From: Desulfosporosinus acidiphilus SJ4
GTDB taxonomy: Bacteria > Bacillota > Desulfitobacteriia > Desulfitobacteriales > Desulfitobacteriaceae
Direction of reading: 5' to 3'
Length of the DNA stretch: 64,000 nucleotides
NCBI RefSeq assembly: GCF_000255115.2
Contig: NC_018068.1
Span: 2,389,977 to 2,453,976 of the forward strand
Shown here: positions 1 through 64,000 of the stretch, piece after piece
Numbering within the stretch: the first letter of the stretch is position 1
Layout of the letters: every line of letters begins with the position of its first letter
The notes under the pieces: model-generated
The model's database searches: none
Told to the model about the DNA's origin: nothing
Seen by the model: the letters and a program-made list of their open reading frames with translations, nothing else
Translations under genes and position numbers: made by a program

Positions 1-1788
1 GTATTTTTAGCTTTTGCAACTGCTATGATTACGCTGCAAGCAGATTTTGGACTACATATTTTCCATGGATGGCTTTATTTATTTATTAAACTAACATCTA
101 ATGTATTTGGTTTATTAGCTATCCTGGGCATCGTAGTTGCTTTTTATCGCCGTTATATACAAAGACCTGATCGACTAGATAATAAAACGGATGATGCAAT
201 CACACTAGCTTTAATATTTGTAATACTGTTAACGGGTTTTGTCATTGAAGGAACCCGCATCGCTGCAACACCTGATCCTTGGGCCGGATGGGGATTTATA
301 GGACAGTGGATATCTATTCCTCTTAAAGCATCTCTCAACGAAGCACAATTACTCTCATTGCACAGATTCCTTTGGTGGTTTCATCTTCTCTTAGCAATGA
401 CGTTCATCGGATACTTCCCTTATTCAAAGATGTTCCATGTTATACTCGGGCCGTTAAATATGTTTTTCCGTCACCGAGGACCCATAGGAATCCCTGAACC
501 CATTGATTTTGAAGATGAAAGCATTGAAACCTTTGGGAAAAGTCAATTACGTGAGTTTACGTGGAAAACCCTTTTTAATACGGATGTTTGCTTACGTTGC
601 GGACGTTGCCAGGATAATTGCCCTGCCTACTTAAGTGGAAAACACTTAAATCCCAAAAAGATCATTCAAGATATGCGTGTTTTAATGGAAGAAACCGGTG
701 AAGCCCTTAAGGCATCACAAAAATTAGCGGTAGCCAATCAAGGTGCAGATTTAGAAAGTGCTGCAGCTGAAGAAGCTGTAGAATTGCCGGTAAGGTCACT
801 GATTGGTGAAGTAATTCCGGAAGAAGATCTATGGGCCTGCACAACATGTCGTTCTTGCGAACAGCAATGTCCTGTTTTTGTTGAACATGTGGATAAGACT
901 ATTGATATGCGCCGCAATCTGGTACTCATGGAGACCCGTTTCCCTGCAGAAGCCCAGCTGGCATTTAGGAATATGGAGAATAACGGAAATCCCTGGGGGA
1001 TTGGCTGGACGACACGTGCTGATTTCTTGACAGGGCTTGGCGTTAAAACCTTTGATGAAGATCCTAATGCTGAATATTTATATTGGCCTGGTTGTTCGGG
1101 AGCCTTTGATGCACGCAATCAAAAAGTTTCTGCAGCCTTGGTAAAATTGTTCCAAGCAGCTGGTGTTCATTTTGCAATCTTGGGTAATAGTGAGAAATGC
1201 TGCGGTGACTCAGCACGTAAACTTGGCAATGAATATTTATTCTACTCATTGGCTTCGGAAAACATTGAGGTTATGAAAGGTTATGGAGTCAAAAAAATCA
1301 TTACTCAATGTCCACACTGCTTTAATATTCTTAAGAACGAATATCCTCAATTAGATGGGAATTTTGAAGTCATACATCATACGGTCTTTTTGTTGGATCT
1401 TGTTAAAGAAGGAAAACTTAAATTCAAAAATATTGCCGGAAAATCAGTTACCTATCATGATTCCTGCTATTTAGGACGCTATAACCAGATCTATGATCAA
1501 CCACGTGAATTGCTGAAAATGGTTGGTTTAGAAATCAAAGAAATGGCTCATACAGGCGAAAAGAGTTTCTGTTGCGGAGCCGGCGGCGGACGTATGTGGC
1601 TTGAGGAGCATGAAGGTGAACGCATTAATGTTATGCGTACTGATGAAGCTATCGCAGTTAAAACTAATTATGTAAGTACTGCTTGTCCATTCTGTTTAAC
1701 CATGATTGTTGATGGAATTGCTATGCGCGAAGTTGGAGAGGATTTAAAGGCTCTCGATATTTCAGAAATTTTAGAAATGGTAATCTAA
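1..1788 (+). CDS. HdrD/DsrK-like membrane iron-sulfur protein, 5' partial
   Basis: The frame is open to the left edge, so the true start lies outside; an in-frame ATG at 25 sits inside a hydrophobic stretch and is probably not the start. The N-terminal third has several hydrophobic segments like the NarI-type cytochrome b membrane domain of HmeC/DsrM-type subunits. Two CxxCxxCxxxCP ferredoxin motifs follow (codons near bases 589 and 838). The C-terminal half has two CCG domains (near 1090-1330 and 1455-1700, with CCGDSARKLG and CCGAGGG motifs), the signature of HdrB/HdrD catalytic chains that bind a non-cubane 4Fe-4S cluster. The expected role is electron transfer between membrane quinone and a thiol or iron-sulfur partner. 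It lies upstream of aprBA on the same strand but about 400 bases away with no obvious terminator. Family assignment is firm; the physiological partner is inferred. Confidence 0.85.
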   Translation, partial: VFLAFATAMITLQADFGLHIFHGWLYLFIKLTSNVFGLLAILGIVVAFYRRYIQRPDRLDNKTDDAITLALIFVILLTGFVIEGTRIAATPDPWAGWGFIGQWISIPLKASLNEAQLLSLHRFLWWFHLLLAMTFIGYFPYSKMFHVILGPLNMFFRHRGPIGIPEPIDFEDESIETFGKSQLREFTWKTLFNTDVCLRCGRCQDNCPAYLSGKHLNPKKIIQDMRVLMEETGEALKASQKLAVANQGADLESAAAEEAVELPVRSLIGEVIPEEDLWACTTCRSCEQQCPVFVEHVDKTIDMRRNLVLMETRFPAEAQLAFRNMENNGNPWGIGWTTRADFLTGLGVKTFDEDPNAEYLYWPGCSGAFDARNQKVSAALVKLFQAAGVHFAILGNSEKCCGDSARKLGNEYLFYSLASENIEVMKGYGVKKIITQCPHCFNILKNEYPQLDGNFEVIHHTVFLLDLVKEGKLKFKNIAGKSVTYHDSCYLGRYNQIYDQPRELLKMVGLEIKEMAHTGEKSFCCGAGGGRMWLEEHEGERINVMRTDEAIAVKTNYVSTACPFCLTMIVDGIAMREVGEDLKALDISEILEMVI

Positions 1789-1821
1789 ATAATCAATTCA
1801 AAAGATTTACTTTTATGGTTC

Positions 1822-1863
1822 GAATTCCGAACATTTAATATTGTCATTGGAATTCAGAACATT
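1822..1863. repeat. Direct repeat upstream of aprB copy 1
   Basis: GAATTCCGAACATT at 1822-1835 and GAATTCAGAACATT at 1850-1863 match at 13 of 14 bases with a 28-base period. A looser third echo (AATTC then GAACATT, split by about ten bases) follows at roughly 1869-1892. It may be a regulator site for the apr1 promoter; no equivalent is seen before aprB copy 2. The rest of the 1789-2187 gap is AT-rich and holds the weak minus-strand ORF described separately. Confidence 0.4.
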
Positions 1864-1959
1864 GTACTAATTCTGTACAGAGGGAACATTCTCTAATATC
1901 CAAGTGATTTAGTTAATTGTGATCTCTGTATAGAATTACATTTATTTACTTCTGGTATT

Positions 1960-2064
1960 TTATAAAAGGAGGGATGCATAAGTAATTTGATAAACTCCTG
2001 TAGAGCTACCTCCTAGAAATGTAACGAATGCCAGTAAAGCCAAGACATAATTCTGAGACATCAT
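1960..2064 (-). CDS. Possible 34-residue hydrophobic peptide
   Basis: On the minus strand an ATGATG at 2064 opens a 34-codon frame (starts MMSQNYVLALLAFVTFLGG) that would form one transmembrane helix. A weak AAGGG lies about seven bases upstream. It is antisense to the aprB1 leader. I do not recognise a family. A competing signal exists on the plus strand, an AAAAGGAGGG at 1965-1973 followed by ATG and only two more codons. Existence of the gene is uncertain. Confidence 0.22.
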   Translation of the reverse strand: MMSQNYVLALLAFVTFLGGSSTGVYQITYASLLL

Positions 2065-2187
2065 GTTAATACCCTTAATTTATTCAAGTTATCGATCCAA
2101 AACTTGTCTTTATGTTAATAAGCATAATTATTGTATGAAACACTATGCAGACAATATTTTAAATTTAAAATGATGGAGGTTTAACAA

Positions 2188-2631
2188 ATGCCAAGTTTTG
2201 TAATTGCAGAAAAGTGTGACGGATGCAAAGGGCAAGATAAAACAGCTTGCATGTATGCATGCCCAAATGACCTGATGTTTTTAGACAAAGAAAGAATGAA
2301 AGCTGTAAACTTAGATCCAAGCCAATGCTGGGAGTGCTTATGCTGCGTTAAAGCTTGTCCGCAACAAGCTATGGACCTTCGCGGATATGCAGATTTCGTT
2401 CCCCTCGGCGCTTCCTGCGTACCTCTCCGTGGTTCTGACAGCATCATGTGGACTGTTAAGTTCCGCAATGGCATGACCAAACGCTTTAAGTTCCCCATCC
2501 GTACAACTGAAGAAGGTTCCGCTGTACCCGATGGAGGTTTTATTGAAGAAAACACAGATATCAACAGTCTTAATTTATTCAGTGAACCTTCATCCTTAAA
2601 GTTACCGGCTGTTTGGACTTATCAAAAATAA
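2188..2631 (+). CDS. aprB: Adenylylsulfate reductase beta subunit, copy 1
   Basis: This 147-residue protein is the electron-transfer subunit of dissimilatory APS reductase, a cytoplasmic enzyme that reduces APS to sulfite and AMP. The two 4Fe-4S clusters are visible as CDGCKGQDKTACMYACP (from residue 10) and CWECLCCVKACP (about residues 48-59). The C-terminal tail (from about residue 110) matches the Apr family. A GGAGG lies 7 bases before the ATG. It is nearly identical to the copy at 12155, but silent and C-terminal differences have built up, for example FIEENTDINSLNLFSEP here against FVEANTDINSIELFTEP there. Its partner aprA downstream is frameshifted, so this AprB may have to pair with the AprA from the second locus. 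Confidence 0.95.
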   Translation: MPSFVIAEKCDGCKGQDKTACMYACPNDLMFLDKERMKAVNLDPSQCWECLCCVKACPQQAMDLRGYADFVPLGASCVPLRGSDSIMWTVKFRNGMTKRFKFPIRTTEEGSAVPDGGFIEENTDINSLNLFSEPSSLKLPAVWTYQK

Positions 2632-2677
2632 TCTCTTGAAAACATGCAATAAGGAATAAATAGGGAGGTTAAAATCA

Positions 2678-4571
2678 ATGCCAATGAACTTTGAAACAGT
2701 AGAAGTAACAACCGACCTTCTGATCATCGGAGGCGGAATGGGAGCCTGCGGCGCAGCTGTAGAAGCAGCTTACTGGGGACAAAAAACACGGACTTAAAGT
2801 AACCTTAGTTGATAAAGCATCAATGCCGCGTTCCGGTGCAGTCGGAATGGGATTGTCCGCTATTAACCTTTATGTTGGTCTTGCAGAAGGCAGAAATACT
2901 GTTCAAGACTATGTCCGCTACGTTAAAGGCGATATGATGGGAATTGCTCGTGATGACTTAGTCGCTAACATCGCTCGTCACGTTGACAGCTCCGTGCACA
3001 TGTTTGAAAAATGGGGTCTTCCTTTGTGGAAAGACGAAGAAGGCAACTATGTTCACGAAGGAAAATGGCAACTGATGATCAGCGGTGAATCCTATAAAGT
3101 TATCGTTGCTGAAGCTGCTAAGACTGCTTTAGGCGAAGAAAACATTTATGAGAGAGTTTTCATCACTGAGCCCCTCTTAAAAGACGGTAAATGCGTAGGA
3201 GCTGTTGGCTTCAGTGTTCGTGAGAACAAATTCTATGTCTTCAAAGCAAAAGCAACCTTGTGTGCAATGGGCGGAACGGTTGGTGTCTTCAAACCTAAAT
3301 CCACAGGTGAAGGTGCCGGACGTTCATGGTATCCTCCATTCTCCACCGGTTCATCCGCTTACTTCACCATGAAGGCTGGAGCAGAGATGAGCAGCCAAGA
3401 AGTACGCTTTGTACCGATTCGTTTTAAAGACGCTTATGGTCCTGTTGGAGCTTGGTTCTTACTCTTCAAATCCCGCGCAACCAATGCTTTGGGTGAAAAC
3501 TACATGGAAACCCGCGCCGATGAGCTGAAAAAATTTGGCGTCTACGGTTCCATTAAACCAATTCCTGCAAACCTTCGTAACCATCTGGGGTTATTAGACG
3601 TTCAAGAAGGTAAAGGACCTCTCTTCATGCGTACAGAAGAAGCTATTTCCAATCTGGCCAAAGCGTATGAAGGAGACGAAAAAGCCTTCAAGAAGAAAAT
3701 GAAATCCTTAGAGAATGAAGCATGGGAAGACTTCCTCGATATGACGATTGCACAAGCTTTACTTTGGGCAGCAACCAACGTTCAGCCTGAAGAAAGATCT
3801 TCTGAAATCGCAGCAGCAGAGCCTTACTTCATCAGCTCTCACTCCGGTTCTTCAGGAGCATGGATTTCCGGTCCGGAAGACCTCTCCGCTGGAACAGACT
3901 ACTTCTGGGGTTATGCTAACATGACCACCGTTCCTGGCCTCTTTGCAGCAGGGGACGCATCCGGAAACTGCCCGCACAAATTCTCCTCAGGAACTCACGC
4001 AGAAGGACGTATTGCAGGAAAGTCAGCTTGCAAATATATCTTAGAGAACAACACACTTCTCGAAGTTGAGCCTTCTGTGATTGACGAAATGAAAGCCATC
4101 ACTTACAAACCGCTGGAAATCTATGAGCAATATAAAGATTTCAGTACCGATCCACAAGTTAACCCGAACTATATTCTTCCGAAACAGTTTATGTTCCGTT
4201 TACAAAAACTGATGGATGAGTATGTTGGCGGAGCTAACGTATATTTCTGCATGAACCAAGCATCCTTAGACAGAGCAGCAGAACTCTTTGAATTCCTCAA
4301 AGAAGACTCTGAAAAACTGGCAGCCAATGACATTTATGAATTGCTGAGAGTTTGGGAAAACAAACACAGAATGTGGCAAGCCGAATCCCACTTGAAAGCA
4401 GTCACCTTCCGTGAAGAGACCCGTTGGCCCGGATACTATATCAGAACAGACATACCAACTCTTGACGAAGAGAACTGGCATTGTTTCGTCAACATGAAAT
4501 GGGATCCACAAACCAAAGAGTGGTCTGTCTTCAAACGTCCGGTTATTGATATGTTTGATGTTAAATTTTAA
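2678..4571 (+). pseudogene. aprA: Adenylylsulfate reductase alpha, copy 1, frameshifted
   Basis: The start corresponds to the ATG of the intact copy at 12634, with the same AGGGAGG ribosome binding site. One extra A at base 2779 (GGGGAC here, GGGGC in the intact copy) shifts the frame after residue 34, giving TAA at 2795-2797 and a product of about 39 residues. The rest of the gene, from an internal ATG at 2823, is open and appears identical to copy 2 over almost its whole length. The insertion is not in the neighbouring A6 run, so a simple homopolymer error is less obvious, but an assembly or sequencing error remains possible. The FAD-binding GGGMGACGAA motif is upstream of the lesion, so an internally started product would lack its FAD-binding N-terminus. 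Confidence 0.85.
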
Positions 4572-4594
4572 GCAGCGTTAATTATCATTTTCTA

Positions 4595-4620
4595 AGTCCC
4601 CACTTCTATAAGTGGGGACT
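4595..4620 (+). terminator. Hairpin after aprA copy 1
   Basis: An 11-bp perfect stem, AGTCCCCACTT with AAGTGGGGACT, has a CTAT loop and only a weak T tract after it. It can end the apr1 transcript. The same core in inverted orientation occurs at 17208-17231, so it may also be a dispersed palindrome. Confidence 0.6.
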
Positions 4621-4914
4621 ATTCCTCTGCTTAAAGCATCATAAACAATCGTAATTGAGACATTTACAAAATAGACATTAAAGGGTAGTCAATAAGGATA
4701 GTTCGTATTACAATAGATTTAGCAGACAAGTGGGGGAATGTGTGTAATTTTCTGGGATATCAGAAAAATGAACTCATCCCCAGATTTAAATATCGTAAAT
4801 TTGCTAAGACTAATCAGGGCAGGTTTACAATGTTTAGCTCGGATTTGTGCCTCTGCTGTCATCACACTACTCATCATTTTAAACTATCAGGAAACGAACT
4901 AAGGAGGACTTAAA
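4621..4914. other. Intergenic stretch, no gene seen
   Basis: It is AT-rich and non-coding by eye. ATAGACATT near 4672 faintly recalls the -35 region of the promoter module seen at 18.5-25.5 kb, but the upstream box and the -10 are not convincing. A promoter for the YlbF gene is expected here. Confidence 0.3.
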
Positions 4915-5265
4915 ATGGATCAACAATACGAAGATATCTTAGAAAAATGTATTAACCTTGGGAAACTGATTGCTGATACCCCTGTATATCAAGAATTCAA
5001 AAAAGCGGAATATAATCTCCTGCATAATGAACAGGCGAGGAAATTAGTAGAGGATCTGCAAACACTGAAGAAAGAACATTACCTTAAAAAAATGGCTGGA
5101 ACGGAACTTTCTAAAGAAGATGAAGAAAAAATGCGGGAATTGGAGAATGTCTGCCTATCTGATTCTCAAGTCTTTGCCTCGAACAATGCCAATAATAATT
5201 TTCAAAAATTGATGGAGACAATATCGGGTAAGATCCGGGAAGGAATTCAAAGCATCGATAAATAA
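4915..5265 (+). CDS. YlbF/YmcA-family protein
   Basis: This is a 116-residue, all-helical, charged protein. The layout (helix with YEDILEKCINLGKLIADTP, then helices ending near residue 110) matches the YlbF/YmcA family, whose Bacillus members form a complex with YaaT that controls RNase Y-dependent mRNA processing and developmental switches. A GGAGG precedes the ATG. It stands alone between the two halves of the sulfate reduction locus, with its own terminator-like hairpin downstream. Its link to sulfate reduction is unknown. Family call is fairly secure; function here is not. Confidence 0.75.
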   Translation: MDQQYEDILEKCINLGKLIADTPVYQEFKKAEYNLLHNEQARKLVEDLQTLKKEHYLKKMAGTELSKEDEEKMRELENVCLSDSQVFASNNANNNFQKLMETISGKIREGIQSIDK

Positions 5266-5352
5266 TTTGTCTGTTGCTTAATGATTTTGTCTTTCTTAAT
5301 ACATTATTATTATGGCTAGATTTACTTTTCATAGGCATAAACTTGTTCTATT

Positions 5353-5399
5353 CAATAAATCTTTGCTTGTTCAGAATGGGCAAGCAACAAGATTTATTG
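5353..5399 (+). terminator. Long hairpin after the YlbF gene
   Basis: CAATAAATCTT (5353-5363) pairs with AAGATTTATTG (5389-5399), and inside it TTGCTTG pairs with CAAGCAA (5381-5387). A T6 run follows at about 5407. It is a probable terminator, though the gap before the T run is longer than usual. Confidence 0.55.
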
Positions 5400-5542
5400 G
5401 AGGATGTTTTTTGACGGATGGATTTGTCTCAATATAAGTGCAAAATAGTTCAATATCTGTTGTTCTCTGCATTTGTAATATTCTAAGATATGACTTTATC
5501 TGCGTCTAAATATAACTTGGACCCATCCTGAATATGTTTGGT

Positions 5543-5582
5543 TAAGATAATCAATAGTTTGACTAAGATGATCAATAGTTTG
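5543..5582. repeat. Two-unit 21-bp tandem repeat
   Basis: TAAGATAATCAATAGTTTG at 5543-5561 and TAAGATGATCAATAGTTTG at 5564-5582 differ at one base, period 21 (two helical turns). They are followed up to about 5780 by degenerate T-rich repeats around TTTTAAT and GTGTAATTT. No gene is seen in 5400-5828. Confidence 0.6.
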
Positions 5583-5828
5583 GCAATATAAGATCTTAAT
5601 CGCATTCATATTGACGTATTATGACTTCAGTGCTAATCTAATTTGTGAGAAAATTAATTAAGTCGAGTAATTTTAATAGGTTATTTTAATATGTTCTGGT
5701 GTAATTTACTGAGTTATCTTAATGTAGTTTGTCGAATTTTTTTAATATACTTATAAATTTTTTTTAAAATAGTTTGTGTAATTTGTTACGATTAAATATT
5801 AAGTCTTGCTTTGAAGTAAAGAAAACTT

Positions 5829-5960
5829 GGCTGGCGCCCGAAGATACTGTCTTCGTACGAATTAGCCAACTTGCAGACTCTGGCGCAGGCGGCTGCTTAG
5901 TTGCACTTATGCTAGAGGACGAAGACACTGTCTTCGCACGTATTAACTCTTCTAGCAGTA
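5829..5960. repeat. Dispersed intergenic repeat (copy R1)
   Basis: It contains two copies of a near-palindrome, GAAGATACTGTCTTC at 5840 and GAAGACACTGTCTTC at 5921, about 81 bases apart. The reverse complement of the 5900-5960 part closely matches 14660-14720, sharing the order of ACGTGC, GAAGACA, CTCTAGCATAAGT and GCAACT. The segment GCAGACTCTGGCG near 5873 resembles GTGGACTCTGGCG near 10828 upstream of sat. This is a member of a repeat family that also appears near 18.3, 20.4, 45.1 and 61.3 kb. Confidence 0.65.
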
Positions 5961-6009
5961 TACAACCAAACGTTATGCTTTCAGATAGTGGAAGAAAAGA
6001 GGTAAAAGG

Positions 6010-7257
6010 ATGGCTTATAAGAGTATTCTGGTGGTTGGAGGGGGAATCAGCGGGCTTACCGCCGCTGTAGAAGCTTCCGAAGCAGGAAGCGAGGTCTATC
6101 TGGTTGAAGAGAAAGCCTATCTTGGCGGCCGGGTAGCCCAGATGAACCAATATTTTCCTAAGTTATGCCCTCCAAACTGCGGGTTAGAGATTAACTTCCG
6201 CAGAATAAAGCAGAATCCGAGAATCAAATTTTTCACCTTGGCAGAGATCGAATCCATTGAGGGAGACGAAGGGGATTTTACCGTCACCGTAACATCGAAA
6301 CCGCGCTATGTGAACCAAAACTGCACAGCTTGCGGGAAATGTACGGAAGTATGCCCGGCAGAGAGAGCCAATGAGTTCAATTACGGTATGGATAAAACGA
6401 AGGCAATCTATCAAGCTCATGCCTTTGCGTTTCCCATGAAGTACCTGATTGACGGGGAAGCATGTCTGGGAGCAGAATGCGGTAAATGTCTCAGTGCCTG
6501 TGAGTATGGCGCTATCGAATTGGATATGGAACCCAAAAGTTTCAAACTCAACGTGGGTTCTATCGTATGGGCTACCGGCTGGGAGCCATATGATGCTGCA
6601 AAGATCTCCTATTACGGCTTTGGCCGGTATCAAAATGTTATTACGAATGTCATGATGGAACGTATGGCCGCCATTAATGGTCCGACCGCCGGAAAGATTG
6701 TCCGACCTTCGGATGGCAAAGAAGTTAAAACCATTGCATTTGTCCAGTGCGCCGGATCTCGTGATGAGAACCACCTGGCGTATTGTTCCGGCATTTGCTG
6801 CATGGCATCGTTGAAACAAGCAACCTACGTCTTAAAACAAAGTCCGGATGCGAAAGTATCGATGTTTTACATTGACGTCCGGGCGATGGGAAAATATGAA
6901 GACTTTTATACAAACGTCCAAGACAAGATCAACCTGATCAAAGGAAAAGTAGGAGAGATCTCCGAAGATCCTGCGACGAAGGAACTGATCGTACAAGTCG
7001 AGAATCAAGAAACCGGTGAAATCATGAGGGAACGTGTGGACATGGTCGTTTTGGCGACAGGCATGGTGCCATCCACAGCCGGAACCAAAGTACCGGTTAG
7101 TATAGCCTATGATGAGGACGGATTTATTGCTTCAGAATCAGAAAAACCCGGGATCTATGGCGCTGGAAGCGTGAAGAAGCCATTGGATGTAGCCTCATCG
7201 GCAAAAGATGCTACAGCAGCAGCACTAAAAGCCCTACAATCTACGGTGAGGAGGTAG
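6010..7257 (+). CDS. qmoA: Quinone-interacting oxidoreductase subunit QmoA
   Basis: This 415-residue soluble flavoprotein is related to HdrA. It opens with an FAD-binding Rossmann motif (VVGGGISGLTAA, residues 7-18) and has two ferredoxin-like cysteine groups: CTACGKCTEVC near residue 105 and CLGAECGKCLSAC near residue 150. Qmo subunits pass electrons between the menaquinone pool and APS reductase in sulfate reducers. An AAGAGG lies seven bases before the ATG. The next gene, qmoB, starts four bases after the stop and the HdrD-like gene follows, so the three form one operon. The upstream 745 bases hold repeats but no clear promoter that I can name. Confidence 0.93.
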   Translation: MAYKSILVVGGGISGLTAAVEASEAGSEVYLVEEKAYLGGRVAQMNQYFPKLCPPNCGLEINFRRIKQNPRIKFFTLAEIESIEGDEGDFTVTVTSKPRYVNQNCTACGKCTEVCPAERANEFNYGMDKTKAIYQAHAFAFPMKYLIDGEACLGAECGKCLSACEYGAIELDMEPKSFKLNVGSIVWATGWEPYDAAKISYYGFGRYQNVITNVMMERMAAINGPTAGKIVRPSDGKEVKTIAFVQCAGSRDENHLAYCSGICCMASLKQATYVLKQSPDAKVSMFYIDVRAMGKYEDFYTNVQDKINLIKGKVGEISEDPATKELIVQVENQETGEIMRERVDMVVLATGMVPSTAGTKVPVSIAYDEDGFIASESEKPGIYGAGSVKKPLDVASSAKDATAAALKALQSTVRR

Positions 7258-7261
7258 CTCA

Positions 7262-9484
7262 ATGGATAAAAAGACAGGGGTATATATCTGTACCGGCTGT
7301 GGAATTGGAGACGCCTTAGACATTGAGGCTCTGTCCAAGGTTGCCACCAAAGAAAGCAAAGTTCCTGTATGTAAGACACACGCGTTTTTCTGCGGAGAAG
7401 AAGGCGTCGCTCAAATTAAAAGTGACATCGCTAACGAAGGGGTTAACACCGTCGTCATCGCCGGCTGCTCATCCCGGGTCAATTATGATGTCTTTGATTT
7501 TGGGCCCTCAATCATCCTGGAACGGGCCAATTTGCGGGAACAAGTCATCTGGTGCCATCCCGAGGATGATGAAGATACCCAAATGATGGCGGAAGACAAC
7601 CTGCGGATGAGTCTGGCCAAGGCTGCCCATATTGACATCCCGGAAGGGTACCGAGTCGAGAACATGGTTAAAACCATCCTCGTCGTGGGCGGAGGCCTGA
7701 CAGGAATCACTGCAGCCCTTGAAGGAGCCAAAGCAGGCTATAAAACAGTCCTCGTTGAGAAGAACCCGGTACTGGGCGGCTGGATGAACAGCTTATTTAA
7801 ACAAGCTCCCTTAAAGGCTCCTTACAGCGATCCGGAAGAGGTCGATATCGCCTCAAGAATCCAAGAAGCAGAAGCCAACCCGGATGTCACAATCTACACC
7901 GGTGCAGAAATTAAAGAGATCGCCGGTGCGCCGGGAATGTTTGATGTGACCATCGAGCAAAACGGCAGTGTAATCAAGGAACGCATCGGATCCGTTGTCT
8001 TAGCTACCGGAGCCGTACCCTATGAAGCCGGGAAATTAGAGCACCTTGGTTATGGCAAATATGCTAACGTTATCACTAGTCAAGCCTTTGAAGAACTGGC
8101 GAAAAACGGAAAGATTGTACGCCCCGGAGACGGCAAAGAAGTACAAAGCATCGCGTTCCTGCAATGTGCAGGCTCACGGGATGGTAACCACCTGCCATAT
8201 TGCTCCTCAGTCTGCTGTGTAGAATCCCTGAAGCAAGCAACTTATCTGAAGGAGCAAAACCCGGAAGCTGCGATCTACGTTTTCAATAAAGATATCCGAA
8301 CTCCCGGACAGTATGAAAAACTGTACAAACGAGTACAAAAAGACGGAGCCATCTTCGTTCGCGGAGACGTGACAGGGATTACAGAAGACGATGACAAGAA
8401 CCTGCTCATCGAAGCGGCAGACGTCCTTACGGGTGCGACCATAGGCACCGAAGGGGTTGATCTAGTCGTCTTAGCCACAGGGATGGTCCCAACAACAGCT
8501 TTCGGAGAAAGCTTAGATGCGAAGAGTGACGACGAAGAAAAAGAAAAAGAAGAGAAACCGCAAGGTGACACGATCATCCGTTCAAATCTGTTGAATCTGG
8601 CGTATCGCCAAGGCCCTGAGATGCCGACCCTGAAATATGGATTTTCAGACTCCCATTTCATCTGCTTCCCTTATGAAACCCGACGAACGGGGATCTATGC
8701 GGCAGGAAGTGTTCGAGCCCCGATGGATGCTCTTTCCAGTATCGAAGATGCCACCGGAGCAGCGATGAAAGCCATCCAATGCATTGAACTGAGCGAACTG
8801 GGTTCCGCGGTGCATCCAAGGGTAGGGGATCTATCCTTCCCAAGTTTTGCTATGCAGCGTTGTACACAATGTAAACGTTGTACCGTAGAATGTCCTTTCG
8901 GAGCGATCAACGAAGATGATAAATTCAACCCGCTGCCGAATCCAACCCGTTGCCGACGGTGCGGAATCTGTATGGGAGCTTGCCCGGAACGGATCATTTC
9001 CTTCAAAAACTACTCCGTGCCGATGATTGGCAACATGATTAAAGCCATTGAAGTACCGGAAGAGGATGAAGAAAAACCAAGAATTGTAGTATTCGCCTGT
9101 GAAAATGATGCCATACCGGCATTAGACATGGCGGGTATCAACCGATTAAAGTACAATGCTTGGGTACGGGTGATTCCCGTAAGATGCTTAGGTTCCATGA
9201 GCCTGGTATGGATCGCGGATACGTTATCCAAAGGAATTGATGGCATATTACTCCTGGGATGTAAGCACGGCGATGACTATCAATGCCACTTCATCAAAGG
9301 AAGCGAATTGGCGGAAACCCGGCTTTCGAAAGTGGCAGAAACGTTAGATCGATTGTCACTGGAGTCGGAGCGCGTACGGATGGAACAAGTATCCATTATG
9401 GATTACGATCAAATACCAGGAATCCTGGACGGCTTTGCCGAGAGACTAGAAGAACTGGGTCCTAACCCCTATAAAGGGTTCTAA
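7262..9484 (+). CDS. qmoB: Quinone-interacting oxidoreductase subunit QmoB
   Basis: This is a 740-residue HdrA-like flavoprotein with extra modules. The N-terminus has a cysteine cluster (CTGCGIGD, then CKTHAFFCG) of the HdrA type. An FAD motif (VVGGGLTGITAA) lies near residue 140. Two 4Fe-4S motifs, CTQCKRCTVECP and CRRCGICMGACP, lie near residues 536-570. The last 130 residues form an MvhD/FrhD-like domain (VVFACENDAIPAL, then VRCLGSM and LLGCKHGDDYQC), which in other systems relays electrons between HdrA and partners. This matches QmoB length and order. It sits four bases after qmoA and 27 bases before the HdrD-like gene. Confidence 0.93.
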   Translation: MDKKTGVYICTGCGIGDALDIEALSKVATKESKVPVCKTHAFFCGEEGVAQIKSDIANEGVNTVVIAGCSSRVNYDVFDFGPSIILERANLREQVIWCHPEDDEDTQMMAEDNLRMSLAKAAHIDIPEGYRVENMVKTILVVGGGLTGITAALEGAKAGYKTVLVEKNPVLGGWMNSLFKQAPLKAPYSDPEEVDIASRIQEAEANPDVTIYTGAEIKEIAGAPGMFDVTIEQNGSVIKERIGSVVLATGAVPYEAGKLEHLGYGKYANVITSQAFEELAKNGKIVRPGDGKEVQSIAFLQCAGSRDGNHLPYCSSVCCVESLKQATYLKEQNPEAAIYVFNKDIRTPGQYEKLYKRVQKDGAIFVRGDVTGITEDDDKNLLIEAADVLTGATIGTEGVDLVVLATGMVPTTAFGESLDAKSDDEEKEKEEKPQGDTIIRSNLLNLAYRQGPEMPTLKYGFSDSHFICFPYETRRTGIYAAGSVRAPMDALSSIEDATGAAMKAIQCIELSELGSAVHPRVGDLSFPSFAMQRCTQCKRCTVECPFGAINEDDKFNPLPNPTRCRRCGICMGACPERIISFKNYSVPMIGNMIKAIEVPEEDEEKPRIVVFACENDAIPALDMAGINRLKYNAWVRVIPVRCLGSMSLVWIADTLSKGIDGILLLGCKHGDDYQCHFIKGSELAETRLSKVAETLDRLSLESERVRMEQVSIMDYDQIPGILDGFAERLEELGPNPYKGF

Positions 9485-9511
9485 GTCCTTGAATAGCAAA
9501 GGAGCATTAGT

Positions 9512-10681
9512 ATGGAAGAAATAAAAAGTGTATCTCTGGAGATGAAAGATTATATTGTTTCTTCAGGGGCGGAGACGCTCAGCTGGTGTATGCAATGCGG
9601 ACTCTGCACCAACCTTTGTCCTTGGCGGTTAGTCCCCGGAGAAGTGAGTGAAGCATTTAACATTCGGAAAATGCAGCGCTTGGGTCAACTGGGATTAGAA
9701 GGTTTTGAAGAAGAAGAAGTCCTGTTTGCCTGCGCGACCTGCGGGATGTGTCAAACGAATTGCCCGAGGAAAGTAGATATTATCAGCAACGTACGGTCGA
9801 TGCGAAACACCACAGTAGGTGCAGGGTTTTTACCGGCGCACCTGAGGCCGATCGCCGGAAGCATTCATGCCAACGGAAACCCCTGGTCAGGAGAGAAAGA
9901 AAAGCGTACGGAATGGCAGGAAGGACTGGATATTCCAGCCTTCAGTGAAGACACAGAGTACTTGCTGTATGTCTGCTGCACCTCCTGCTACGATACCCGG
10001 AGCAAGAAAATCGCGAAAAGCATTGTCAGCCTGTTAAAACAAGCCGGAGTAAGCTTCGGAGTCTTAACAGCGGAAGAGAACTGCTGCGGAGAGACAATCC
10101 GTAAACTGGGCGATGAAGAATTGTTCCAAAAGTTAGCAGAGTCCAACATTAACTTGTTTAACAGCAAAGGGGTCAAGAAGATCATAACGACATCGCCCCA
10201 CTGCTTATATGCCTTTAAGAAGGATTATCCGGACTACGGCGGAGAGTATGAAGTCGTGCATTATTCGGAAGTTCTAAGCAAACTGGTGAAAGAAGGAAAA
10301 CTGACCTTTAAGGGAGAAGTAGGGAAAAAGGTAACCTTCCATGATCCGTGTTATTTAGGACGGCATAACGAAGTGTATGATGCACCGAGGGAACTGATCC
10401 AAGCTGTCCCCGGAGTAGAGTTCGTCGAACTGGACCGCAATCAGAGCAAGAGCCTCTGCTGTGCAGGCGGAGGAGGACGTGTTTGGGCGGAAGTACCATT
10501 TGGCCAACGCTTCGGAGAATTGAGAATTACCGATGCAGTGGATAAGCAAGCTGATGTCTTAGTCACAGCCTGTCCCTATTGCATCTTAATGCTCGACGAT
10601 GCTTGTGCAGGTCTGGAGAAGAAAGATGTGCTGGAAGTTATGGAAATGTCCGAACTCCTTTGTTCAGCGAGCAAGCCTTAA
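9512..10681 (+). CDS. Soluble HdrD-like (HdrC-HdrB fusion) subunit replacing QmoC
   Basis: The 389-residue protein joins an HdrC-like N-terminus with two CxxCxxCxxxCP motifs (CMQCGLCTNLCP near residue 27, CATCGMCQTNCP near 77) to an HdrB-like C-terminus with two CCG domains (VCCTSCYDT with ENCCGE; DPCYLGRH with LCCAGGGG). It has no membrane segments. Gram-positive sulfate reducers are known to lack the membrane subunit QmoC and to carry Hdr-type proteins next to qmoAB; here that role falls to one fused chain. It is in the qmo operon. How it reaches the quinone pool is unclear; the membrane HdrD-like protein at the left edge is one possible partner, by inference. Confidence 0.88.
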   Translation: MEEIKSVSLEMKDYIVSSGAETLSWCMQCGLCTNLCPWRLVPGEVSEAFNIRKMQRLGQLGLEGFEEEEVLFACATCGMCQTNCPRKVDIISNVRSMRNTTVGAGFLPAHLRPIAGSIHANGNPWSGEKEKRTEWQEGLDIPAFSEDTEYLLYVCCTSCYDTRSKKIAKSIVSLLKQAGVSFGVLTAEENCCGETIRKLGDEELFQKLAESNINLFNSKGVKKIITTSPHCLYAFKKDYPDYGGEYEVVHYSEVLSKLVKEGKLTFKGEVGKKVTFHDPCYLGRHNEVYDAPRELIQAVPGVEFVELDRNQSKSLCCAGGGGRVWAEVPFGQRFGELRITDAVDKQADVLVTACPYCILMLDDACAGLEKKDVLEVMEMSELLCSASKP

Positions 10682-10798
10682 TATCTGGTAGGTAATACAA
10701 ATATCGTGTTTTTAGATCTACAAGATAGAGGGTTCAGCTTAGTGATATTGTCTTAATTATTTAAAAGATAATATTCGAGGGGGGGGATGCCGGTAATC

Positions 10799-10876
10799 CT
10801 TCAATGCTGCTCCTAGCAGCAAAATTTGTGGACTCTGGCGAATACTATACACAAATTCGTAGACTCTCAATGAAGA
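10799..10876. promoter_or_regulatory. Structured leader region upstream of sat
   Basis: GCTGCTCCTAGCAGC (10806-10820) is a 6-bp stem with a 3-base loop. It is followed by AATTTGTG (10823-10830) facing CACAAATT (10850-10857). The same stretch contains a direct repeat, TTGTGGACTCT and TTCGTAGACTCT, related to the dispersed repeat at 5870. No known riboswitch consensus fits. It lies within 100 bases of the sat start, so it is probably in the sat leader. Confidence 0.35.
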
Positions 10877-10897
10877 AAATAGATAGAGGAGGACTTA

Positions 10898-12073
10898 ATG
10901 ATGTCAAAATTAGTACCACCCCATGGCGGAAAATTAACTCCTGTGTTGCTTCCTGAAGCACAACGTGCTGAGGCTCTGGCAAAGGCTAAAACATTACCGG
11001 TAATTCGCATGACTTCAAGAGAAACATCAGACGTTTTAATGATCGGCATGGGTGCATTCAGTCCCTTAACCGGTTTCATGGACAAAGCAAACTATGAGAG
11101 TGTTGTAGAAACCAAACACTTAACCAATGGTTTAGCATGGCCTCTCCCCATTACTCTTTCCGTTACTAAAGAGCAAGCCGGATCTCTTAAAGTTGGTCAA
11201 GAAGTTGCCGTAGTTGATGATGAAACTGATACCTATGTTGGTATCTTAACCATCAGCGATATGTATGAATATGACAAAGTTAAAGAATGCAAAGCTGTTT
11301 TCTTCACTGATGATCCAGAACACGATGGCGTTAAAAAAGTCATGGCTCAAGGAGACATCAACGTTGGCGGTTCTTTAGTAACCTTCAGCCAATTGGGCTA
11401 TGCTTCTAAATATGGCGACTATTATGCTACTCCGGAACAAACCAGAAAAATCTTTGATGAAAAAGGCTGGGCAACCGTTGCTGCGTTCCAAACCCGTAAC
11501 CCCTTGCATCGTTCTCACGAATTTCTCTGCAAAATGGGAAATGAAGTTTGTGATGGACTCTTCATTCACCCAATCGTAGGAAAACTTAAAAAAGGTGATA
11601 TTCCTGCAGAAGTTCGTTTAGATTGCTATGAAGTTCTCTTAAAGAACTACTTCAATCCCAAGAATGTTGTTATGAAAGTATATCCGATGGAAATGCGTTA
11701 TGCAGGACCAAGCGAAGCTATTCTTCATGCTATTTTCCGTCAAAACTTCGGCTGCAGCCATATCTTAATTGGCCGTGACCATGCCGGTGTTGGTGACTAT
11801 TATACAGCTTATCAAGCCCAAGAAATCTTCGAGCAATTCAAACCCGGTGAAATTCTCTGTCAACCACTTAAAGTAACTGCTGCTATGTACTGCAACAAGT
11901 GTGAAGGTATGACCACTGAGAAAACCTGTCCTCATGGTAAAGAAGATCACCTCAAAATTAGCGGTACAAAATTAAGAGCAATGTTAGGAGCTGGAGAAGT
12001 TCCACCCAGCAATTTCAGTCGTCCAGAAGTTCTGCAAATCTTACTCAAATATTATGGCTCATTAAATAAGTAA
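10898..12073 (+). CDS. sat: Sulfate adenylyltransferase (dissimilatory ATP sulfurylase)
   Basis: This 391-residue enzyme makes APS and pyrophosphate from ATP and sulfate, the first cytoplasmic step of sulfate reduction. The active-site motif QTRNPLHRSHE lies near residues 195-205 (the RNPxHxxH signature), and GRDHAGVGDYY near residue 290 is the second conserved loop. Length and full-length similarity fit the homo-oligomeric Sat family, without an APS kinase domain. GAGGAGG precedes two adjacent ATGs at 10898 and 10901; the second (MSKLVPPHGG) has the more usual spacing of eight. aprB copy 2 follows after 81 bases without a terminator, so sat-aprBA can be co-transcribed. Confidence 0.96.
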   Translation: MMSKLVPPHGGKLTPVLLPEAQRAEALAKAKTLPVIRMTSRETSDVLMIGMGAFSPLTGFMDKANYESVVETKHLTNGLAWPLPITLSVTKEQAGSLKVGQEVAVVDDETDTYVGILTISDMYEYDKVKECKAVFFTDDPEHDGVKKVMAQGDINVGGSLVTFSQLGYASKYGDYYATPEQTRKIFDEKGWATVAAFQTRNPLHRSHEFLCKMGNEVCDGLFIHPIVGKLKKGDIPAEVRLDCYEVLLKNYFNPKNVVMKVYPMEMRYAGPSEAILHAIFRQNFGCSHILIGRDHAGVGDYYTAYQAQEIFEQFKPGEILCQPLKVTAAMYCNKCEGMTTEKTCPHGKEDHLKISGTKLRAMLGAGEVPPSNFSRPEVLQILLKYYGSLNK

Positions 12074-12154
12074 AACATTTGGTTTGTAAATTAAACTAGG
12101 AAATTTTTTCTTAAGTTTAGTTTCAAAAATATATGAATGATGGAGGTTTAACAA

Positions 12155-12595
12155 ATGCCAAGTTTTGTAATTGCAGAAAAGTGTGACGGATGCAAAGGGC
12201 AAGATAAAACAGCTTGCATGTATGCATGCCCAAATGACCTGATGTTTTTAGACAAAGAAAGAATGAAAGCTGTAAACCTAGATCCAAGCCAATGCTGGGA
12301 GTGCTTATGCTGTGTTAAAGCTTGCCCGCAACAAGCTATGGACCTTCGCGGATATGCAGATTTTGTTCCCCTCGGCGCTTCCTGTGTACCTCTTCGTGGT
12401 TCGGACAGCATCATGTGGACCGTTAAATTCCGCAATGGCATGACTAAACGCTTTAAGTTCCCCATCCGTACAACTGAAGAAGGTTCTGCTGTACCTGATG
12501 GCGGCTTTGTTGAAGCAAACACCGATATCAACAGCATCGAACTCTTCACTGAGCCTTCTTCCATGAAAATGCCGGTTTGGACTTATAAGAAATAA
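12155..12595 (+). CDS. aprB: Adenylylsulfate reductase beta subunit, copy 2
   Basis: This 146-residue protein has both ferredoxin-type clusters (CDGCKGQDKTACMYACP and CWECLCCVKACP). It shares the ribosome binding site and its immediate surroundings (ATGATGGAGGTTTAACAA) with copy 1. It differs from copy 1 by scattered third-position changes and by a diverged last 30 residues that is one residue shorter. It is followed 38 bases later by an intact aprA, so this is the functional aprBA pair in the window. Confidence 0.96.
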   Translation: MPSFVIAEKCDGCKGQDKTACMYACPNDLMFLDKERMKAVNLDPSQCWECLCCVKACPQQAMDLRGYADFVPLGASCVPLRGSDSIMWTVKFRNGMTKRFKFPIRTTEEGSAVPDGGFVEANTDINSIELFTEPSSMKMPVWTYKK

Positions 12596-12633
12596 GCTCT
12601 TGCAATAAGGAATAAATAGGGAGGTTAAAATCA

Positions 12634-14526
12634 ATGCCAATGAACTTTGAAACAGTAGAAGTAACAACCGACCTTCTGATCATCGGAGGCGGAATGGGAG
12701 CCTGCGGCGCAGCTGTAGAAGCAGCTTACTGGGGCAAAAAACACGGACTTAAAGTAACCTTAGTTGATAAAGCATCAATGCCGCGTTCCGGTGCAGTCGG
12801 AATGGGATTGTCCGCTATTAACCTTTATGTTGGTCTTGCAGAAGGCAGAAATACTGTTCAAGACTATGTCCGCTACGTTAAAGGCGATATGATGGGAATT
12901 GCTCGTGATGACTTAGTCGCTAACATCGCTCGTCACGTTGACAGCTCCGTGCACATGTTTGAAAAATGGGGTCTTCCTTTGTGGAAAGACGAAGAAGGCA
13001 ACTATGTTCACGAAGGAAAATGGCAACTGATGATCAGCGGTGAATCCTATAAAGTTATCGTTGCTGAAGCTGCTAAGACTGCTTTAGGCGAAGAAAACAT
13101 TTATGAGAGAGTTTTCATCACTGAGCCCCTCTTAAAAGACGGTAAATGCGTAGGAGCTGTTGGCTTCAGTGTTCGTGAGAACAAATTCTATGTCTTCAAA
13201 GCAAAAGCAACCTTGTGTGCAATGGGCGGAACGGTTGGTGTCTTCAAACCTAAATCCACAGGTGAAGGTGCCGGACGTTCATGGTATCCTCCATTCTCCA
13301 CCGGTTCATCCGCTTACTTCACCATGAAGGCTGGAGCAGAGATGAGCAGCCAAGAAGTACGCTTTGTACCGATTCGTTTTAAAGACGCTTATGGTCCTGT
13401 TGGAGCTTGGTTCTTACTCTTCAAATCCCGCGCAACCAATGCTTTGGGTGAAAACTACATGGAAACCCGCGCCGATGAGCTGAAAAAATTTGGCGTCTAC
13501 GGTTCCATTAAACCAATTCCTGCAAACCTTCGTAACCATCTGGGGTTATTAGACGTTCAAGAAGGTAAAGGACCTCTCTTCATGCGTACAGAAGAAGCTA
13601 TTTCCAATCTGGCCAAAGCGTATGAAGGAGACGAAAAAGCCTTCAAGAAGAAAATGAAATCCTTAGAGAATGAAGCATGGGAAGACTTCCTCGATATGAC
13701 GATTGCACAAGCTTTACTTTGGGCAGCAACCAACGTTCAGCCTGAAGAAAGATCTTCTGAAATCGCAGCAGCAGAGCCTTACTTCATCAGCTCTCACTCC
13801 GGTTCTTCAGGAGCATGGATTTCCGGTCCGGAAGACCTCTCCGCTGGAACAGACTACTTCTGGGGTTATGCTAACATGACCACCGTTCCTGGCCTCTTTG
13901 CAGCAGGGGACGCATCCGGAAACTGCCCGCACAAATTCTCCTCAGGAACTCACGCAGAAGGACGTATTGCAGGAAAGTCAGCTTGCAAATATATCTTAGA
14001 GAACAACACACTTCTCGAAGTTGAGCCTTCTGTGATTGACGAAATGAAAGCCATCACTTACAAACCGCTGGAAATCTATGAGCAATATAAAGATTTCAGT
14101 ACCGATCCACAAGTTAACCCGAACTATATTCTTCCGAAACAGTTTATGTTCCGTTTACAAAAACTGATGGATGAGTATGTTGGCGGAGCTAACGTATATT
14201 TCTGCATGAACCAAGCATCCTTAGACAGAGCAGCAGAACTCTTTGAATTCCTCAAAGAAGACTCTGAAAAACTGGCAGCCAATGACATTTATGAATTGCT
14301 GAGAGTTTGGGAAAACAAACACAGAATGTGGCAAGCCGAATCCCACTTGAAAGCAGTCACCTTCCGTGAAGAGACCCGTTGGCCCGGATACTATATCAGA
14401 ACAGACATACCAACTCTTGACGAAGAGAACTGGCATTGTTTCGTCAACATGAAATGGGATCCACAAACCAAAGAGTGGTCTGTCTTCAAACGTCCGGTTA
14501 TCGATATGTTTGACGTTAAATTTTAA
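12634..14526 (+). CDS. aprA: Adenylylsulfate reductase alpha subunit, intact copy
   Basis: This 630-residue flavoprotein is the catalytic subunit that binds APS at an FAD and reduces it to sulfite and AMP. The FAD-binding motif IIGGGMGACGAA is near residues 14-25. A fumarate-reductase-like fold is indicated by VGMGLSAINLY and by GLFAAGDASGNCPHKFSSGTH near residue 425. Length matches dissimilatory AprA. AGGGAGG precedes the ATG. Downstream is a strong terminator at 14561. The DNA from about 20 bases before this gene to the last few codons appears identical to the damaged copy at 2678, apart from the extra base there and two silent changes near the 3' end. Confidence 0.97.
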   Translation: MPMNFETVEVTTDLLIIGGGMGACGAAVEAAYWGKKHGLKVTLVDKASMPRSGAVGMGLSAINLYVGLAEGRNTVQDYVRYVKGDMMGIARDDLVANIARHVDSSVHMFEKWGLPLWKDEEGNYVHEGKWQLMISGESYKVIVAEAAKTALGEENIYERVFITEPLLKDGKCVGAVGFSVRENKFYVFKAKATLCAMGGTVGVFKPKSTGEGAGRSWYPPFSTGSSAYFTMKAGAEMSSQEVRFVPIRFKDAYGPVGAWFLLFKSRATNALGENYMETRADELKKFGVYGSIKPIPANLRNHLGLLDVQEGKGPLFMRTEEAISNLAKAYEGDEKAFKKKMKSLENEAWEDFLDMTIAQALLWAATNVQPEERSSEIAAAEPYFISSHSGSSGAWISGPEDLSAGTDYFWGYANMTTVPGLFAAGDASGNCPHKFSSGTHAEGRIAGKSACKYILENNTLLEVEPSVIDEMKAITYKPLEIYEQYKDFSTDPQVNPNYILPKQFMFRLQKLMDEYVGGANVYFCMNQASLDRAAELFEFLKEDSEKLAANDIYELLRVWENKHRMWQAESHLKAVTFREETRWPGYYIRTDIPTLDEENWHCFVNMKWDPQTKEWSVFKRPVIDMFDVKF

Positions 14527-14560
14527 GTAACACTTTACCACTCCTAATCTTAGTAATTTT

Positions 14561-14617
14561 GAGGACGAGTATGGCTTTTCGGAAATATACGAAAGGTTTA
14601 TACTCGTCTTCTTTTTT
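14561..14617 (+). terminator. Terminator of the sat-aprBA operon
   Basis: GAGGACGAGTAT (14561-14572) pairs with ATACTCGTCTTC (14600-14611) with one G-T pair. An inner stem, CTTTTCG with CGAAAGG, and a T6 run follow the usual layout. Confidence 0.85.
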
Positions 14618-14619
14618 AC

Positions 14620-14770
14620 CTGTCAGAAAGAATAACTTTTTGTTCAATACAGAAAGAATAGTCAATACGTGCCAAGACATTGTCTTCGCCCTCTAGCATA
14701 AGTCGTGCAACTTACCTGCCAGGAATTGCAACTAAGTAGCCAATGGTTACGAAGAAAGCGGACGAGCCCT
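14620..14770. repeat. Dispersed intergenic repeat (copy R2)
   Basis: It begins with TGTCAGAAAG directly after a terminator T run, then carries ATAGTCAATACGTGC, AAGACATTGTCTTCG, CTCTAGCATAAGT and ACTTACCTGCC, and ends with GCGGACGAGCCCTATCAT. It matches R1 (5829-5960) in reverse orientation and R3 (18310-18395) in the same orientation (ACCTGCCAACGGCTACGGCGA, AGCGGACGA, CCTATCAT). No coding capacity. Confidence 0.65.
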
Positions 14771-15052
14771 ATCATCACACTCAACTCATTAGACATAACA
14801 CCTGGCATGTAGATCTACCGAAAATCTCTGAAACAAACTAGTGTGATACTCTCCAGCGGAGAGTATCGGGATTGCGAGAAGAGGCCGCTGGCCTTGGAGA
14901 ATAAGAGAATGAAGCTTATCATCACACTGAAACTCATTAGGGATACACTTGCAGAGTGGATTGGCCGAGTGTACATGAAGCTAAACATGTGCGATACTCT
15001 CCACGGGACACTATCGGGATTGCGAGAAGGGACCTCCTGTGCCAAAGGCTAA
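14771..15052. repeat. Two imperfect tandem units of about 147 bp
   Basis: Unit 1 starts at 14771 (ATCATCACACTCAACTCATT) and unit 2 at 14918 (ATCATCACACTGAAACTCATT). Each ends in GATACTCTCC, a hairpin, then TATCGGGATTGCGAGAAG. In unit 1 the hairpin is a perfect 10-bp stem (GATACTCTCC AGC GGAGAGTATC); in unit 2 it is imperfect. The frames across it show no conserved protein, so I read this as repeat or structured RNA. Confidence 0.6.
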
Positions 15053-15465
15053 CAAGTGCAAAAATAGTAACTTCTGTCGCTCGTAAAATTTTTTTAGAAA
15101 TTGCTACACAAATTGCACTTACAGATTATATTTAAATTAGATATTTAAAAAACACCTAATGAAAGCAAAGAGTAAATCAAGAAACAAAGAATAATAATTA
15201 AAATTAATATTAAACCTAAGGAAGCTATGAGTTCAACAAGAGATAAAATCGTATATGGGAAACTTAGTAAAAAACATTGAATATATATTTAAATAACGAA
15301 TGATATTTCGCTTGAAATACAATCTTAACACAATTAATATATCAATTTTATATTAATAAGGGCAAGAAAGATATAAATAAACATAAGTAACTAAATAATA
15401 ATTCAATTTTAATAACCAAATAATATTCATAATATTCTAGCAATATATTCTTGCCATAACATATC
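15053..15465. other. AT-rich intergenic stretch
   Basis: No gene is supported. AAGTGCAA at 15054-15061 faces TTGCACTT at 15113-15120, with partly matching flanks and a T7 run inside. The rest is A/T runs without clear motifs. Confidence 0.4.
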
Positions 15466-15509
15466 TTGATTACGACCATATTGACTCGGAATACTCACGG
15501 TGTTAATCT
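15466..15509 (+). promoter_or_regulatory. Promoter with shared box (module copy 1)
   Basis: TTGAT (15466) - TACGACCATA - TTGACT (15481-15486) is followed after 17 bases by TAATCT (15504-15509). The upstream box matches four others in this region, but here the second half-site itself is the -35 hexamer, so the box sits 11 bp (one turn) closer to the -10 than in the others. The split chromate-type transporter begins 420 bases downstream; 15510-15929 shows no gene. Confidence 0.5.
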
Positions 15510-15929
15510 TAAGTCATAAATTCGATGTAAATACCAATGAGCATTGCAATGTGCCTATTATAACAAAGATAATGAATAATGAATGTATTTCAGCCGACAA
15601 TATAATTGACATCTAATAGACATCAATATGTTTTGAAAGATCATGCAGATATGTTCGCAATTAAGATTCGATATTTTTACTTTGGTTTATCCCTCAAAAT
15701 TTTAATCTTTTTCACTAATCCTAGCTAGCAGGATTAAATTTATAGATTATCAAGTGAAAATTATCTCTATTACAAGCCATGGATTATTCTGGGTTATATG
15801 TCAATAACTTTGAAACCTACTGTCTGACATAGATGTATTCAACTAGGATAGGGGGGATAATTCAAAGAACACAATTAAATTTATAAAATTAATCCTGTAT
15901 AACTTGTTTTTATAATAGGGGGAGTTAAA

Positions 15930-16538
15930 GTGGAAAAGGAAAAGAGGAAAATTACGATCAAGTTTCTATATGAGATTTTTATGGTTTTTTTCAAAATATC
16001 TCCGATTACTTTTGGCGGGGGATTCGCCATGATTCCTATCATGGAGGAAGAAATTGTTCATAAAAAACAATGGATAGATCGAGAGAACCTTGTTGATATC
16101 TTTGCAGTTTCTCAGTCGTTACCTGGCGCAATTGCTGTCAATTCAGCTACATTTGTAGGTTATCAGATCGGTGGAATAGCTGGTGCTTTGTCTGCTTTGT
16201 TAGGAATTGTCATTCCAACCTTCGCGATTATTATAGTATTAGGTGCTTTACTAGGTTCTTTCCAACATAATATCTATGTTCAAGCAGCATTGAAAGGAAT
16301 TAGGCCTATTGTAGTAGCATTGATCGCATCGGCGGCTTACAAAATGGGGCTTGTTTCCGTAGTAGATAAAATATGTGCTGCCCTGTGTGCCGTTTGTATA
16401 ATTTCTCTCTTACTTTTCAAAAGTCTTAATTTAATCTTAGTCATCTTTTTAGGAGCTTTTGCCGGAATTGTAATTGTAAAAGTTAAGGATCAGCAAAATA
16501 AACGACTATCGCATAAGAAAGCTGGTGAAACGCTATGA
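15930..16538 (+). CDS. Chromate-type transporter, first half (CHR domain)
   Basis: This 202-residue membrane protein starts at GTG with AGGGGGA seven bases upstream. It has the CHR domain hallmark FKISPITFGGGFAMIPIMEEE near residues 22-42 and the PGAIAVNSATFVGYQIGG motif near residue 70, followed by hydrophobic helices. Short-chain CHR proteins work as a pair of half-size subunits that export chromate or related anions; substrate here is unknown, and sulfate-like anions are plausible in this context. The stop overlaps the next gene by four bases (ATGA), which indicates translational coupling. Confidence 0.88.
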   Translation: MEKEKRKITIKFLYEIFMVFFKISPITFGGGFAMIPIMEEEIVHKKQWIDRENLVDIFAVSQSLPGAIAVNSATFVGYQIGGIAGALSALLGIVIPTFAIIIVLGALLGSFQHNIYVQAALKGIRPIVVALIASAAYKMGLVSVVDKICAALCAVCIISLLLFKSLNLILVIFLGAFAGIVIVKVKDQQNKRLSHKKAGETL

Positions 16539-17074
16539 GTTTATATTTAGAAATGATAATAACATTTTTTAAACTCGGGCTTGTAAGTTTCGGGGGAGGA
16601 TATGCCATGATCCCCCTCATCCAGACGGAAATGCAAAGTCATCACTGGCTCGATATCAGTCAATTCACAGACATGATTGCTGTATCGGCCATGGCACCTG
16701 GACCAATTGCCAGTAATACGTCAACGATTGTTGGTTATAAATTAGCCGGACTGACGGGTGCTGTAGTTGCATGTATCGGAGTGACGTTACCATCATTACT
16801 GCTAATTCTTCTGGTAGGGAAATTATTCTTTGCATTCCAAGAACATCCTTATGTAAAAGCTGCCTTTTATGGACTGAGACCAACAATTGTAGGCGTTATA
16901 GCTTTTGCAGCCATTAAGTTTGCAATCAGCAATGGAATTGTCGGCGGAAGCCAATTCATAGATATTAGAAGCAGCATATTATTAGTCGCCGCTTTCATTT
17001 TATTAATAAAGACAAAGATACATCCGGCTTATCTTATCCTTGGATCAGGAATCATCGGCGTTTTTATATTTTAG
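16535..17074 (+). CDS. Chromate-type transporter, second half (CHR domain)
   Basis: This 179-residue partner of the preceding gene overlaps it by four bases. It repeats the CHR signature FKLGLVSFGGGYAMIPLIQTE near residues 11-31 and APGPIASNTSTIVGYKLAG near residue 54, with about five hydrophobic segments. It and its neighbour are expected to form a heterodimeric exporter in the cytoplasmic membrane. Hairpins at 17162-17231 lie downstream. Confidence 0.88.
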   Translation: MSLYLEMIITFFKLGLVSFGGGYAMIPLIQTEMQSHHWLDISQFTDMIAVSAMAPGPIASNTSTIVGYKLAGLTGAVVACIGVTLPSLLLILLVGKLFFAFQEHPYVKAAFYGLRPTIVGVIAFAAIKFAISNGIVGGSQFIDIRSSILLVAAFILLIKTKIHPAYLILGSGIIGVFIF

Positions 17075-17161
17075 GCCAATCAATATAAATATTCACTGAA
17101 TGCCTGAATGCCTAAGTTATGAGAATTGAGTGAACTCGTACAGCTAAAGCTGAACATCGGG

Positions 17162-17231
17162 GCTTCGGTTGGGGACTCTACCCCCACCGAAGCAGAGACC
17201 GGGGACCACTCCCACTTATAGAAGTGGGAGT
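17162..17231. repeat. Paired hairpins, possible IS200/IS605-type end remnant
   Basis: The first hairpin is GCTTCGGT...GGGG paired with CCCC...ACCGAAGC (17162-17193). The second is ACTCCCACTT, loop ATAG, AAGTGGGAGT (17208-17231), the inverse of the 4595-4620 hairpin core. Such tandem hairpins resemble the right ends of IS200/IS605 elements, but no transposase or TnpB is present. They could equally terminate the transporter operon. 17232-17544 shows no gene, only a likely promoter with TATAAT near 17440. Confidence 0.35.
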
Positions 17232-17544
17232 CTCACGATTGGATGAGAATACGAAAGACGGAACGAACTCGTAGGAACACGTAGTAACTCTACAAGTCAG
17301 AAGGCAATTTAACAGCTACAGTTTAGCTTCAGTATGGTCCGAGATCTCTGGAGCTTCTTCTTTTACTATGACTCTTTTTTAATAGTTATTTACAAATAAG
17401 GTTCTATCTTATATTGTTCTTCGTTATTTAAATATGCTATAATTTTTAAAATAGGAAATGACTTAAATCATATGGAAAGAGATGGGGCATTGTGTCCTGG
17501 GAAAATTGACGGTTATTCCTCCACATTGTGAAAGAGGTGTTCGT

Positions 17545-18183
17545 ATGAATGATTCGAAATTTAAAGTATTACTTTATTCAGATGGGTCTCATCAAGCTTT
17601 TTCTGCTGCAGTATATACAGCTACCCTTTTAAGGAAAATACCAAATATGGAGCTGACAATTCTGCAAGTACAAGAAAGTGATGATGGAAATGAAGAGACA
17701 AAATATAGTTGGTTAGAGTTACGACCAAAATATAAGCGTTATCATTGGGGTCGTTTAACCGAAAATGATTATAGGTGGATTGATTTCTGGCCCGAGAATC
17801 CTGATCCTGAATGGATGAAGAGTATACTCAAAGAAACAGAAATTACTTCAGAGAGTCAAAAAAAATACGCGCAAATCTTAAAAAAGACAAATGAAATCTA
17901 TCAGAAACGCTCAAGCGATGTTAAAGAGCAAATTCTGTATAAAAAAACAAGTCTTAATGAAACTGCAAGTATTTCCGAAACGGTTAAAATGATCATAGAT
18001 TATGCGACACAAAATCCTTTTCAATTAATTGTTATGGGAACACGTGGCCTTTCAACTATAAAAGGGCTAATGTTCGGTAGTTTAGCTCATACAGTTCTTG
18101 ACAAATCACCCCTTCCCGTATTATTGATTAAAAAGCTTCCTGAAGATTTTATTGATAACTACCTGGCATCTTCAGATTTATAA
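17545..18183 (+). CDS. Universal stress protein family, paralogue 1
   Basis: The ATG at 17545 (MNDSKFKVLLYSDGS) is chosen because GAAAGAGG precedes it and the paralogues share this N-terminus. At 212 residues it is longer than usual Usp proteins (about 140-150): an extra charged, Trp/Tyr-rich segment (YSWLELRPKYKRYHWGR and onward) sits between the first alpha/beta unit and the C-terminal half. The ATP-binding motif G-2x-G-9x-GS is complete in GTRGLSTIKGLMFGS. Probable soluble nucleotide-binding stress protein. One of four paralogues within 8 kb. Confidence 0.85.
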   Translation: MNDSKFKVLLYSDGSHQAFSAAVYTATLLRKIPNMELTILQVQESDDGNEETKYSWLELRPKYKRYHWGRLTENDYRWIDFWPENPDPEWMKSILKETEITSESQKKYAQILKKTNEIYQKRSSDVKEQILYKKTSLNETASISETVKMIIDYATQNPFQLIVMGTRGLSTIKGLMFGSLAHTVLDKSPLPVLLIKKLPEDFIDNYLASSDL

Positions 18184-18265
18184 AGAAATTCACGGAATAA
18201 TATTTAATATAAAATATTCTAATTTTGGAAATTAGAGAACGTTAATTTAATTGTAAATATTCTTT

Positions 18266-18299
18266 AAAAGACTTTGGATTTTAATCTAAGGTCTTTTTT
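18266..18299 (+). terminator. Terminator of Usp paralogue 1
   Basis: AAAAGACTTTGGATT pairs with AATCTAAGGTCTTTT with minor mismatches, followed by T6. Confidence 0.8.
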
Positions 18300-18309
18300 C
18301 AATCTCTGA

Positions 18310-18395
18310 AGGTATAACTATCGGTCATATACTATTCTCGAACATAAGTTCAACTAACCTGCCAACGGCTACGGCGATCAGCGGACGAACCTATC
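18310..18395. repeat. Dispersed intergenic repeat (copy R3)
   Basis: It contains GAACATAAGTTCAACTAACCTGCC, here split as ACATAAGT, CAACT and ACCTGCC, then AACGGCTACGGCGA, AGCGGACGA and CCTATCAT, in the same order as in R2 at 14690-14772. Non-coding. Confidence 0.55.
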
Positions 18396-18497
18396 ATAAA
18401 ACTGCTATATATTACGCATACACCTATTGTGTGAAGATTAGCCAAGTGTCTCTGAAGACTTGGATAATTTTGGAGGAATCATTTATAATTAATTATA

Positions 18498-18552
18498 TTG
18501 ATTATGAACATATTGATTTGATATAGACACAGTGCGAATACAATGCTAATCT
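18498..18552 (+). promoter_or_regulatory. Promoter with shared box (module copy 2)
   Basis: TTGAT-TATGAACATA-TTGAT at 18498-18517, then TAGACA (18524-18529), 17 bases, TAATCT (18547-18552). From box start to -35 is 26 bases, the same as in copies 3, 4 and 5. A strong AGGAGGTGA follows at 18581, but the only ORF from it is eight codons; the region aligns loosely with the small-ORF leader at 25.6 kb and may be a decayed copy. Confidence 0.6.
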
Positions 18553-18704
18553 GTACTTGTTAGTAAAGTCACAAGTAAATAGGAGGTGAACAAGCCCGTT
18601 TTACAAGAGTAATATGTATATGTTAAACTAACTTGCGTGGTTAGTTGGTTAGAATCATATCCATTATAAAAGCACAGTATTCTAATCTAATTTATAAAAA
18701 AAAA

Positions 18705-18735
18705 CAGCCTTGCAAAGGCTGCTAAGAAATTTGAC
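18705..18735 (+). repeat. Hairpin plus CTAAGAAATTTGAC element (copy a)
   Basis: CAGCCTT-GCA-AAGGCTG (18705-18721) forms a perfect 7-bp stem, followed directly by CTAAGAAATTTGAC. Three further copies at 21039, 25767 and 32381 keep the tail but change both sides of the stem. Confidence 0.6.
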
Positions 18736-18892
18736 ATGTTTATTATATCATAAATCCAAAGAAATACTGAAGAATAAAATTAGAAAATATTAAAGCAGAT
18801 TTAACAAAAAATAATAGTATGGCTTATCTACAATTCCTAAATGATTAGTGCATAATATCACTAGCTTATTTTTAGGAAAGGAGCTATTTCTT

Positions 18893-19564
18893 ATGACAAA
18901 TGTAAACTTTAACGTTTTGCTATATTCTGATGGATCAACACAAACTTTTAATGCTGCAGTTTATACTGCGAATCTTTTTAATGATATTCCAAATATGAAA
19001 TTAACTGTTCTTCAAATACAAGAAAGTCATGAGCGTTTTATGGGCACAGAATTCAGTTGGGCTGAATTAAGGCGTAAGTACAAAAGAATGTATTGGGAAA
19101 ACGAATCTGATCTTAGCTGGTCCCAGACATATCTTAAACCACCTAAAGACGAATGGTTTAAAAGAATCTTTACAATGGATGACGATCCCAGTGAACACGA
19201 CGCGAGGTTGGTTTCAAAAACTAATCGAATATTCGTCGAAAATTCCTCTAATATTAATCACCAAATTTTATTTACCAATATAAATAAAGCAGATATATCT
19301 GATACAGCTGATTTAATTCTTGATTATTCAAGGCGTAACCCCTTTAATCTAATTATTCTGGGTGCTGATGGTTTATCAATGTTTAAAGGCTTAATTTTTG
19401 GTGATTTAGCTCACAAAGTACAAGTTAAGTCTCCGATTCCAGTATTAATGATCAAGAAACTATCTCAGAAGTTCATTAATAATTACTTGTCAGATGCAAA
19501 GGAAACTGTCACCAGTCAAATGCCACATATAATTAGTGGCCATGCCAGTAGTATATTCTTTTAA
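18893..19564 (+). CDS. Universal stress protein family, paralogue 2
   Basis: The start at 18893 (MTNVNFNVLLYSDGS) has AGGAAAGGAG upstream. The 223-residue protein carries the same long middle insert as paralogue 1 (FSWAELRRKYKRMYW). The nucleotide-binding motif is altered: GADGLSMFKGLIFGD has Asp where the family has Ser (G-2x-G-9x-GS), so ATP binding may be lost or changed. The C-terminus has an extra tail of about 25 residues beyond the IKKLSQKFINNYL end shared by all four. The next gene, of unknown family, follows after about 75 bases. Confidence 0.85.
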   Translation: MTNVNFNVLLYSDGSTQTFNAAVYTANLFNDIPNMKLTVLQIQESHERFMGTEFSWAELRRKYKRMYWENESDLSWSQTYLKPPKDEWFKRIFTMDDDPSEHDARLVSKTNRIFVENSSNINHQILFTNINKADISDTADLILDYSRRNPFNLIILGADGLSMFKGLIFGDLAHKVQVKSPIPVLMIKKLSQKFINNYLSDAKETVTSQMPHIISGHASSIFF

Positions 19565-19639
19565 TCAAATAGGATAGTACGTTTAATAATTTCTCTTTGA
19601 TTCTTTCCGTAGATGACAGAAACGAAAGAAGGGATTATA

Positions 19640-20269
19640 TTGTCCGCGATAAAGGCAACCGATGAAACATTAAAATCAAATCAAGTAGAGGACGTTGAAA
19701 GGGAGATAGGAGACAAATCTTATCCAATATGGCTGTTAGTTAACCCAAAACATCCTGCAGTTCGTCATAATATTTGGGCTCCAGTTCTTGCAGAGATACA
19801 AGATAAGGTATTTAGAGATTTGCATGTCCGAATAGATACGACGAAAATATATCTTAGAAAGGTTGTAGGTGACAGCCGAATCATACCTAATACCTTAAAT
19901 TGGTGGGGAACTGAGCTAGCAAAGGAAATAGATCTTTTTAGGGAAATTGTTGTGGAATATCAACCTAAAATCTTAATTACATTTGGCTCTTTTCCCTTTG
20001 AATTTGTCCGTAGAGTCTATGAAATATATCCGGAAAAAGGACCGAAATTTTGGGGTACAGCAAATTTAGGCGATGAATTTGGCAAAGCCATCGAGAATTT
20101 CGACATAACGAAAACCAATCGTATTCCCTTGTTGCGCAGAGTTGTAAAAAGCGGAAGATTTATTGAAGATCATAACTATTACGGAGAGAACTATTTTCAA
20201 TATGTTGGCAAAAAAATAGCAGAGAAGATTATAGCTAATAAGGATAATCTGGACATTTGGATAGAATAA
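19640..20269 (+). CDS. Unknown family A, paralogue 1
   Basis: I do not recognise this family. The TTG start at 19640 is preferred over ATG at 19613 because AGAAGGG lies six bases before it and the resulting N-terminus matches the length of the two paralogues (21181, 28005). The 209-residue soluble protein has conserved blocks shared by all three: YPIWLLVNPKHPAVRHNIW near residue 28, NTLNWWG near residue 90, PKILITFGSFPFEF near residue 112, and a C-terminal NYFQYVGKKIAEKI. The alternation of beta strands and the P-K-hydrophobic-T-F-G block followed by a helix recalls uracil-DNA-glycosylase-like folds, but this is a guess. Always found here next to Usp or transporter genes. Confidence 0.75.
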   Translation: MSAIKATDETLKSNQVEDVEREIGDKSYPIWLLVNPKHPAVRHNIWAPVLAEIQDKVFRDLHVRIDTTKIYLRKVVGDSRIIPNTLNWWGTELAKEIDLFREIVVEYQPKILITFGSFPFEFVRRVYEIYPEKGPKFWGTANLGDEFGKAIENFDITKTNRIPLLRRVVKSGRFIEDHNYYGENYFQYVGKKIAEKIIANKDNLDIWIE

Positions 20270-20335
20270 TTAATGCTAAGGATTTTGCAACTAATCCTAA
20301 CTAAATTATACTTAATCCGTACTAATTCATAAAGA

Positions 20336-20368
20336 AACCCCTGAAGCCTATTCAGGGTTATTTTTTTA
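20336..20368 (+). terminator. Terminator after family A paralogue 1
   Basis: AACCCCTGAA pairs with TTCAGGGTT with one bulged C, followed after one A by T7. Confidence 0.85.
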
Positions 20369-20520
20369 CTGTCAGAATGTATAAGATTTCGTAGTATCCT
20401 TACTTTTCCTCTCCTCAAGGATAAATGCAACTCGGCAGTTGCTTACGCAATGACGATCACTGACGAGTTTATATCTACGCCGGCATCTCATTACTCCGGT
20501 ATTTTGAATTGCTTAGTGTC
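20369..20520. repeat. Dispersed intergenic repeat (copy R4)
   Basis: It starts with CTGTCAGAATG right after a terminator, then GGATAAATGCAACT, GGCAGTTGCTTACGC and GACGAGTTTATATC. The order resembles R2 and R3 and the 61.3 kb copy, but similarity is weaker. Bases 20521-20899 are AT-rich with no gene seen. Confidence 0.45.
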
Positions 20521-20899
20521 TTGGTCAGACTTCAATGCTCTCAAACTAGAGAATTAATCATAATTAGAGATTTTTAGTTTAGCCGCAGATAATTTTCTTG
20601 CTCAGTAAAAAATATATTTTGAAATTAATACTAGATGATTAAGAATTATTATTGCACTTTTTAATTATAGGGCAATCTTAACTTAAAGAATTACTTGTGC
20701 GTTTGAGAAATTCATGAATACTTTAAGCGTTTAAATTCAAGATTAATAAAAGCTTTGATTTTCAAGCGTTTTCAACGAATTACTAATGCTTAAAACAATT
20801 GAAATGCGTCTATTTAGGAAATCGATCCCTTAGGAGCAAAATTAGCCCTTTATATACTTCAACAAATAGATATCGGGCAACTCGTATCAATAGGAAAAT

Positions 20900-20954
20900 C
20901 TGATTACGATTATATTGCTTAGTTATAGACATTATCCTTAGGCAATGATAATCT
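20900..20954 (+). promoter_or_regulatory. Promoter with shared box (module copy 3)
   Basis: CTGAT-TACGATTATA-TTGCT (20900-20919), TAGACA (20926-20931), 17 bases, TAATCT (20949-20954). Spacing from box to -35 is 26 as in copies 2, 4 and 5. A GGAGGGAGA follows near 20988 without a convincing ORF. It lies upstream of family A paralogue 2. Confidence 0.6.
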
Positions 20955-21038
20955 TTAATTGTGAGGATAAGTACATGTGAGAGTGAGGAGGGAGAACATT
21001 TATCCTGGAAGATAAACTAGAGATGCTTGGTATGAGCT

Positions 21039-21065
21039 AACCTAAGGGTTGCTAAGAAATTTGAC
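21039..21065 (+). repeat. Hairpin plus CTAAGAAATTTGAC element (copy b)
   Basis: AACC-TAAG-GGTT (21039-21050) is followed by GCTAAGAAATTTGAC. The stem sequence differs from copy a while pairing is kept. Confidence 0.5.
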
Positions 21066-21180
21066 CGGTAAAATAAGAATAGTTCACTCAAGGGATAATA
21101 TTGCTGCAAGACAACGAGCAACTGCAACAAGTTAAGAATTGATAATCGCTGCCGCAAATTTTTGGGAGGAGGGAGTCAAT

Positions 21181-21810
21181 ATGTCTAACTTAACACTTAA
21201 TAGATATATTCCTGCCGTTGAAAAGATTAAACAAGAGACCGGAGAGAGAGAGTATCCTATTTGGCTGCTTGTAAACCCAAAACACCCAGCAGTTCGTCAT
21301 AATATTTGGACTCCAGTATTAGCTGAGATACAGGACAAAGTATTTCGAGTTATACACTCTAGAATCGATACTTCGGATATATATATCAGGAATGCTGTTA
21401 AAGTAAGTGAACTGGTTCCTAATACTTTAAATTGGTGGGGAGTAGACGTTGCTGAAGAAATTGATATTTTTAAAGAAATTGTTAATGAGCATAAACCTAA
21501 AATAATAATTTCCTTTGGTGCGTTTCCATTTGAATTTTTAAGAAGGGCTTATCAGGTTAAACCTGAAAAAGGTCCTAAATTTTGGAGTACAGCAAACTTG
21601 GGCCAAGAATTTGGAAAAGCGATTAAAAATTTTGATATTACAAAGACAAATAGGATTCCATTACTTCGTCGAGTCGTTGAAACCGCTAAATTCACGAAAG
21701 ATCCTATTTATGTAGGTCGTCAAGACGGCGAGACATATTTCCATTATGTTGGAACTCAAATTGCAGATAAAATTATTGAGCATAAAGATAGTTTGAATAT
21801 TTGGATATAA
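21181..21810 (+). CDS. Unknown family A, paralogue 2
   Basis: The ATG at 21181 has GGGAGGAGGGAG upstream. This 209-residue protein shares with its two paralogues the blocks YPIWLLVNPKHPAVRHNIW, NTLNWWG, a P-K-I-I-I-S-F-G-AFPFEF strand-loop, and TKTNRIPLLRRVVE before the C-terminal helix. Near the C-terminus it has a short insertion (VGRQDGET) before YFHYVGTQIADKI. No signal peptide or membrane segment. Function unknown. It stands as a single-gene unit between promoter module copy 3 and a terminator. Confidence 0.75.
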   Translation: MSNLTLNRYIPAVEKIKQETGEREYPIWLLVNPKHPAVRHNIWTPVLAEIQDKVFRVIHSRIDTSDIYIRNAVKVSELVPNTLNWWGVDVAEEIDIFKEIVNEHKPKIIISFGAFPFEFLRRAYQVKPEKGPKFWSTANLGQEFGKAIKNFDITKTNRIPLLRRVVETAKFTKDPIYVGRQDGETYFHYVGTQIADKIIEHKDSLNIWI

Positions 21811-21992
21811 GGTTGAGGGAGTACCGATGCAAATCTTAGTGCAAAAAAGAACAATTCAGGATCTTCCAAAACCCCCTATTATTCATCAATCAGAATGGTA
21901 AAGATATTTCCTTGAAAATTAGTCTGCGAAATATCAAGCTTCAATAAGAATATTCTTTGATTGATGAAGACAAAATATCTAAAAATATTAAT

Positions 21993-22070
21993 AAAGACTC
22001 GATGAAGTCTGTAGTGAGTTAAATCCTACAGATTTTTGTTTTAAATAGGACCTGTTCGAGTCTTTTTTTT
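21993..22070 (+). terminator. Two-tier terminator after family A paralogue 2
   Basis: Outer stem AAAGACTCGA (21993-22002) with TCGAGTCTTT (22056-22065), inner stem TCTGTAG with CTACAGA, then T8. Confidence 0.8.
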
Positions 22071-22081
22071 CATAAGTAAAA

Positions 22082-22137
22082 TCGATTATGAACATATTGT
22101 TATCCTATAGACACGAAGCTAAGATAAATGTTACTCT
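22082..22137 (+). promoter_or_regulatory. Promoter with shared box (module copy 4)
   Basis: TCGAT-TATGAACATA-TTGTT (22082-22101), TAGACA (22108-22113), 18 bases, TACTCT (22132-22137). It is followed by AAGGAGG near 22185 without a usable ORF. It lies 165 bases upstream of the TauE/SafE-type gene and is its likely promoter. Confidence 0.6.
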
Positions 22138-22302
22138 GTTTGTGAGAAGACTCACATACTCAAATATCACTATAAGGAGGTTTGAGATAAGCATTTTTCC
22201 ACTGATACTTTAACAACGGTAAATCAAGAAATAAATCACTCTAAGTAATTGAAACCGTTTTGTTTTTAACCGCCGTAATTTGATGTAGGAGGTAAAGAGG
22301 CA

Positions 22303-23229
22303 ATGATTGAAAAATTAGTAACTGATGCCGGCCTGATATATTCTGCAACTAATCTTGCGGTAACTCAAGCAGCCGGCAACCCTGGAATACCATGGTGGGT
22401 ATGGCCGTTGGCTCTACTAGTTACAACTTTCCTGATAGGGATTGTGGCAGCATTAGCGGGTGTAGGCGGAAGTGTTTTGTATGTGCCAATCGTCAGCAGC
22501 TTTTTTCCATTCAATTTTGATTTTATTCGTGGTTCGGGCTTATTTGTTGCCTTAGCATGTTCACTCTCGGCAGCTCCCAAACTCCTTAAAGCGAATCTTG
22601 CAAGCCTGCGTTTAGTTATTCCTTTAGCCTTAATTGCATCATCATCGAGTATTGTAGGTGCCTATTTAGGTCTTGCATTACCCCAAAGTATTCTCAAAAT
22701 TTTACTGGGGCTTTTAATAACCTCTATTGCACTATTGTTTGTTTTTTCAAAGAATAGTGAAATTCCTAAAATCGGACGTCCGGATCCTTTGGCCAAATAT
22801 TTAAATATCGGGGGGGCTTACTTCGAATCTTCCAGTGGTCAGGATATTCAGTGGACTGTCTGGAGACTTCCTCAAGGATTAATACTCTTCGGCTGTATTG
22901 GAATCATTGCAGGGATGTTTGGAATCGGTGCAGGTTGGGCAAATGTTCCAGTTCTTAACTTAGTCTTAGGAGCACCTCTGAAGGTAGCGGTGGGAACTAG
23001 TATGTCGCTTCTGGCGATCACAGATACTTCGGCCGCCTGGATTTATCTGAATCAAGGTGCAGTACTGCCAATGATAACGGTTCCCTCGGTTATTGGGATC
23101 ATGATAGGTTCTCGAGTGGGAGTGAAGATTTTAAATACAGCCAAACCTAAAGCAATTCGTTATATTGTTATACTAATGTTACTGTTTGCTGGCTTAAAAT
23201 CGTTATTAAATGGATTAGGATGGGGGTAA
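22303..23229 (+). CDS. TauE/SafE-family membrane exporter
   Basis: This 308-residue polytopic protein starts at ATG with GGAGGTAAAGAGG upstream. It has two related halves, each with a glycine-rich helix: ALAGVGGSVLYVPIV near residue 47 and MFGIGAGWANVPVLNLVL near residue 205, the duplicated TauE/SafE pattern. A loop of about 45 residues lies between them. Members export or import sulfite, sulfoacetate, taurine-derived or other organosulfur anions. Sulfite export would make sense in a sulfate reducer, but substrate is inferred. A partner membrane gene follows five bases after its stop. Confidence 0.88.
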   Translation: MIEKLVTDAGLIYSATNLAVTQAAGNPGIPWWVWPLALLVTTFLIGIVAALAGVGGSVLYVPIVSSFFPFNFDFIRGSGLFVALACSLSAAPKLLKANLASLRLVIPLALIASSSSIVGAYLGLALPQSILKILLGLLITSIALLFVFSKNSEIPKIGRPDPLAKYLNIGGAYFESSSGQDIQWTVWRLPQGLILFGCIGIIAGMFGIGAGWANVPVLNLVLGAPLKVAVGTSMSLLAITDTSAAWIYLNQGAVLPMITVPSVIGIMIGSRVGVKILNTAKPKAIRYIVILMLLFAGLKSLLNGLGWG

Positions 23230-23234
23230 GAATA

Positions 23235-23711
23235 ATGGGAATTCAAACAGGTGTTACAAGTGCAACTGCGAAAGACGCTGTAAATGCACAAGGGAATGTA
23301 TTGGATAATGTTAAGGTTAGTCCTGAACAGAATATTTATGCGACCATTCTACTCATTTGCTCTTGGGCAGGTATCATAGGAATGCTCATTACTTTTATCG
23401 GTTATATGGCTGGAGCTTTCAGTCCGATCGTCAAACCATCTGATATGCCTCAGTTTTGGGGAATGAATGTTCATCAGTATTTAGCAGCTACTAACGCCCC
23501 AAGTGGATGGAGTTGGCTTGGCTATATCAATCATGGTGACTATATGAACTATGTCGGGTTGGCCTTTTTAGGTATTGTATCAACGTTAGGTTATGTTTCT
23601 TTATTCATCAATTATTTAAGAAAAAAAGATTTAACCTATACCTTAATGGTCAGCTGTGAGATTATAATCATAGTTCTTGCCGCTTCGGGGATATTCCATG
23701 TCGCAGAATAA
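23235..23711 (+). CDS. Membrane protein coupled to the TauE/SafE gene
   Basis: This 158-residue protein has three hydrophobic helices (near residues 34-62, 104-126 and 132-155) and ends in GIFHVAE. The ATG at 23235 lies five bases after the exporter stop, with GGGGG inside the end of that gene as ribosome binding site. Conserved-looking polar blocks are SGWSWLGYINHGDYMNYVG and MPQFWGMNVHQYLAA. It may be an accessory subunit of the exporter, as DUF1634-type small membrane proteins often accompany TauE proteins, but I cannot assign it to that family by eye. Confidence 0.65.
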   Translation: MGIQTGVTSATAKDAVNAQGNVLDNVKVSPEQNIYATILLICSWAGIIGMLITFIGYMAGAFSPIVKPSDMPQFWGMNVHQYLAATNAPSGWSWLGYINHGDYMNYVGLAFLGIVSTLGYVSLFINYLRKKDLTYTLMVSCEIIIIVLAASGIFHVAE

Positions 23712-23856
23712 GGCGATTTTCCTAAATTGCGGATCAACCCACTTAAAATCGGAATAAATAATTTCTAACTATTTTTGGTTTTATTAATCCTCTCATAATC
23801 CTCTCAATTGTGTTACAATAATATGAATATACAAATGCGTAAGAGAGGTTGATGTT

Positions 23857-24435
23857 ATGAATGATTCTCAGTTTAATGTACTTCTTTACTCCGATGGTTC
23901 ACATCAGGCGTTTTCGGCGGCCGTTTATACAGCCACATTATTAGAAAATATGCCAGACATGCATTTAACCGTTTTACGAGTTATTGATAATTCGGAAGCA
24001 CCAGCATTTAAAGCTTATGATTGGACTGACACTTGGCCTGGAACACCTACCTCGGAATGGATGAAGCACGTGCTTTCGGATTCGGACAGTGAAACTGAGA
24101 GAGAATATCATATGATCCTTCGTAAAACCAACCAAATTTTCTTTAATCAAGGATATAACGTTGTTCATAAAGAAATATATACTAAAGGCTCTGGAGATAA
24201 TGCTGCGGATACTACTCACATTGAAGATGTTATTCTTGAATATGCACATACTAATTGCTTTGACTTAATAATTATTGGTACTCGTGGATTATCAAGTTTA
24301 AAAGGCTTAATTTTTGGCAGCTTAGCTCATAATTTGCTCACTAAGTCTACAATACCTGTGATGCTTATAAAAAAACTCCCACAAGAATTTATTGACAGTT
24401 ACTTAGAAAACAAGGAAGACAAAGTATCTATTTAA
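23857..24435 (+). CDS. Universal stress protein family, paralogue 3
   Basis: ATG with AGAGG upstream. The 192-residue protein starts MNDSQFNVLLYSDGSHQAFSAA, close to paralogue 1, but its middle insert is shorter. The ATP-binding motif is complete in GTRGLSSLKGLIFGS. The C-terminus IKKLPQEFIDSYL is shared with paralogues 1 and 4. It has its own promoter region (TTACAAT near 23815) and a weak terminator at 24487. Confidence 0.86.
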   Translation: MNDSQFNVLLYSDGSHQAFSAAVYTATLLENMPDMHLTVLRVIDNSEAPAFKAYDWTDTWPGTPTSEWMKHVLSDSDSETEREYHMILRKTNQIFFNQGYNVVHKEIYTKGSGDNAADTTHIEDVILEYAHTNCFDLIIIGTRGLSSLKGLIFGSLAHNLLTKSTIPVMLIKKLPQEFIDSYLENKEDKVSI

Positions 24436-24486
24436 TGCTGATTAATTTGGCTGGGTTATGGTTAAGTAGTTTAATAAGTCTCAGTT

Positions 24487-24530
24487 AAATGCCTCGAGGA
24501 GAAAACTTAAAATTCTTATTCGGGGCATTT
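24487..24530 (+). terminator. Hairpin after Usp paralogue 3
   Basis: AAATGCCTCGA pairs with TTCGGGGCATTT with one G-T pair. No good T run follows, so it may be weak. Confidence 0.55.
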
Positions 24531-24623
24531 GCCTTTCAGGATAGTTATACGTTTTATTGAGACATCGGCATTCATTAGAATCTCGTAATGGGTTAAGTTT
24601 GTACAATGAAAAGGGGTTTTCAT

Positions 24624-25160
24624 ATGAGCCAGATATTCAAAGTGCTGCTTTACTCCGACGGTTCACGACAGTCATTTTCAGCAGCCGTATATACGGCAGC
24701 TCTCTTAAAAAAAATACCCAATATGTATTTATCAATTGTTGAAGTTCAAGAAAGAGATGAAAGCCATGCTGTTTCAGACGTAAATTGGAGAGACTATTGG
24801 TTTATTAATTCGGCCTCTGAGTGGAAAAGAATTGTGATTGATGATGCAGATCAAGTTGTTAAGAAACATTCCGAAAAAATCCTTCACGAGACCGAAAAAA
24901 TATTCCTAGAGAATGAGAAAAACATTAATTACCAAATCATTTACAGTAACCCTAGTATTTCTGAAACAGTGGAAGCGCTTGTTAGCTACGCTGCTCTGAG
25001 GTCTTTTAGGCTTATCATAATGGGAACGAGAGGACTTACATCGATGCAGGGTCTAATTCTTGGTTGTTTGGCACATAATCTTCTCAATAAGTCTTCAATT
25101 CCAGTTTTGTTAGTAAAAAAGCTTCCACAGGAATTTATTGATAGTTTTTGCCTTAAATAG
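24624..25160 (+). CDS. Universal stress protein family, paralogue 4
   Basis: The start at ATG 24624 (MSQIFKVLLYSDGS) is preferred to 24606 because AAAAGGGG lies seven bases before it. At 178 residues it has the shortest middle insert of the four. The nucleotide motif reads GTRGLTSMQGLILGC, with Cys in place of the final Ser of G-2x-G-9x-GS, so nucleotide binding may be changed. It ends IKKLPQEFIDS-like (VKKLPQEFIDSFC). Confidence 0.85.
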   Translation: MSQIFKVLLYSDGSRQSFSAAVYTAALLKKIPNMYLSIVEVQERDESHAVSDVNWRDYWFINSASEWKRIVIDDADQVVKKHSEKILHETEKIFLENEKNINYQIIYSNPSISETVEALVSYAALRSFRLIIMGTRGLTSMQGLILGCLAHNLLNKSSIPVLLVKKLPQEFIDSFCLK

Positions 25161-25212
25161 TTTTGCCTTTAAAAGTCTTTGTCATAAATAGTTTTTGCCT
25201 GAAATAATTAGT

Positions 25213-25251
25213 GTCCCGAAAAGAGTAAATTCTTTTTCGGGACTTTTTTTT
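25213..25251 (+). terminator. Terminator of Usp paralogue 4
   Basis: GTCCCGAAAAGA pairs with TCTTTTTCGGGAC, followed by T8. A classic intrinsic terminator. 25252-25512 shows no gene. Confidence 0.9.
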
Positions 25252-25512
25252 GTGGGCCATTCCTTCGGCATCGGTAATAATTATTATCTAACTACCGCAT
25301 TTTTATAAGACTGTTGGAAAGTAGGTGTCATGATATCCAATCGATTAGTTGTTTAGTGTAGAAAAAGAGCATTTTTTGACAGAAAGACATATAAGGCATA
25401 TGTTCAAATTTTTCTATAGATAAAAAACTATTTACTAATAAGTGAAACAGCAAGATAGATTAAAAAGACGCTTTGTAAAATGCTTTTTATACCATATTTA
25501 CCATTGAGTTAA

Positions 25513-25567
25513 TTGATGGTGAGCATATCGATTTCCCATAGACAGAATAAAAACATAATGTTAACCT
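25513..25567 (+). promoter_or_regulatory. Promoter with shared box (module copy 5)
   Basis: TTGAT-GGTGAGCATA-TCGAT (25513-25532), TAGACA (25539-25544), 17 bases, TAACCT (25562-25567). Here the promoter is followed by GGAGGTGAG and an intact small ORF at 25611, then a second ORF, the hairpin element c, and the SulP gene. Confidence 0.6.
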
Positions 25568-25610
25568 TTTATTAAAGTTAGTGAAATATTTAATTTGGAG
25601 GTGAGAACCT

Positions 25611-25712
25611 ATGTTAACAGGAATTATGGCGATCATGGTTATGGCAGCATCCTTTGGGATCATTTTAGCGGATCGTTTAGCACAAAGAAATGGAGGGAGC
25701 GAGCATGTCTAG
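25611..25712 (+). CDS. 33-residue single-helix membrane peptide
   Basis: ATG with GGAGGTGAG eight bases upstream encodes MLTGIMAIMVMAASFGIILA and then a polar tail DRLAQRNGGSEHV. The first 20 residues would form one transmembrane helix. The stop is directly followed by the ATG of the next small ORF. It has a promoter of the shared module type 44 bases upstream. I do not recognise a family. Small membrane peptides often modulate a nearby transporter; SulP at 26116 is the nearest candidate by position only. Confidence 0.55.
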   Translation: MLTGIMAIMVMAASFGIILADRLAQRNGGSEHV

Positions 25713-25799
25713 ATGCGAAAGCAAAAACGGAAGAAACTTGATTCAAGGATTAAGAAAATAAAAAAAGCAGCCTCGAAGGCCGCTAAAAAATGTGACTAA
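25713..25799 (+). CDS. 28-residue highly basic peptide (tentative)
   Basis: The ATG immediately follows the TAG of the membrane peptide, and GGAGGGAGCGAG lies about ten bases upstream. The product (starts MRKQKRKKLDSRIKKIKKAA) has 14 Lys/Arg. Its last codons coincide with the hairpin element c. The three other copies of that element could encode similar tails, but the paired changes there fit RNA structure better than peptide conservation. Whether this is translated is open. Confidence 0.35.
   Translation: MRKQKRKKLDSRIKKIKKAASKAAKKCD
25767..25796 (+). repeat. Hairpin plus CTAAAAAATGTGAC element (copy c)
   Basis: GCAGCCT-CG-AAGGCCGC pairs with one mismatch, followed by TAAAAAATGTGAC, a two-base variant of the tail in copies a, b and d. 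Confidence 0.5.
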
Positions 25800-25882
25800 A
25801 TCAATTATACCAGAATTCAATCAATTTTTCTACGTTGTAAACCACTTGTTCGGGAATATCATACCGGAAAAGATCAGAGCGT

Positions 25883-25919
25883 CCTTGGCTGCGGCCAACG
25901 TATGTTGGTGCAGCCAAGG
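25883..25919. other. Perfect cruciform-type hairpin upstream of SulP
   Basis: CCTTGGCTGC (25883-25892) pairs exactly with GCAGCCAAGG (25910-25919), and CCAAC with GTTGG inside. No T run follows, so it is not a standard terminator. It lies about 200 bases before the SulP start and could be part of its leader RNA or a protein-binding palindrome. Nothing else is seen in 25920-26115. Confidence 0.45.
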
Positions 25920-26115
25920 GTCAGACAAATCAATTACAAAGAATATTAAACTGAGTAAACACAGATCGTCTATGGGTATAGACCAATAGGCTTAGTTCTT
26001 ATTGCGTATTTAAGGGTTAAAACTTGCGCATCAAAATGTTCGAAGTAACAACTCTGCAAATGGACCCGACTTAAATGCCTGGTAGGTTGTTGTTCTAAGG
26101 AAAGGTGGGATTACC

Positions 26116-27945
26116 ATGAACCTAACGCGATTTCGCTATATTCCTATTATCGGGACGTTGAAAAATTATAAAAAAGAGTATTTTACAAAAGATTTGATTG
26201 CAGCCTTGACAGTCGCTGTGGTAGCGATTCCTCAGTCTATGGCTTATGCACTGATCGCGGGAGTAAACCCGGTATATGGGCTTTACACTGCGATAATTTC
26301 TTCGATTTTAGGTTCAATGTTTGGCAGTTCAAAACATTTAGTGACCGGACCTACCAATGCAATTTGTCTGCTGGTGGCAGCCAGTATGCGAAATTATATG
26401 GGGCTTGATAACGCCTATCAAATGCTCTTTCTTATGACACTTCTCGTTGGAGCTTTACAAATGTTGTATGGAATAATTAAGTTAGGAAAGGTTATTAATT
26501 TTGTATCACATAGTGTTATCGTCGGCTTTACTGCAGGTGCCGGAGTGTTAATTGCCCTTGGACAGTTGAACACCATTCTGAGCATTTCAATCAAAAATTC
26601 AGCCCAACTTCCGACAATGGAGAAACTCTACTATGTACTAACTCACATTAGCCAAACAAATTATTATGCTCTAGGTTTGGGATTATTGACGATTGCCATT
26701 ATCTTGATCTGCAAAAAAATTAATAAAAACCTGCCTGGAGCGCTTATAGGCATTGTTATCCCAATTTTAATTATTGTCATGTTTGGTTTGGATCAAAAGG
26801 GTGTAAAGCTTACCGGCGCAATACCATCATCGTTGCCTCCTTTCAAGATGGTACAATTTAGTTTTGATTCTCTAAATAAAGTATTCAGTGGTGCAGTTGC
26901 AATTTCCATTATCGGATTGGTAGAAGCCATTTCTATCTCAAAATCTATTGCCAGTACCTCACGTCAAAAAATTGATGCTAATCAGGAATTTATGGGTCAA
27001 GGGATCTCAAATATTATATCCTCATTTTTTCAGTGTTTTCCTTCCTCAGGGTCTTTTACTCGCTCAGCTATCAACTACTATAACGGTGCAGTTACTCGCA
27101 TGGCGGCAATTATGTCCGGCATAGTTATCGCTATTGTTCTTTTGTTTTTTGCACCTTATGCCCAATATATCCCGAATCCTTGCTTAGCGGGGGTAATATT
27201 GGTAACAGCTTATAGCTTAATAGACCAAGAAGAAATCAAGCGGATCGTAAAATTAGGGAAATTTAGCTCTGACTCCTTAGCTATGGCAATTACTTGTTTA
27301 GCGACAATCTTGATGCCTGATCTGGATTATGCCATTTATTCAGGTATTGTGATATCCATCATTCTCTATTTAAAGGATACTAATAAAGCACCGGTCCGAT
27401 TGTTCATTCCAATACTGGAAGAAGATTCAAGAATAAGCCGTCAAGAGCTTGAGGTTATTGATAACAAAACTGACTTGCTGATAATTCAATTGGAAGGACA
27501 CTTATATTTTGGTTCAGCCTTCGACTTAGAGCAAAAACTTGATAATTTGGTTGGCAAAGCAAAGTTATGTATCCTGAAGATGGAAAATGTCAGTTCGCTG
27601 GATGCTACAGCTATAAATGCCTTAAAGATTTTTATTAAGTCTGTTAAGAGATATGGCGGAGAGACAATAATTTGCGGAGCAAGGCCAAAGATAAACACAA
27701 TACTCTTAAAAGCAAATCTTGAAAAAGAACTTGAAAGGGACTATAAATTTACATTATCCGAAGAAGAGATCCTAAACTCTGTTGCAATAACGACTGAGAA
27801 TGAAAGAACTGTACTCTCATGTGAAAAAGATAACTCAGTCGTAAATAATTTTGCTTATCATCTTTTACAATCCGTCACTAATTTTAACGGAGGGAATAGT
27901 TCCAACAAAAAAACGACGTATCTGGAAAATTCAAGTGTCAATTAA
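26116..27945 (+). CDS. SulP-family anion transporter with STAS domain
   Basis: This 609-residue membrane protein starts at ATG with GGAAAGGTGGG upstream. The N-terminal SulP signature is clear (AVVAIPQSMAYALIAGVNPVYGLYTA, residues about 34-60, and the VTGPTNAICLL block). About ten to twelve helices follow up to residue 430. A cytoplasmic STAS domain lies near residues 450-560 (LLIIQLEGHLYFGSA, ENVSSLDATAINAL). A Lys/Asn-rich tail of about 40 residues ends the protein. SulP proteins carry sulfate, bicarbonate or other anions; sulfate uptake fits this organism but is inferred. Family A paralogue 3 follows after 60 bases, probably in the same operon. Confidence 0.92.
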   Translation: MNLTRFRYIPIIGTLKNYKKEYFTKDLIAALTVAVVAIPQSMAYALIAGVNPVYGLYTAIISSILGSMFGSSKHLVTGPTNAICLLVAASMRNYMGLDNAYQMLFLMTLLVGALQMLYGIIKLGKVINFVSHSVIVGFTAGAGVLIALGQLNTILSISIKNSAQLPTMEKLYYVLTHISQTNYYALGLGLLTIAIILICKKINKNLPGALIGIVIPILIIVMFGLDQKGVKLTGAIPSSLPPFKMVQFSFDSLNKVFSGAVAISIIGLVEAISISKSIASTSRQKIDANQEFMGQGISNIISSFFQCFPSSGSFTRSAINYYNGAVTRMAAIMSGIVIAIVLLFFAPYAQYIPNPCLAGVILVTAYSLIDQEEIKRIVKLGKFSSDSLAMAITCLATILMPDLDYAIYSGIVISIILYLKDTNKAPVRLFIPILEEDSRISRQELEVIDNKTDLLIIQLEGHLYFGSAFDLEQKLDNLVGKAKLCILKMENVSSLDATAINALKIFIKSVKRYGGETIICGARPKINTILLKANLEKELERDYKFTLSEEEILNSVAITTENERTVLSCEKDNSVVNNFAYHLLQSVTNFNGGNSSNKKTTYLENSSVN

Positions 27946-28004
27946 ATCACCTAAATAGGTGAGTGTCCGATAAATTTCAAATTGTTTGAAAGGTGGGATT
28001 CAAA

Positions 28005-28625
28005 ATGACGAGCCTTACGCGCAATAATTATATTTCACAGACTGAAAAGCTCAAGCGGGATACCGGAGATAAAAGTTATCCTATATGGTTACTGGTAAAT
28101 CCTAAATATCCTGCAGTTCGGCATCAAATTTGGACACCTGTACTTGCGGAAATACAAGACAAAGTATTCCGAGAGATTCAAACCAGAATAGATACAACGA
28201 ATATATATATCCGAAATGCGGTAACGGACAGCGGGATTGTTCCAAATACCTTAAATTGGTGGGGGATTGAAGTTGGGGAAGAAATTGAGGCATTTCGAGA
28301 AATTGTTTTAGAATACAAGCCGAAAGTAATTATCACCTTTGGTGCCTTTCCCTATGAATTCTTACGTCGCGTTTTTAGAATTAAACCTGAAAAAGGCCCT
28401 GTATATTGGGGGAATGCTATTTTAGGTGAAGAATTTGGTAAGGCTATTAAAAATTTTGATATAAACAAAATAAATCGCATTCCTTTACTGCATCGAGTAA
28501 ATGCCAGCGGCAAATTTATTGAAAATCAAAATTATTTTGGTGAGAGTTATTTTCAATATGTTGGAACTAGAATTGCGGAAAAGATCATCGAGAACAAAAA
28601 TGAACTTAATATCTGGATAAAATAG
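28005..28625 (+). CDS. Unknown family A, paralogue 3
   Basis: ATG at 28005 with AAAGGTGGG upstream. The 206-residue protein has the family blocks YPIWLLVNPKYPAVRHQIW, NTLNWWG, PKVIITFGAFPYEFLRR, INRIPLLHRVNASGKF and YFQYVGTRIAEKI. A conserved His appears here in IPLLHR where the other two have Arg. It lies 60 bases after SulP with no terminator between, so the pair is probably co-transcribed. Function unknown; the recurrent link to anion transport and Usp genes suggests a stress or metabolite role. Confidence 0.75.
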   Translation: MTSLTRNNYISQTEKLKRDTGDKSYPIWLLVNPKYPAVRHQIWTPVLAEIQDKVFREIQTRIDTTNIYIRNAVTDSGIVPNTLNWWGIEVGEEIEAFREIVLEYKPKVIITFGAFPYEFLRRVFRIKPEKGPVYWGNAILGEEFGKAIKNFDINKINRIPLLHRVNASGKFIENQNYFGESYFQYVGTRIAEKIIENKNELNIWIK

Positions 28626-28693
28626 TAAGAAGAAATCAATCAGTTAATTCATTCAACAAATGGAATCAATTAATCAATCATCAATAAATGACA

Positions 28694-28729
28694 AAAACAG
28701 GTATCTCAAAAACGAGGTATCTGTTTTTT
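28694..28729 (+). terminator. Terminator of the SulP operon
   Basis: AAAACAGGTATCTC pairs with GAGGTATCTGTTTT using two G-T pairs, ending in T6. Confidence 0.85.
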
Positions 28730-28944
28730 GATTACAATATCGAAGGAGATACTTTATTAAGAAAATGATAATAGTTGCAATATCGAAACGATGTTGCTTG
28801 AATAGCACCAGATTGTATCACTTTAGCAACCGAATAATAATTTGCTCTTTTCAAATTATGGTGTTTTCTTTATTTCCGCGAGTAATTGCCTAACAATTAA
28901 GTATATTTGGAGTTATCTATATATTCAAAATAGTATTCATAATC

Positions 28945-28960
28945 TGGTATAGATTTTGCT
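28945..28960 (+). promoter_or_regulatory. Sigma-54 promoter for MFS1 operon
   Basis: TGGTATAGATTTTGCT has GG (28946-28947), ten bases, then GC (28958-28959), the -24/-12 signature. A transcript would start near 28971, upstream of the leader ORF. The PrpR-type sigma-54 activator is the second gene of this operon, so self-activation is possible. Confidence 0.7.
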
Positions 28961-29010
28961 AGTTTTATTGTTAAACAAATAACCCAAAAGTGAAAGGAGG
29001 TAATTATTAT

Positions 29011-29073
29011 GTGCGGATAATTAGTCAACTGCTGGCGGATGTTTTGAAACAGTGGAGGGAAAAAAATGAATAA
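29011..29073 (+). CDS. 20-residue leader peptide overlapping MFS1
   Basis: AAAGGAGG (28993-29000) precedes GTG at 29011 by ten bases. The frame VRIISQLLADVLKQWREKNE ends in TAA at 29071-29073, overlapping the MFS1 start (29066) by eight bases. A competing start from the same site, ATG at 29009, gives only MCG then stop. The overlap suggests translational coupling. The predicted product is an amphipathic helix. No family recognised; could be a small regulatory or coupling ORF. Confidence 0.5.
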   Translation: MRIISQLLADVLKQWREKNE

Positions 29074-30409
29074 AACTTCCGTTTCCGATATCATTGATCA
29101 GTTAGGAATCTCAAAATATACTCTAGAAATTTATATCCTGGTTGGCTTAGCTCTTCTTTTTGATGGATTTGATTATATGATCGTTGCCTATACTATGCCT
29201 CAAATGGCGAAGGAATGGATACTATCAAAAGTTCAGACAGGAAGCCTTGCCTCATGGAGCCTTTTAGGTTTAATGGTTGGTGGATTAGTTTCCGGGTTAA
29301 TCTCTGATCACATTGGCAGGAAAAAAACATTGATAAGTTTTGTAGCACTTTACTCTATGCTTACCTTTCCAATATATTTTGTGCATAGTTTTGAAGCGTT
29401 TGCTTTTCTCAGAATCTGTAGCGGAATTGGTCTAGGCGCTTGCATCCCTATAGCTGTTACTTTGATGTCGGAAAGCGCCCCGACTAAAAATAGAGGTTAT
29501 TTTACTTCGTCTTTAATGGCCTTTTATATTCTTGGCTGGGTCGTTGCCGGTATTGCGGCTATGTTTATTGTTCCGAAGTACGGTTGGAGAGTTTGTTACC
29601 TCACAGGCGGAATCCCAGCATTGTATGCCATAGTTTTACTATTTAAATTGAATGAATCATTATATTGGCTTATGGGAAGAGGACTGGAAAATGAGGCAAT
29701 TAAAGTATTGAAAAAAATGGAGATAGCTTCTAATGGGGTTGCCCCTGATTGGGCTCCCGGAAGCCTGGCCATTCCGCCATCGCGCCCTAAAGTTGGTATG
29801 AATGCTGTTTTTTCCGTTCAATATCGCCGGGCAACATTAGCGAATTGGATTATATATTTTATGGGTTCCGTTGTTATATACGGCATCACAGGTTGGCTGC
29901 CATCGTTATTAGTGGGCGCAGGGTATAGCTTAATTAAAGGTTATTCATTTGCGATACTGCAAAATCTCTTTTCCATTCTAGGTGCTTTATGTACTGGCTA
30001 TATTGCTGATCTTATTGGACGTAAAACAAATGTTGCTTTAGGTTGGCTATTTACCGCCTTAGCAGTTTTATTTTTAGGATATGCAACTAATGAATGGCAG
30101 GTAGTTATCTGCAGTATCACCGTCGGTATAATCATGAATTGGGCCTTGAGTGGAACTCAGCCTCTGCTGACAGAAGCCTATCCCACCGAATTTAGAAATA
30201 CTGGTGTTGCCTGGACTCAAGCCTTTGGACGAATGGGTGGATTTCTTGGCCCAATTGCTGCGGGATACATTCAAGAAATAGGAATTGGCTTTACTGGTAC
30301 TTTTATATTTTTTGCAATTCCAGCCTTAATTGCAGCAATCGCAGCTTTTTTCTTGGTTACGGAAACGAAAGGAAAAAGTATCGAAAATGTTGCTGGGGCT
30401 AAAGTTTAA
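29066..30409 (+). CDS. MFS transporter, aromatic/organic-acid type, copy 1
   Basis: The 447-residue protein has twelve expected helices. Helix 1 carries LFDGFDYMIVAYTMP, the DGxD-type motif of the aromatic acid:H+ symporter branch; the loop 2-3 MFS motif is SDHIGRKKTL. A second copy at 34126 is closely related. Such carriers import organic acids with protons. GGAGGG precedes the ATG within the leader ORF. The sigma-54 activator gene follows after 38 bases, so both form one operon from the sigma-54 promoter at 28945. Substrate unknown; the beta-oxidation genes suggest a carboxylic acid. Confidence 0.9.
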   Translation: MNKTSVSDIIDQLGISKYTLEIYILVGLALLFDGFDYMIVAYTMPQMAKEWILSKVQTGSLASWSLLGLMVGGLVSGLISDHIGRKKTLISFVALYSMLTFPIYFVHSFEAFAFLRICSGIGLGACIPIAVTLMSESAPTKNRGYFTSSLMAFYILGWVVAGIAAMFIVPKYGWRVCYLTGGIPALYAIVLLFKLNESLYWLMGRGLENEAIKVLKKMEIASNGVAPDWAPGSLAIPPSRPKVGMNAVFSVQYRRATLANWIIYFMGSVVIYGITGWLPSLLVGAGYSLIKGYSFAILQNLFSILGALCTGYIADLIGRKTNVALGWLFTALAVLFLGYATNEWQVVICSITVGIIMNWALSGTQPLLTEAYPTEFRNTGVAWTQAFGRMGGFLGPIAAGYIQEIGIGFTGTFIFFAIPALIAAIAAFFLVTETKGKSIENVAGAKV

Positions 30410-30447
30410 TTAAGGGGCGATTTGGACAAAAAGCTGGGGGGGATATT

Positions 30448-32373
30448 ATGCTTACCGAAATTATCGTTACTTCTCCAGATAAAGAAGTAACCCAAATTGT
30501 TGAAAAAGTTCAAAGGGACCTTAATATAAATGTCTCAATTGTAGAAATTTCCTTTGAATCAGCAGTAAGTTTGGTCAAGGATATTATATCTCAAGACCCT
30601 AATCGAATAAAAGTAGTCTTAAGTGGGGGAGCCACTCTGGAGCTTTTGCGGCAAGCTTTACCCTCTACTCCAATGATCAGTATTCATCCCACCGAGTGGG
30701 ATATAGTTTTGGCCCTTGATTTAGCAAGAACTTTTGGTAAAGAATTAGGATTGTTTGTCGCCGGAACTGAGGATCCTAAGATTATTAAAAAACTCAGCAC
30801 TGTTCTTGGCCTTGCCGTTAAAATTTATGTTTATAGGACTTGGGAAGAACTAGAGGATCAGATGAAAAGAGCACGTCGGGATAGGATACAGGTAGTTTTG
30901 GGAGTAGGCGAGAAGATTCAAGATTTAGTTAACCAATTCGGATTACATTTTGTCTCTGTTTCGGCGGGAGAAAAAACCATTAAAAATGCCTTGATTCATG
31001 CCAAAGCGTTTCTAGAAGCCAAGATTCGTCCAAAACTTAATATTGAGCATCTTAAAGAAATATCATTATATACCCATGAGGGTATTATCGTGGTTAACGA
31101 AGAGAATGTGATAGAGGTTTTCAATTCTGCAGCATCCAAGTTATTTGGTTTAAGTTCGGAAGAAGTCATTGGTAAATCTCTAAATGATATGAGCAACTGT
31201 CGTTGTTTGGCGGGAATTTTTGATGGGCCGGAGAAAAGGCTCGGGTATATTTATCAAGCATTTAATGGCAGCGTGTTAGTCAATAAGTTTCCAATTATTG
31301 AACATTCATCGATTAAGGGAATTTTAGTTACCTGTATGGAGATGAGTAAGGTTCAAGAAGAACTAAAGTACAAAAAAGATTTATTAGCCAAGGGATTTAT
31401 AGCTAAATATAGTTTTAGTGATATTATTTTCGTCAACAATAAAATGGGTTCAACGATTGAAAAAGCAAAAAAGTTCTCAAATACCGATTGCCCGGTTCTT
31501 ATTCGAGGTGAGAGCGGCACTGGTAAAGAGTTGCTGGCTCAAAGTATGCATAATGAACATCATTTGAGATGTAACGGTCCGTTTATTGCCGTAAATTGCG
31601 CATCCTTTGATGATAATTTATTTAAGAGTGAACTGTTTGGTTATACCGAAGGTTCTTTCACCGGTGCTATAAAAGGAGGGAAACCAGGGCTAATAGAATT
31701 AGCGAATGGCGGAACTTTATTTTTGGATGAGATTGGCAAAATGAAATTTGAACAGCAAGGGAACCTTCTGCGTGTATTACAAGAAAAAGAAGTTCGGCGT
31801 ATAGGAAGCGATCGGGTGATTCCTGTGGATGTCCGGGTTATTGCTGCCTCAAATGAGGATCTGGGTGAAATGGTAAAAAAAGGTACATTTCGCGAGGATT
31901 TGTATTTCCGTTTAAGTGTATTAAAAATCATGATACCACCTTTACGTGAAAGAAGAGAGGATATTCCCTGTCAAGTGACGTTCTTTTTAAAGAAGTATTC
32001 TGCCAAGTATAATAAGGAGATCTATTCTGTCCCAGTTTATGTTTATAATAAGATTTCCAAAATGGAGTGGCCCGGTAACAGCAGACAGCTTGAACATTTA
32101 GTTGAACGATGCATTGTTCTGGCAAGTCATGAAAAAGATGCATCAAATATTATGATGGAACTTTTAGAAGAGGAATTTGGGGAAACTAGTTTACCTACTG
32201 ATTCAGAGGATTGTACTCAAGATAAAATCAGTGTTTGTGTAAGTACGTTGGCTGAAATGAATTCTGAAATAGTTAGAAGGATGAGAGCAAAAGCAAAATT
32301 AAGCAACAGTGAATTAGCCCTTAAACTCGGTATCAGCAGACCTACTCTTTCAAAGATGCTCAATTATAGTTAA
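30448..32373 (+). CDS. PrpR-type sigma-54-dependent activator
   Basis: The 641-residue regulator has, in order, a PrpR_N-like sensory domain (about residues 10-190), a PAS domain (about 200-300, with GIIVVNEENVIEVFNSAA), an AAA+ domain with Walker A GESGTGKE near residue 353, a sigma-54 contact loop reading GSFTGA near 402 (usual GAFTGA, one change), Walker B GTLFLDEI near 421, and a C-terminal helix-turn-helix (ELALKLGISRPTLSKML). PrpR_N domains sense small acyl metabolites such as methylcitrate. It is expected to activate the sigma-54 promoters at 28945, 32674 and 37480. Start: ATG with GGGGGGGA upstream. Confidence 0.9.
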   Translation: MLTEIIVTSPDKEVTQIVEKVQRDLNINVSIVEISFESAVSLVKDIISQDPNRIKVVLSGGATLELLRQALPSTPMISIHPTEWDIVLALDLARTFGKELGLFVAGTEDPKIIKKLSTVLGLAVKIYVYRTWEELEDQMKRARRDRIQVVLGVGEKIQDLVNQFGLHFVSVSAGEKTIKNALIHAKAFLEAKIRPKLNIEHLKEISLYTHEGIIVVNEENVIEVFNSAASKLFGLSSEEVIGKSLNDMSNCRCLAGIFDGPEKRLGYIYQAFNGSVLVNKFPIIEHSSIKGILVTCMEMSKVQEELKYKKDLLAKGFIAKYSFSDIIFVNNKMGSTIEKAKKFSNTDCPVLIRGESGTGKELLAQSMHNEHHLRCNGPFIAVNCASFDDNLFKSELFGYTEGSFTGAIKGGKPGLIELANGGTLFLDEIGKMKFEQQGNLLRVLQEKEVRRIGSDRVIPVDVRVIAASNEDLGEMVKKGTFREDLYFRLSVLKIMIPPLRERREDIPCQVTFFLKKYSAKYNKEIYSVPVYVYNKISKMEWPGNSRQLEHLVERCIVLASHEKDASNIMMELLEEEFGETSLPTDSEDCTQDKISVCVSTLAEMNSEIVRRMRAKAKLSNSELALKLGISRPTLSKMLNYS

Positions 32374-32380
32374 TTTTGGT

Positions 32381-32408
32381 AAACAACAAGGTTTCTAAGA
32401 AATTTGAT
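32381..32408 (+). repeat. Hairpin plus CTAAGAAATTTGAT element (copy d)
   Basis: AAAC-AACAAG-GTTT is followed by CTAAGAAATTTGAT. It lies just after the activator stop codon and before its terminator. Pairing is kept although both arms differ from copies a-c. Confidence 0.45.
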
Positions 32409-32431
32409 AACTTATTAAGGTTAAGCCAAGG

Positions 32432-32460
32432 TTAGCATTTTAAATGCTAATTTTTTTTTT
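32432..32460 (+). terminator. Terminator of the MFS1-activator operon
   Basis: TTAGCATTT pairs with AAATGCTAA, loop one to three bases, followed by T10. Confidence 0.9.
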
Positions 32461-32586
32461 ACTATCAGAGATCAAAAATTTGACATGATGCTGCACAATG
32501 GAGAATCGAGGTATTGACTAGTGACACTTGATCATTGGAAATGGTATTACGCAGATCGAAAGTCGTTAAATAATTTTACACATCTA

Positions 32587-32601
32587 GGAAAATATTTTTC
32601 C
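32587..32601. promoter_or_regulatory. Candidate activator site, 73 bp before sigma-54 promoter
   Basis: GGAAAATATTTTTCC is a near-perfect dyad. A matching GGAAAAATATTTTAC lies at 37392-37406, again 74 bp before a sigma-54 promoter. Position and symmetry fit an enhancer-type binding site for a sigma-54 activator. Confidence 0.5.
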
Positions 32602-32673
32602 AAAGTCTTTTGGTTGTTGTTTATATTTTTTTTGAAATGCCTGCTTCCTAAGGAATAAGAGTCATCAAACCAA

Positions 32674-32689
32674 TGGCATGAGAATTGCA
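32674..32689 (+). promoter_or_regulatory. Sigma-54 promoter for CoA-transferase operon
   Basis: TGGCATGAGAATTGCA matches the TGGCAY-N5-TTGCW consensus fully, with GG at 32675-32676 and GC at 32687-32688. It lies 115 bases before the CoA transferase start. Confidence 0.85.
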
Positions 32690-32803
32690 AAGTTCAATAG
32701 ACCGAATATTTAAATAATATCTCAACTCTAACTGCAACAGAATATCACATAGATTTTTTAGTTTATTAAAGATTAATTAAATAATCGAAAGGGGATAAGA
32801 ACT

Positions 32804-34087
32804 ATGGAGCGATGGAAGGAAATTGAGAGAATTCCAGCCCCGGTTATTGTACCGACCTATGGGCCTTTGACAGGCATGCGAGTCTTGATGACCGGCAGCA
32901 TTGTGGCAGCGCCATTTAGCGCTTCCTTACTGGCTGAATACGGTGCGGAGGTCATTCATATTGAACGTCCTAAGGTAGGTGATCCGTATCGTGAACAGGC
33001 TCCAGTTGTCAAGCACGGTGATAAGAGGGTGAGTGCCGGATGGATTCAGGAGGCTAGAAATAAACTGAGTCTGACGTTGGAAATTAACTTCAGAATTCCA
33101 GAAAGTCGGGAAATTTTCCTCTCATTAATTAAGAATTGTGATGTCTGGGTAGAGAATATGGTCTGGACCGAAAAATTAGGAATAACAGAAAAGATGCTCT
33201 TAGAAGTCAACCCTAAGCTAGTGATTGCCCACATAAGTGGTTTTGGCAGGCCGCAATTCGGTGGTGTTCCTTCGGAATGTGACAGACCTTCTTATGATCC
33301 TATTGGTCAAGCAGAGGGAGGTTACATGTATGTCAATGGTTTCCCTGAACCTTCGCCTCCATCTCATGCCGCAACCTTTATTAATGATTATTTGACTGCT
33401 ATGTTTGCAGTCAACGGTATCCTTATGGCCTATATTCACGCGCAAAAAACCGGTCAAGGTCAAGCTGTTGATATTGCGCAAATCGAGGCCATGAGCAAAG
33501 TACTTAATGATACGTTTGTACAATATTTTCTGTTGGGTAAGGTTAGAGAGAGGAAGGGTAATAAGGTTGCTATTTTCCAACCGGGAAACCTTTTTAAAAC
33601 TATAGATAATAAATACTTATATATTGGCGCCTATGGCCCGGCAGTTTATGGTCGATTCATTAAGGCTCTGGGGCTGGATTTGGACAAATATTCTCATGAA
33701 GCGGCTGGCGGTTCCGTTGAAGCCATCAATTCCGAGTTGGGTTTGGAGTTAAATCAGATAGCCACGGAATGGGTTGCAGCAAGAGAGGCTGAAAAGGCTA
33801 AGGAATATTTACTGAATTTAAAGGTGCCCTGCGGAATCGTCCGAACTTCAGCGGAACTTGCTGACAGTGAACATTATGAAAAGAGAGGCAACTTCGTCCA
33901 ATATGTTGATGAGACTCTCGAAGAAACTGTGAAAGCATTTGGATTCTGCCCGAAGATGAGTGCAACACCCGCTCAAGTATGGCGTGGAGCCCCGAAGATA
34001 GGTCAGGATACGGAAGTGATTCTTCATACCATCCTTGGTTATAGTGAGAGTGAAATTGTCGATTTTAAAGAAAAAGGTGTTATTTAG
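32804..34087 (+). CDS. Family III (CaiB/BaiF) CoA transferase
   Basis: The 427-residue protein has the family's N-terminal LTGMRVLMTGSIVAAPFSASLLAEYGAEVIHIE region and the catalytic Asp context SYDPIGQAEGG near residue 163 (Asp nucleophile that forms the acyl anhydride). These enzymes move CoA from an acyl-CoA donor to a carboxylic acid and need no ATP. GAAAGGGG precedes the ATG. It heads an operon with MFS2 and an acyl-CoA dehydrogenase under the sigma-54 promoter at 32674. It is the most likely activation step of this pathway, since no acyl-CoA synthetase is present in the window. Confidence 0.92.
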   Translation: MERWKEIERIPAPVIVPTYGPLTGMRVLMTGSIVAAPFSASLLAEYGAEVIHIERPKVGDPYREQAPVVKHGDKRVSAGWIQEARNKLSLTLEINFRIPESREIFLSLIKNCDVWVENMVWTEKLGITEKMLLEVNPKLVIAHISGFGRPQFGGVPSECDRPSYDPIGQAEGGYMYVNGFPEPSPPSHAATFINDYLTAMFAVNGILMAYIHAQKTGQGQAVDIAQIEAMSKVLNDTFVQYFLLGKVRERKGNKVAIFQPGNLFKTIDNKYLYIGAYGPAVYGRFIKALGLDLDKYSHEAAGGSVEAINSELGLELNQIATEWVAAREAEKAKEYLLNLKVPCGIVRTSAELADSEHYEKRGNFVQYVDETLEETVKAFGFCPKMSATPAQVWRGAPKIGQDTEVILHTILGYSESEIVDFKEKGVI

Positions 34088-34125
34088 AGCCCAATTTCTT
34101 TTAAATAAACAGAGGAGGTAAATGT

Positions 34126-35469
34126 ATGGATAAAATATCAATCTCGGAGATTATCGACGAAATTGGTCTTTCTAAATATACCTTTAAAATTTATTTTCTA
34201 ATAGGTCTTGCTCTGCTCTTCAGCGGGTTTGATTACATGGTTGTTTCTTATACGATGCCTCAAATGACCAAGGAATGGGCTTTATCAAAAGTTCAAACAG
34301 GAAGCCTGGCTTCCTGGAGCCTTATTGGTTTAATGATCGGAGGAATTATTGGAGGGGTGATTTCTGATCGTATCGGCAGAAAAAAGACACTGGCATTTTT
34401 TTGCTTAGTCTTTTCTTTGTTAACATTTCCCATTTATTTCGTGCATAGTTTTGAAGCTTTTGCTGTTCTGAGAATACTGAGCGGTATTGGTTTTGGTGCA
34501 ATTATTCCAGTAGCCGTGACTATGTTGTCCGAAAGTTCACCAACTAAAAACAGAGGGTATTTTACCTCCTCAATTATGTCCTTCTATGTTTTTGGCTGGG
34601 TGGTGGCAGGAATCGCGGCTATATATATTGTTCCGACCTTCGGCTGGAGGGTTTGCTATCTAGTAGGGGGTTTACCGATCGTCTATACATTTATTCTGCT
34701 CTTCTTACTCCCGGAATCTTGCCGTTGGCTCTTAGGGAAAGGAAGGGAAGATGAAGCCATTAAGGAAATAAAACGTATGGAAATAACCGCCAAAGGAAGA
34801 GCAAAGGACTATGTTTCAGGTAGTTTGGCCTCACCACCTTCTCCGGTGAAGGTTGGTATAAGTGCTGTTTTCTCTGCAGACTATCGAAAAACAACGATGG
34901 CACTCTGGATTATATATTTTATGGGCTCAGTAGTTATCTATGGCATTAACGGCTGGCTGCCAACTCTACTCGTTGGCAAAGGTTATGGATTGGTGAAAGG
35001 ATATTCTTTTGCTGTCTTGCAAAATGTTTTCGGAATGATTGGCGGCATTGGTACTGGTTATGCTGCAGACAAGATTGGACGAAGACTCAATGTAATTTTT
35101 GGCTGGATCTTTACTGCCGCAGCAATCCTGTTATTAGGAGTTGCTCTTAATCAATGGCAAGTTGTTATCTGTGGGACGCTGGTAGGCCTTGCGATGAATT
35201 GGGGACTTAGTGGTACACAGCCTCTCTTGGCGGAAGGGTACCCCACAGAATTTAGAACAACCGGTGTTTCTTGGGCCCAAGCCTTTGGGAGAGTCGGGGG
35301 TTTTTTGGGTCCCATCGTGGCAGGTTATGTTCAGCAGTTAGGGGTGGGCTTTACAGGTATCTTTATATTCTTTGCAATTCCGGCAGTCATTGCTGCTTTT
35401 GTTGCCTTGTTCTTTATTACCGAGACGAAAGGGAAAAGTATTGAAAATATTGCCGGAGTTAAGGCCTAA
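34126..35469 (+). CDS. MFS transporter, aromatic/organic-acid type, copy 2
   Basis: This 447-residue paralogue of the carrier at 29066 has the same length and motifs (LFSGFDYMVVSYTMP in helix 1, SDRIGRKKTL in loop 2-3, GKSIENIAGVKA at the end). In helix 1 the first Asp of the DGFD motif is replaced by Ser (SGFD), unlike copy 1. It starts 38 bases after the CoA transferase with GAGGAGG upstream and precedes the dehydrogenase by 42 bases, so import, activation and first oxidation are co-expressed. The helix 1 change may alter substrate or proton coupling. Confidence 0.9.
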   Translation: MDKISISEIIDEIGLSKYTFKIYFLIGLALLFSGFDYMVVSYTMPQMTKEWALSKVQTGSLASWSLIGLMIGGIIGGVISDRIGRKKTLAFFCLVFSLLTFPIYFVHSFEAFAVLRILSGIGFGAIIPVAVTMLSESSPTKNRGYFTSSIMSFYVFGWVVAGIAAIYIVPTFGWRVCYLVGGLPIVYTFILLFLLPESCRWLLGKGREDEAIKEIKRMEITAKGRAKDYVSGSLASPPSPVKVGISAVFSADYRKTTMALWIIYFMGSVVIYGINGWLPTLLVGKGYGLVKGYSFAVLQNVFGMIGGIGTGYAADKIGRRLNVIFGWIFTAAAILLLGVALNQWQVVICGTLVGLAMNWGLSGTQPLLAEGYPTEFRTTGVSWAQAFGRVGGFLGPIVAGYVQQLGVGFTGIFIFFAIPAVIAAFVALFFITETKGKSIENIAGVKA

Positions 35470-35511
35470 TGGCTAATGATAAAGTCATAAATTATAAGGA
35501 GAGTGAGTTAA

Positions 35512-37266
35512 ATGAGCAATTTACCAAAAGGCGGTAGTTTTCTTTTCGAGGAAACAAATCCCCAAGATATATTTACCCCCGAAGATTTCACTTTGGAACA
35601 TAAAATGATATACAGGACAGCAGCCGGTTTTGTTACGGATAATGTCTTAGCGAGAATGGAAGAACTTGAAGCGAAAAAAGAAGGTCTTAATAGGGAACTT
35701 CTCAAGGCTGCCGGGGACTTAGGACTTAACGGTGCCGATATAGCAGAGGACTATGGCGGCACTGAAATGGATAAAATTAGTACAACTATTATTGCCGAAT
35801 GTATGGGGCGAGCAGGTTCTTTCGCTATGACCCAAGGTGGACAAACGGGGATTGGAAGCATGCCTATCGTTATGTTCGGCACTCATGAACAAAAGAAAAA
35901 ATATTTGCCGGGAATAGCCACCGGTGATCTTATTGGAGCTTATGCTTTGACGGAACCGGGGGCGGGGTCGGATGCTATGTCGGCCAAAACAAGGGCTGAT
36001 TTAAGTCCTGATGGCAAGTATTATATTCTGAACGGAACAAAGCAGTTTATTACAAATTCGGCGATGGCTGATATATTTATTGTTTACGCGAAAATTGATG
36101 GAGATAAGTTTTCGGCCTTTATTGTTGACGGAGATTCCAAGGGGTTATCGACCGGGGCTGAAGAGAAGAAAATGGGCATAAAAGGCTCTTCAACTAGGCC
36201 CTTGATCCTTGAAGACGTCCATGTTCCCGCAGAAAACTTACTATTTGAAGGGGGACGGGGTCATGTCGTAGCTTTTAATATTTTGAACTTAGGACGCTAT
36301 AAACTTGCGGCCAATTCGGTAGGCAATGCTAAATATGCCCTTGAATTAGCAGCCTCCTATGCTAATGAACGTAAGCAATTTGGGACCCCTATCGCTAACT
36401 TTGGCTTGATTAAAGAAAAATTGGCTGAAATGGCTATCAAAGTTTACGTGACGGAAAGCATGGTTTATCGAACTGGTGGTCTTCTGGAAAACATGATGAA
36501 CAGCTTAGATACTTCTGGCGAAGACGGAGGACGGGTTGCTGCCAAAGGGATTGAGGAGTATGCGTTAGAATGTTCAATGAATAAGGTGTTCGCTACTGAA
36601 GCTTTAGCATACGTTGTTGATGAAGGAGTCCAAATTCACGGCGGTTACGGATTCAGTTCTGAATATACTATCGAACGACTCTATAGAGACGCACGAATTT
36701 ATAGGATTTTTGAAGGAACTAATGAAATAAACAGAGTATTAATCCCCACAACACTTTTGCGCCGTGCAGATAAGGGGGATATACCCCTTCAAGAGACCGT
36801 TGACCAGCTGTTGAAAAAAATAGAATCCGGAAGTATCGTCAGAGAAGGGGAAGCGGGAATGGTGCAGGCAGCGAAGGACATCTTTCTCCTGATATTTGGC
36901 AGCGCTCTTCAGAAGTATGGAAAAGCGCTGTCGAAACAGCAAGAACTATTGGGCAGATTAGCAGATATGGGAATTCAAGTATTTGCTCTTGAAAGCGCAT
37001 GGCTTAGAGCTCAAAAATCTCTGCTTAACGAGGGCGAGGAGCAGGCTAAGCTGAAACTAACCATGGCGAGGGCTTTCCTTAATTCTAGCCTTGGACATTT
37101 AGAGTATCTTGCTAAAGAAACATTGGCTGCCCTTGTTAATGGAAAGGATTTAGAAAATCTGCTGAATAATTTACAAAAAGTAACAAACCACAAACTTCAA
37201 AACATAATCGCATTAAGGCAGGAGATTGCTGCCGCTATTTCAGAAAACGGAAAATATATTGTTTAA
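35512..37266 (+). CDS. Acyl-CoA dehydrogenase
   Basis: The 584-residue flavoenzyme has the ACAD core: AYALTEPGAGSDAM near residue 143 (FAD/substrate contact), QIHGGYGFSSEYTIERLYRDARI near residue 375, and RIFEGTNEINR near residue 401 where the catalytic base normally lies. A C-terminal extension of about 170 residues beyond the usual 380-residue core resembles very-long-chain or Firmicutes AcdA-type enzymes. It oxidises an acyl-CoA to the enoyl-CoA. No ETF genes are next to it, so the electron acceptor must be encoded elsewhere. AAGGAGAG precedes the ATG. Confidence 0.92.
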   Translation: MSNLPKGGSFLFEETNPQDIFTPEDFTLEHKMIYRTAAGFVTDNVLARMEELEAKKEGLNRELLKAAGDLGLNGADIAEDYGGTEMDKISTTIIAECMGRAGSFAMTQGGQTGIGSMPIVMFGTHEQKKKYLPGIATGDLIGAYALTEPGAGSDAMSAKTRADLSPDGKYYILNGTKQFITNSAMADIFIVYAKIDGDKFSAFIVDGDSKGLSTGAEEKKMGIKGSSTRPLILEDVHVPAENLLFEGGRGHVVAFNILNLGRYKLAANSVGNAKYALELAASYANERKQFGTPIANFGLIKEKLAEMAIKVYVTESMVYRTGGLLENMMNSLDTSGEDGGRVAAKGIEEYALECSMNKVFATEALAYVVDEGVQIHGGYGFSSEYTIERLYRDARIYRIFEGTNEINRVLIPTTLLRRADKGDIPLQETVDQLLKKIESGSIVREGEAGMVQAAKDIFLLIFGSALQKYGKALSKQQELLGRLADMGIQVFALESAWLRAQKSLLNEGEEQAKLKLTMARAFLNSSLGHLEYLAKETLAALVNGKDLENLLNNLQKVTNHKLQNIIALRQEIAAAISENGKYIV

Positions 37267-37307
37267 CTAATGTTTCTGATTAATCAGTAATGGCTTATCG
37301 ATTTATT

Positions 37308-37356
37308 AAGCCTTCCGGGGAATGAATGATATTCCATTGGAAGGTTATTTTTTTCT
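37308..37356 (+). terminator. Terminator of the CoA-transferase operon
   Basis: AAGCCTTCC pairs with GGAAGGTT, inner GGAAT with ATTCC, followed by T7. Confidence 0.8.
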
Positions 37357-37391
37357 AAATGATTCGTCTGAAAAATTCCTTTACAAGGTTA

Positions 37392-37406
37392 GGAAAAATA
37401 TTTTAC
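37392..37406. promoter_or_regulatory. Candidate activator site upstream of hydroxyacyl-CoA operon
   Basis: GGAAAAATATTTTAC resembles the dyad at 32587-32601 and has the same 73-74 bp distance to its sigma-54 promoter. One half-site is imperfect. Confidence 0.45.
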
Positions 37407-37479
37407 ATTTTATGATTTAAGTCTGGCCAATATTGTCTCTATTTTGCAGCAGTACTGTGATAACCGGTCCTAAATTATT

Positions 37480-37495
37480 TGGCATGGTAATTGCA
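37480..37495 (+). promoter_or_regulatory. Sigma-54 promoter for beta-oxidation operon
   Basis: TGGCATGGTAATTGCA fits the consensus exactly, with GG at 37481-37482 and GC at 37493-37494. It lies about 160 bases before the hydroxyacyl-CoA dehydrogenase. Confidence 0.85.
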
Positions 37496-37656
37496 ACATA
37501 TACCTATTGACGTTAGGAAACTGCGAAATAGCTGGATGTGCCATGGCTTATTGCAAATTAAGCTGAGCAAAGAAAGGATCATGTTAGAAGGGAGATGAAA
37601 GAAAAAAATATCTATTTAATAGGAAGTAATTTTTTAGAATAGGGAGGTAAGGGGAA

Positions 37657-38514
37657 ATGACAATTAAAAAAATCGGTGTTTTAGGTGCCGGATCTATGGG
37701 TGGTGGAATTGCTCATCTGGCTGCTGTCAAAGGTTTTGAAATTGTGCTCTGTGATGTTGATCAGAAATTTGTAGACGGTGCAGTTAAGCGAATGTCCGGG
37801 TTCATGGATAAGAGCATCGCAAAACAGAAAATGACAATGGAAGAAAAGGAAGAAGTACTCAAGAGAATAACTTTGACAACCCAAATGGAAGATTTAGCGT
37901 CTGTCGACTTAGTGATCGAGGCTATTTTTGAGGACTTAGAGGTAAAAAAGAACGCTTTTCAAAAACTCGATGCCATTTGTCCTCCGGAAACTATTTTTAG
38001 CTCAAATACATCATCTATGTCCATAACTACTCTGGCATCTGCAACTTCCCGTCCGGATAAAGTAGTTGGCATGCACTTCTTTAACCCACCTTTAATTATG
38101 CGCTTGGTAGAAGTTATAAGAGGATATTATACCAGCGATGAGACAGTAAAATTAGCATCCGATGCAGCTCTGGCTATGGGCAAAACTCCGGTTGTCGTCA
38201 AGAAAGATACCCCAGGATTTATCGTGAATCGGATCATGATGCCGCAGTTTCTGGAAGCTATTCGAATTGTTGAAGAAGGTATTGCTTCTCCGGCAGATAT
38301 TGATACCGCTGTAAAATTGGGTCTGAACTATCCCATGGGGCCTTTCGAACTTATGGATTTTACCGGTGTTGAAATTTCCGTTCATGTTGGAGATTACTTA
38401 TTCAATGAATCCAAGGACATGAAATGGAATCCTCCACAAGCCATAAAAGCCCTGGTTCGCGCCGGACGACTCGGTAAGAAGACTGGCGGCGGCTGGTTCG
38501 ATTATGATATATAG
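37657..38514 (+). CDS. 3-hydroxyacyl-CoA (3-hydroxybutyryl-CoA) dehydrogenase
   Basis: The 285-residue enzyme has the NAD-binding motif GVLGAGSMGGGIA at residues 6-18, the VIEAIFEDLEVKK segment near residue 90, the catalytic His in GMHFFNPP near residue 140, and the VKKDTPGFIVNRIMMP block near residue 183. Length fits the short monofunctional family (Hbd, FadB2). It oxidises 3-hydroxyacyl-CoA to 3-ketoacyl-CoA with NAD. It is first in an operon with the hydratase and thiolase. GGGAGG precedes the ATG. Confidence 0.94.
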   Translation: MTIKKIGVLGAGSMGGGIAHLAAVKGFEIVLCDVDQKFVDGAVKRMSGFMDKSIAKQKMTMEEKEEVLKRITLTTQMEDLASVDLVIEAIFEDLEVKKNAFQKLDAICPPETIFSSNTSSMSITTLASATSRPDKVVGMHFFNPPLIMRLVEVIRGYYTSDETVKLASDAALAMGKTPVVVKKDTPGFIVNRIMMPQFLEAIRIVEEGIASPADIDTAVKLGLNYPMGPFELMDFTGVEISVHVGDYLFNESKDMKWNPPQAIKALVRAGRLGKKTGGGWFDYDI

Positions 38515-38563
38515 CCTCTAAGTACCTTAGTTTCAGTATTTTTGAATTCAGGAGGAAGCTGTT

Positions 38564-39346
38564 ATGGCTGAGAATACTGTTGTTGAACTGACAATTTCCG
38601 AAGGTGTGGGAGTTATTACAATTAATAATCCTCCGGTTAACGCTCTTACTTTGGAGGTTAGATCACAATTAAAAAGAATATTGCAAGAGGTTGAAGGAAA
38701 CAAAGAAATAAGGGCTTTGATAATTACAGGCTATGGTTCAAAATGTTTTGTTGCCGGCGCTGATATTAAGGATTTTCCCAAGCAAATGGAGACAGGTCCC
38801 CGGGAAAATGCAACGATCTATAAAGAAATGTTTACCTTTCTTGAAGAAACACCTCAGCCTGTTATTGCAGCCTTAAACGGTTTGGCTTTAGGCGGTGGAT
38901 GCGAACTGGCTTTAGCCTGTGATCTAAGAATTGCTGATGAAAAAGCCAAACTGGGCTTGCCGGAAGTAACCTTAGGTCTCATACCTGGACTCGGGGGGAC
39001 TCAAAGACTGGCAAAGTTGGTAGGGCCGGCAAAAGCAAAGGAACTATTGTTTACAGGAAAAGTAATTTCGGCGAGAGAAGCCCTGGACATCGGTTTAATA
39101 AATCAAATCGTACCACAGGGTACTGTTTTAGAAGAAGCTCTGAAACTTGCCAAACAATTGGCCAAGGGCGCCGGGGTGGCAATATCTTATGCTAAATACC
39201 TTGTCAATAAGGGAATTGAGCTTTCATTAGAGGACGGTATGGAAATTGAAATGCAATATGTGGAAAAGATCTTCCTAACGCAAGATCTTCAGGAAGGCCT
39301 GGAAGCATTTATCAATAAGCGTCCGGCAGTATTTAGAAACTGCTAA
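38564..39346 (+). CDS. Enoyl-CoA hydratase/isomerase family
   Basis: The 260-residue crotonase-family protein has the oxyanion motif CFVAGADIKDF near residue 63 and ALGGGCELALACDLRIA near residue 105, and retains both glutamate positions typical of hydratases (GGCELA and LGLPEVTLGLIPG). It is expected to add water to the enoyl-CoA made by the acyl-CoA dehydrogenase. The start has AGGAGGAAG upstream and lies 49 bases after the preceding stop. Confidence 0.93.
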   Translation: MAENTVVELTISEGVGVITINNPPVNALTLEVRSQLKRILQEVEGNKEIRALIITGYGSKCFVAGADIKDFPKQMETGPRENATIYKEMFTFLEETPQPVIAALNGLALGGGCELALACDLRIADEKAKLGLPEVTLGLIPGLGGTQRLAKLVGPAKAKELLFTGKVISAREALDIGLINQIVPQGTVLEEALKLAKQLAKGAGVAISYAKYLVNKGIELSLEDGMEIEMQYVEKIFLTQDLQEGLEAFINKRPAVFRNC

Positions 39347-39416
39347 TATCTTGAAAAACAGAAGATTTGGTTTTATCGCTTTCTAAAGGTCTGATGGCAA
39401 TTAAGGAGGTTATAAA

Positions 39417-40610
39417 ATGTATAACAAAGCTTTCATTCCCTATGGAGGTTACTATAGTACCCCTTTTGCTCGTTGGCAAGGCAGTCTCCAGAATGAGAAT
39501 TCCGTTGAATTAGCTGCCTCAACGGCTAAAAGGTGGTTCGAAAATCAAAAAATTGACCCAAAAATTTTCGAATACCTAGTGTTTGGTAAAACGATCGGCC
39601 AACTTCATTCCTTCTATGCTGCTCCTTGGGCAGCAGCTCTTATGGGCGCTCCAGATATTCCCGGCGTCCATATTCCCCAGGCATGTTCAACATCTACAAC
39701 GTCCATTAATCTTGCAGCGGCATCCATTGAGACGGGTCTTTATGATACAGCATTTTGTTTGCTCACGGATCGCTGTTCCAACGGACCATTTACAATCTGG
39801 CCTAATCCCATGGGACCTGGAGGAGAAGTTGTAAAAGAAAGCTGGATGATGGATAATTTCGCTAAAGACCCCTGGGCCGGCGCTGCAATGATCCAAACTG
39901 CCGAAAATGTTGTGAATAAGGCCGGTGGGATAACTAAAGAAGATGTTGATAGTGTTACCTTGAGACGATATGAACAGTATCAGGATTCCCTGGCTAATGA
40001 TCGTGAATTTCAAAAACGCTACATGATTCCTGTCGAATATAAAATTAACAAAAAGAAGATTGGAGTTTTGGAAGCAGATGAAGGGGTAACTCCCACAACA
40101 CGTGAAGGTTTGAGCAAATTAAAACCTGTAATTCCCGGTGGGGTTCTCTCCTTTGGAGCGCAAACCTATCCGGCAGACGGAAATTGTGGTGTTATCGTCA
40201 CATCTCAAGAAAAGGCTCAAAATTTAAGTAAAGATAAAGCCATTCAAATTCAGGTACTCTCCTATGGATTTGCCCGTGCGGAAAAGGCTCATATGGCCAT
40301 GGCACCGGTCCCGGCTGCCAGAATGGCACTGGAAAAAGCGGGAATAACCGTTAAAGATGTAAAAGCTATTAAAACTCACAGCCCTTTCACTGCAAATGAT
40401 CTTTATATGGCTCATGAAATGGATATTGATGTTATGACCATCAATAATTATGGTTGTTCACTTATTTATGGTCATCCGCAAGGTCCCACCGCCGCAAGAG
40501 CAATTATTGAAATGATCGAAGAACTTACGATTCTAGGTGGCGGATATGGACTATTTACAGGATGTGCAGCAGGCGATACTGGTGCGGCTCTTGTAATTAA
40601 AGTTTTTTAA
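39417..40610 (+). CDS. Thiolase-family acyltransferase
   Basis: The 397-residue protein is a thiolase with Cys nucleophile in IPQACSTSTTS near residue 89, a C-terminal His in YGHPQGPTAAR near residue 354, and a second Cys in LFTGCAAGDTGAA near residue 383. The usual NEAFA loop reads THSPFTANDLY and the CxGGG loop reads CAAGD, so it is a diverged subgroup. It should cleave a 3-ketoacyl-CoA, but substrate shape may be unusual (branched or aromatic). AAGGAGG lies seven bases before the ATG. It ends the operon. Confidence 0.85.
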   Translation: MYNKAFIPYGGYYSTPFARWQGSLQNENSVELAASTAKRWFENQKIDPKIFEYLVFGKTIGQLHSFYAAPWAAALMGAPDIPGVHIPQACSTSTTSINLAAASIETGLYDTAFCLLTDRCSNGPFTIWPNPMGPGGEVVKESWMMDNFAKDPWAGAAMIQTAENVVNKAGGITKEDVDSVTLRRYEQYQDSLANDREFQKRYMIPVEYKINKKKIGVLEADEGVTPTTREGLSKLKPVIPGGVLSFGAQTYPADGNCGVIVTSQEKAQNLSKDKAIQIQVLSYGFARAEKAHMAMAPVPAARMALEKAGITVKDVKAIKTHSPFTANDLYMAHEMDIDVMTINNYGCSLIYGHPQGPTAARAIIEMIEELTILGGGYGLFTGCAAGDTGAALVIKVF

Positions 40611-40665
40611 AGGTTAGTCGATAACCTTAATAATATAGTTGTTCTTAAGATTTTGGTAAGCATGT

Positions 40666-40708
40666 ATAGAACCAACGTAAGTCTATTTTATGATTGGTTC
40701 TATTTTTT
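40666..40708 (+). terminator. Terminator of the beta-oxidation operon
   Basis: ATAGAACCAA pairs with TTGGTTCTAT, followed by T6. The rest of the gap to 40926 shows no gene and no sigma-54 motif. Confidence 0.85.
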
Positions 40709-40926
40709 CGTGGAAGACAGATAGTAAAAATTATCAATTCGGGCTAGGAAGGTTATTGATGAGAGTGTGTCGAATGGATAATAATGTAAGTGTTATATAA
40801 TTTTATAGCGTTAATTTTCCTTCTATACAAATCAATTCCTGAATGTGCTGTTTTCAATAACAATTAACCTTTCTTCGACCCAAATTATCGTTTCAGCTTA
40901 GTTTATTTAATGAGAAGGTGATAATA

Positions 40927-42369
40927 GTGGTCTCAGAAAATCCTAATTTTAATCCGCAGAAAGCCATATCAACGGAATTCAATAAAACCGTTGGACAGCA
41001 TTTTTTACAACAGATCATAGATAATTCATATGACTCCATGTTTGTAACCGATAATTTAGGTAATGTACTTTTAGCTAATAAAGGGACTGGCAAGTTTATG
41101 GGGTTAACGACTGGTGAATTAGTAGGAAAAAATGTGAAAGACTTCGTTAAAAATGGAGTTTACGATTGGTCTCCTACAATGCAGGCTATAAAAACACGTT
41201 CCATTGTTTCAGGAATTGTGAGAAATAATCAGGGAGAACAACAAGTGGTAACCAGCAAACCACTGATGGATGAATTTAACGATATTGTTATGGTTATAAC
41301 GAACGCTCGTGATACAGATGTCGTCAATCAATATATAGAAGCTTTAGAAAAGGAACGAACGACGGCTCACATCTACAAAACTGCTGTCAAGTATCTAAGT
41401 GACACCGATGGTGGAAATAAGGAAATTGTGGCAGAAAGTAAGCAAATGCGGCAGATTATAAGAACAAGTAACTTTATTGCTAAAACAGATAGCACGGTTA
41501 TGCTCCTTGGCGAAACAGGAACCGGAAAAGAAGTTATGGCAAGACACATCCATAGAAACAGTCATCGCTCAAAAGAACCGTTTATCCCAGTTAACTGTGC
41601 CGCGATTCCCCATGAATTACTGGAATCGGAGTTTTTTGGTTATGTACGCGGAGCATTTTCGGGTGCAAATCCTCAGGGAAAACCTGGTTTGTTTGAAATT
41701 GCCAATAACGGTACGTTATTTTTAGATGAAATTGCCGAATTGCCTCTATCAATGCAGTCCAAGATGTTAAGAGTCTTAGAATCGGGAGAGGCGAAACGCT
41801 TGGGTGACACATCCGCCTATAGAGCTAATGTTCGATTTATTGCCGCAACTAATCGAGACTTAAAGACTATGATTAACCAAAAGTTGTTTAGAAGTGACTT
41901 GTATTACCGACTGAATGTAATTCCCATAAATTTGCCGCCTCTCAAAGAAAGGCCTGAAGATATTTTAGCTTTAGCCAATAAATTTCTTGAGGACTTAAAT
42001 CGAAAATATGCTTTGCAAAAAATTCTCTCAAAGACAGCGACGCAGGCCTTATATAACTATAATTGGCCGGGAAATGTCCGAGAACTGCGCAATGTTATTG
42101 AAAGATTGTTTATAACTTCCGTAGGGGATCTATTGAACTTCCAAGAAGACTTTTTTATTAACAGCATCTCGCGATCTGATCCACCTACGGAAAAGTATCC
42201 ACCGGAAAAAAATAAGTTTTATGAAGGTACCCTGAAAGAGGTGATTAAAGCTGTTGAAGAGGGATACATAAACCAAGTACTAACCGAATGCAGCGGTCGG
42301 GTTGGCGAAGCTGCTAAAAAATTAGGAATTCATCGTTCGATATTATACCGGAAAAAGAATAATAAATAG
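40927..42369 (+). CDS. PAS-type sigma-54-dependent activator
   Basis: GTG at 40927 is preferred to GTG 40918 because GAGAAGGTG then lies about six bases upstream. The 480-residue protein has a PAS domain (about residues 25-130), an AAA+ domain with Walker A GETGTGKE near residue 195, a sigma-54 loop GAFSGA near 242 (Ser for the usual Thr), Walker B GTLFLDEIAEL near 262, and a Fis-type helix-turn-helix at the end (VGEAAKKLGIHRSILYRKK). It belongs to the same regulatory setting as the PrpR-type activator, and one of the two probably binds the shared sites at 32587 and 37392. Confidence 0.9.
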   Translation: MVSENPNFNPQKAISTEFNKTVGQHFLQQIIDNSYDSMFVTDNLGNVLLANKGTGKFMGLTTGELVGKNVKDFVKNGVYDWSPTMQAIKTRSIVSGIVRNNQGEQQVVTSKPLMDEFNDIVMVITNARDTDVVNQYIEALEKERTTAHIYKTAVKYLSDTDGGNKEIVAESKQMRQIIRTSNFIAKTDSTVMLLGETGTGKEVMARHIHRNSHRSKEPFIPVNCAAIPHELLESEFFGYVRGAFSGANPQGKPGLFEIANNGTLFLDEIAELPLSMQSKMLRVLESGEAKRLGDTSAYRANVRFIAATNRDLKTMINQKLFRSDLYYRLNVIPINLPPLKERPEDILALANKFLEDLNRKYALQKILSKTATQALYNYNWPGNVRELRNVIERLFITSVGDLLNFQEDFFINSISRSDPPTEKYPPEKNKFYEGTLKEVIKAVEEGYINQVLTECSGRVGEAAKKLGIHRSILYRKKNNK

Positions 42370-42392
42370 GGTTAAATTCCTGGAATTAAAAG

Positions 42393-42428
42393 AGTGTTAT
42401 CCAAGGTTTAAAGACAATGGATAACACT
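42393..42428 (+). terminator. Hairpin after the PAS activator
   Basis: AGTGTTATCC and GGATAACACT form a perfect 10-bp stem; the T run is poor. Nothing further is seen up to 42699. Confidence 0.6.
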
Positions 42429-42699
42429 TATTTGCGTTAATAGGGCACTTATCTTTTCACTTTACAATCCTATTATAACTTGAAGGTTTAAAGTTAATAA
42501 CATATAATAGTTTTATTCTACATAATTTCTAATTTTCTGTATTGGAGCTAAAAGTCTTTGGTTTACATTATGTTTTTATTCAATGAGTAATCTAAAAGGA
42601 AGTTAAGTTATTATTTTATAATTCTATGCTACGCTGCGTTCTCAGCAGGGCAGAACTTTTATTCTTTGCTGATAACTAAAATTTTAAGGGGGATTTACA

Positions 42700-43113
42700 G
42701 TGGAAGAGATCGCAAGTGTAAAAGGCACATTAATGGAAGCTTTGGGAATTAAGGTACTAGAGGTTACTCCAGAGAGAGTTGTAGCTACCATGCCAGTCTG
42801 TGATGCAACCAGACAACCGGCAAGAATGCTTCATGGCGGAGCCTCAGTAGCTTTAGCCGAAACAGCAGCCAGTGTAGGGACTTATAACTTAATCGATAAG
42901 GAGAATCAAATCACTGTGGGATTGGAGATAAATGCCAATCATATTCGAGGAAAAGCTGATGGTATAGTTACAGCTGTAGCGATTCCGCTTCATAAGGGCC
43001 GGACCACTATGGTCTGGGATATTAAAATTAAAGATGAAGAAGAGAACCTGATATGTGTTTCCAGATGTACTATGGCTATTGTTAATAAAAAACGTGCATC
43101 TCACGAAGGATAG
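42700..43113 (+). CDS. PaaI-type hotdog thioesterase
   Basis: GTG start with AAGGGGG upstream; 137 residues. The hotdog fold signature RMLHGGASVALAETAAS (about residues 45-61) carries the HGG and the catalytic acid position typical of PaaI/4-hydroxybenzoyl-CoA-type thioesterases. It would hydrolyse an acyl- or aryl-CoA and rescue CoA, a common companion of CoA-dependent acid degradation. It has its own transcription unit downstream of the activator and meets the aminopeptidase gene tail to tail. Confidence 0.88.
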   Translation: MEEIASVKGTLMEALGIKVLEVTPERVVATMPVCDATRQPARMLHGGASVALAETAASVGTYNLIDKENQITVGLEINANHIRGKADGIVTAVAIPLHKGRTTMVWDIKIKDEEENLICVSRCTMAIVNKKRASHEG

Positions 43114-43145
43114 AATATTTTTATTCTAAGAGAATTTAGCAGGGA

Positions 43146-44372
43146 CTAAAAGGCGAAGTTTCCATTTTGAAAGACGGGAATCTCCTTATCCTCTTGCGTT
43201 ACTCCTATAATTTCCAGGTCATTGGTTCCAATCATAAAGTCAACATGGATCAGGGAATCATTGACTCCCAATTTTGCTAATTCGTCCGGACTCATTTTTT
43301 CACTGTTTTTGATACACACGGGATAGGCCTTACCTAGCGCTAAATGACAAGACGCATTTTCGTCAAAAAGAGTGTTGTAAAATAGAATCTTTGAATTTGA
43401 AATGGGCGAGTCAAAGGGAACTAAAGCAACTTCACCAAGGTAATAAGCTCCTTCATCAGTTTCAATGAGATTCTTAAGAGTCTCGTATCCTTTTTGAGCA
43501 CTGAAGTCAATAATTTTTCCATCCTTAAATGTAAATGAAAACTGTTCAATTAAATTTCCATTATAGTTTAAGGGCATTGAGCTGACAACCTTCCCATTAA
43601 CTCCGTTTTTCTTAGGCAAAGTAAATACCTCTTCTGTGGGCATATTGGCAATAAACTCCAGGCCATCAGGTGTATAATCGGAGCCTGCGAGCCATTGGTG
43701 TTTCTGAGGAAGCGTTATCAATAAATCCGTTCCCAGTGAGTTTTTATAATGAAGGGACTTAAAGTTATGAGTATTTAAAAAGTCCATTCTTTTTTTGAGA
43801 TTGTTTTTATGTTCATTCCATGATTTAATAGGATCTTCTGTGTTTACTCGTACCGTCATGAAAATTGTTTCCCATAATTTATTAATTGCTTCGTTGCTGG
43901 GCAGAGAGGGAAATACCTTTTTGGCCCAAGCTTCCGTTGGAATTGAAACTACGCTCCAAACATTTTGGTTGCTCATGAGCCGATCACGGTATTCTTTCAA
44001 AGCAGTACTACTTGCTTTTTGAGCGTTCATTATGCGCTCAGGTTTGACATTGCGCATTAACTCCGGATCGGATGCGGAGATCGTTAAAAAGGCAGCTCCC
44101 TGACGTACATACGTAAGATAAAAATCCCTCTGCCAATCAGGAAATTCTGCAAATATCTCTTCCGGACCTCCGAGATACCTAATTTTGGAGAAAAGCTCGT
44201 CTCGCCATTGGATTACAACATCACGTGCCCCTTCTTGGTACGCTGTTTGCGCTACCAGGCGTGTAAAAGGGGCGCATTCGATAGGGGAAAAAATAACTAA
44301 GGTTTGGTTTGGTTGAAGATTCAAGCCAGTTCTTACGATAAGCAATGCGTATTTTTCTAAACTATTTAGCAT
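43146..44372 (-). CDS. Aminopeptidase, M29 (AmpS/PepS) family
   Basis: The 408-residue protein is read from 44372 downward. The M29 pattern is clear: NMPTEEVFTLP (first metal Glu), ETDEGAYYLGEVALVP (second Glu), YNTLFDENASCHLALG (His) and LIHVDFMIG (His and Asp ligands). These are cytoplasmic two-metal exopeptidases that remove N-terminal residues. The gene stands alone, divergent from the cupin gene and convergent with the thioesterase. A GGAAGG lies about ten bases before the ATG. Confidence 0.92.
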   Translation of the reverse strand: MLNSLEKYALLIVRTGLNLQPNQTLVIFSPIECAPFTRLVAQTAYQEGARDVVIQWRDELFSKIRYLGGPEEIFAEFPDWQRDFYLTYVRQGAAFLTISASDPELMRNVKPERIMNAQKASSTALKEYRDRLMSNQNVWSVVSIPTEAWAKKVFPSLPSNEAINKLWETIFMTVRVNTEDPIKSWNEHKNNLKKRMDFLNTHNFKSLHYKNSLGTDLLITLPQKHQWLAGSDYTPDGLEFIANMPTEEVFTLPKKNGVNGKVVSSMPLNYNGNLIEQFSFTFKDGKIIDFSAQKGYETLKNLIETDEGAYYLGEVALVPFDSPISNSKILFYNTLFDENASCHLALGKAYPVCIKNSEKMSPDELAKLGVNDSLIHVDFMIGTNDLEIIGVTQEDKEIPVFQNGNFAF

Positions 44373-44694
44373 GTTAACAATCCTTCCTGTAAAACGTAAA
44401 ATAAATTTAAGTTTAATGTTAATCTAGAGGGATGTTTTTTTTCTTATAAAATCGATAACTACAAGCGAAAGCTTATATAAATTATAACATAGATTTTTAG
44501 CAGAATTCTCCTCCTTAAGAATTTATGCCCATATGAGATCTCCGCTTCTATAAGCTGGGGTTACTCCTTCCATTTCTTCACTTCCTTGAGACTCTAAAAG
44601 AGTTTCGGGGACTTTTTAAAGACTATAGAATGTGGTCTAAAGTGAAGATTATTAAAAATATACATGACGTGTCTTGCTATTATTTAGTATGTGA
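44373..44694. other. Divergent intergenic region
   Basis: It separates the aminopeptidase and cupin genes. An imperfect hairpin around GCTTCTATAAGC at 44544-44555 echoes the 4595 palindrome. GAGACTCTAAAAGAGTTTC near 44593 with a T run is another hairpin. No gene is seen. Confidence 0.35.
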
Positions 44695-44700
44695 TATAAT
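44695..44700 (+). promoter_or_regulatory. Extended -10 of the cupin gene
   Basis: TGATATAAT gives a TGnTATAAT extended -10; TTGCTA lies 15 bases upstream as a poor -35. The start codon is 31 bases downstream. Confidence 0.55.
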
Positions 44701-44731
44701 ATCGTTGACTAACCAATAGGAGAGTGACAAA

Positions 44732-45079
44732 ATGTTAAAACGTGGAGATTCCTTAAAAAAGGAAACAGTATTTGAACGCTTTGGCGGTAAAGGCGAACTA
44801 CAAATTACGCATTTTCTTAATGTTGACGAATTTAATGGCAAGGGACGATTATTTGCCAGAAATATCCTGCTTCCGGGGGCTTCTCTTGGCCTTCATGAAC
44901 ATGTTGGGGATTTTGAAACTTATGTCATTCTCAGCGGAGAAGGACTCTTAAATGACAATGGGGAACAAAAACCTGTTAAACCCGGAGATGTCATCATAAC
45001 TCGCTCGGGTGAAAAACATTCACTTGAAAATACCGGATCTCAGAACTTGGAATTCTTAGCGCTTGTACTATTCGATTAA
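44732..45079 (+). CDS. Small cupin-domain protein
   Basis: The 115-residue protein is a single cupin barrel. The metal motif is visible as LGLHEHVGDFETYVILSGEG near residues 52-71 (His, His, Glu) and the second as PGDVIITRSGEKHSLENTG near residue 90 (His). Such proteins may be metal-dependent enzymes or sensors; nothing nearby points to a substrate. AGGAGAG precedes the ATG. Confidence 0.88.
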   Translation: MLKRGDSLKKETVFERFGGKGELQITHFLNVDEFNGKGRLFARNILLPGASLGLHEHVGDFETYVILSGEGLLNDNGEQKPVKPGDVIITRSGEKHSLENTGSQNLEFLALVLFD

Positions 45080-45120
45080 TTGGGTTTAATTTCAACGTTC
45101 GACTTGCGACGGATACTTAT

Positions 45121-45220
45121 TTCTCTTAACTATTAGAAAGTATAATCTTCGATTGCAAGACGAGTTAATACGTGAGAAAACAGTGACACCGTGAGCGCCG
45201 GCTGATTTTTCTTTATAACC
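45121..45220. repeat. Dispersed intergenic repeat (copy R5)
   Basis: TTAGAAAGTATAATCTTCG is followed by ACGAGTTAATACGTG, AAAACAGTGACACCG and GCGCCGGCTG. The order matches the reverse complement of R1 (GAGTTAATACGTGCGAAGAC, GCGCCAGCC). No coding potential. Confidence 0.45.
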
Positions 45221-45254
45221 TTAAAATTTAATAGTTACTGGATACGCTCCAGCC

Positions 45255-45289
45255 AAGCTCGATAGGGATATTCTCTGCGAGCTTTTTTT
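45255..45289 (+). terminator. Terminator before the TerD-fusion gene
   Basis: AAGCTCG pairs with CGAGCTT, followed by T7. It probably ends the cupin transcript after the repeat. Confidence 0.65.
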
Positions 45290-45550
45290 ATAAGATAAAC
45301 TTAAACGCACCAAAGAAGTTATTTGTTTAACTAAGACATAGCGCCGCATAACTAGGTCATAACGACCCTGCTTAACTAGATTGTTAATTCTGGAGAAGAT
45401 TTCAGGTAGGGATAATATTGTTGCTGTGGCGTAATGAGTGTGCTGACATAGAATAATTGGTGTTTGCATCTCCTTGGTTTAATATGGTAAACTTCATTTA
45501 ATCTTGTCATCCTAACCACTTGTTATGAATTGGAAAGGTGGGAAACTCCA

Positions 45551-46939
45551 ATGGCCGTGAGACTGAGTAAAGGTCAAAAGGTAGATTTGACTAAGAGTAA
45601 TCCTAATTTACACGAGATAATTGTTGGATTGGGCTGGGCACCTAATAAATCGTCGAATAGTTATGATTATGATTTAGATGCATCGGCTTTTCTATTAGGC
45701 TCTAATGGTCTCGTCAATGACGAGCATGATTTTGTCTTCTATAATAATCCTTCGGGTGGTCAAGGCTCGGTAAAACATAGCGGAGACAATAAGAAAGGCT
45801 CTGGAGGCGGAGACGATGAACAGATCCGGATTAACCTCCAAGCTGTACCCGCATCCATTGAGCGAATTGCCTTTACGATAACGATCAATGATGCTCAATT
45901 AAAGAAACAAAGTTTTGGGGATATTCAAAGTTCCTACGTTCGGATTATTAATGCGACGACGAATGAATTACTGCTTAACTATGACCTTGGGCAGGACTTT
46001 TCAGTGGAAACGGCCATCGTAGCTGCTGAAATTTATCGTCACGCCGGGGAGTGGAAATTTCACGCCGTTGCAAGTGGTTTCCAAGGCGGTTTGGCAGCTC
46101 TTTGCCGGAATTTTGGCTTGGAAGTTGAAGAAGAACACCCCTCAACTGGAATGAATGGCTCTAACCGAAGGGATAGCTATCCGGATAATTATGAAAATAG
46201 AAGGGGTCTCAATTACGAAACGACAAACTTTAGATCACCGACTTACGAGCAAACAAACATGTCGTCTTATCAAGCGCCTCAGAGTTACGGATATGCTCAG
46301 AATCACGGGGGACTCGTTTGTCCTCGCTGCCATTCTACTCAGATCACGGGAGGAAAGAAAGGGTTTGGTCTGGGCAAAGCATTTGTCGGCGGCATGCTGC
46401 TGGGGCCTGTTGGGATATTAGCTGGTTTCATTGGAAGCAGAAACATGGAGTTTGTGTGCTTGAGCTGTCGGGAGCGATGGGATGCGGCGAGCAATAACAA
46501 CACTGCTCAGTGGCTGCAGCAGCAGACCGAAACTGCCAGGAATGTTGTCAATAAGTATATGGGTAAAGACCTTACAGATGCTCTGGTTGCCGGGAGCGCA
46601 CTGGTCGCTGCGGCGGACGGAGTTATAGAGCCTTCGGAAAGAGAAAAACTCATCGACTATTTCCGAACAAGTCCGGAAATGCGTGGTATAAATATTCGGG
46701 AAGTTGACAGCCGATTTAATGATTATGTACAAAGGATTAGAAATGATCGCATGTTAGGCAAAGCAGAGGCTTTAAGAGCCATTGGCAAAGTCGCCACTAA
46801 ACCAGATGCTGCTCGCCTGGTTGTTCGTCTTTGCTGTGCTATCGGTTTTGCTGACGGTGAATTTTCTGCTGTCGAAAAAGATGTTGTCGTCGAAATATGC
46901 CGCGAGGTTCGCTTAGATCCCGGGGAATTTATTTATTAG
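45551..46939 (+). CDS. TerD - zinc ribbon - TerB fusion protein
   Basis: The ATG at 45551 (MAVRLSKGQKVDL) is the canonical TerD start and has AAAGGTGGG upstream. Of 462 residues, 1-195 are a TerD domain with Ca-binding acidic motifs (DYDLDASAFLL, NDEHDFVFYNN, GGGDDEQIRI). A Tyr/Gln/Asn-rich linker (about 200-255) leads to a zinc-ribbon (CPRCHSTQ, then CLSCRERW) that encloses a glycine-rich hydrophobic stretch. Residues about 340-462 form a TerB-like helical domain with the two acidic repeats AAADGVIEPSERE and GFADGEFSAVEKD. Ter proteins act in tellurite, phage and membrane stress. Likely cytoplasmic or membrane-associated. Confidence 0.9.
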   Translation: MAVRLSKGQKVDLTKSNPNLHEIIVGLGWAPNKSSNSYDYDLDASAFLLGSNGLVNDEHDFVFYNNPSGGQGSVKHSGDNKKGSGGGDDEQIRINLQAVPASIERIAFTITINDAQLKKQSFGDIQSSYVRIINATTNELLLNYDLGQDFSVETAIVAAEIYRHAGEWKFHAVASGFQGGLAALCRNFGLEVEEEHPSTGMNGSNRRDSYPDNYENRRGLNYETTNFRSPTYEQTNMSSYQAPQSYGYAQNHGGLVCPRCHSTQITGGKKGFGLGKAFVGGMLLGPVGILAGFIGSRNMEFVCLSCRERWDAASNNNTAQWLQQQTETARNVVNKYMGKDLTDALVAGSALVAAADGVIEPSEREKLIDYFRTSPEMRGINIREVDSRFNDYVQRIRNDRMLGKAEALRAIGKVATKPDAARLVVRLCCAIGFADGEFSAVEKDVVVEICREVRLDPGEFIY

Positions 46940-47037
46940 GTGATAACGATTCATGTTCAGTTTGAGTTATTCGTGCTTGACACGGAGTGTAATTTCAATA
47001 GTTCAAGTTGTTCACAATCCAGGAAGGATGTTGTTAC

Positions 47038-47445
47038 GTGCGTCTTTGGCATCAGGCTCTCTTACCATTATTGCCCAGGGCCCAAATCCTCGGTCAGCAT
47101 CGTGAATGCTGCGCTTTACGGGGAAAGGGGTGGGGAAAAAAACATTCCACTGTCAATTATGTGTTTACGCATAGTTACAAAAAGCTTGTCGACTATCATT
47201 TTCTTGTTCTAAAGGAAATGGAACACCGGGGTTACACCCCTGATCCCAAATGGTATAGTCCTGAATATCGGGGAAAAAATATTGGGCCGTGGCCTAACCT
47301 GTTAATAAAGGAAGCGAGCCAATTAGACAATACAACTATCTTTCCGGAACACAACAAGGACTATTTAGAAGAATGTATCGCGAATCTCAGGCAAAAAGGG
47401 ATAGACCTTAAAGTGCCTTTCCCTGGTGATTCTTGTTCTTCATGA
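47038..47445 (+). CDS. Pyrimidine-dimer glycosylase-like protein (Pyr_excise/TIGR02328 type)
   Basis: The GTG at 47038 gives MRLWHQALLPLLPRAQILGQHREC, the normal start of the family, with AGGAAGGA nine bases upstream; a longer reading from 47008 adds unconserved residues. The 135-residue protein keeps GKGWGKKHSTVNYVFTH, the YTPDPKWYSPEYRGK block and YLEECIANLRQKGI. The family is related to T4 endonuclease V; the expected second residue Thr of the phage enzyme is Arg here, so glycosylase activity is not assured. Confidence 0.8.
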   Translation: MRLWHQALLPLLPRAQILGQHRECCALRGKGWGKKHSTVNYVFTHSYKKLVDYHFLVLKEMEHRGYTPDPKWYSPEYRGKNIGPWPNLLIKEASQLDNTTIFPEHNKDYLEECIANLRQKGIDLKVPFPGDSCSS

Positions 47446-47553
47446 AATTATGCTATACAATAATATTTATGAGTTCACTAAATTAAGGAATTTCAAAGAT
47501 TTAAAAAGAAAGAACTATTTGGCAGTTTTTACAGAGTGATTGAGGGGGAAACT

Positions 47554-48516
47554 TTGAAGGCCATTTTTCTGGGAATACTAGCTTCATTCTTTTTTGCATT
47601 TACCTTTGTGCTTAACCGGGCAATGAACCTTTCGGGAGGCAGTTGGGTTTGGAGCGCAGTTCTTCGTTATGAATTTATGGTACCGCCGCTGCTCTTAATT
47701 GTTATTGTTCGAGGGAATATAAAAGCTTTACTTAAAGATATGGTTAGTAAATTTTGGTTATGGCTTGGTTGGAGCACCGTCGGTTTTGGACTATTTTATG
47801 CGCCCTTATGTTTTGCTGCCGCCTATGGTCCCGCTTGGTTAGTGGCAAGTATGTGGCAAATTACCATTGTTGCGGGCTCTTTGCTTGCCCCCCTCTTTTA
47901 TGAAGTTGTTTCCACAGATAGTGGACCTCAAAAGATACGAGCAAAAGTTCCCATAAAAGGGCTATGGATATCTTTAATCATACTTGTTGGCGTCACTGTT
48001 ATACAATTTCAGCAAATTCAGCATCTATCAGTCAAGGAAATCTTATTGGGAGTTTTGCCCGTAATTGTAGCTGCCTTTGCTTATCCCTTAGGAAATAGAA
48101 AAATGATGGAAGCTTGCGGAAGTGACTTGGATACCTATCAAAGAGTTCTTGGTATGACTTTGGCAAGCCTTCCGTTTTGGATAATAATGTCCGTTTTTGG
48201 ATATTTGAATGTTGGCCTTCCCAGCTATCAACAAATTAATCAAGCTTTGATTGTAGCTCTATCCTCCGGAGTTATAGCTACAATTCTCTTTTTTACGGCC
48301 ACAGATCTCAGTAAAGGAGACCTTCATAAACTAGCTGCCGTTGAGGCAACACAGTCCGGTGAAATAATTTTTTCCCTTTTAGGAGAGGTATTTATTTTAA
48401 GGGGAAACTATCCCGGTATCGTATCATTATTCGGCATTGGGCTTGTGATTCTTGGAATGACGCTTCACAGTTTTAGGTCGGGAGTGCCTAGAAAAACCCG
48501 TTCAGTGTCCTCATAA
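47554..48516 (+). CDS. DMT-superfamily (EmrE/EamA-type) membrane transporter
   Basis: TTG at 47554 is chosen because GAGGGGG lies five to six bases before it; a GTG at 47536 has no ribosome binding site. The 320-residue protein has about ten hydrophobic helices in two EamA-like halves, with LASFFFAFTFVLNRAMNLSGG near the N-terminus and FLYAPLCFAAAYGPAWLVAS-like helix 3-4 (here FGLFYAPLCFAAAYGPAW). It fits the multidrug resistance efflux branch of the drug/metabolite superfamily. It sits inside the Ter-like gene group. Confidence 0.88.
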   Translation: MKAIFLGILASFFFAFTFVLNRAMNLSGGSWVWSAVLRYEFMVPPLLLIVIVRGNIKALLKDMVSKFWLWLGWSTVGFGLFYAPLCFAAAYGPAWLVASMWQITIVAGSLLAPLFYEVVSTDSGPQKIRAKVPIKGLWISLIILVGVTVIQFQQIQHLSVKEILLGVLPVIVAAFAYPLGNRKMMEACGSDLDTYQRVLGMTLASLPFWIIMSVFGYLNVGLPSYQQINQALIVALSSGVIATILFFTATDLSKGDLHKLAAVEATQSGEIIFSLLGEVFILRGNYPGIVSLFGIGLVILGMTLHSFRSGVPRKTRSVSS

Positions 48517-48595
48517 ATTACTTGTTACAAGAAAGAGTATCAGTTTGCAGGAATTATGCCATAATTTAAGCAGATACTTTAAGGGGAATCATAAA

Positions 48596-48934
48596 ATGAA
48601 TGTACAAATCTTTGGAGTTAAAAAATGTTTTGACACCAAAAAGGCTGAGCGCTATTTTAAAGAGAGAAAAATCAGGTATCAATTCATCGATTTAACCCAA
48701 TTTAGTTTAAGCAAAGGAGAATTACAAAGTGTTAAGTCTGCGCTTGGTCTAAATAATCTAATAAATTGTGACGCTAAAGAGTATAAATCTCTAAATATGG
48801 ATAGAATTATATCTCCGCAAGGCAGAGAGGATCTACTGTTAAAAAATCCGAGTCTGTATAAAACCCCCATCGTGCGAAATGGGAAATTTGCGACGGTTGG
48901 GTACAAACCGGAGATATGGACAACCTGGGAATAG
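48596..48934 (+). CDS. ArsC/Spx-family thioredoxin-fold protein
   Basis: ATG at 48596 with AAGGGG upstream; 112 residues. The protein begins MNVQIFGVKKCFDTKKAERYF, where the lone Cys followed by x-D-T-x-K-A fits the ArsC-related redox site rather than the Spx CxxC. The C-terminal half has LYKTPIVRNGKFATVGYKPEIW, the usual proline-turn strand. It may be a glutaredoxin-like reductase. It lies between the transporter and the YceG-like gene on the same strand. Confidence 0.85.
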   Translation: MNVQIFGVKKCFDTKKAERYFKERKIRYQFIDLTQFSLSKGELQSVKSALGLNNLINCDAKEYKSLNMDRIISPQGREDLLLKNPSLYKTPIVRNGKFATVGYKPEIWTTWE

Positions 48935-48969
48935 GTCGAGTGAAGTCTTGCTTTAAGAGGTGAGATAGA

Positions 48970-51441
48970 GTGGAGATATGTCAAGATGATCGAATGAGAT
49001 TGCAGCAAATCGAGAAACTATTGCTCGAGATGATGACTCCCTTGAATGAACGAAGTGGGAGTAAAGTCTTTTTTTATCGAATTATAGGTTGCGACAAGCA
49101 AAATGAACTTTTAACTCATGCCAGTAGTTTGGAAAAGAAAATTAGATCTCTGGATGATTACATGATTTGGGATACAGTCATTCCCTTGAGTAATGACCAG
49201 AAGCTTATTGAAAAGATTAAAAAAGTTTTGGATCCTGTCTCCCTTAAAGATTACAATAATGGGGCCCTTCTTAATGTCCTGGAAGGAAAAAGCTTTTTCT
49301 CGATTGTGCCGGATGCTATGGGGCTTCAAAGGATAAGAGAAGCATTTGCTATTGTTCTTAATTTATATATGCTTAATGATCAACCCAAGAACATTAATAT
49401 TGCCATAAATTTTGTTACTAAAATGCTTCTTTGGTTCTCGGATTTTGGCAAACTATGCTCTGGAAAAAGCCTGTTTAACCCGAAGATCTTTTACTGGGGA
49501 AGTCCAAAGACCCATGAGGTATATTTTCTCATCGTGATGTTCTTACTCGGCTGCGATGTCTTAGTGATCAATACGGCCCATGATGACAGGTTTGAAAAAG
49601 TCGATCAAGAAAATCATTTCTGTCAGGAGCTAAGGCTGTCTGAAGAACTACCTGTTACCCCCTTTTTAACGAGAAAGACAAGCACGGAACCTGTTAAAAA
49701 AGATAGCACAGCTGTCCAACTTAAAACTACGGGAGTTAAGAAATCTTTAAATATCATCTCTAAAATTGCAGCCGAACCGTCTATTGTTGTAAAATTGAAA
49801 TCATCAGATAACCCTTTTGCAGATGTCCTTATTCCTTTATCGAAGCGCAGCGGATATAGTTCAGGACAGTTCCCAATTTTACCCGCCTTATTTGTGCGTT
49901 ATATCGGAGTATCTGTCTCAAGTGATGATTGGGAGGCGGAATATTATAATAACCTTTATAACTTAGATCGAACACTGCAATATTCAGGTCACTATCTAAG
50001 ATTTGAAGACGGAGTTCCCGCCCCAACTCCGGCGGAAAGTTCATTAATCCCGGAGGAGTTTGCCCATATTACCTTTGAGAATAGAGAGGATCTTTTAGAA
50101 ACTATTCTTAAGGCTCATATCTTGCCGCAGATTAATGTTCCGGTCTTCAATAACACGATTAAACAATCATTTGTTGATACTGTGACCTTATTCTCGGAAA
50201 GACAGCCGCATCTCACGCCTTCGATTCTCTTAAACTTTTCTTTGAAGCTGGTTGTCTGGATTAATCGCTATATACCAAGGCTTTTAGCGAAAGGAAACTC
50301 CACGTTATATAACGGGGAGGGAGATATATTTAATGACTCTTGCTTTAAAATTCTTTTTTACGGCTCTATTAAACTCCATGAAGTTTATTTGTTGATTTTT
50401 TTCCATAGGGTAGGAAGTGATGTACTCTTTGTTCACCCTGAGTTAGAGGGCGATACTGCCTTTGCAAGTATCGATGATAAATGTACATTGACTCAACTGA
50501 TAAAGAATTCAACGGGTATGTCCGTATCACCTTTTCCTCTTGGCGAACGATTAATACGTAAAAGTACGATTGCTTATAATGCTTCCAGAGAAATTGAAGA
50601 AGTAATCTATAGCGAAGATGTTGGTTTGTACAAACCTTGGCAATTCGAACATTACCTGACACAACCGATTACGCTAAAGACGACTTATGATGAACTGAAG
50701 ATCCTTTGGTCAGAACCTGCCAAAATTAGGGCAGAATTCAAAGTCCAAAATAAAAAAGTCTATGTGCCCAATCTGTTTGCCAAGATTAATGGTGTTACTG
50801 AAGATTTGACCTCCTTTTGGCAAGATATAAAAAGCTTTTCGCTGGCTCCGAATACCTTAATGATCAAAGTCTTACCATTCAGCAAAGTTAATTATACAAG
50901 ACAAGAGCTCTACCAAGCTGATTATTTATTTAATGAAGAGGGTTATGTTGATGAAGAAAAGGTTATAAAGAGTCAACATTATAAATTTGGGTATTTGAGA
51001 ACTTCTTTGCAGCAGTTTATTATTGCCAAAATTAATGAACTGTTATTTTCAAATATGCTTTTATTGCAAATTGATGAGCGTATGAAGTTAAAGATTTTGA
51101 TGACAATCTTAACAATGGATGATTCTCTGATAAAACTTATAGAAACGTTTGATTTTCCTCAAGAAATTCCTAAAATTATAGTTTATGATCGTAATAAGGA
51201 AAGTTTTTCGGAATTTGATGCTATCACCTTAGCTTTTTTAAATCTCGTGGGATTAGATATTCTCATCTTAACTCCTACAAAGTATAATACCCTTGAACAA
51301 TTGATTAAACCGAACCTTTTCGATGTGTTTCAGTTGCCGGTAGTGAAATACGACCTTAATCTTCCCGAACTTCAATACATCGCTTCTTCAGGTCATAAAC
51401 AGAGTTTCTTATCAAGATTTTTCAATAATGACAAGTCATGA
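48970..51441 (+). CDS. YceG-family protein with duplicated domain
   Basis: GTG start at 48970 with AAGAGGTGA upstream; 823 residues. Two homologous halves are visible by repeated blocks: KIFYWGSPKTHEVYFLIVMFLLGCDVLVINT near residue 172 and KILFYGSIKLHEVYLLIFFHRVGSDVLFVHP near residue 460. A third, shorter related segment occurs near residue 740 (IIVYDRNKESFSEFDAITLAFLNLVGLDILILTP). YceG of Bacillus lies in the yceCDEFGHI tellurite/stress operon next to yceH (TelA), as here. Biochemical role unknown; a component of the Ter-linked putative biosynthetic module. Domain repetition is longer than the usual single-unit YceG. Confidence 0.82.
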   Translation: MEICQDDRMRLQQIEKLLLEMMTPLNERSGSKVFFYRIIGCDKQNELLTHASSLEKKIRSLDDYMIWDTVIPLSNDQKLIEKIKKVLDPVSLKDYNNGALLNVLEGKSFFSIVPDAMGLQRIREAFAIVLNLYMLNDQPKNINIAINFVTKMLLWFSDFGKLCSGKSLFNPKIFYWGSPKTHEVYFLIVMFLLGCDVLVINTAHDDRFEKVDQENHFCQELRLSEELPVTPFLTRKTSTEPVKKDSTAVQLKTTGVKKSLNIISKIAAEPSIVVKLKSSDNPFADVLIPLSKRSGYSSGQFPILPALFVRYIGVSVSSDDWEAEYYNNLYNLDRTLQYSGHYLRFEDGVPAPTPAESSLIPEEFAHITFENREDLLETILKAHILPQINVPVFNNTIKQSFVDTVTLFSERQPHLTPSILLNFSLKLVVWINRYIPRLLAKGNSTLYNGEGDIFNDSCFKILFYGSIKLHEVYLLIFFHRVGSDVLFVHPELEGDTAFASIDDKCTLTQLIKNSTGMSVSPFPLGERLIRKSTIAYNASREIEEVIYSEDVGLYKPWQFEHYLTQPITLKTTYDELKILWSEPAKIRAEFKVQNKKVYVPNLFAKINGVTEDLTSFWQDIKSFSLAPNTLMIKVLPFSKVNYTRQELYQADYLFNEEGYVDEEKVIKSQHYKFGYLRTSLQQFIIAKINELLFSNMLLLQIDERMKLKILMTILTMDDSLIKLIETFDFPQEIPKIIVYDRNKESFSEFDAITLAFLNLVGLDILILTPTKYNTLEQLIKPNLFDVFQLPVVKYDLNLPELQYIASSGHKQSFLSRFFNNDKS

Positions 51442-51560
51442 GTCAAAGATCAAAGGTGTGAATATCATGAAATTGCCATGATACTTACTATATTGACGGA
51501 AATGATAACTGATTCTCAAAACATGCTAAATTAATGAGCTAGGAAAGGGGTTTGAATACG

Positions 51561-52685
51561 ATGGAAATACAAGGCTTCACAACCACATTGACTGAAGACA
51601 AAAGTTTAGTCCCGGCACCTATTCCTGAGTTTAATGTTGAACAAACAAAAAATGAAATCATGACTAAAGTAAAGGAAAGCCCGGAAGTACGCAGTATTGT
51701 TCGCCAGATAAACATTGAGGATGTAAGTTCAATTATGACCTTTGGCAAGAATACATCTGAAGAAGTTTCAAGATTTGCAGATGCTATCTTACATTCCATG
51801 CAGACAACTAAGGTTGAGGATTCGGGAGAGCTCTTGCTTCAATTAAATAAAATCATGGACAAGTTTGATATTAAGGACTTCGAAGAAAAGTCACCGGGAT
51901 TTTTGTCAAAAGTGTTTTCTAAAGCTAAAAATTCCGTCGAAGCTTTGTTCCATAAATATAACTCCATGGGAGATGAGGTGGATAAAGTCTTTGTAACGTT
52001 AAAACAATACGAAGCAGAGATCAATACTGCCAATAAACATTTAGAGGACATGTTTATTAGAAATACAGAGTATTATGAACAGTTAGGGCAATATATTTAT
52101 GCCGGACAAGTAGTTTTGGAAGAGCTGAAAAATAATATCATTCCTGCTGCGCAAGCAACAGCCAATCAAACAGGTAACCAGCTTGACCAAATTAAAGTCA
52201 ATAATTTATTGCAAGTTCAAGAGATTATAGAGCAGAGGATTTATGATTTGCAATTGGCTGAAAATGTTGCCGTACAAAGTATGCCAACCATTAAATCTAT
52301 AGAGTATGGTAATTACAATCTCATCCGTAAGATAAACTCGGCGTTTGTTATTACGATGCCGATATTTAAACAATGTTTAGTTCAGGCAATTATGTTAAAG
52401 CGACAATCTGTTCAAGCTAAAGCTATGAGTGCCCTGGATGAAAAGACCAATGAACTCCTGCTCCGCAATGCGGAAAATACGGCTTTGCAATCTAAAATGG
52501 TGGCAAAACTGGCTTCGGGGAGTGCCGTTAGTATAGAGACCTTAGAAAAATCCTGGCAAACCATTGTTCGAGGAATTGAAGAAACGAAAGCTATCCAAGA
52601 TGAAATGCGTCAAAAGCGTATCGATGGAACAAAACGCTTAGAAGTACTAAAACAAGAATTTATTAATCGGGGGATAATCCGCTAA
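51561..52685 (+). CDS. TelA/YceH-family toxic anion resistance protein
   Basis: The ATG at 51561 has AAAGGGG ten bases upstream; a TTG at 51552 is too close to it. The 374-residue protein is almost entirely helical with long coiled-coil stretches and contains the TelA blocks (FGKNTSEEVSRFADAIL near residue 60, AENVAVQSMPTIKSIEYGNYNLIRKINSAFVITMP near residue 235, and KSWQTIVRGIEETKAIQDEMRQKR near residue 335). It pairs with the YceG-like gene 120 bases upstream. Members give tellurite or antibiotic tolerance by unknown means. Confidence 0.92.
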   Translation: MEIQGFTTTLTEDKSLVPAPIPEFNVEQTKNEIMTKVKESPEVRSIVRQINIEDVSSIMTFGKNTSEEVSRFADAILHSMQTTKVEDSGELLLQLNKIMDKFDIKDFEEKSPGFLSKVFSKAKNSVEALFHKYNSMGDEVDKVFVTLKQYEAEINTANKHLEDMFIRNTEYYEQLGQYIYAGQVVLEELKNNIIPAAQATANQTGNQLDQIKVNNLLQVQEIIEQRIYDLQLAENVAVQSMPTIKSIEYGNYNLIRKINSAFVITMPIFKQCLVQAIMLKRQSVQAKAMSALDEKTNELLLRNAENTALQSKMVAKLASGSAVSIETLEKSWQTIVRGIEETKAIQDEMRQKRIDGTKRLEVLKQEFINRGIIR

Positions 52686-52818
52686 CTTATAGTTAGGAGT
52701 CATGCCTTTGGTACAGACGGATTGCTTATTATACATTTTGCCCCAAGGTTTAGATTTAGCTGAACGACTTCTCTTGAAAAGAAAGACGTAAGTAAATATC
52801 TTCTAATCAGTATGGAAA

Positions 52819-52846
52819 AAACGGGCCTAGCGGCCTGTTTTTTTTC
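52819..52846 (+). terminator. Terminator of the Ter-like group
   Basis: AAACGGGCC pairs with GGCCTGTTT (one G-T), loop TAGC, then T8. The gap from 52847 to 53048 shows only TTGTCAGATCTC, an echo of the post-terminator repeat. Confidence 0.9.
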
Positions 52847-53048
52847 ATATTGTCAGATCTCTATTCCCCTAAGAGGTACCACAAATCAGAGAAGGATAGG
52901 AATGGTAATCTCGGGGGTTATACATTTTGCAACATCTCCTTCACGATCGAATTATGTCCGAAAATCGAAGTCCTATTATAATATTTAGAATAATCAATTA
53001 AAATATTGTAAGTTAGATAAAAGCAAGCTATACTAAGATCATAATTCA

Positions 53049-53075
53049 TTTGTATACAATTAATTAATATACAAA
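53049..53075. promoter_or_regulatory. Likely MarR operator
   Basis: TTTGTATA (53049-53056) and TATACAAA (53068-53075) form an inverted repeat, and TTGTATACAA (53050-53059) is itself a palindrome. It lies 21 bases before the MarR-type gene, in the right place for autorepression. Confidence 0.65.
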
Positions 53076-53096
53076 CAAAATAGGGGGGTGTTGTTT

Positions 53097-53537
53097 ATGA
53101 CAGAATTGGTCTCCGATAATTCAAGCGGTCCTTCCAAATACGTCTGTTATAGGCTTAGTCGAGTCATGAGAAAGATTTATCGTTTTTATGAAAGCAATCT
53201 TTCTCCTTTCGGAATAACCCCGTCACAGTTTTATGTCTTGATCGTTGTTTGGGAGAATGACGGACTTAAGTTTAAGGATTTAGCCAAACGTCTGGAAATG
53301 GATGGTTCGACTCTGACTTCCATCTTGGATCGCATGGAAAGGCAAGACCTTGTGGAAAGGAGGGACGATCCTGAAGACAGGCGCTCGCTCTTAGTTTTTT
53401 TAAAAGAAAAGGCTCGTGAGAACATTTTAGAAATTACCAATCTGGCAGAAAAAATGGATCAACAGATAAAAGGGCGGTTTTCCAACGAGGACTATGCTAT
53501 TTTCGAAAATGTCCTGGAAAGGCTTTTTCAGGACTAA
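53097..53537 (+). CDS. MarR-family transcriptional regulator
   Basis: ATG at 53097 with AGGGGGG upstream; 146 residues. Winged-helix features are clear: LSPFGITPSQFYVLIVVWEN (first helices), LKFKDLAKRLEMDGSTLTSILDRMERQDLVERRDDPEDRRSLLV split as the recognition helix near residues 60-85 and the wing with DPEDRR. It is expected to sense an electrophile or phenolic ligand and control the downstream reductase. The gene and the next are separated by only 21 bases, so they share a transcript. Confidence 0.94.
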   Translation: MTELVSDNSSGPSKYVCYRLSRVMRKIYRFYESNLSPFGITPSQFYVLIVVWENDGLKFKDLAKRLEMDGSTLTSILDRMERQDLVERRDDPEDRRSLLVFLKEKARENILEITNLAEKMDQQIKGRFSNEDYAIFENVLERLFQD

Positions 53538-53558
53538 AGTAAAAGGAGGTTATTTGAG

Positions 53559-55568
53559 ATGTCCCTCTTGTTTTCTCCTGCCCGAATCGGAACTCTTCAA
53601 TTATCTAATCGTCTAGTCATGACTCCAATGCATTTGGGGTACAGCCCCGATGGTGAAGTGACTGAACGGCTGATCGAGTATTATCGGAGTCGTGCCCGTG
53701 GTGGCGTTGGGCTTATCATTGTCGGCGGCTGTGGTATTGATAAGATCGGGAACGCCTTTGGGATGACTCAACTTGATGACGATCGTTACATACCTGGATT
53801 GCGCCAGTTAGTCGATGCTGTCCATGAAGAAGGGGCAAAAATTGTGCCTCAGCTTTACCAAGCAGGACGATATGCTCATTCCGCGCATACCGGTCAGCCT
53901 TCCGTTGCTCCTTCTCCGATACCATCCCGGTTAACCGGCCAGGTTCCTCAAGAACTTTCCCAGGAGAAAATATCCGAGATCATTGCCTCTTATGTCAGCG
54001 CGGCTAAACGCGCACAGAAAGCAGGTTTTGACGGGGTTGAAATATTGGCCAGTGCCGGTTACCTGATATCACAGTTTCTTTCTCCTCTAACCAATCAGCG
54101 CACAGATCGCTATGGCGGGGACCTTCAGGCTCGGATGACCTTCGGTTTAGAAGTCGTTGATGCTGTACGCAGTGCTGTTGGTCCGGATTATCCTATCATT
54201 GTTCGGGTCGCAGGGAATGACTTTATGCCTGGCAGTCATACCAATACCGAGTCCAGGGCCTTTTGTCAGGCCTTGGAAAAGGCTGGAGTAAATGCCCTCA
54301 ATGTCACTGGCGGCTGGCATGAAACACCGGTGCCTCAACTCACCATGAATGTTCCTCCCGGAGCCTTTGCATACTTAGCTTCCGGAATTAAGCACGCTGT
54401 CTCGATTCCTGTCATCGCTTGCAACCGCATTAATACTCCGGAACTTGCTGAGAGGATCCTGCAAGAGGGAAAAGCGGATTTCATTGGCATGGCCCGTCAG
54501 CTTATGGCTGATCCGGATCTTCCCAAGAAAGCCATGCAGGGCAGGACCGAAACAATCCGTCCCTGCATCGGCTGCAATCAGGGCTGCCTTGATAATGTGT
54601 TCCGTTTAAAACCTGTTGCCTGTTTAGTTAATGCTGAAGCCGGACGTGAAGCAGAGTTAGGGGGATTGATTCCGACTTCAAGCCCCCAAAAATTACTTGT
54701 GATCGGAGCCGGGGCTGCCGGATTAGAATATGCCCGAGTCTCAAGTTTACGCGGACATCATGTCACAGTCTGGGAAGAAACCCGTGAACCGGGAGGACAA
54801 TTGAGCTTGGCAGCTGCCCCACCGGGACGTAAAGATTTCCTTTATCTTGGCAAATATTTAGAAACAGTCTGCCTGCAGCAGGGTGTAAGAATTACTTATG
54901 ATGTAAAGGCAACTCCGGAAAAGATCATGGAAGAAATCAATAAAGGAACCTTCGACAAAGTCATTATTGCCACGGGGTCTTGTCCAATAAGTCCCTCGAT
55001 ACCGAATCGCGGAAATATGAAGATTCTTCAGGCATGGGATGTCTTGGCGGGTGTCGAGACTTCCGGACAAAACATTATTATCGTTGGCGGCGGAGCAGTT
55101 GGCGTGGAAACGGCTCTATATTTAGCGGAAGCAAGAACTCTGGACAGTGAGACGCTGCGTTTTCTGATGCTGCAGCATGCGGAGTCTGATAAAGAACTCT
55201 ATCACTTGCTGACTCAAAGTAACAGGAAAATAACTATATTAGAGATGGCTAAGGGAATCGGCAGAGATATCGGCCCAAGTACTCGCTGGTCAATGTTAGC
55301 CGATTTAAAACGTTATGGTGTTAAAGCTCTGGATCAAACAAAGGTTTTAGAGATAACTGCCGATGGAGTTATCGCAGAAAGTGCAGGAATACAAAATTTA
55401 ATTCCGGCAGATACCGTAATTTTTGCTGTAGGTTCACGATCGCAAAATGAGCTTTATCTCGCTTTGAAAGGAAAGATCGAAAACTTGAAGCTGATCGGTG
55501 ATGCGGTAAATCCACGTAAAGCTTTAGATGCTATTCATAACGCCTATGAGGAAGCTAGAACTGAGTGA
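53559..55568 (+). CDS. Old-Yellow-Enzyme/2,4-dienoyl-CoA reductase-type oxidoreductase
   Basis: The 669-residue protein has an N-terminal FMN TIM barrel (residues 1-330, with NRLVMTPMHLGYSPDG, GYLISQFLSPLTNQRTDRYGG), the 4Fe-4S motif CIGCNQGCLDN near residue 338 with a further Cys group, and a C-terminal FAD/NAD(P) domain (VIGAGAAGLEYA near 382, IIVGGGAVGVETALY near 508). This layout fits enoate reductase, 2,4-dienoyl-CoA reductase and trimethylamine dehydrogenase relatives. It may reduce activated C=C bonds of an unsaturated acid or xenobiotic. AAAAGGAGG precedes the ATG. Confidence 0.92.
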   Translation: MSLLFSPARIGTLQLSNRLVMTPMHLGYSPDGEVTERLIEYYRSRARGGVGLIIVGGCGIDKIGNAFGMTQLDDDRYIPGLRQLVDAVHEEGAKIVPQLYQAGRYAHSAHTGQPSVAPSPIPSRLTGQVPQELSQEKISEIIASYVSAAKRAQKAGFDGVEILASAGYLISQFLSPLTNQRTDRYGGDLQARMTFGLEVVDAVRSAVGPDYPIIVRVAGNDFMPGSHTNTESRAFCQALEKAGVNALNVTGGWHETPVPQLTMNVPPGAFAYLASGIKHAVSIPVIACNRINTPELAERILQEGKADFIGMARQLMADPDLPKKAMQGRTETIRPCIGCNQGCLDNVFRLKPVACLVNAEAGREAELGGLIPTSSPQKLLVIGAGAAGLEYARVSSLRGHHVTVWEETREPGGQLSLAAAPPGRKDFLYLGKYLETVCLQQGVRITYDVKATPEKIMEEINKGTFDKVIIATGSCPISPSIPNRGNMKILQAWDVLAGVETSGQNIIIVGGGAVGVETALYLAEARTLDSETLRFLMLQHAESDKELYHLLTQSNRKITILEMAKGIGRDIGPSTRWSMLADLKRYGVKALDQTKVLEITADGVIAESAGIQNLIPADTVIFAVGSRSQNELYLALKGKIENLKLIGDAVNPRKALDAIHNAYEEARTE

Positions 55569-55603
55569 ACCCGTTGAGCGGATAGATTGGAGGAGGCGAT
55601 AGC

Positions 55604-56707
55604 ATGGGACATATCGTGAGTGCCAAAGAAGAAGTCTATCAAGCTTTGGCCGAACGGTTGAGCAGGACACCGGAAGGTGCACCGATCAACGAAGCATTAA
55701 TGGCTATACTTCATAAAATGTACACGGAGACTGAAGCTTTCGTTGGCAGTCAATTTCCGGCTCTGCCAATGACTCTGGATAAACTATCGGAAATCACTAA
55801 GCTTGAAGAGCAAGAGTTAAAAGTGATTTTGGAGGACATGTCTAACAAAGGTCTTGTGTTGGACATCCCCCGTAAGAATACCTTTTATTATATGTTGTCC
55901 CCCATGTTAGTAGGATTCTTTGAATATACGTTTATGAGGACAGGAGACCATCTTACCTTAAAAGAGTTAGCAGAGTTATTTGAAACCTATTTCCATGAGG
56001 ATGGGGTTATGCGGGAAATAGCCGGGGTGGATACCAAGGTGATGAGAACCTTGGTTTATGAAAAACTGATTCCTCTAGCTGTGGAAACTGAAGTGTTAAA
56101 TTACGAAAAAGCTTCAGAAATTATTAAACAAGCCGGCGGCGGAGCGATTTCAATGTGTGCTTGCCGACATGAGGCGACTCATTTGGGGAAAGCCTGCGAT
56201 GCACCGCTTGAAGTTTGTATGTCCCTTGGCGGAGCGGCGGAATGGATTGTGCGTAAGGGCTTAGGTAAACCGGCAAGTGTTGAAGATTTATTGGAAGTCC
56301 TTAAAAAAACTGAGGAATTAGGATTGGTTCATCTCTGCGACAATGTTATGAATAAGCCTACTTACATTTGCAGCTGCTGTGGCTGCTGCTGCAAAGTTCT
56401 CCGCGGGATTAATGAACAAGAAATTTTTGCCGCCCATCCAAGCAATTTCAAACCCGAAATTAACAGTGAAGAATGCTTGGGATGCGGCCTATGTTCAGAC
56501 AAATGTCAAATTAAGGCGATCACCATGTCTGATCAAGGAAATGCTATTGTACCTACTGTAAATTACGAGATCTGCATTGGCTGCGGAGTTTGCTCTTCGG
56601 CGTGTCCGAGCGACGCCCTAACCATGACCCGTCGAGACGTTCAACTAATTCCGCCTGAAAATGGTCGAGAGAAATTAAAACGAATGGCTAATGAAAAGGG
56701 ACGATAA
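55604..56707 (+). CDS. Ferredoxin-domain protein with N-terminal helical region
   Basis: The 367-residue protein starts with AGGAGG upstream. Residues 1-140 are helical and include a winged-helix-like stretch (LDKLSEITKLEEQELKVILEDMSNKGLV). A Cys-rich middle contains CACRHEATHLGKACD near residue 186 and the run CSCCGCCCK near residue 262. Two classical 4Fe-4S motifs, CLGCGLCSDKC near 292 and CIGCGVCSSACP near 325, end it. The set of four cysteine groups suggests several clusters. It follows the reductase by 35 bases and may be its electron donor. Homologues are seen in other anaerobes, but function is not known to me. Confidence 0.85.
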   Translation: MGHIVSAKEEVYQALAERLSRTPEGAPINEALMAILHKMYTETEAFVGSQFPALPMTLDKLSEITKLEEQELKVILEDMSNKGLVLDIPRKNTFYYMLSPMLVGFFEYTFMRTGDHLTLKELAELFETYFHEDGVMREIAGVDTKVMRTLVYEKLIPLAVETEVLNYEKASEIIKQAGGGAISMCACRHEATHLGKACDAPLEVCMSLGGAAEWIVRKGLGKPASVEDLLEVLKKTEELGLVHLCDNVMNKPTYICSCCGCCCKVLRGINEQEIFAAHPSNFKPEINSEECLGCGLCSDKCQIKAITMSDQGNAIVPTVNYEICIGCGVCSSACPSDALTMTRRDVQLIPPENGREKLKRMANEKGR

Positions 56708-56781
56708 GGTGTTAAAATTGTTTAATGTGTAATCTGTAATTTTAAAAAAAACTATAGAAACTATAGATAAATTTACCATTT

Positions 56782-56827
56782 CTGAGTAAAGTTGTGCTAA
56801 AATACACACTTTACTCAGTTTTTTTTA
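56782..56827 (+). terminator. Terminator after the ferredoxin-domain gene
   Basis: CTGAGTAAAGT (56782-56792) pairs perfectly with ACTTTACTCAG (56808-56818), followed by T8. Confidence 0.92.
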
Positions 56828-56911
56828 GCAAAGTTCTGGACAAGGTAGAGAAGCAAGTGTTATTGTACATAATGACAAAAATAGCGTAAAATCACTTCGG
56901 AGGTGAACTGT

Positions 56912-58825
56912 TTGTCAGCAAAGCAGTATAATGCAGAATCGATACAGGTATTAGAAGGCCTGGAGGCCGTACGCCGCCGTCCGGGTATGTATATAGGTTC
57001 TACGGGAAACAAAGGCCTTCACCACCTTGCCTATGAAATCATTGACAATGCTATTGATGAAGCCGGAGCAGGTTTTTGCGATCGAATTTCGGTGACCCTT
57101 AATGGAAATGGCTCAATTTCTATTGAGGACAATGGACGGGGAATTCCTGTGGACATTCATCCGGGGAAAAATATCACCGCTGTTCGGCTGGCTTTTGAAA
57201 CACTGCACGCCGGAGGCAAATTTGGCGGAGATACCTATAAGACGTCAGGTGGGCTGCACGGGGTTGGAGCCAGTGTTGTCAATGCCTTATCGGAGTTTTT
57301 AAGTGTAGAAATTAAAAGAGACGGAAAGCTTTATCGGGTTGAATATGCTCGGGGCGGTGAATTAATTTCTGACTTAAAAGTTATTGGTAAAAAGGTCAAA
57401 GGTACGGGAACAAAGGTCAATTTCAAACCAGATCCTTTAATTTTCAAGGAGACAACGGTCTTCAAATATAGCACCTTAAGAAGCCGGCTTATGGAGCTGT
57501 CTTTTCTTAACAAGGGCTTAACGATTATCCTTACGGATAACCGGGGAGAGGTAAAGTCTGAGATCTTTTTAGAGCAGCAGGGGATCATTGGCTTTGTTGA
57601 ACATCTTATCAAGGAGGCCGGAGTATCTCCGGTCCATAAAAAAGCGATCTATTACATGGGCGAGAAAGACGATGTTATCGTCGAATTTGCACTTCAATAT
57701 AACGATGGTGAGGATGAATCCCTGCACTCATATGTAAATAATATTCCTACAGATGAAGGTGGAACTCATGAATCCGGCTTTCGTACTGCTTTAACGAAGG
57801 CGTTTAATAATTACGGGCGTAAAAATAATCTCTTTAAAAAAGATGAAAGTCTCATCGGGGATGATCTTCGTGACGGTTTGACTTGTATTTTATCTCTGAA
57901 AATCAAAGAGCCTCAATTCGAAGGGCAAACGAAAACAAAGCTCTCTAATTTGGAGATAGAAGGTGTTGTCCAGTCCCTAACCAACGAAGGAATAAGTCAG
58001 TTCTTAGAACAAAACCCATCCTTGGCCAAACAAGTGATTAACCGCACCTTAACGACTTGTTTAGCCCGCTTGGCAGCTAAAAAAGCCAAAGAATTAAAAA
58101 AGAAGGCTCGTGATGCAGAGGTTAAAGCATTAAGCGGAAAACTCGCTGCCTGCAGCGGCAAAGATAAAAGTCGCAATGAACTATTTTTAGTAGAAGGAGA
58201 CAGTGCAGGGGGTTCCGCCAAAATGGGACGGGACCGGCGGTTTCAAGCGATACTTCCATTACGCGGCAAAGTCATTAATACTTATCGGGCAAAGCTGGAT
58301 AAGATCCTCGAAAACGAGGAAATCCGAAGCATTATTACAGCGGTAGGTTCGGGCATCGGCAAGGAATTTGATTTGGATAAAGGCAATTATGCTCGTGTCT
58401 GTATCATGACGGATGCTGATATTGACGGAGCTCACATTCGATGTTTATTGTTAACGTTTTTTTACCGTTACATGAAGCCCCTTATCTTAGATGGTCGAGT
58501 TTTTATTGCCCAATCGCCTCTCTTTAAAGTGGAAAAAGAACGAGGAAAGATTATCCGTTATGCTTTTGATGAAGAAGAATTAAAAAAGGAACTAAAGGAA
58601 TTGGGAAAAACAGCAAAGGTCTCACGTTACAAGGGACTTGGTGAAATGAATCCCGAACAACTCTGGGAAACAACGTTAAATCCGGCCAATCGACGTATGA
58701 TTCAAGTTACCATCGATGATACATTAGAAGCGGAGCGAAAACTGAGAATCTTAATGAGCGAACAGGTTGAGCCGCGGCGGGATTTCCTGATGGAAAATAT
58801 TATTTTTACCGATGACGATTTGTAA
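56912..58825 (+). CDS. parE: Type IIA topoisomerase subunit B (ParE-like)
   Basis: TTG at 56912 is preferred since GGAGGTG lies six bases before it; a GTG at 56903 overlaps that site. The 637-residue protein has the GHKL ATPase (EIIDNAIDEA near residue 47, EDNGRGIPVDIHP near 72, GGLHGVGASVVNALS near 115) and the TOPRIM domain (ELFLVEGDSAGGSAKMGRDRRFQAILPLRGK split near 425, MTDADIDGAHIRCLL near 498). It ends EPRRDFLMENI. The linked A subunit lacks the GyrA box, so topoisomerase IV is the better call than gyrase. It would decatenate chromosomes with its partner. Confidence 0.9.
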   Translation: MSAKQYNAESIQVLEGLEAVRRRPGMYIGSTGNKGLHHLAYEIIDNAIDEAGAGFCDRISVTLNGNGSISIEDNGRGIPVDIHPGKNITAVRLAFETLHAGGKFGGDTYKTSGGLHGVGASVVNALSEFLSVEIKRDGKLYRVEYARGGELISDLKVIGKKVKGTGTKVNFKPDPLIFKETTVFKYSTLRSRLMELSFLNKGLTIILTDNRGEVKSEIFLEQQGIIGFVEHLIKEAGVSPVHKKAIYYMGEKDDVIVEFALQYNDGEDESLHSYVNNIPTDEGGTHESGFRTALTKAFNNYGRKNNLFKKDESLIGDDLRDGLTCILSLKIKEPQFEGQTKTKLSNLEIEGVVQSLTNEGISQFLEQNPSLAKQVINRTLTTCLARLAAKKAKELKKKARDAEVKALSGKLAACSGKDKSRNELFLVEGDSAGGSAKMGRDRRFQAILPLRGKVINTYRAKLDKILENEEIRSIITAVGSGIGKEFDLDKGNYARVCIMTDADIDGAHIRCLLLTFFYRYMKPLILDGRVFIAQSPLFKVEKERGKIIRYAFDEEELKKELKELGKTAKVSRYKGLGEMNPEQLWETTLNPANRRMIQVTIDDTLEAERKLRILMSEQVEPRRDFLMENIIFTDDDL

Positions 58826-58848
58826 ACGAGAAAGGAGGAACCAACCAA

Positions 58849-61260
58849 TTGAGTATGAATGAAGAGACAATAAGTCAACGCCCATTGGAAGAAGTCCTGC
58901 CTGAATCGTTCTTAGGCTATTCCAAACATGTCATTTTACAGAGAGCAGTTCCGGACGTTCGTGATGGGTTAAAACCCGTACATCGCCGAATTCTCTACTC
59001 TATGGACGAAATCGGGATGTCTCCCGATAAGCCTTACAGTAAATCTGCCCGACTGGTCGGAGATTGCATGGGGAAATATCATCCCCATGGTGATTCATCG
59101 ATTTATGAATCAGCTGTTCGTATGGCGCAGCCCTGGGCAATTCGCTATCCTTTGGTGGATGGCCAAGGAAATTTTGGCTCTATCGATGGCGATAATGCAG
59201 CAGCCATGCGTTACACCGAAATGAGAATGACCCCCTTAGCGCAATTGATGACTCAAGATCTTGATAAAAACACAGTGCTTTTCAAGGCAAATTATGATCA
59301 GCGCCTGAAAGAACCTGTCGTTCTTCCCAGCCCCTTCCCTAATTTATTAATCAATGGGGGATCTGGAATTGCCGTTGGCATGATGTCAAATATTCCTCCC
59401 CATAATTTAAAGGAAGTCGTAGCAGGTTTAATCCAGCAGATTGACCATCCGGACACCACCGTGGAAGAGCTTCTGGAAAAAGTGAAAGGTCCTGATTTTC
59501 CCACAGGCGGCTTGATCATAGGAACTGATGGAATTATCAGCGCTTATAAAACCGGTCGTGGAAAAGTGACCATGCGTGGTAAGGCAGTAATAGAACAAGG
59601 TAAAAGTGGCAAAAATTTGATCGCCATTACTGAAATACCTTTTCAAGTTAATAAATCGACCTTAGCATCTAAAATTGAGGCCCATGCTGATTCCGGAAAA
59701 ATCTCTGGAATTAGCGAGGTTCGTGATGAATCGGATCGCGAAGGGATTCGCTTGGTAGTGGAATGCCGCAAAGAAGCGGATCCTCTGGAAGTTTTACGCA
59801 ATCTATATAAATACACTCAGATGGAGGAGACCTTCGGTATCATTAATCTTGTCATTACCCCAGATGGGACACCGAAAGTTTTAGGATTAAAAGAAATTAA
59901 TGCGGCTTTCATTGAACACCGGAAAATAGTTGTAACGAAGCGAACTAAGTTTGAATTGGAAAAAGCAAAACATCGAATCCACATACTTGAAGGTTTAATG
60001 ATTGCCATCAATCATCTTGATGAGGTTATTGAAATCATACGTTCCAGTAAAACTCCGGCTCTGGCTAAAGCTGCGCTGATGACGCGATTTGAGCTTTCAG
60101 AAATTCAGTCTCAGGCTATTCTGGATCTGAAACTTCAGACCCTGACAAACTTTGAACTGGATGGGATACGTCAGGATTATGACGATACCTTACGGTTAAT
60201 TTCAGAATTAGAAGGTATCCTAGCAGATGTTTCTAAGGTCTTTCAAATTATTAAACATGAACTTAAAGACATCGCCGATAAGTATGGGGATGAACGACGA
60301 ACTCGTATTATGCCGGAAGAAATGAGAAATACGTTTGATCTCAGTTCCTTTGAGGAGGTTGAACATCCCTTTGAAGTCATACTTACTAAGCAGGGATATA
60401 TCAAGCGAATTCCCCTGCCAAGCAAGAATATAAAAACAATGCCCGCTCTATCGTTTAAAGATGGTGACGTTGTCTCCTTAAAAGTTTCGGCAACAGATCA
60501 AGAGACACTATACTTTTTCACGCAAACAGGTAATTTTTACTGCATAAAAGCCAAGACTGTACCTGAAGCAGGCCCTAAAGAGAAAGGCAGCCCGCTGAGT
60601 AATTTACTCCAACTTCAAGCAGAGGAAACCATTGCAGCAATATTATCTGTGAAAGAGGGGACAGATCAGAGTTATTTTATCTTTATAACTCAAGAGGGAC
60701 AAGTCATGCGAAGTCCTGTTAAAGATTTTGTTCACGCCCGCAATGCCGAAGGCATGGGACTCAAAGAAAATGATGTCCTAACCAGGGTGTTTATAGGAAC
60801 AGATGCTGGAGAACTATTTATTGCCACCTATTATGGACAGGCCATTCGCTTCCCGTTAACGGATATTAACCCTATGGGGCGCAAAGCGCGGGGTATGAAG
60901 GGGATTACTCTGAATGAAGGTGATCGGGTCGTCGATGCACTATTATTAATGCCTGAAAATCCTTTGGGTGACCTTGTGACGCTCACAGAACGAGGATATA
61001 TTAAACGAACGTCCTTTGAAGAGTTTAAACCTCAGTCTCGAGCAGGCAAAGGCATCGCCATCACCAAAGTGAGTGCTGAGAAAATTGGATATTTAACAGA
61101 CATCACCCGGGCTAATGAGGAGGATTCTTTAGAAATTCTTCAAGTAGAGGGTGACGTTACGAAAATCGAAATAAAAAGCCTTAAAGTAGAATCTCGTGCA
61201 AAATCCGGGTCACAATGGATACCCGTTTTACACAACAATTTTGCTTTAGGAATGTTTTAG
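58849..61260 (+). CDS. parC: Type IIA topoisomerase subunit A (ParC-like)
   Basis: TTG at 58849 has AAAGGAGG ten bases before it (ATG 58855 is six bases further). The 803-residue protein carries the breakage-reunion core: DVRDGLKPVHRRILYSMDE near residue 35, KYHPHGDSSIYESAVRMAQ near 74 and the active Tyr in AAAMRYTEMRMTPLA near residue 122. A six-blade C-terminal domain follows. In the first blade, where gyrase has QRRGGxG, the sequence runs GYIKRIPLPSKNIKTMPALS, so the GyrA box is absent. That supports topoisomerase IV. It starts 23 bases after the parE-like stop. Confidence 0.9.
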   Translation: MSMNEETISQRPLEEVLPESFLGYSKHVILQRAVPDVRDGLKPVHRRILYSMDEIGMSPDKPYSKSARLVGDCMGKYHPHGDSSIYESAVRMAQPWAIRYPLVDGQGNFGSIDGDNAAAMRYTEMRMTPLAQLMTQDLDKNTVLFKANYDQRLKEPVVLPSPFPNLLINGGSGIAVGMMSNIPPHNLKEVVAGLIQQIDHPDTTVEELLEKVKGPDFPTGGLIIGTDGIISAYKTGRGKVTMRGKAVIEQGKSGKNLIAITEIPFQVNKSTLASKIEAHADSGKISGISEVRDESDREGIRLVVECRKEADPLEVLRNLYKYTQMEETFGIINLVITPDGTPKVLGLKEINAAFIEHRKIVVTKRTKFELEKAKHRIHILEGLMIAINHLDEVIEIIRSSKTPALAKAALMTRFELSEIQSQAILDLKLQTLTNFELDGIRQDYDDTLRLISELEGILADVSKVFQIIKHELKDIADKYGDERRTRIMPEEMRNTFDLSSFEEVEHPFEVILTKQGYIKRIPLPSKNIKTMPALSFKDGDVVSLKVSATDQETLYFFTQTGNFYCIKAKTVPEAGPKEKGSPLSNLLQLQAEETIAAILSVKEGTDQSYFIFITQEGQVMRSPVKDFVHARNAEGMGLKENDVLTRVFIGTDAGELFIATYYGQAIRFPLTDINPMGRKARGMKGITLNEGDRVVDALLLMPENPLGDLVTLTERGYIKRTSFEEFKPQSRAGKGIAITKVSAEKIGYLTDITRANEEDSLEILQVEGDVTKIEIKSLKVESRAKSGSQWIPVLHNNFALGMF

Positions 61261-61261
61261 G

Positions 61262-61398
61262 ATATTTTCACTATCAGACCTCTAGGATACCGGGCGACTT
61301 ACTGCTCCCTGCAGAAATAAACCTTCTGAGGGACAAGTAAACTTTTGTTATTTGATTTCCACGAGCGTAAATGCAATTAGCTACCGCTGCTCTTAAAT
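61262..61398. repeat. Dispersed intergenic repeat (copy R6), cut by the IS
   Basis: It begins with CACTATCAGACCTC just after parC, the post-terminator TCAGA motif, and continues to GAGCGTAAATGCAATTAGC and CTACCGCTGCTC, which resemble R4. The IS inserted at its right part. Confidence 0.4.
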
Positions 61399-63035
61399 AG
61401 GGATTACTGAATAACCTCGAAACCTGCATGGGAGTAGGAACTAAGGCCATTTTCGTGGTATAATAAAGCAAGATAAAGGATGAATATGGTCGAAAAACCT
61501 TGCAGATGGGGGACGAAAATGTACCGAAAACCTACAGGTCAAATTAGCTTACTCGAAGACTTCAGATTTTTTGCAGGCGGCAAACTTGATGCGAATAACC
61601 GTTGGGTCAAGATGGCCGATTTGATTCCCTGGAACGTTGTTGAAGAGCGATATGCTTCTCATTTCCCAAAGCATACTGGAAATGTTGCGAAACCAGTTCG
61701 TGTCGCATTGGGTGCCCTCATCATCAAAGAAAAGTGTGGATTTTCCGACGAAGAAACCGTCCAACAAATCATGGAAAACCCCTATTTGCAATACTTCATC
61801 GGGCTGGAGGAATTTCAAACCACTCCACCGTTCGATTCATCGAGTATGGTCCATTTTCGGAAACGCCTCGACGCTAAGGTAATTGCTGAACTGAACGAAG
61901 CCTTATGTAAGGGAGAAACAAAGACGGAAACTGAAGATCATAAAGATCAAAACACTCCCCCACCAAGTTCAGGTTGTACAGACGACAATCGTCGTGAAGA
62001 TCAAGCAAGCAGTGAGCAACCACCCCAACAAAACCACGGAAAACTCATTTTGGATGCCACATGCACCCCGGCCGATGTGAAATATCCCACGGATTTTTCT
62101 CTACTAAATGACGCACGGGAAAAGTTAGAGGCCATGGTGGACACCTTGCATGAGAATCAAATAGGGAAAGAGCTCAAGCCAAGAACCTATCGACAAAAGG
62201 CACGTAAACTCTATCTGAAGTTAGAAAAGAATCGGAAACCCAGAAGTCGTGAAATCCGCAAGGCCATTCGGAAACAGCTGAGCTTCGTTACAAGAGACCT
62301 TCAGATCGTCTTGAAACTATCAGCCAAGTACCCAGAAGGACTCAGTAAACGGCAGCAAAAAGACTTAGAAACCATACAAACACTCTTTGAACAGCAAAAA
62401 ACCATGTATGACAAACGAGTCCACACTATAGAAGAGCGTATCGTGAGCATTAGCCAACCGCATGTTCGCCCGATTGTGAGGGGTAAAAAAACAGCAGCCA
62501 CAGAATTTGGAGCGAAAGTTGCCATAAGTATCGTCAACGGATTTGCTTGGATCGAGAAGTTGAGTTGGGAAGCCTTTAATGAGGGCACCACCCTGATTGA
62601 TTCGGTAGAAACCTATAAGGAGCGCCATGGAAACTATCCTGAATCCGTGATTGCCGATAAAATATATCGGAACCGAGACAACCTGCAGTACTGCAAGTTA
62701 CATGGCATTCGGCTTAACGGGCCCAAACTAGGTCGACCCTCGAAGGATAAAAAAGAGCATTTAGAACAAAGGCGGCTAGAGAAACAAGAGGCAGGCCTAA
62801 GAAATGCAGTCGAGGCGAAATTCGGTGAAGGAAAACGTCGTTATGGACTAGGTCGAATAATGGTACGTCTCAAAGAAACGAGTGAGACGGTCATTGGCTT
62901 ACAGTTCATCATCATGAACCTGGGGAAGCGCCTCCGGGATCTTTTGTACCTTTTTTGGGAAACGCCTTTTTTCGAGTTGGGAGATTTTGTTTGTTGCCTA
63001 GAAACTAAAAATATGGGGACTGTTCAGTAATCCCT
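61399..63035 (+). mobile_element. Intact IS5/IS1182-like insertion sequence
   Basis: Terminal inverted repeats are AGGGATTACTGAA at 61399-61411 and TTCAGTAATCCCT at 63023-63035, exact over 13 bases with weaker matching inward. AAAT on both outer sides (61395-61398 and 63036-63039) is the probable 4-bp target duplication. Total 1637 bp with one transposase gene on the plus strand. No disrupted gene is apparent. The clean ends and open transposase suggest a recent insertion. Confidence 0.85.
61519..63030 (+). CDS. Transposase, IS5/IS1182-like DDE
   Basis: The start at 61519 (MYRKPTGQISLLEDF) has GGGGGAC seven bases upstream; an ATG at 61480 is possible but has no spaced site. About 503 residues. 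The N-terminal DUF772-like region (KPVRVALGALIIKEK, EETVQQIMENPYLQYFIGL) is followed by DDE residues in LILDATCTPADVKYP, VIADKIYRNRDN and AVEAKFGEGKRRYGLGRI. A charged spacer with coiled-coil lies between. It should cut at the inverted repeats of the element. The frame is intact. Confidence 0.9.
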   Translation: MYRKPTGQISLLEDFRFFAGGKLDANNRWVKMADLIPWNVVEERYASHFPKHTGNVAKPVRVALGALIIKEKCGFSDEETVQQIMENPYLQYFIGLEEFQTTPPFDSSSMVHFRKRLDAKVIAELNEALCKGETKTETEDHKDQNTPPPSSGCTDDNRREDQASSEQPPQQNHGKLILDATCTPADVKYPTDFSLLNDAREKLEAMVDTLHENQIGKELKPRTYRQKARKLYLKLEKNRKPRSREIRKAIRKQLSFVTRDLQIVLKLSAKYPEGLSKRQQKDLETIQTLFEQQKTMYDKRVHTIEERIVSISQPHVRPIVRGKKTAATEFGAKVAISIVNGFAWIEKLSWEAFNEGTTLIDSVETYKERHGNYPESVIADKIYRNRDNLQYCKLHGIRLNGPKLGRPSKDKKEHLEQRRLEKQEAGLRNAVEAKFGEGKRRYGLGRIMVRLKETSETVIGLQFIIMNLGKRLRDLLYLFWETPFFELGDFVCCLETKNMGTVQ

Positions 63036-63126
63036 AAATAGCAGAAGAGTTTTATTGTATAACTCGAATGCTTGAACAACATACTAAAGGATAATGCCGA
63101 AAAGGTGTAAAAGGGAGGATGAATTA

Positions 63127-63396
63127 ATGGAAACTTTCGATGTTACAGTTAACGGATCCGGTTTTGATCCGGAATATAACTTTAACAACTACGCTTTAAC
63201 ACTCATCTTCCATAATGGCGGAAACGAAAAGACCGTAAGGGCCAATTTGCGCTATTATCCTGCAAATGATCAATGGGACCTTAATCCTATCTTTTATGAG
63301 TATTCAGAGGATGAGAAGAGAGAATTAATTACCCAAATTGTTGAAAATGACAATTTTAAAACTGTTTTCGAAGATCCTACGAACGTGTTAATGTAA
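63127..63396 (+). CDS. Small acidic protein of unknown function
   Basis: ATG at 63127 with GGGAGG upstream; 89 residues, starts METFDVTVNGSGFDPEYNFN. It is acidic, has no membrane segment, and contains a likely beta-rich N-terminal half (ALTLIFHNGGNEKTVRANLRYYP) and an acidic C-terminal helix. I do not recognise a family. It stands alone after the IS. The next gene starts about 130 bases later. Confidence 0.6.
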   Translation: METFDVTVNGSGFDPEYNFNNYALTLIFHNGGNEKTVRANLRYYPANDQWDLNPIFYEYSEDEKRELITQIVENDNFKTVFEDPTNVLM

Positions 63397-63524
63397 CTGA
63401 TTTTAACGTCATATGGGGAAGGAGGATGTGCCTGGCACTAACTCCTTCAAATTTTAATGTATGGACTTTTCTGACTCCTTGAAGTATGCTATATGCAAAA
63501 TATTTAGCAGAGGACTGATTAATC

Positions 63525-64000
63525 CTGTCGCAAAATGATGAACGGGTTGCTTATAGTTCCCCAAAGTTAAATTCGACACAAGGTATAGGAAAATTAGCAA
63601 ACCCGAAAAAAATTGAACTGATGCAATTTGTAAAAAATAATATAATCTTAGTGTTCATGGTTCTTTCAATTTTAGCTAAGTTTATCTTATTTCTAGGCTT
63701 AGTTAATAATGATAATTCTTCTAAATTCAATTTTATGAAGGCATTTTATAGTTTTAGTTCGCCTCCGCCGCTTATTGTTTATATTTCCATGATTCTCATA
63801 CCACTGAGCTTTAGCTTCTTATTTCGAGGGCATTTGCGATTTTGGTTCATGATGCTCTGCAATATTTTAATGACTTCATTAGTTCTTGCTGACTTAATGT
63901 ATTATAGGGGTTTCAATAGTTTTATTTCTCCCTATATCCTTAGTCAAACAACGAATCTTGATAATTTATCAAGCAGTATCATTTCAATGCTGCGGCCGAT
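63525..64000 (+). CDS. LtaS-like sulfatase membrane protein, 3' partial
   Basis: A frame open to the right edge begins after TGA at 63516-63518. No ATG/GTG/TTG lies at its head; CTG 63525 with AGAGGA upstream or ATG 63621 are the start options. From 63621 it encodes about five hydrophobic segments (NNIILVFMVLSILAKFILFL, YISMILIPLSFSFLF, FMMLCNILMTSLVLADLMYY) and then the segment YRGFNSFISPYILSQTTNLDNL, which is the usual link between the N-terminal membrane part and the extracellular sulfatase domain of lipoteichoic-acid-synthase-type proteins. The catalytic domain is outside the window. Confidence 0.7.
   Translation, partial: MSQNDERVAYSSPKLNSTQGIGKLANPKKIELMQFVKNNIILVFMVLSILAKFILFLGLVNNDNSSKFNFMKAFYSFSSPPPLIVYISMILIPLSFSFLFRGHLRFWFMMLCNILMTSLVLADLMYYRGFNSFISPYILSQTTNLDNLSSSIISMLRP

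What the first reader, a model, noticed from the sequence alone, without database searches (positions are those of the whole stretch)
15466..25567. Five promoters share a two-part box at fixed distance: a local regulon
TTGAT-N10-TTGAT-like boxes at 15466, 18498, 20900, 22082 and 25513 each precede a promoter with TAGACA and TAATCT-like hexamers. In four copies box-to-minus-35 is exactly 26 bases. In the first, the box is 11 bases closer and its second half serves as -35, one helical turn shift. They stand before the chromate-type transporter, Usp2, family A-2, TauE/SafE and SulP genes. This looks like one unknown activator controlling an anion/stress regulon.
Basis: partly seen in the sequence, partly recalled or inferred. 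Interest (0 to 1): 0.75.

Follow-up and report, generated by a model that had tools for sequence, protein, structure and literature searches.

The report
Shared promoter of Desulfosporosinus sulfate-respiration genes
The five look-alike promoters are real and belong to a genus-wide set of switches that probably turn sulfate uptake and sulfate respiration genes on and off together in Desulfosporosinus bacteria, by a regulator that has not been identified.

Summary
Five copies of a 15-bp-period direct repeat (ATATTGATT-N6-ATATTGACT) stand before promoters in the window, where chance gives none. The element is not local: all three SulP sulfate-permease genes of this genome carry it. It recurs in 28 of 30 sampled same-genus (Desulfosporosinus) genomes and in a sister genus (2 of 2), but in no other of 22 genera of the order. 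Its "shifted" form (box 11 bp, one helical turn, closer; TTGACT as -35) is a second conserved class, which drives qmoABC-sat-aprBA (window 5592-5661 and all 10 relatives read), etfBA, and sat in the sister genus. So the regulon is sulfate respiration plus sulfate/anion uptake, with Usp and uncharacterised proteins. Further shared parts: an extended, atypical -10 (TGnTAMYCT), a TTGTGA-N6-TCACAA-like palindrome at the start site in part of the copies, and an orphan Shine-Dalgarno in the leader (55% against 11-14%), like STAB-SD. Most likely mechanism: an unidentified dimeric activator at -40.5 or -51.5 recruits sigma-A polymerase. Three candidate regulators tested do not fit by distribution. No start site or binding was measured.

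The parts
5596..5639 (+).
   Evidence: R3 match 5593-5659, 52.4 bits; conserved upstream of qmoA in L134-L143
6010..7257 (+). qmoA, first gene of the class B operon (then 7262, 9512, sat 10898, aprB 12155, aprA 12634)
   Evidence: ORF list; Pfam for sat and aprA; qmoA/B/C and aprB assigned from sequence and gene order
15466..15509 (+). Class B promoter of the chromate-transporter genes: box 15466-15485, -35 TTGACT 15481-15486, -10 TAATCT 15504-15509
   Evidence: R3 58.5 bits; same site in L049, L050, L051
15930..17074 (+). split chromate transporter (15930-16538, 16535-17074)
   Evidence: PF02417 twice
18498..18552 (+). Class A promoter: box 18498-18517, TAGACA 18524-18529, extended -10 TAATCT 18547-18552
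   Evidence: R2 69.0 bits; zero mismatches
18557..18574 (+). start-site palindrome TTGTTAGTAAAGTCACAA
   Evidence: 1 mismatch to TTGTGA-N6-TCACAA, 0.27 matches expected in the whole window
18581..18589 (+). orphan Shine-Dalgarno AGGAGGTGA in the leader, no ORF follows
18893..20269 (+). Usp2 and A1 genes behind the 18498 promoter
   Evidence: PF00582; A1 without Pfam match
20900..20954 (+). Class A promoter: box 20900-20919, TAGACA 20926-20931, -10 TAATCT 20949-20954
   Evidence: R2 63.3 bits
21181..21810 (+). A2 gene (209 aa, uracil-DNA-glycosylase-like fold predicted)
22082..22137 (+). Class A promoter: box 22082-22101, TAGACA 22108-22113, -10 TACTCT 22132-22137 (spacer 18)
   Evidence: R2 52.8 bits
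22140..22157 (+). start-site palindrome TTGTGAGAAGACTCACAT
22174..22181 (+). orphan Shine-Dalgarno AAGGAGGT in the leader
22303..23711 (+). TauE/SafE (TSUP) transporter and a 163-aa protein, apparently a membrane protein by sequence
   Evidence: PF01925
25513..25567 (+). Class A promoter: box 25513-25532, TAGACA 25539-25544, -10 TAACCT 25562-25567
   Evidence: R2 51.2 bits
25611..25712 (+). 33-codon ORF directly behind the SulP promoter, with good Shine-Dalgarno 25597-25604; conserved in L049, L050, L051
26116..27945 (+). SulP sulfate permease with STAS domain
   Evidence: PF00916 334.7 bits, one of exactly 3 in the genome

Best explanation
The five boxes are binding sites of one transcription activator, acting as a dimer on two direct half-sites 15 bp apart (ATATTGATT-N6-ATATTGACT), which switches on the sulfate-respiration programme of Desulfosporosinus and a sister genus. 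It occupies one of two positions exactly one helical turn apart. In class B (qmo-sat-apr, chrA, etfBA, some sulP) it is centred near -40.5 and overlaps a good -35 (TTGACT). In class A (sulP, tauE, Usp, A-family genes) it is centred near -51.5, just upstream of a fixed, non-consensus -35 (TAGACA). In both it compensates for a weak but extended -10 (TGnTAMYCT, C at position 5). Many copies also carry a start-site palindrome TTGTGA-N6-TCACAA, the consensus recorded for sulfate-reduction operators in Desulfovibrio, probably a repressor site or 5' hairpin. The leader often carries an orphan Shine-Dalgarno that probably stabilises the mRNA. Shown by sequence: the sites, their geometry, conservation, target genes and leader features. 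Inferred: activation, dimer binding, positions relative to the start site, sigma-A, repression and stabilisation. The regulator is unknown.
For: Five window sites against 0.00 by chance. Only a handful of strong sites in the 4.99-Mb genome, and all 3 of its SulP genes carry one. 78 of 79 class A sites in 22 loci are intergenic although 72% of the sequence is coding, and all lie within 700 bp upstream of a same-strand ORF. Present in 28/30 genus genomes and 2/2 of a sister genus, 2 of 22 genera of the order. An exact scan of 84,980 species returns only Desulfosporosinus records and one unnamed Bacillota MAG. Class B is fixed before qmoA in 11 genomes, before etfBA in clade 2 and before sat in the sister genus. 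Transporter targets are SulP, DASS, CitMHS, TSUP and ChrA. Direct repeat scores 4.3 against 1.9 bits for the best inverted repeat. The -35/-10 spacer is 17 +/- 1 in all class A sites. Orphan Shine-Dalgarno 55% against 14% shuffled and 11% in other intergenic sites.
Against: No transcription start, binding or expression was measured, and no regulator was found that tracks the motif. For a simple CRP/FNR-type activator a centre at -51.5 is unusual (own knowledge). A fixed -35 and -10 hexamer in every copy could equally mean an alternative sigma factor. The palindrome is good in only about half of the copies and lost before the window's SulP gene. One weak site (L004 10418) lacks a good -10.
Confidence: 0.72

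Rival explanations
1. An alternative or modified sigma factor recognises the promoter. TAGACA/TTGACT and TGnTAMYCT are its hexamers and the box is an UP-like or accessory element.
For: C at -10 position 5 is 97-100% conserved and TAGACA is nearly invariant in class A, whereas another promoter-like stretch of these genomes, before rex, has the ordinary TATAAT.
Against: Class B -35 is the sigma-A consensus TTGACT, and the extended -10 TGN is a sigma-A feature. The box is as conserved as the hexamers (25.5 bits of about 69) and moves by exactly one helical turn, which suits a bound protein rather than a sigma factor.
Confidence: 0.12
2. The regulon is run mainly by a redox or Crp/Fnr-type repressor (Rex, HcpR-like or the Crp protein next to etfBA) at the start-site palindrome, and the upstream box is secondary.
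For: TTGTGA-N6-TCACAA is the consensus recorded upstream of sat and apsAB in Desulfovibrio (PMC545781). Rex is encoded in all 8 genomes searched. A Crp protein with the R-E recognition pair expected for TTGTGA (rule of PMC1274295) lies beside the class B etfBA operon in several Desulfosporosinus.
Against: The palindrome is degenerate or absent in about half of the copies while the box is always there. Rex's own upstream regions have no such site. The Crp protein is as common in genera without the box.
Confidence: 0.1
3. The sites are copies left by duplication of genes together with their promoters, not an actively used regulon.
For: Usp, A and SulP genes in the cluster are paralogues, and the promoter regions align over 60 bp or more.
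Against: The element precedes unrelated families (qmoA, sat, etfB, DASS, ChrA, carbonic anhydrase). Within orthologues the box is held while surrounding sequence diverges, and it is kept in a second genus.
Confidence: 0.04

Closest known systems
HcpR/Rex-type operators of sulfate-reduction genes in Desulfovibrio (TTGTGA-N6-TCACAA before sat and apsAB)
   Same: The same palindrome consensus lies at the promoter start of many copies here, and core targets overlap (sat, apr).
   Different: Here the palindrome is optional and the universal element is a different, upstream 15-bp-period direct repeat absent from that description. The bacteria belong to a different phylum.
FNR/CRP class II activator sites (TTGAT-N4-ATCAA near -41.5)
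   Same: Half-site letters TTGAT/TTGAC and, in class B, a centre near -40.5 overlapping the -35.
   Different: The halves are direct repeats, not inverted, with 10 instead of 4 bases between the TTGAT cores; class A is centred at -51.5.
STAB-SD 5' mRNA stabiliser of Bacillus thuringiensis cry3A
   Same: Shine-Dalgarno sequence near the transcript's 5' end that directs no translation (26 of 38 cases here have no ORF of 15 codons or more).
   Different: Seen here by sequence only, repeated across a whole regulon; stabilisation not tested.
Direct-repeat sites of PhoB/OmpR-type or LytTR-type response regulators
   Same: Two direct repeats upstream of the -35.
   Different: Repeat period is 15 bp, not about 11 or 21-22 (periods of those families from own knowledge).

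Membership tests
FNR/CRP box | inverted repeat TTGAT-N4-ATCAA or TGTGA-N6-TCACA at the activating site | tested here: not met
   Upstream box is a direct repeat, 4.3 bits against 1.9 for the best inverted repeat
FNR/CRP box | activator position near -41.5 or -61.5 | tested here: inconclusive
   Class B about -40.5, class A about -51.5, inferred from the -10; start sites not mapped
HcpR/Rex operator | TTGTGA-N6-TCACAA overlapping the promoter | tested here: inconclusive
   Two window promoters within 1 mismatch; good in roughly half of the distinct leaders
HcpR/Rex operator | bound by Rex or HcpR | not testable with these tools
   Rex gene present; no binding data
sigma-54 promoter with NtrC-type activator | GG-N10-GC core at -24/-12 | tested here: not met
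   The nearest match in the consensus is GC-N10-GC with weakly conserved first pair (52% and 59%); sigma-70-type hexamers at 17 +/- 1 instead
NtrC-type response regulator as the box regulator | ortholog present wherever the box is | tested here: not met
   91% ortholog only in the G007 clade among the 8 genomes searched; the own genome has a 61% homologue, and G007 holds such a 61% homologue besides its ortholog; GAFTGA kept in most copies
Crp protein beside etfBA as the box regulator | distribution matches that of the box | tested here: not met
   Present in motif-negative genera g3, g5, g7, g8 and g20
LysR beside qmoA in the sister genus as the box regulator | distribution matches that of the box | tested here: not met
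   Many paralogues, also in motif-negative genera
STAB-SD leader | 5' Shine-Dalgarno without a start codon | tested here: met
   55% of distinct class A leaders against 14% shuffled and 11% other intergenic; 26 of 38 without an ORF of 15 aa or more
STAB-SD leader | stabilises the mRNA | not testable with these tools
   needs half-life measurement

The most novel reading that the evidence does not exclude
A so far undescribed activator, recognising a 15-bp-period direct repeat at two positions one helical turn apart, acts as the master switch of sulfate respiration (uptake, activation, electron transfer) in Gram-positive Desulfosporosinus and a sister genus.
Probability: 0.5. Interest if true: 0.72.

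Novelty: new variant of a known kind. Interest (0 to 1): 0.6.

Why it matters
None of the papers found here describes the transcriptional control of sulfate respiration in Desulfosporosinus; Marietou 2018 lists its transporters beside sat/aprAB without a regulatory element. A single conserved element shared by sat, qmo, apr, etf and all sulfate permeases gives a bait to fish out the regulator, a list of functionally linked unknown genes (Usp, A family, 163-aa protein), and a predictive tool for which of many candidate transporters serve sulfate respiration.

Tried and rejected
The NtrC-type response regulator and histidine kinase that sit in the regulon of one clade were rejected as the general activator. 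The Crp/Fnr protein near etfBA and the LysR near qmoA were not supported by distribution, though neither is excluded. Rex autoregulation gave no operator to compare. An RNA-only reading of the start-site palindrome is undecided: mean fold z -1.2, 47% of leaders below -1. Rfam finds no known RNA in the window. An FNR inverted-repeat reading of the box and a sigma-54 reading were rejected on the logos. The box before the 3759840 locus was first taken as a Usp promoter; it faces an EmrB-type transporter instead.

Full report
CHECK. The five boxes are present at 15466, 18498, 20900, 22082 and 25513. The combined pattern has 5 matches at up to 3 mismatches in the window and none in any of 100 shuffles. 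Leave-one-out matrices rank every full copy above all background. The first copy is 11 bases closer and uses TTGACT as its -35. The -35/-10 spacer is 17 (18 at 22082) and every -10 is extended (TGN).

NOT LOCAL. With a model of box plus -35, the 4.99-Mb genome (99.99% complete) has six strong hits: four in the window, one before each of two distant SulP genes. The genome has exactly three SulP genes, so all three carry the element. A longer model of 42 sites adds a short Usp (C3:1663515), a carbonic anhydrase (2013350), and class B sites before an EmrB-type transporter (3759840), chrA and qmoA.

CONSERVATION. Of 74 genomes of the order, 30 have the element: 28 of 30 in the genus and 2 of 2 in one sister genus, none in the other 20 genera. 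An exact consensus scan over 84,980 species returned six records, five named Desulfosporosinus (metallidurans, acididurans, FKB, PR, MAG_BO295) and one Bacillota MAG. A 4.93-Mb chromosome and three SulP genes (three are listed for D. acidiphilus SJ4 in PMC5840216) suggest D. acidiphilus; this species is inferred, not shown. 78 of 79 class A sites in 22 loci are intergenic and all lie within 700 bp upstream of a same-strand ORF.

TWO CLASSES. Class A: TTGATTAYGAGCATATTGATTTGCTATAGACA-N17-TAATCT. Class B: TTAATTATGGCCATATTGACTTATTATGACCTCAGTGCTAATCT, the same box shifted 11 bp towards the -10. Class B is found before qmoA in the window (5592-5661) and in all ten relatives read, before a second qmoABC-etfBA operon just upstream of the window (L178), before etfBA in another clade, before sat in the sister genus, and before SulP in clade 2. 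In the window's clade the SulP gene nearest apr has class A instead, so both classes serve the same kind of gene. The box is a direct repeat with a 15-bp period.

PROMOTER AND LEADER. TGnTAMYCT is nearly invariant, with C at position 5 in 97% of class A and in all class B sites of the model. Right after it comes TTGTGAG, in many copies part of TTGTGA-N6-TCACA. That is the consensus which Rodionov et al. 2004 recorded before Desulfovibrio sat and apsAB (PMC545781); Rex was later reported there as a repressor of sat, as cited in PMC11451228. In the leader, roughly 20-45 bases after the -10, lies a Shine-Dalgarno that mostly serves no ORF: 55% of distinct leaders against 14% in shuffles and 11% in other intergenic places; 26 of 38 have no ORF of 15 codons or more. 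This resembles STAB-SD (PMC4113751).

TARGETS. Sulfate or anion transport: SulP, DASS, CitMHS, TSUP (two kinds), chromate transporter. Sulfate reduction: qmoABC-sat-aprBA, sat, etfBA. Others: Usp proteins, CBS-domain-like proteins (by sequence), the A family, a kinase and NtrC-type regulator in one clade, carbonic anhydrase, EmrB. PMC5840216 had already proposed some of these SulP, DASS and TSUP genes as sulfate-respiration transporters from gene neighbourhood. In Acididesulfobacillus a sulfate permease rises 17-fold under nitrate (PMC10949509); whether it carries this element was not tested.

MECHANISM. Shown: sites, spacing, conservation, targets, leader features. Inferred: a dimeric activator on the direct repeat contacting polymerase from -40.5 or, one turn further, -51.5, needed because the -10 is poor and, in class A, the -35 is off consensus; a redox-type repressor or a hairpin at the start; and leader-based mRNA stability. 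The activator is unknown. Three candidates were tested by distribution and not supported. A sigma-factor explanation remains (0.12).

NOVELTY. Regulons of this kind are known; this element and regulon were not found in the papers searched, which cover open-access literature only. I rate it a new variant of a known kind, interest 0.6.

Noticed in passing
window 19613-20269, 21181-21810, 27993-28625: The 'A family' (about 210 aa, no Pfam or NCBIfam match, no sequence match in the PDB) has a confident AlphaFold model (pLDDT 81) whose nearest solved folds are uracil-DNA glycosylases (Foldseek E 6e-5, TM about 0.4-0.5). The gene at 27993, unnamed by Pfam, is a third copy.
   Followed up: partly
window 25-4571 and locus L178: A second, earlier set of sulfate-reduction genes lies just upstream: a qmoABC copy, etfBA, an HdrD-like Fe-S protein (its end is window 25-1788), then AprB-like (2188-2631) and AprA-like (2823-4571) genes. 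The set has its own class B promoter.
   Followed up: partly
window 18714-18735, 21044-21065, 25775-25796: A 22-nt repeat AAAGGCTGCTAAGAAATTTGAC occurs in three of the leaders (82-91% identical), partly inside a terminator-like hairpin; unexplained.
   Followed up: no
window 14835-15034: Two 52-nt repeats (83% identical, 148 bp apart) behind aprA.
   Followed up: no
L056 6162 and 11556; L036: In one clade an NtrC-type response regulator and a HAMP histidine kinase lie inside the cluster behind boxes of this regulon; a possible feed-forward sigma-54 branch.
   Followed up: partly
L147 3590-4402, L179 9228-9941: A highly conserved Crp/Fnr protein sits beside the class B etfBA operon (other clade) or 4 kb before an HdrD-like gene with a weak class B site (own clade); predicted TTGTGA-type specificity.
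   Followed up: partly
L004 10418 (-) and L147 10387-10797: Related small proteins (159 and 136 aa, no Pfam match) follow a degenerate box with poor -10 (L004) or the HdrD-like gene (L147); one may be a decayed member of the regulon.
   Followed up: no
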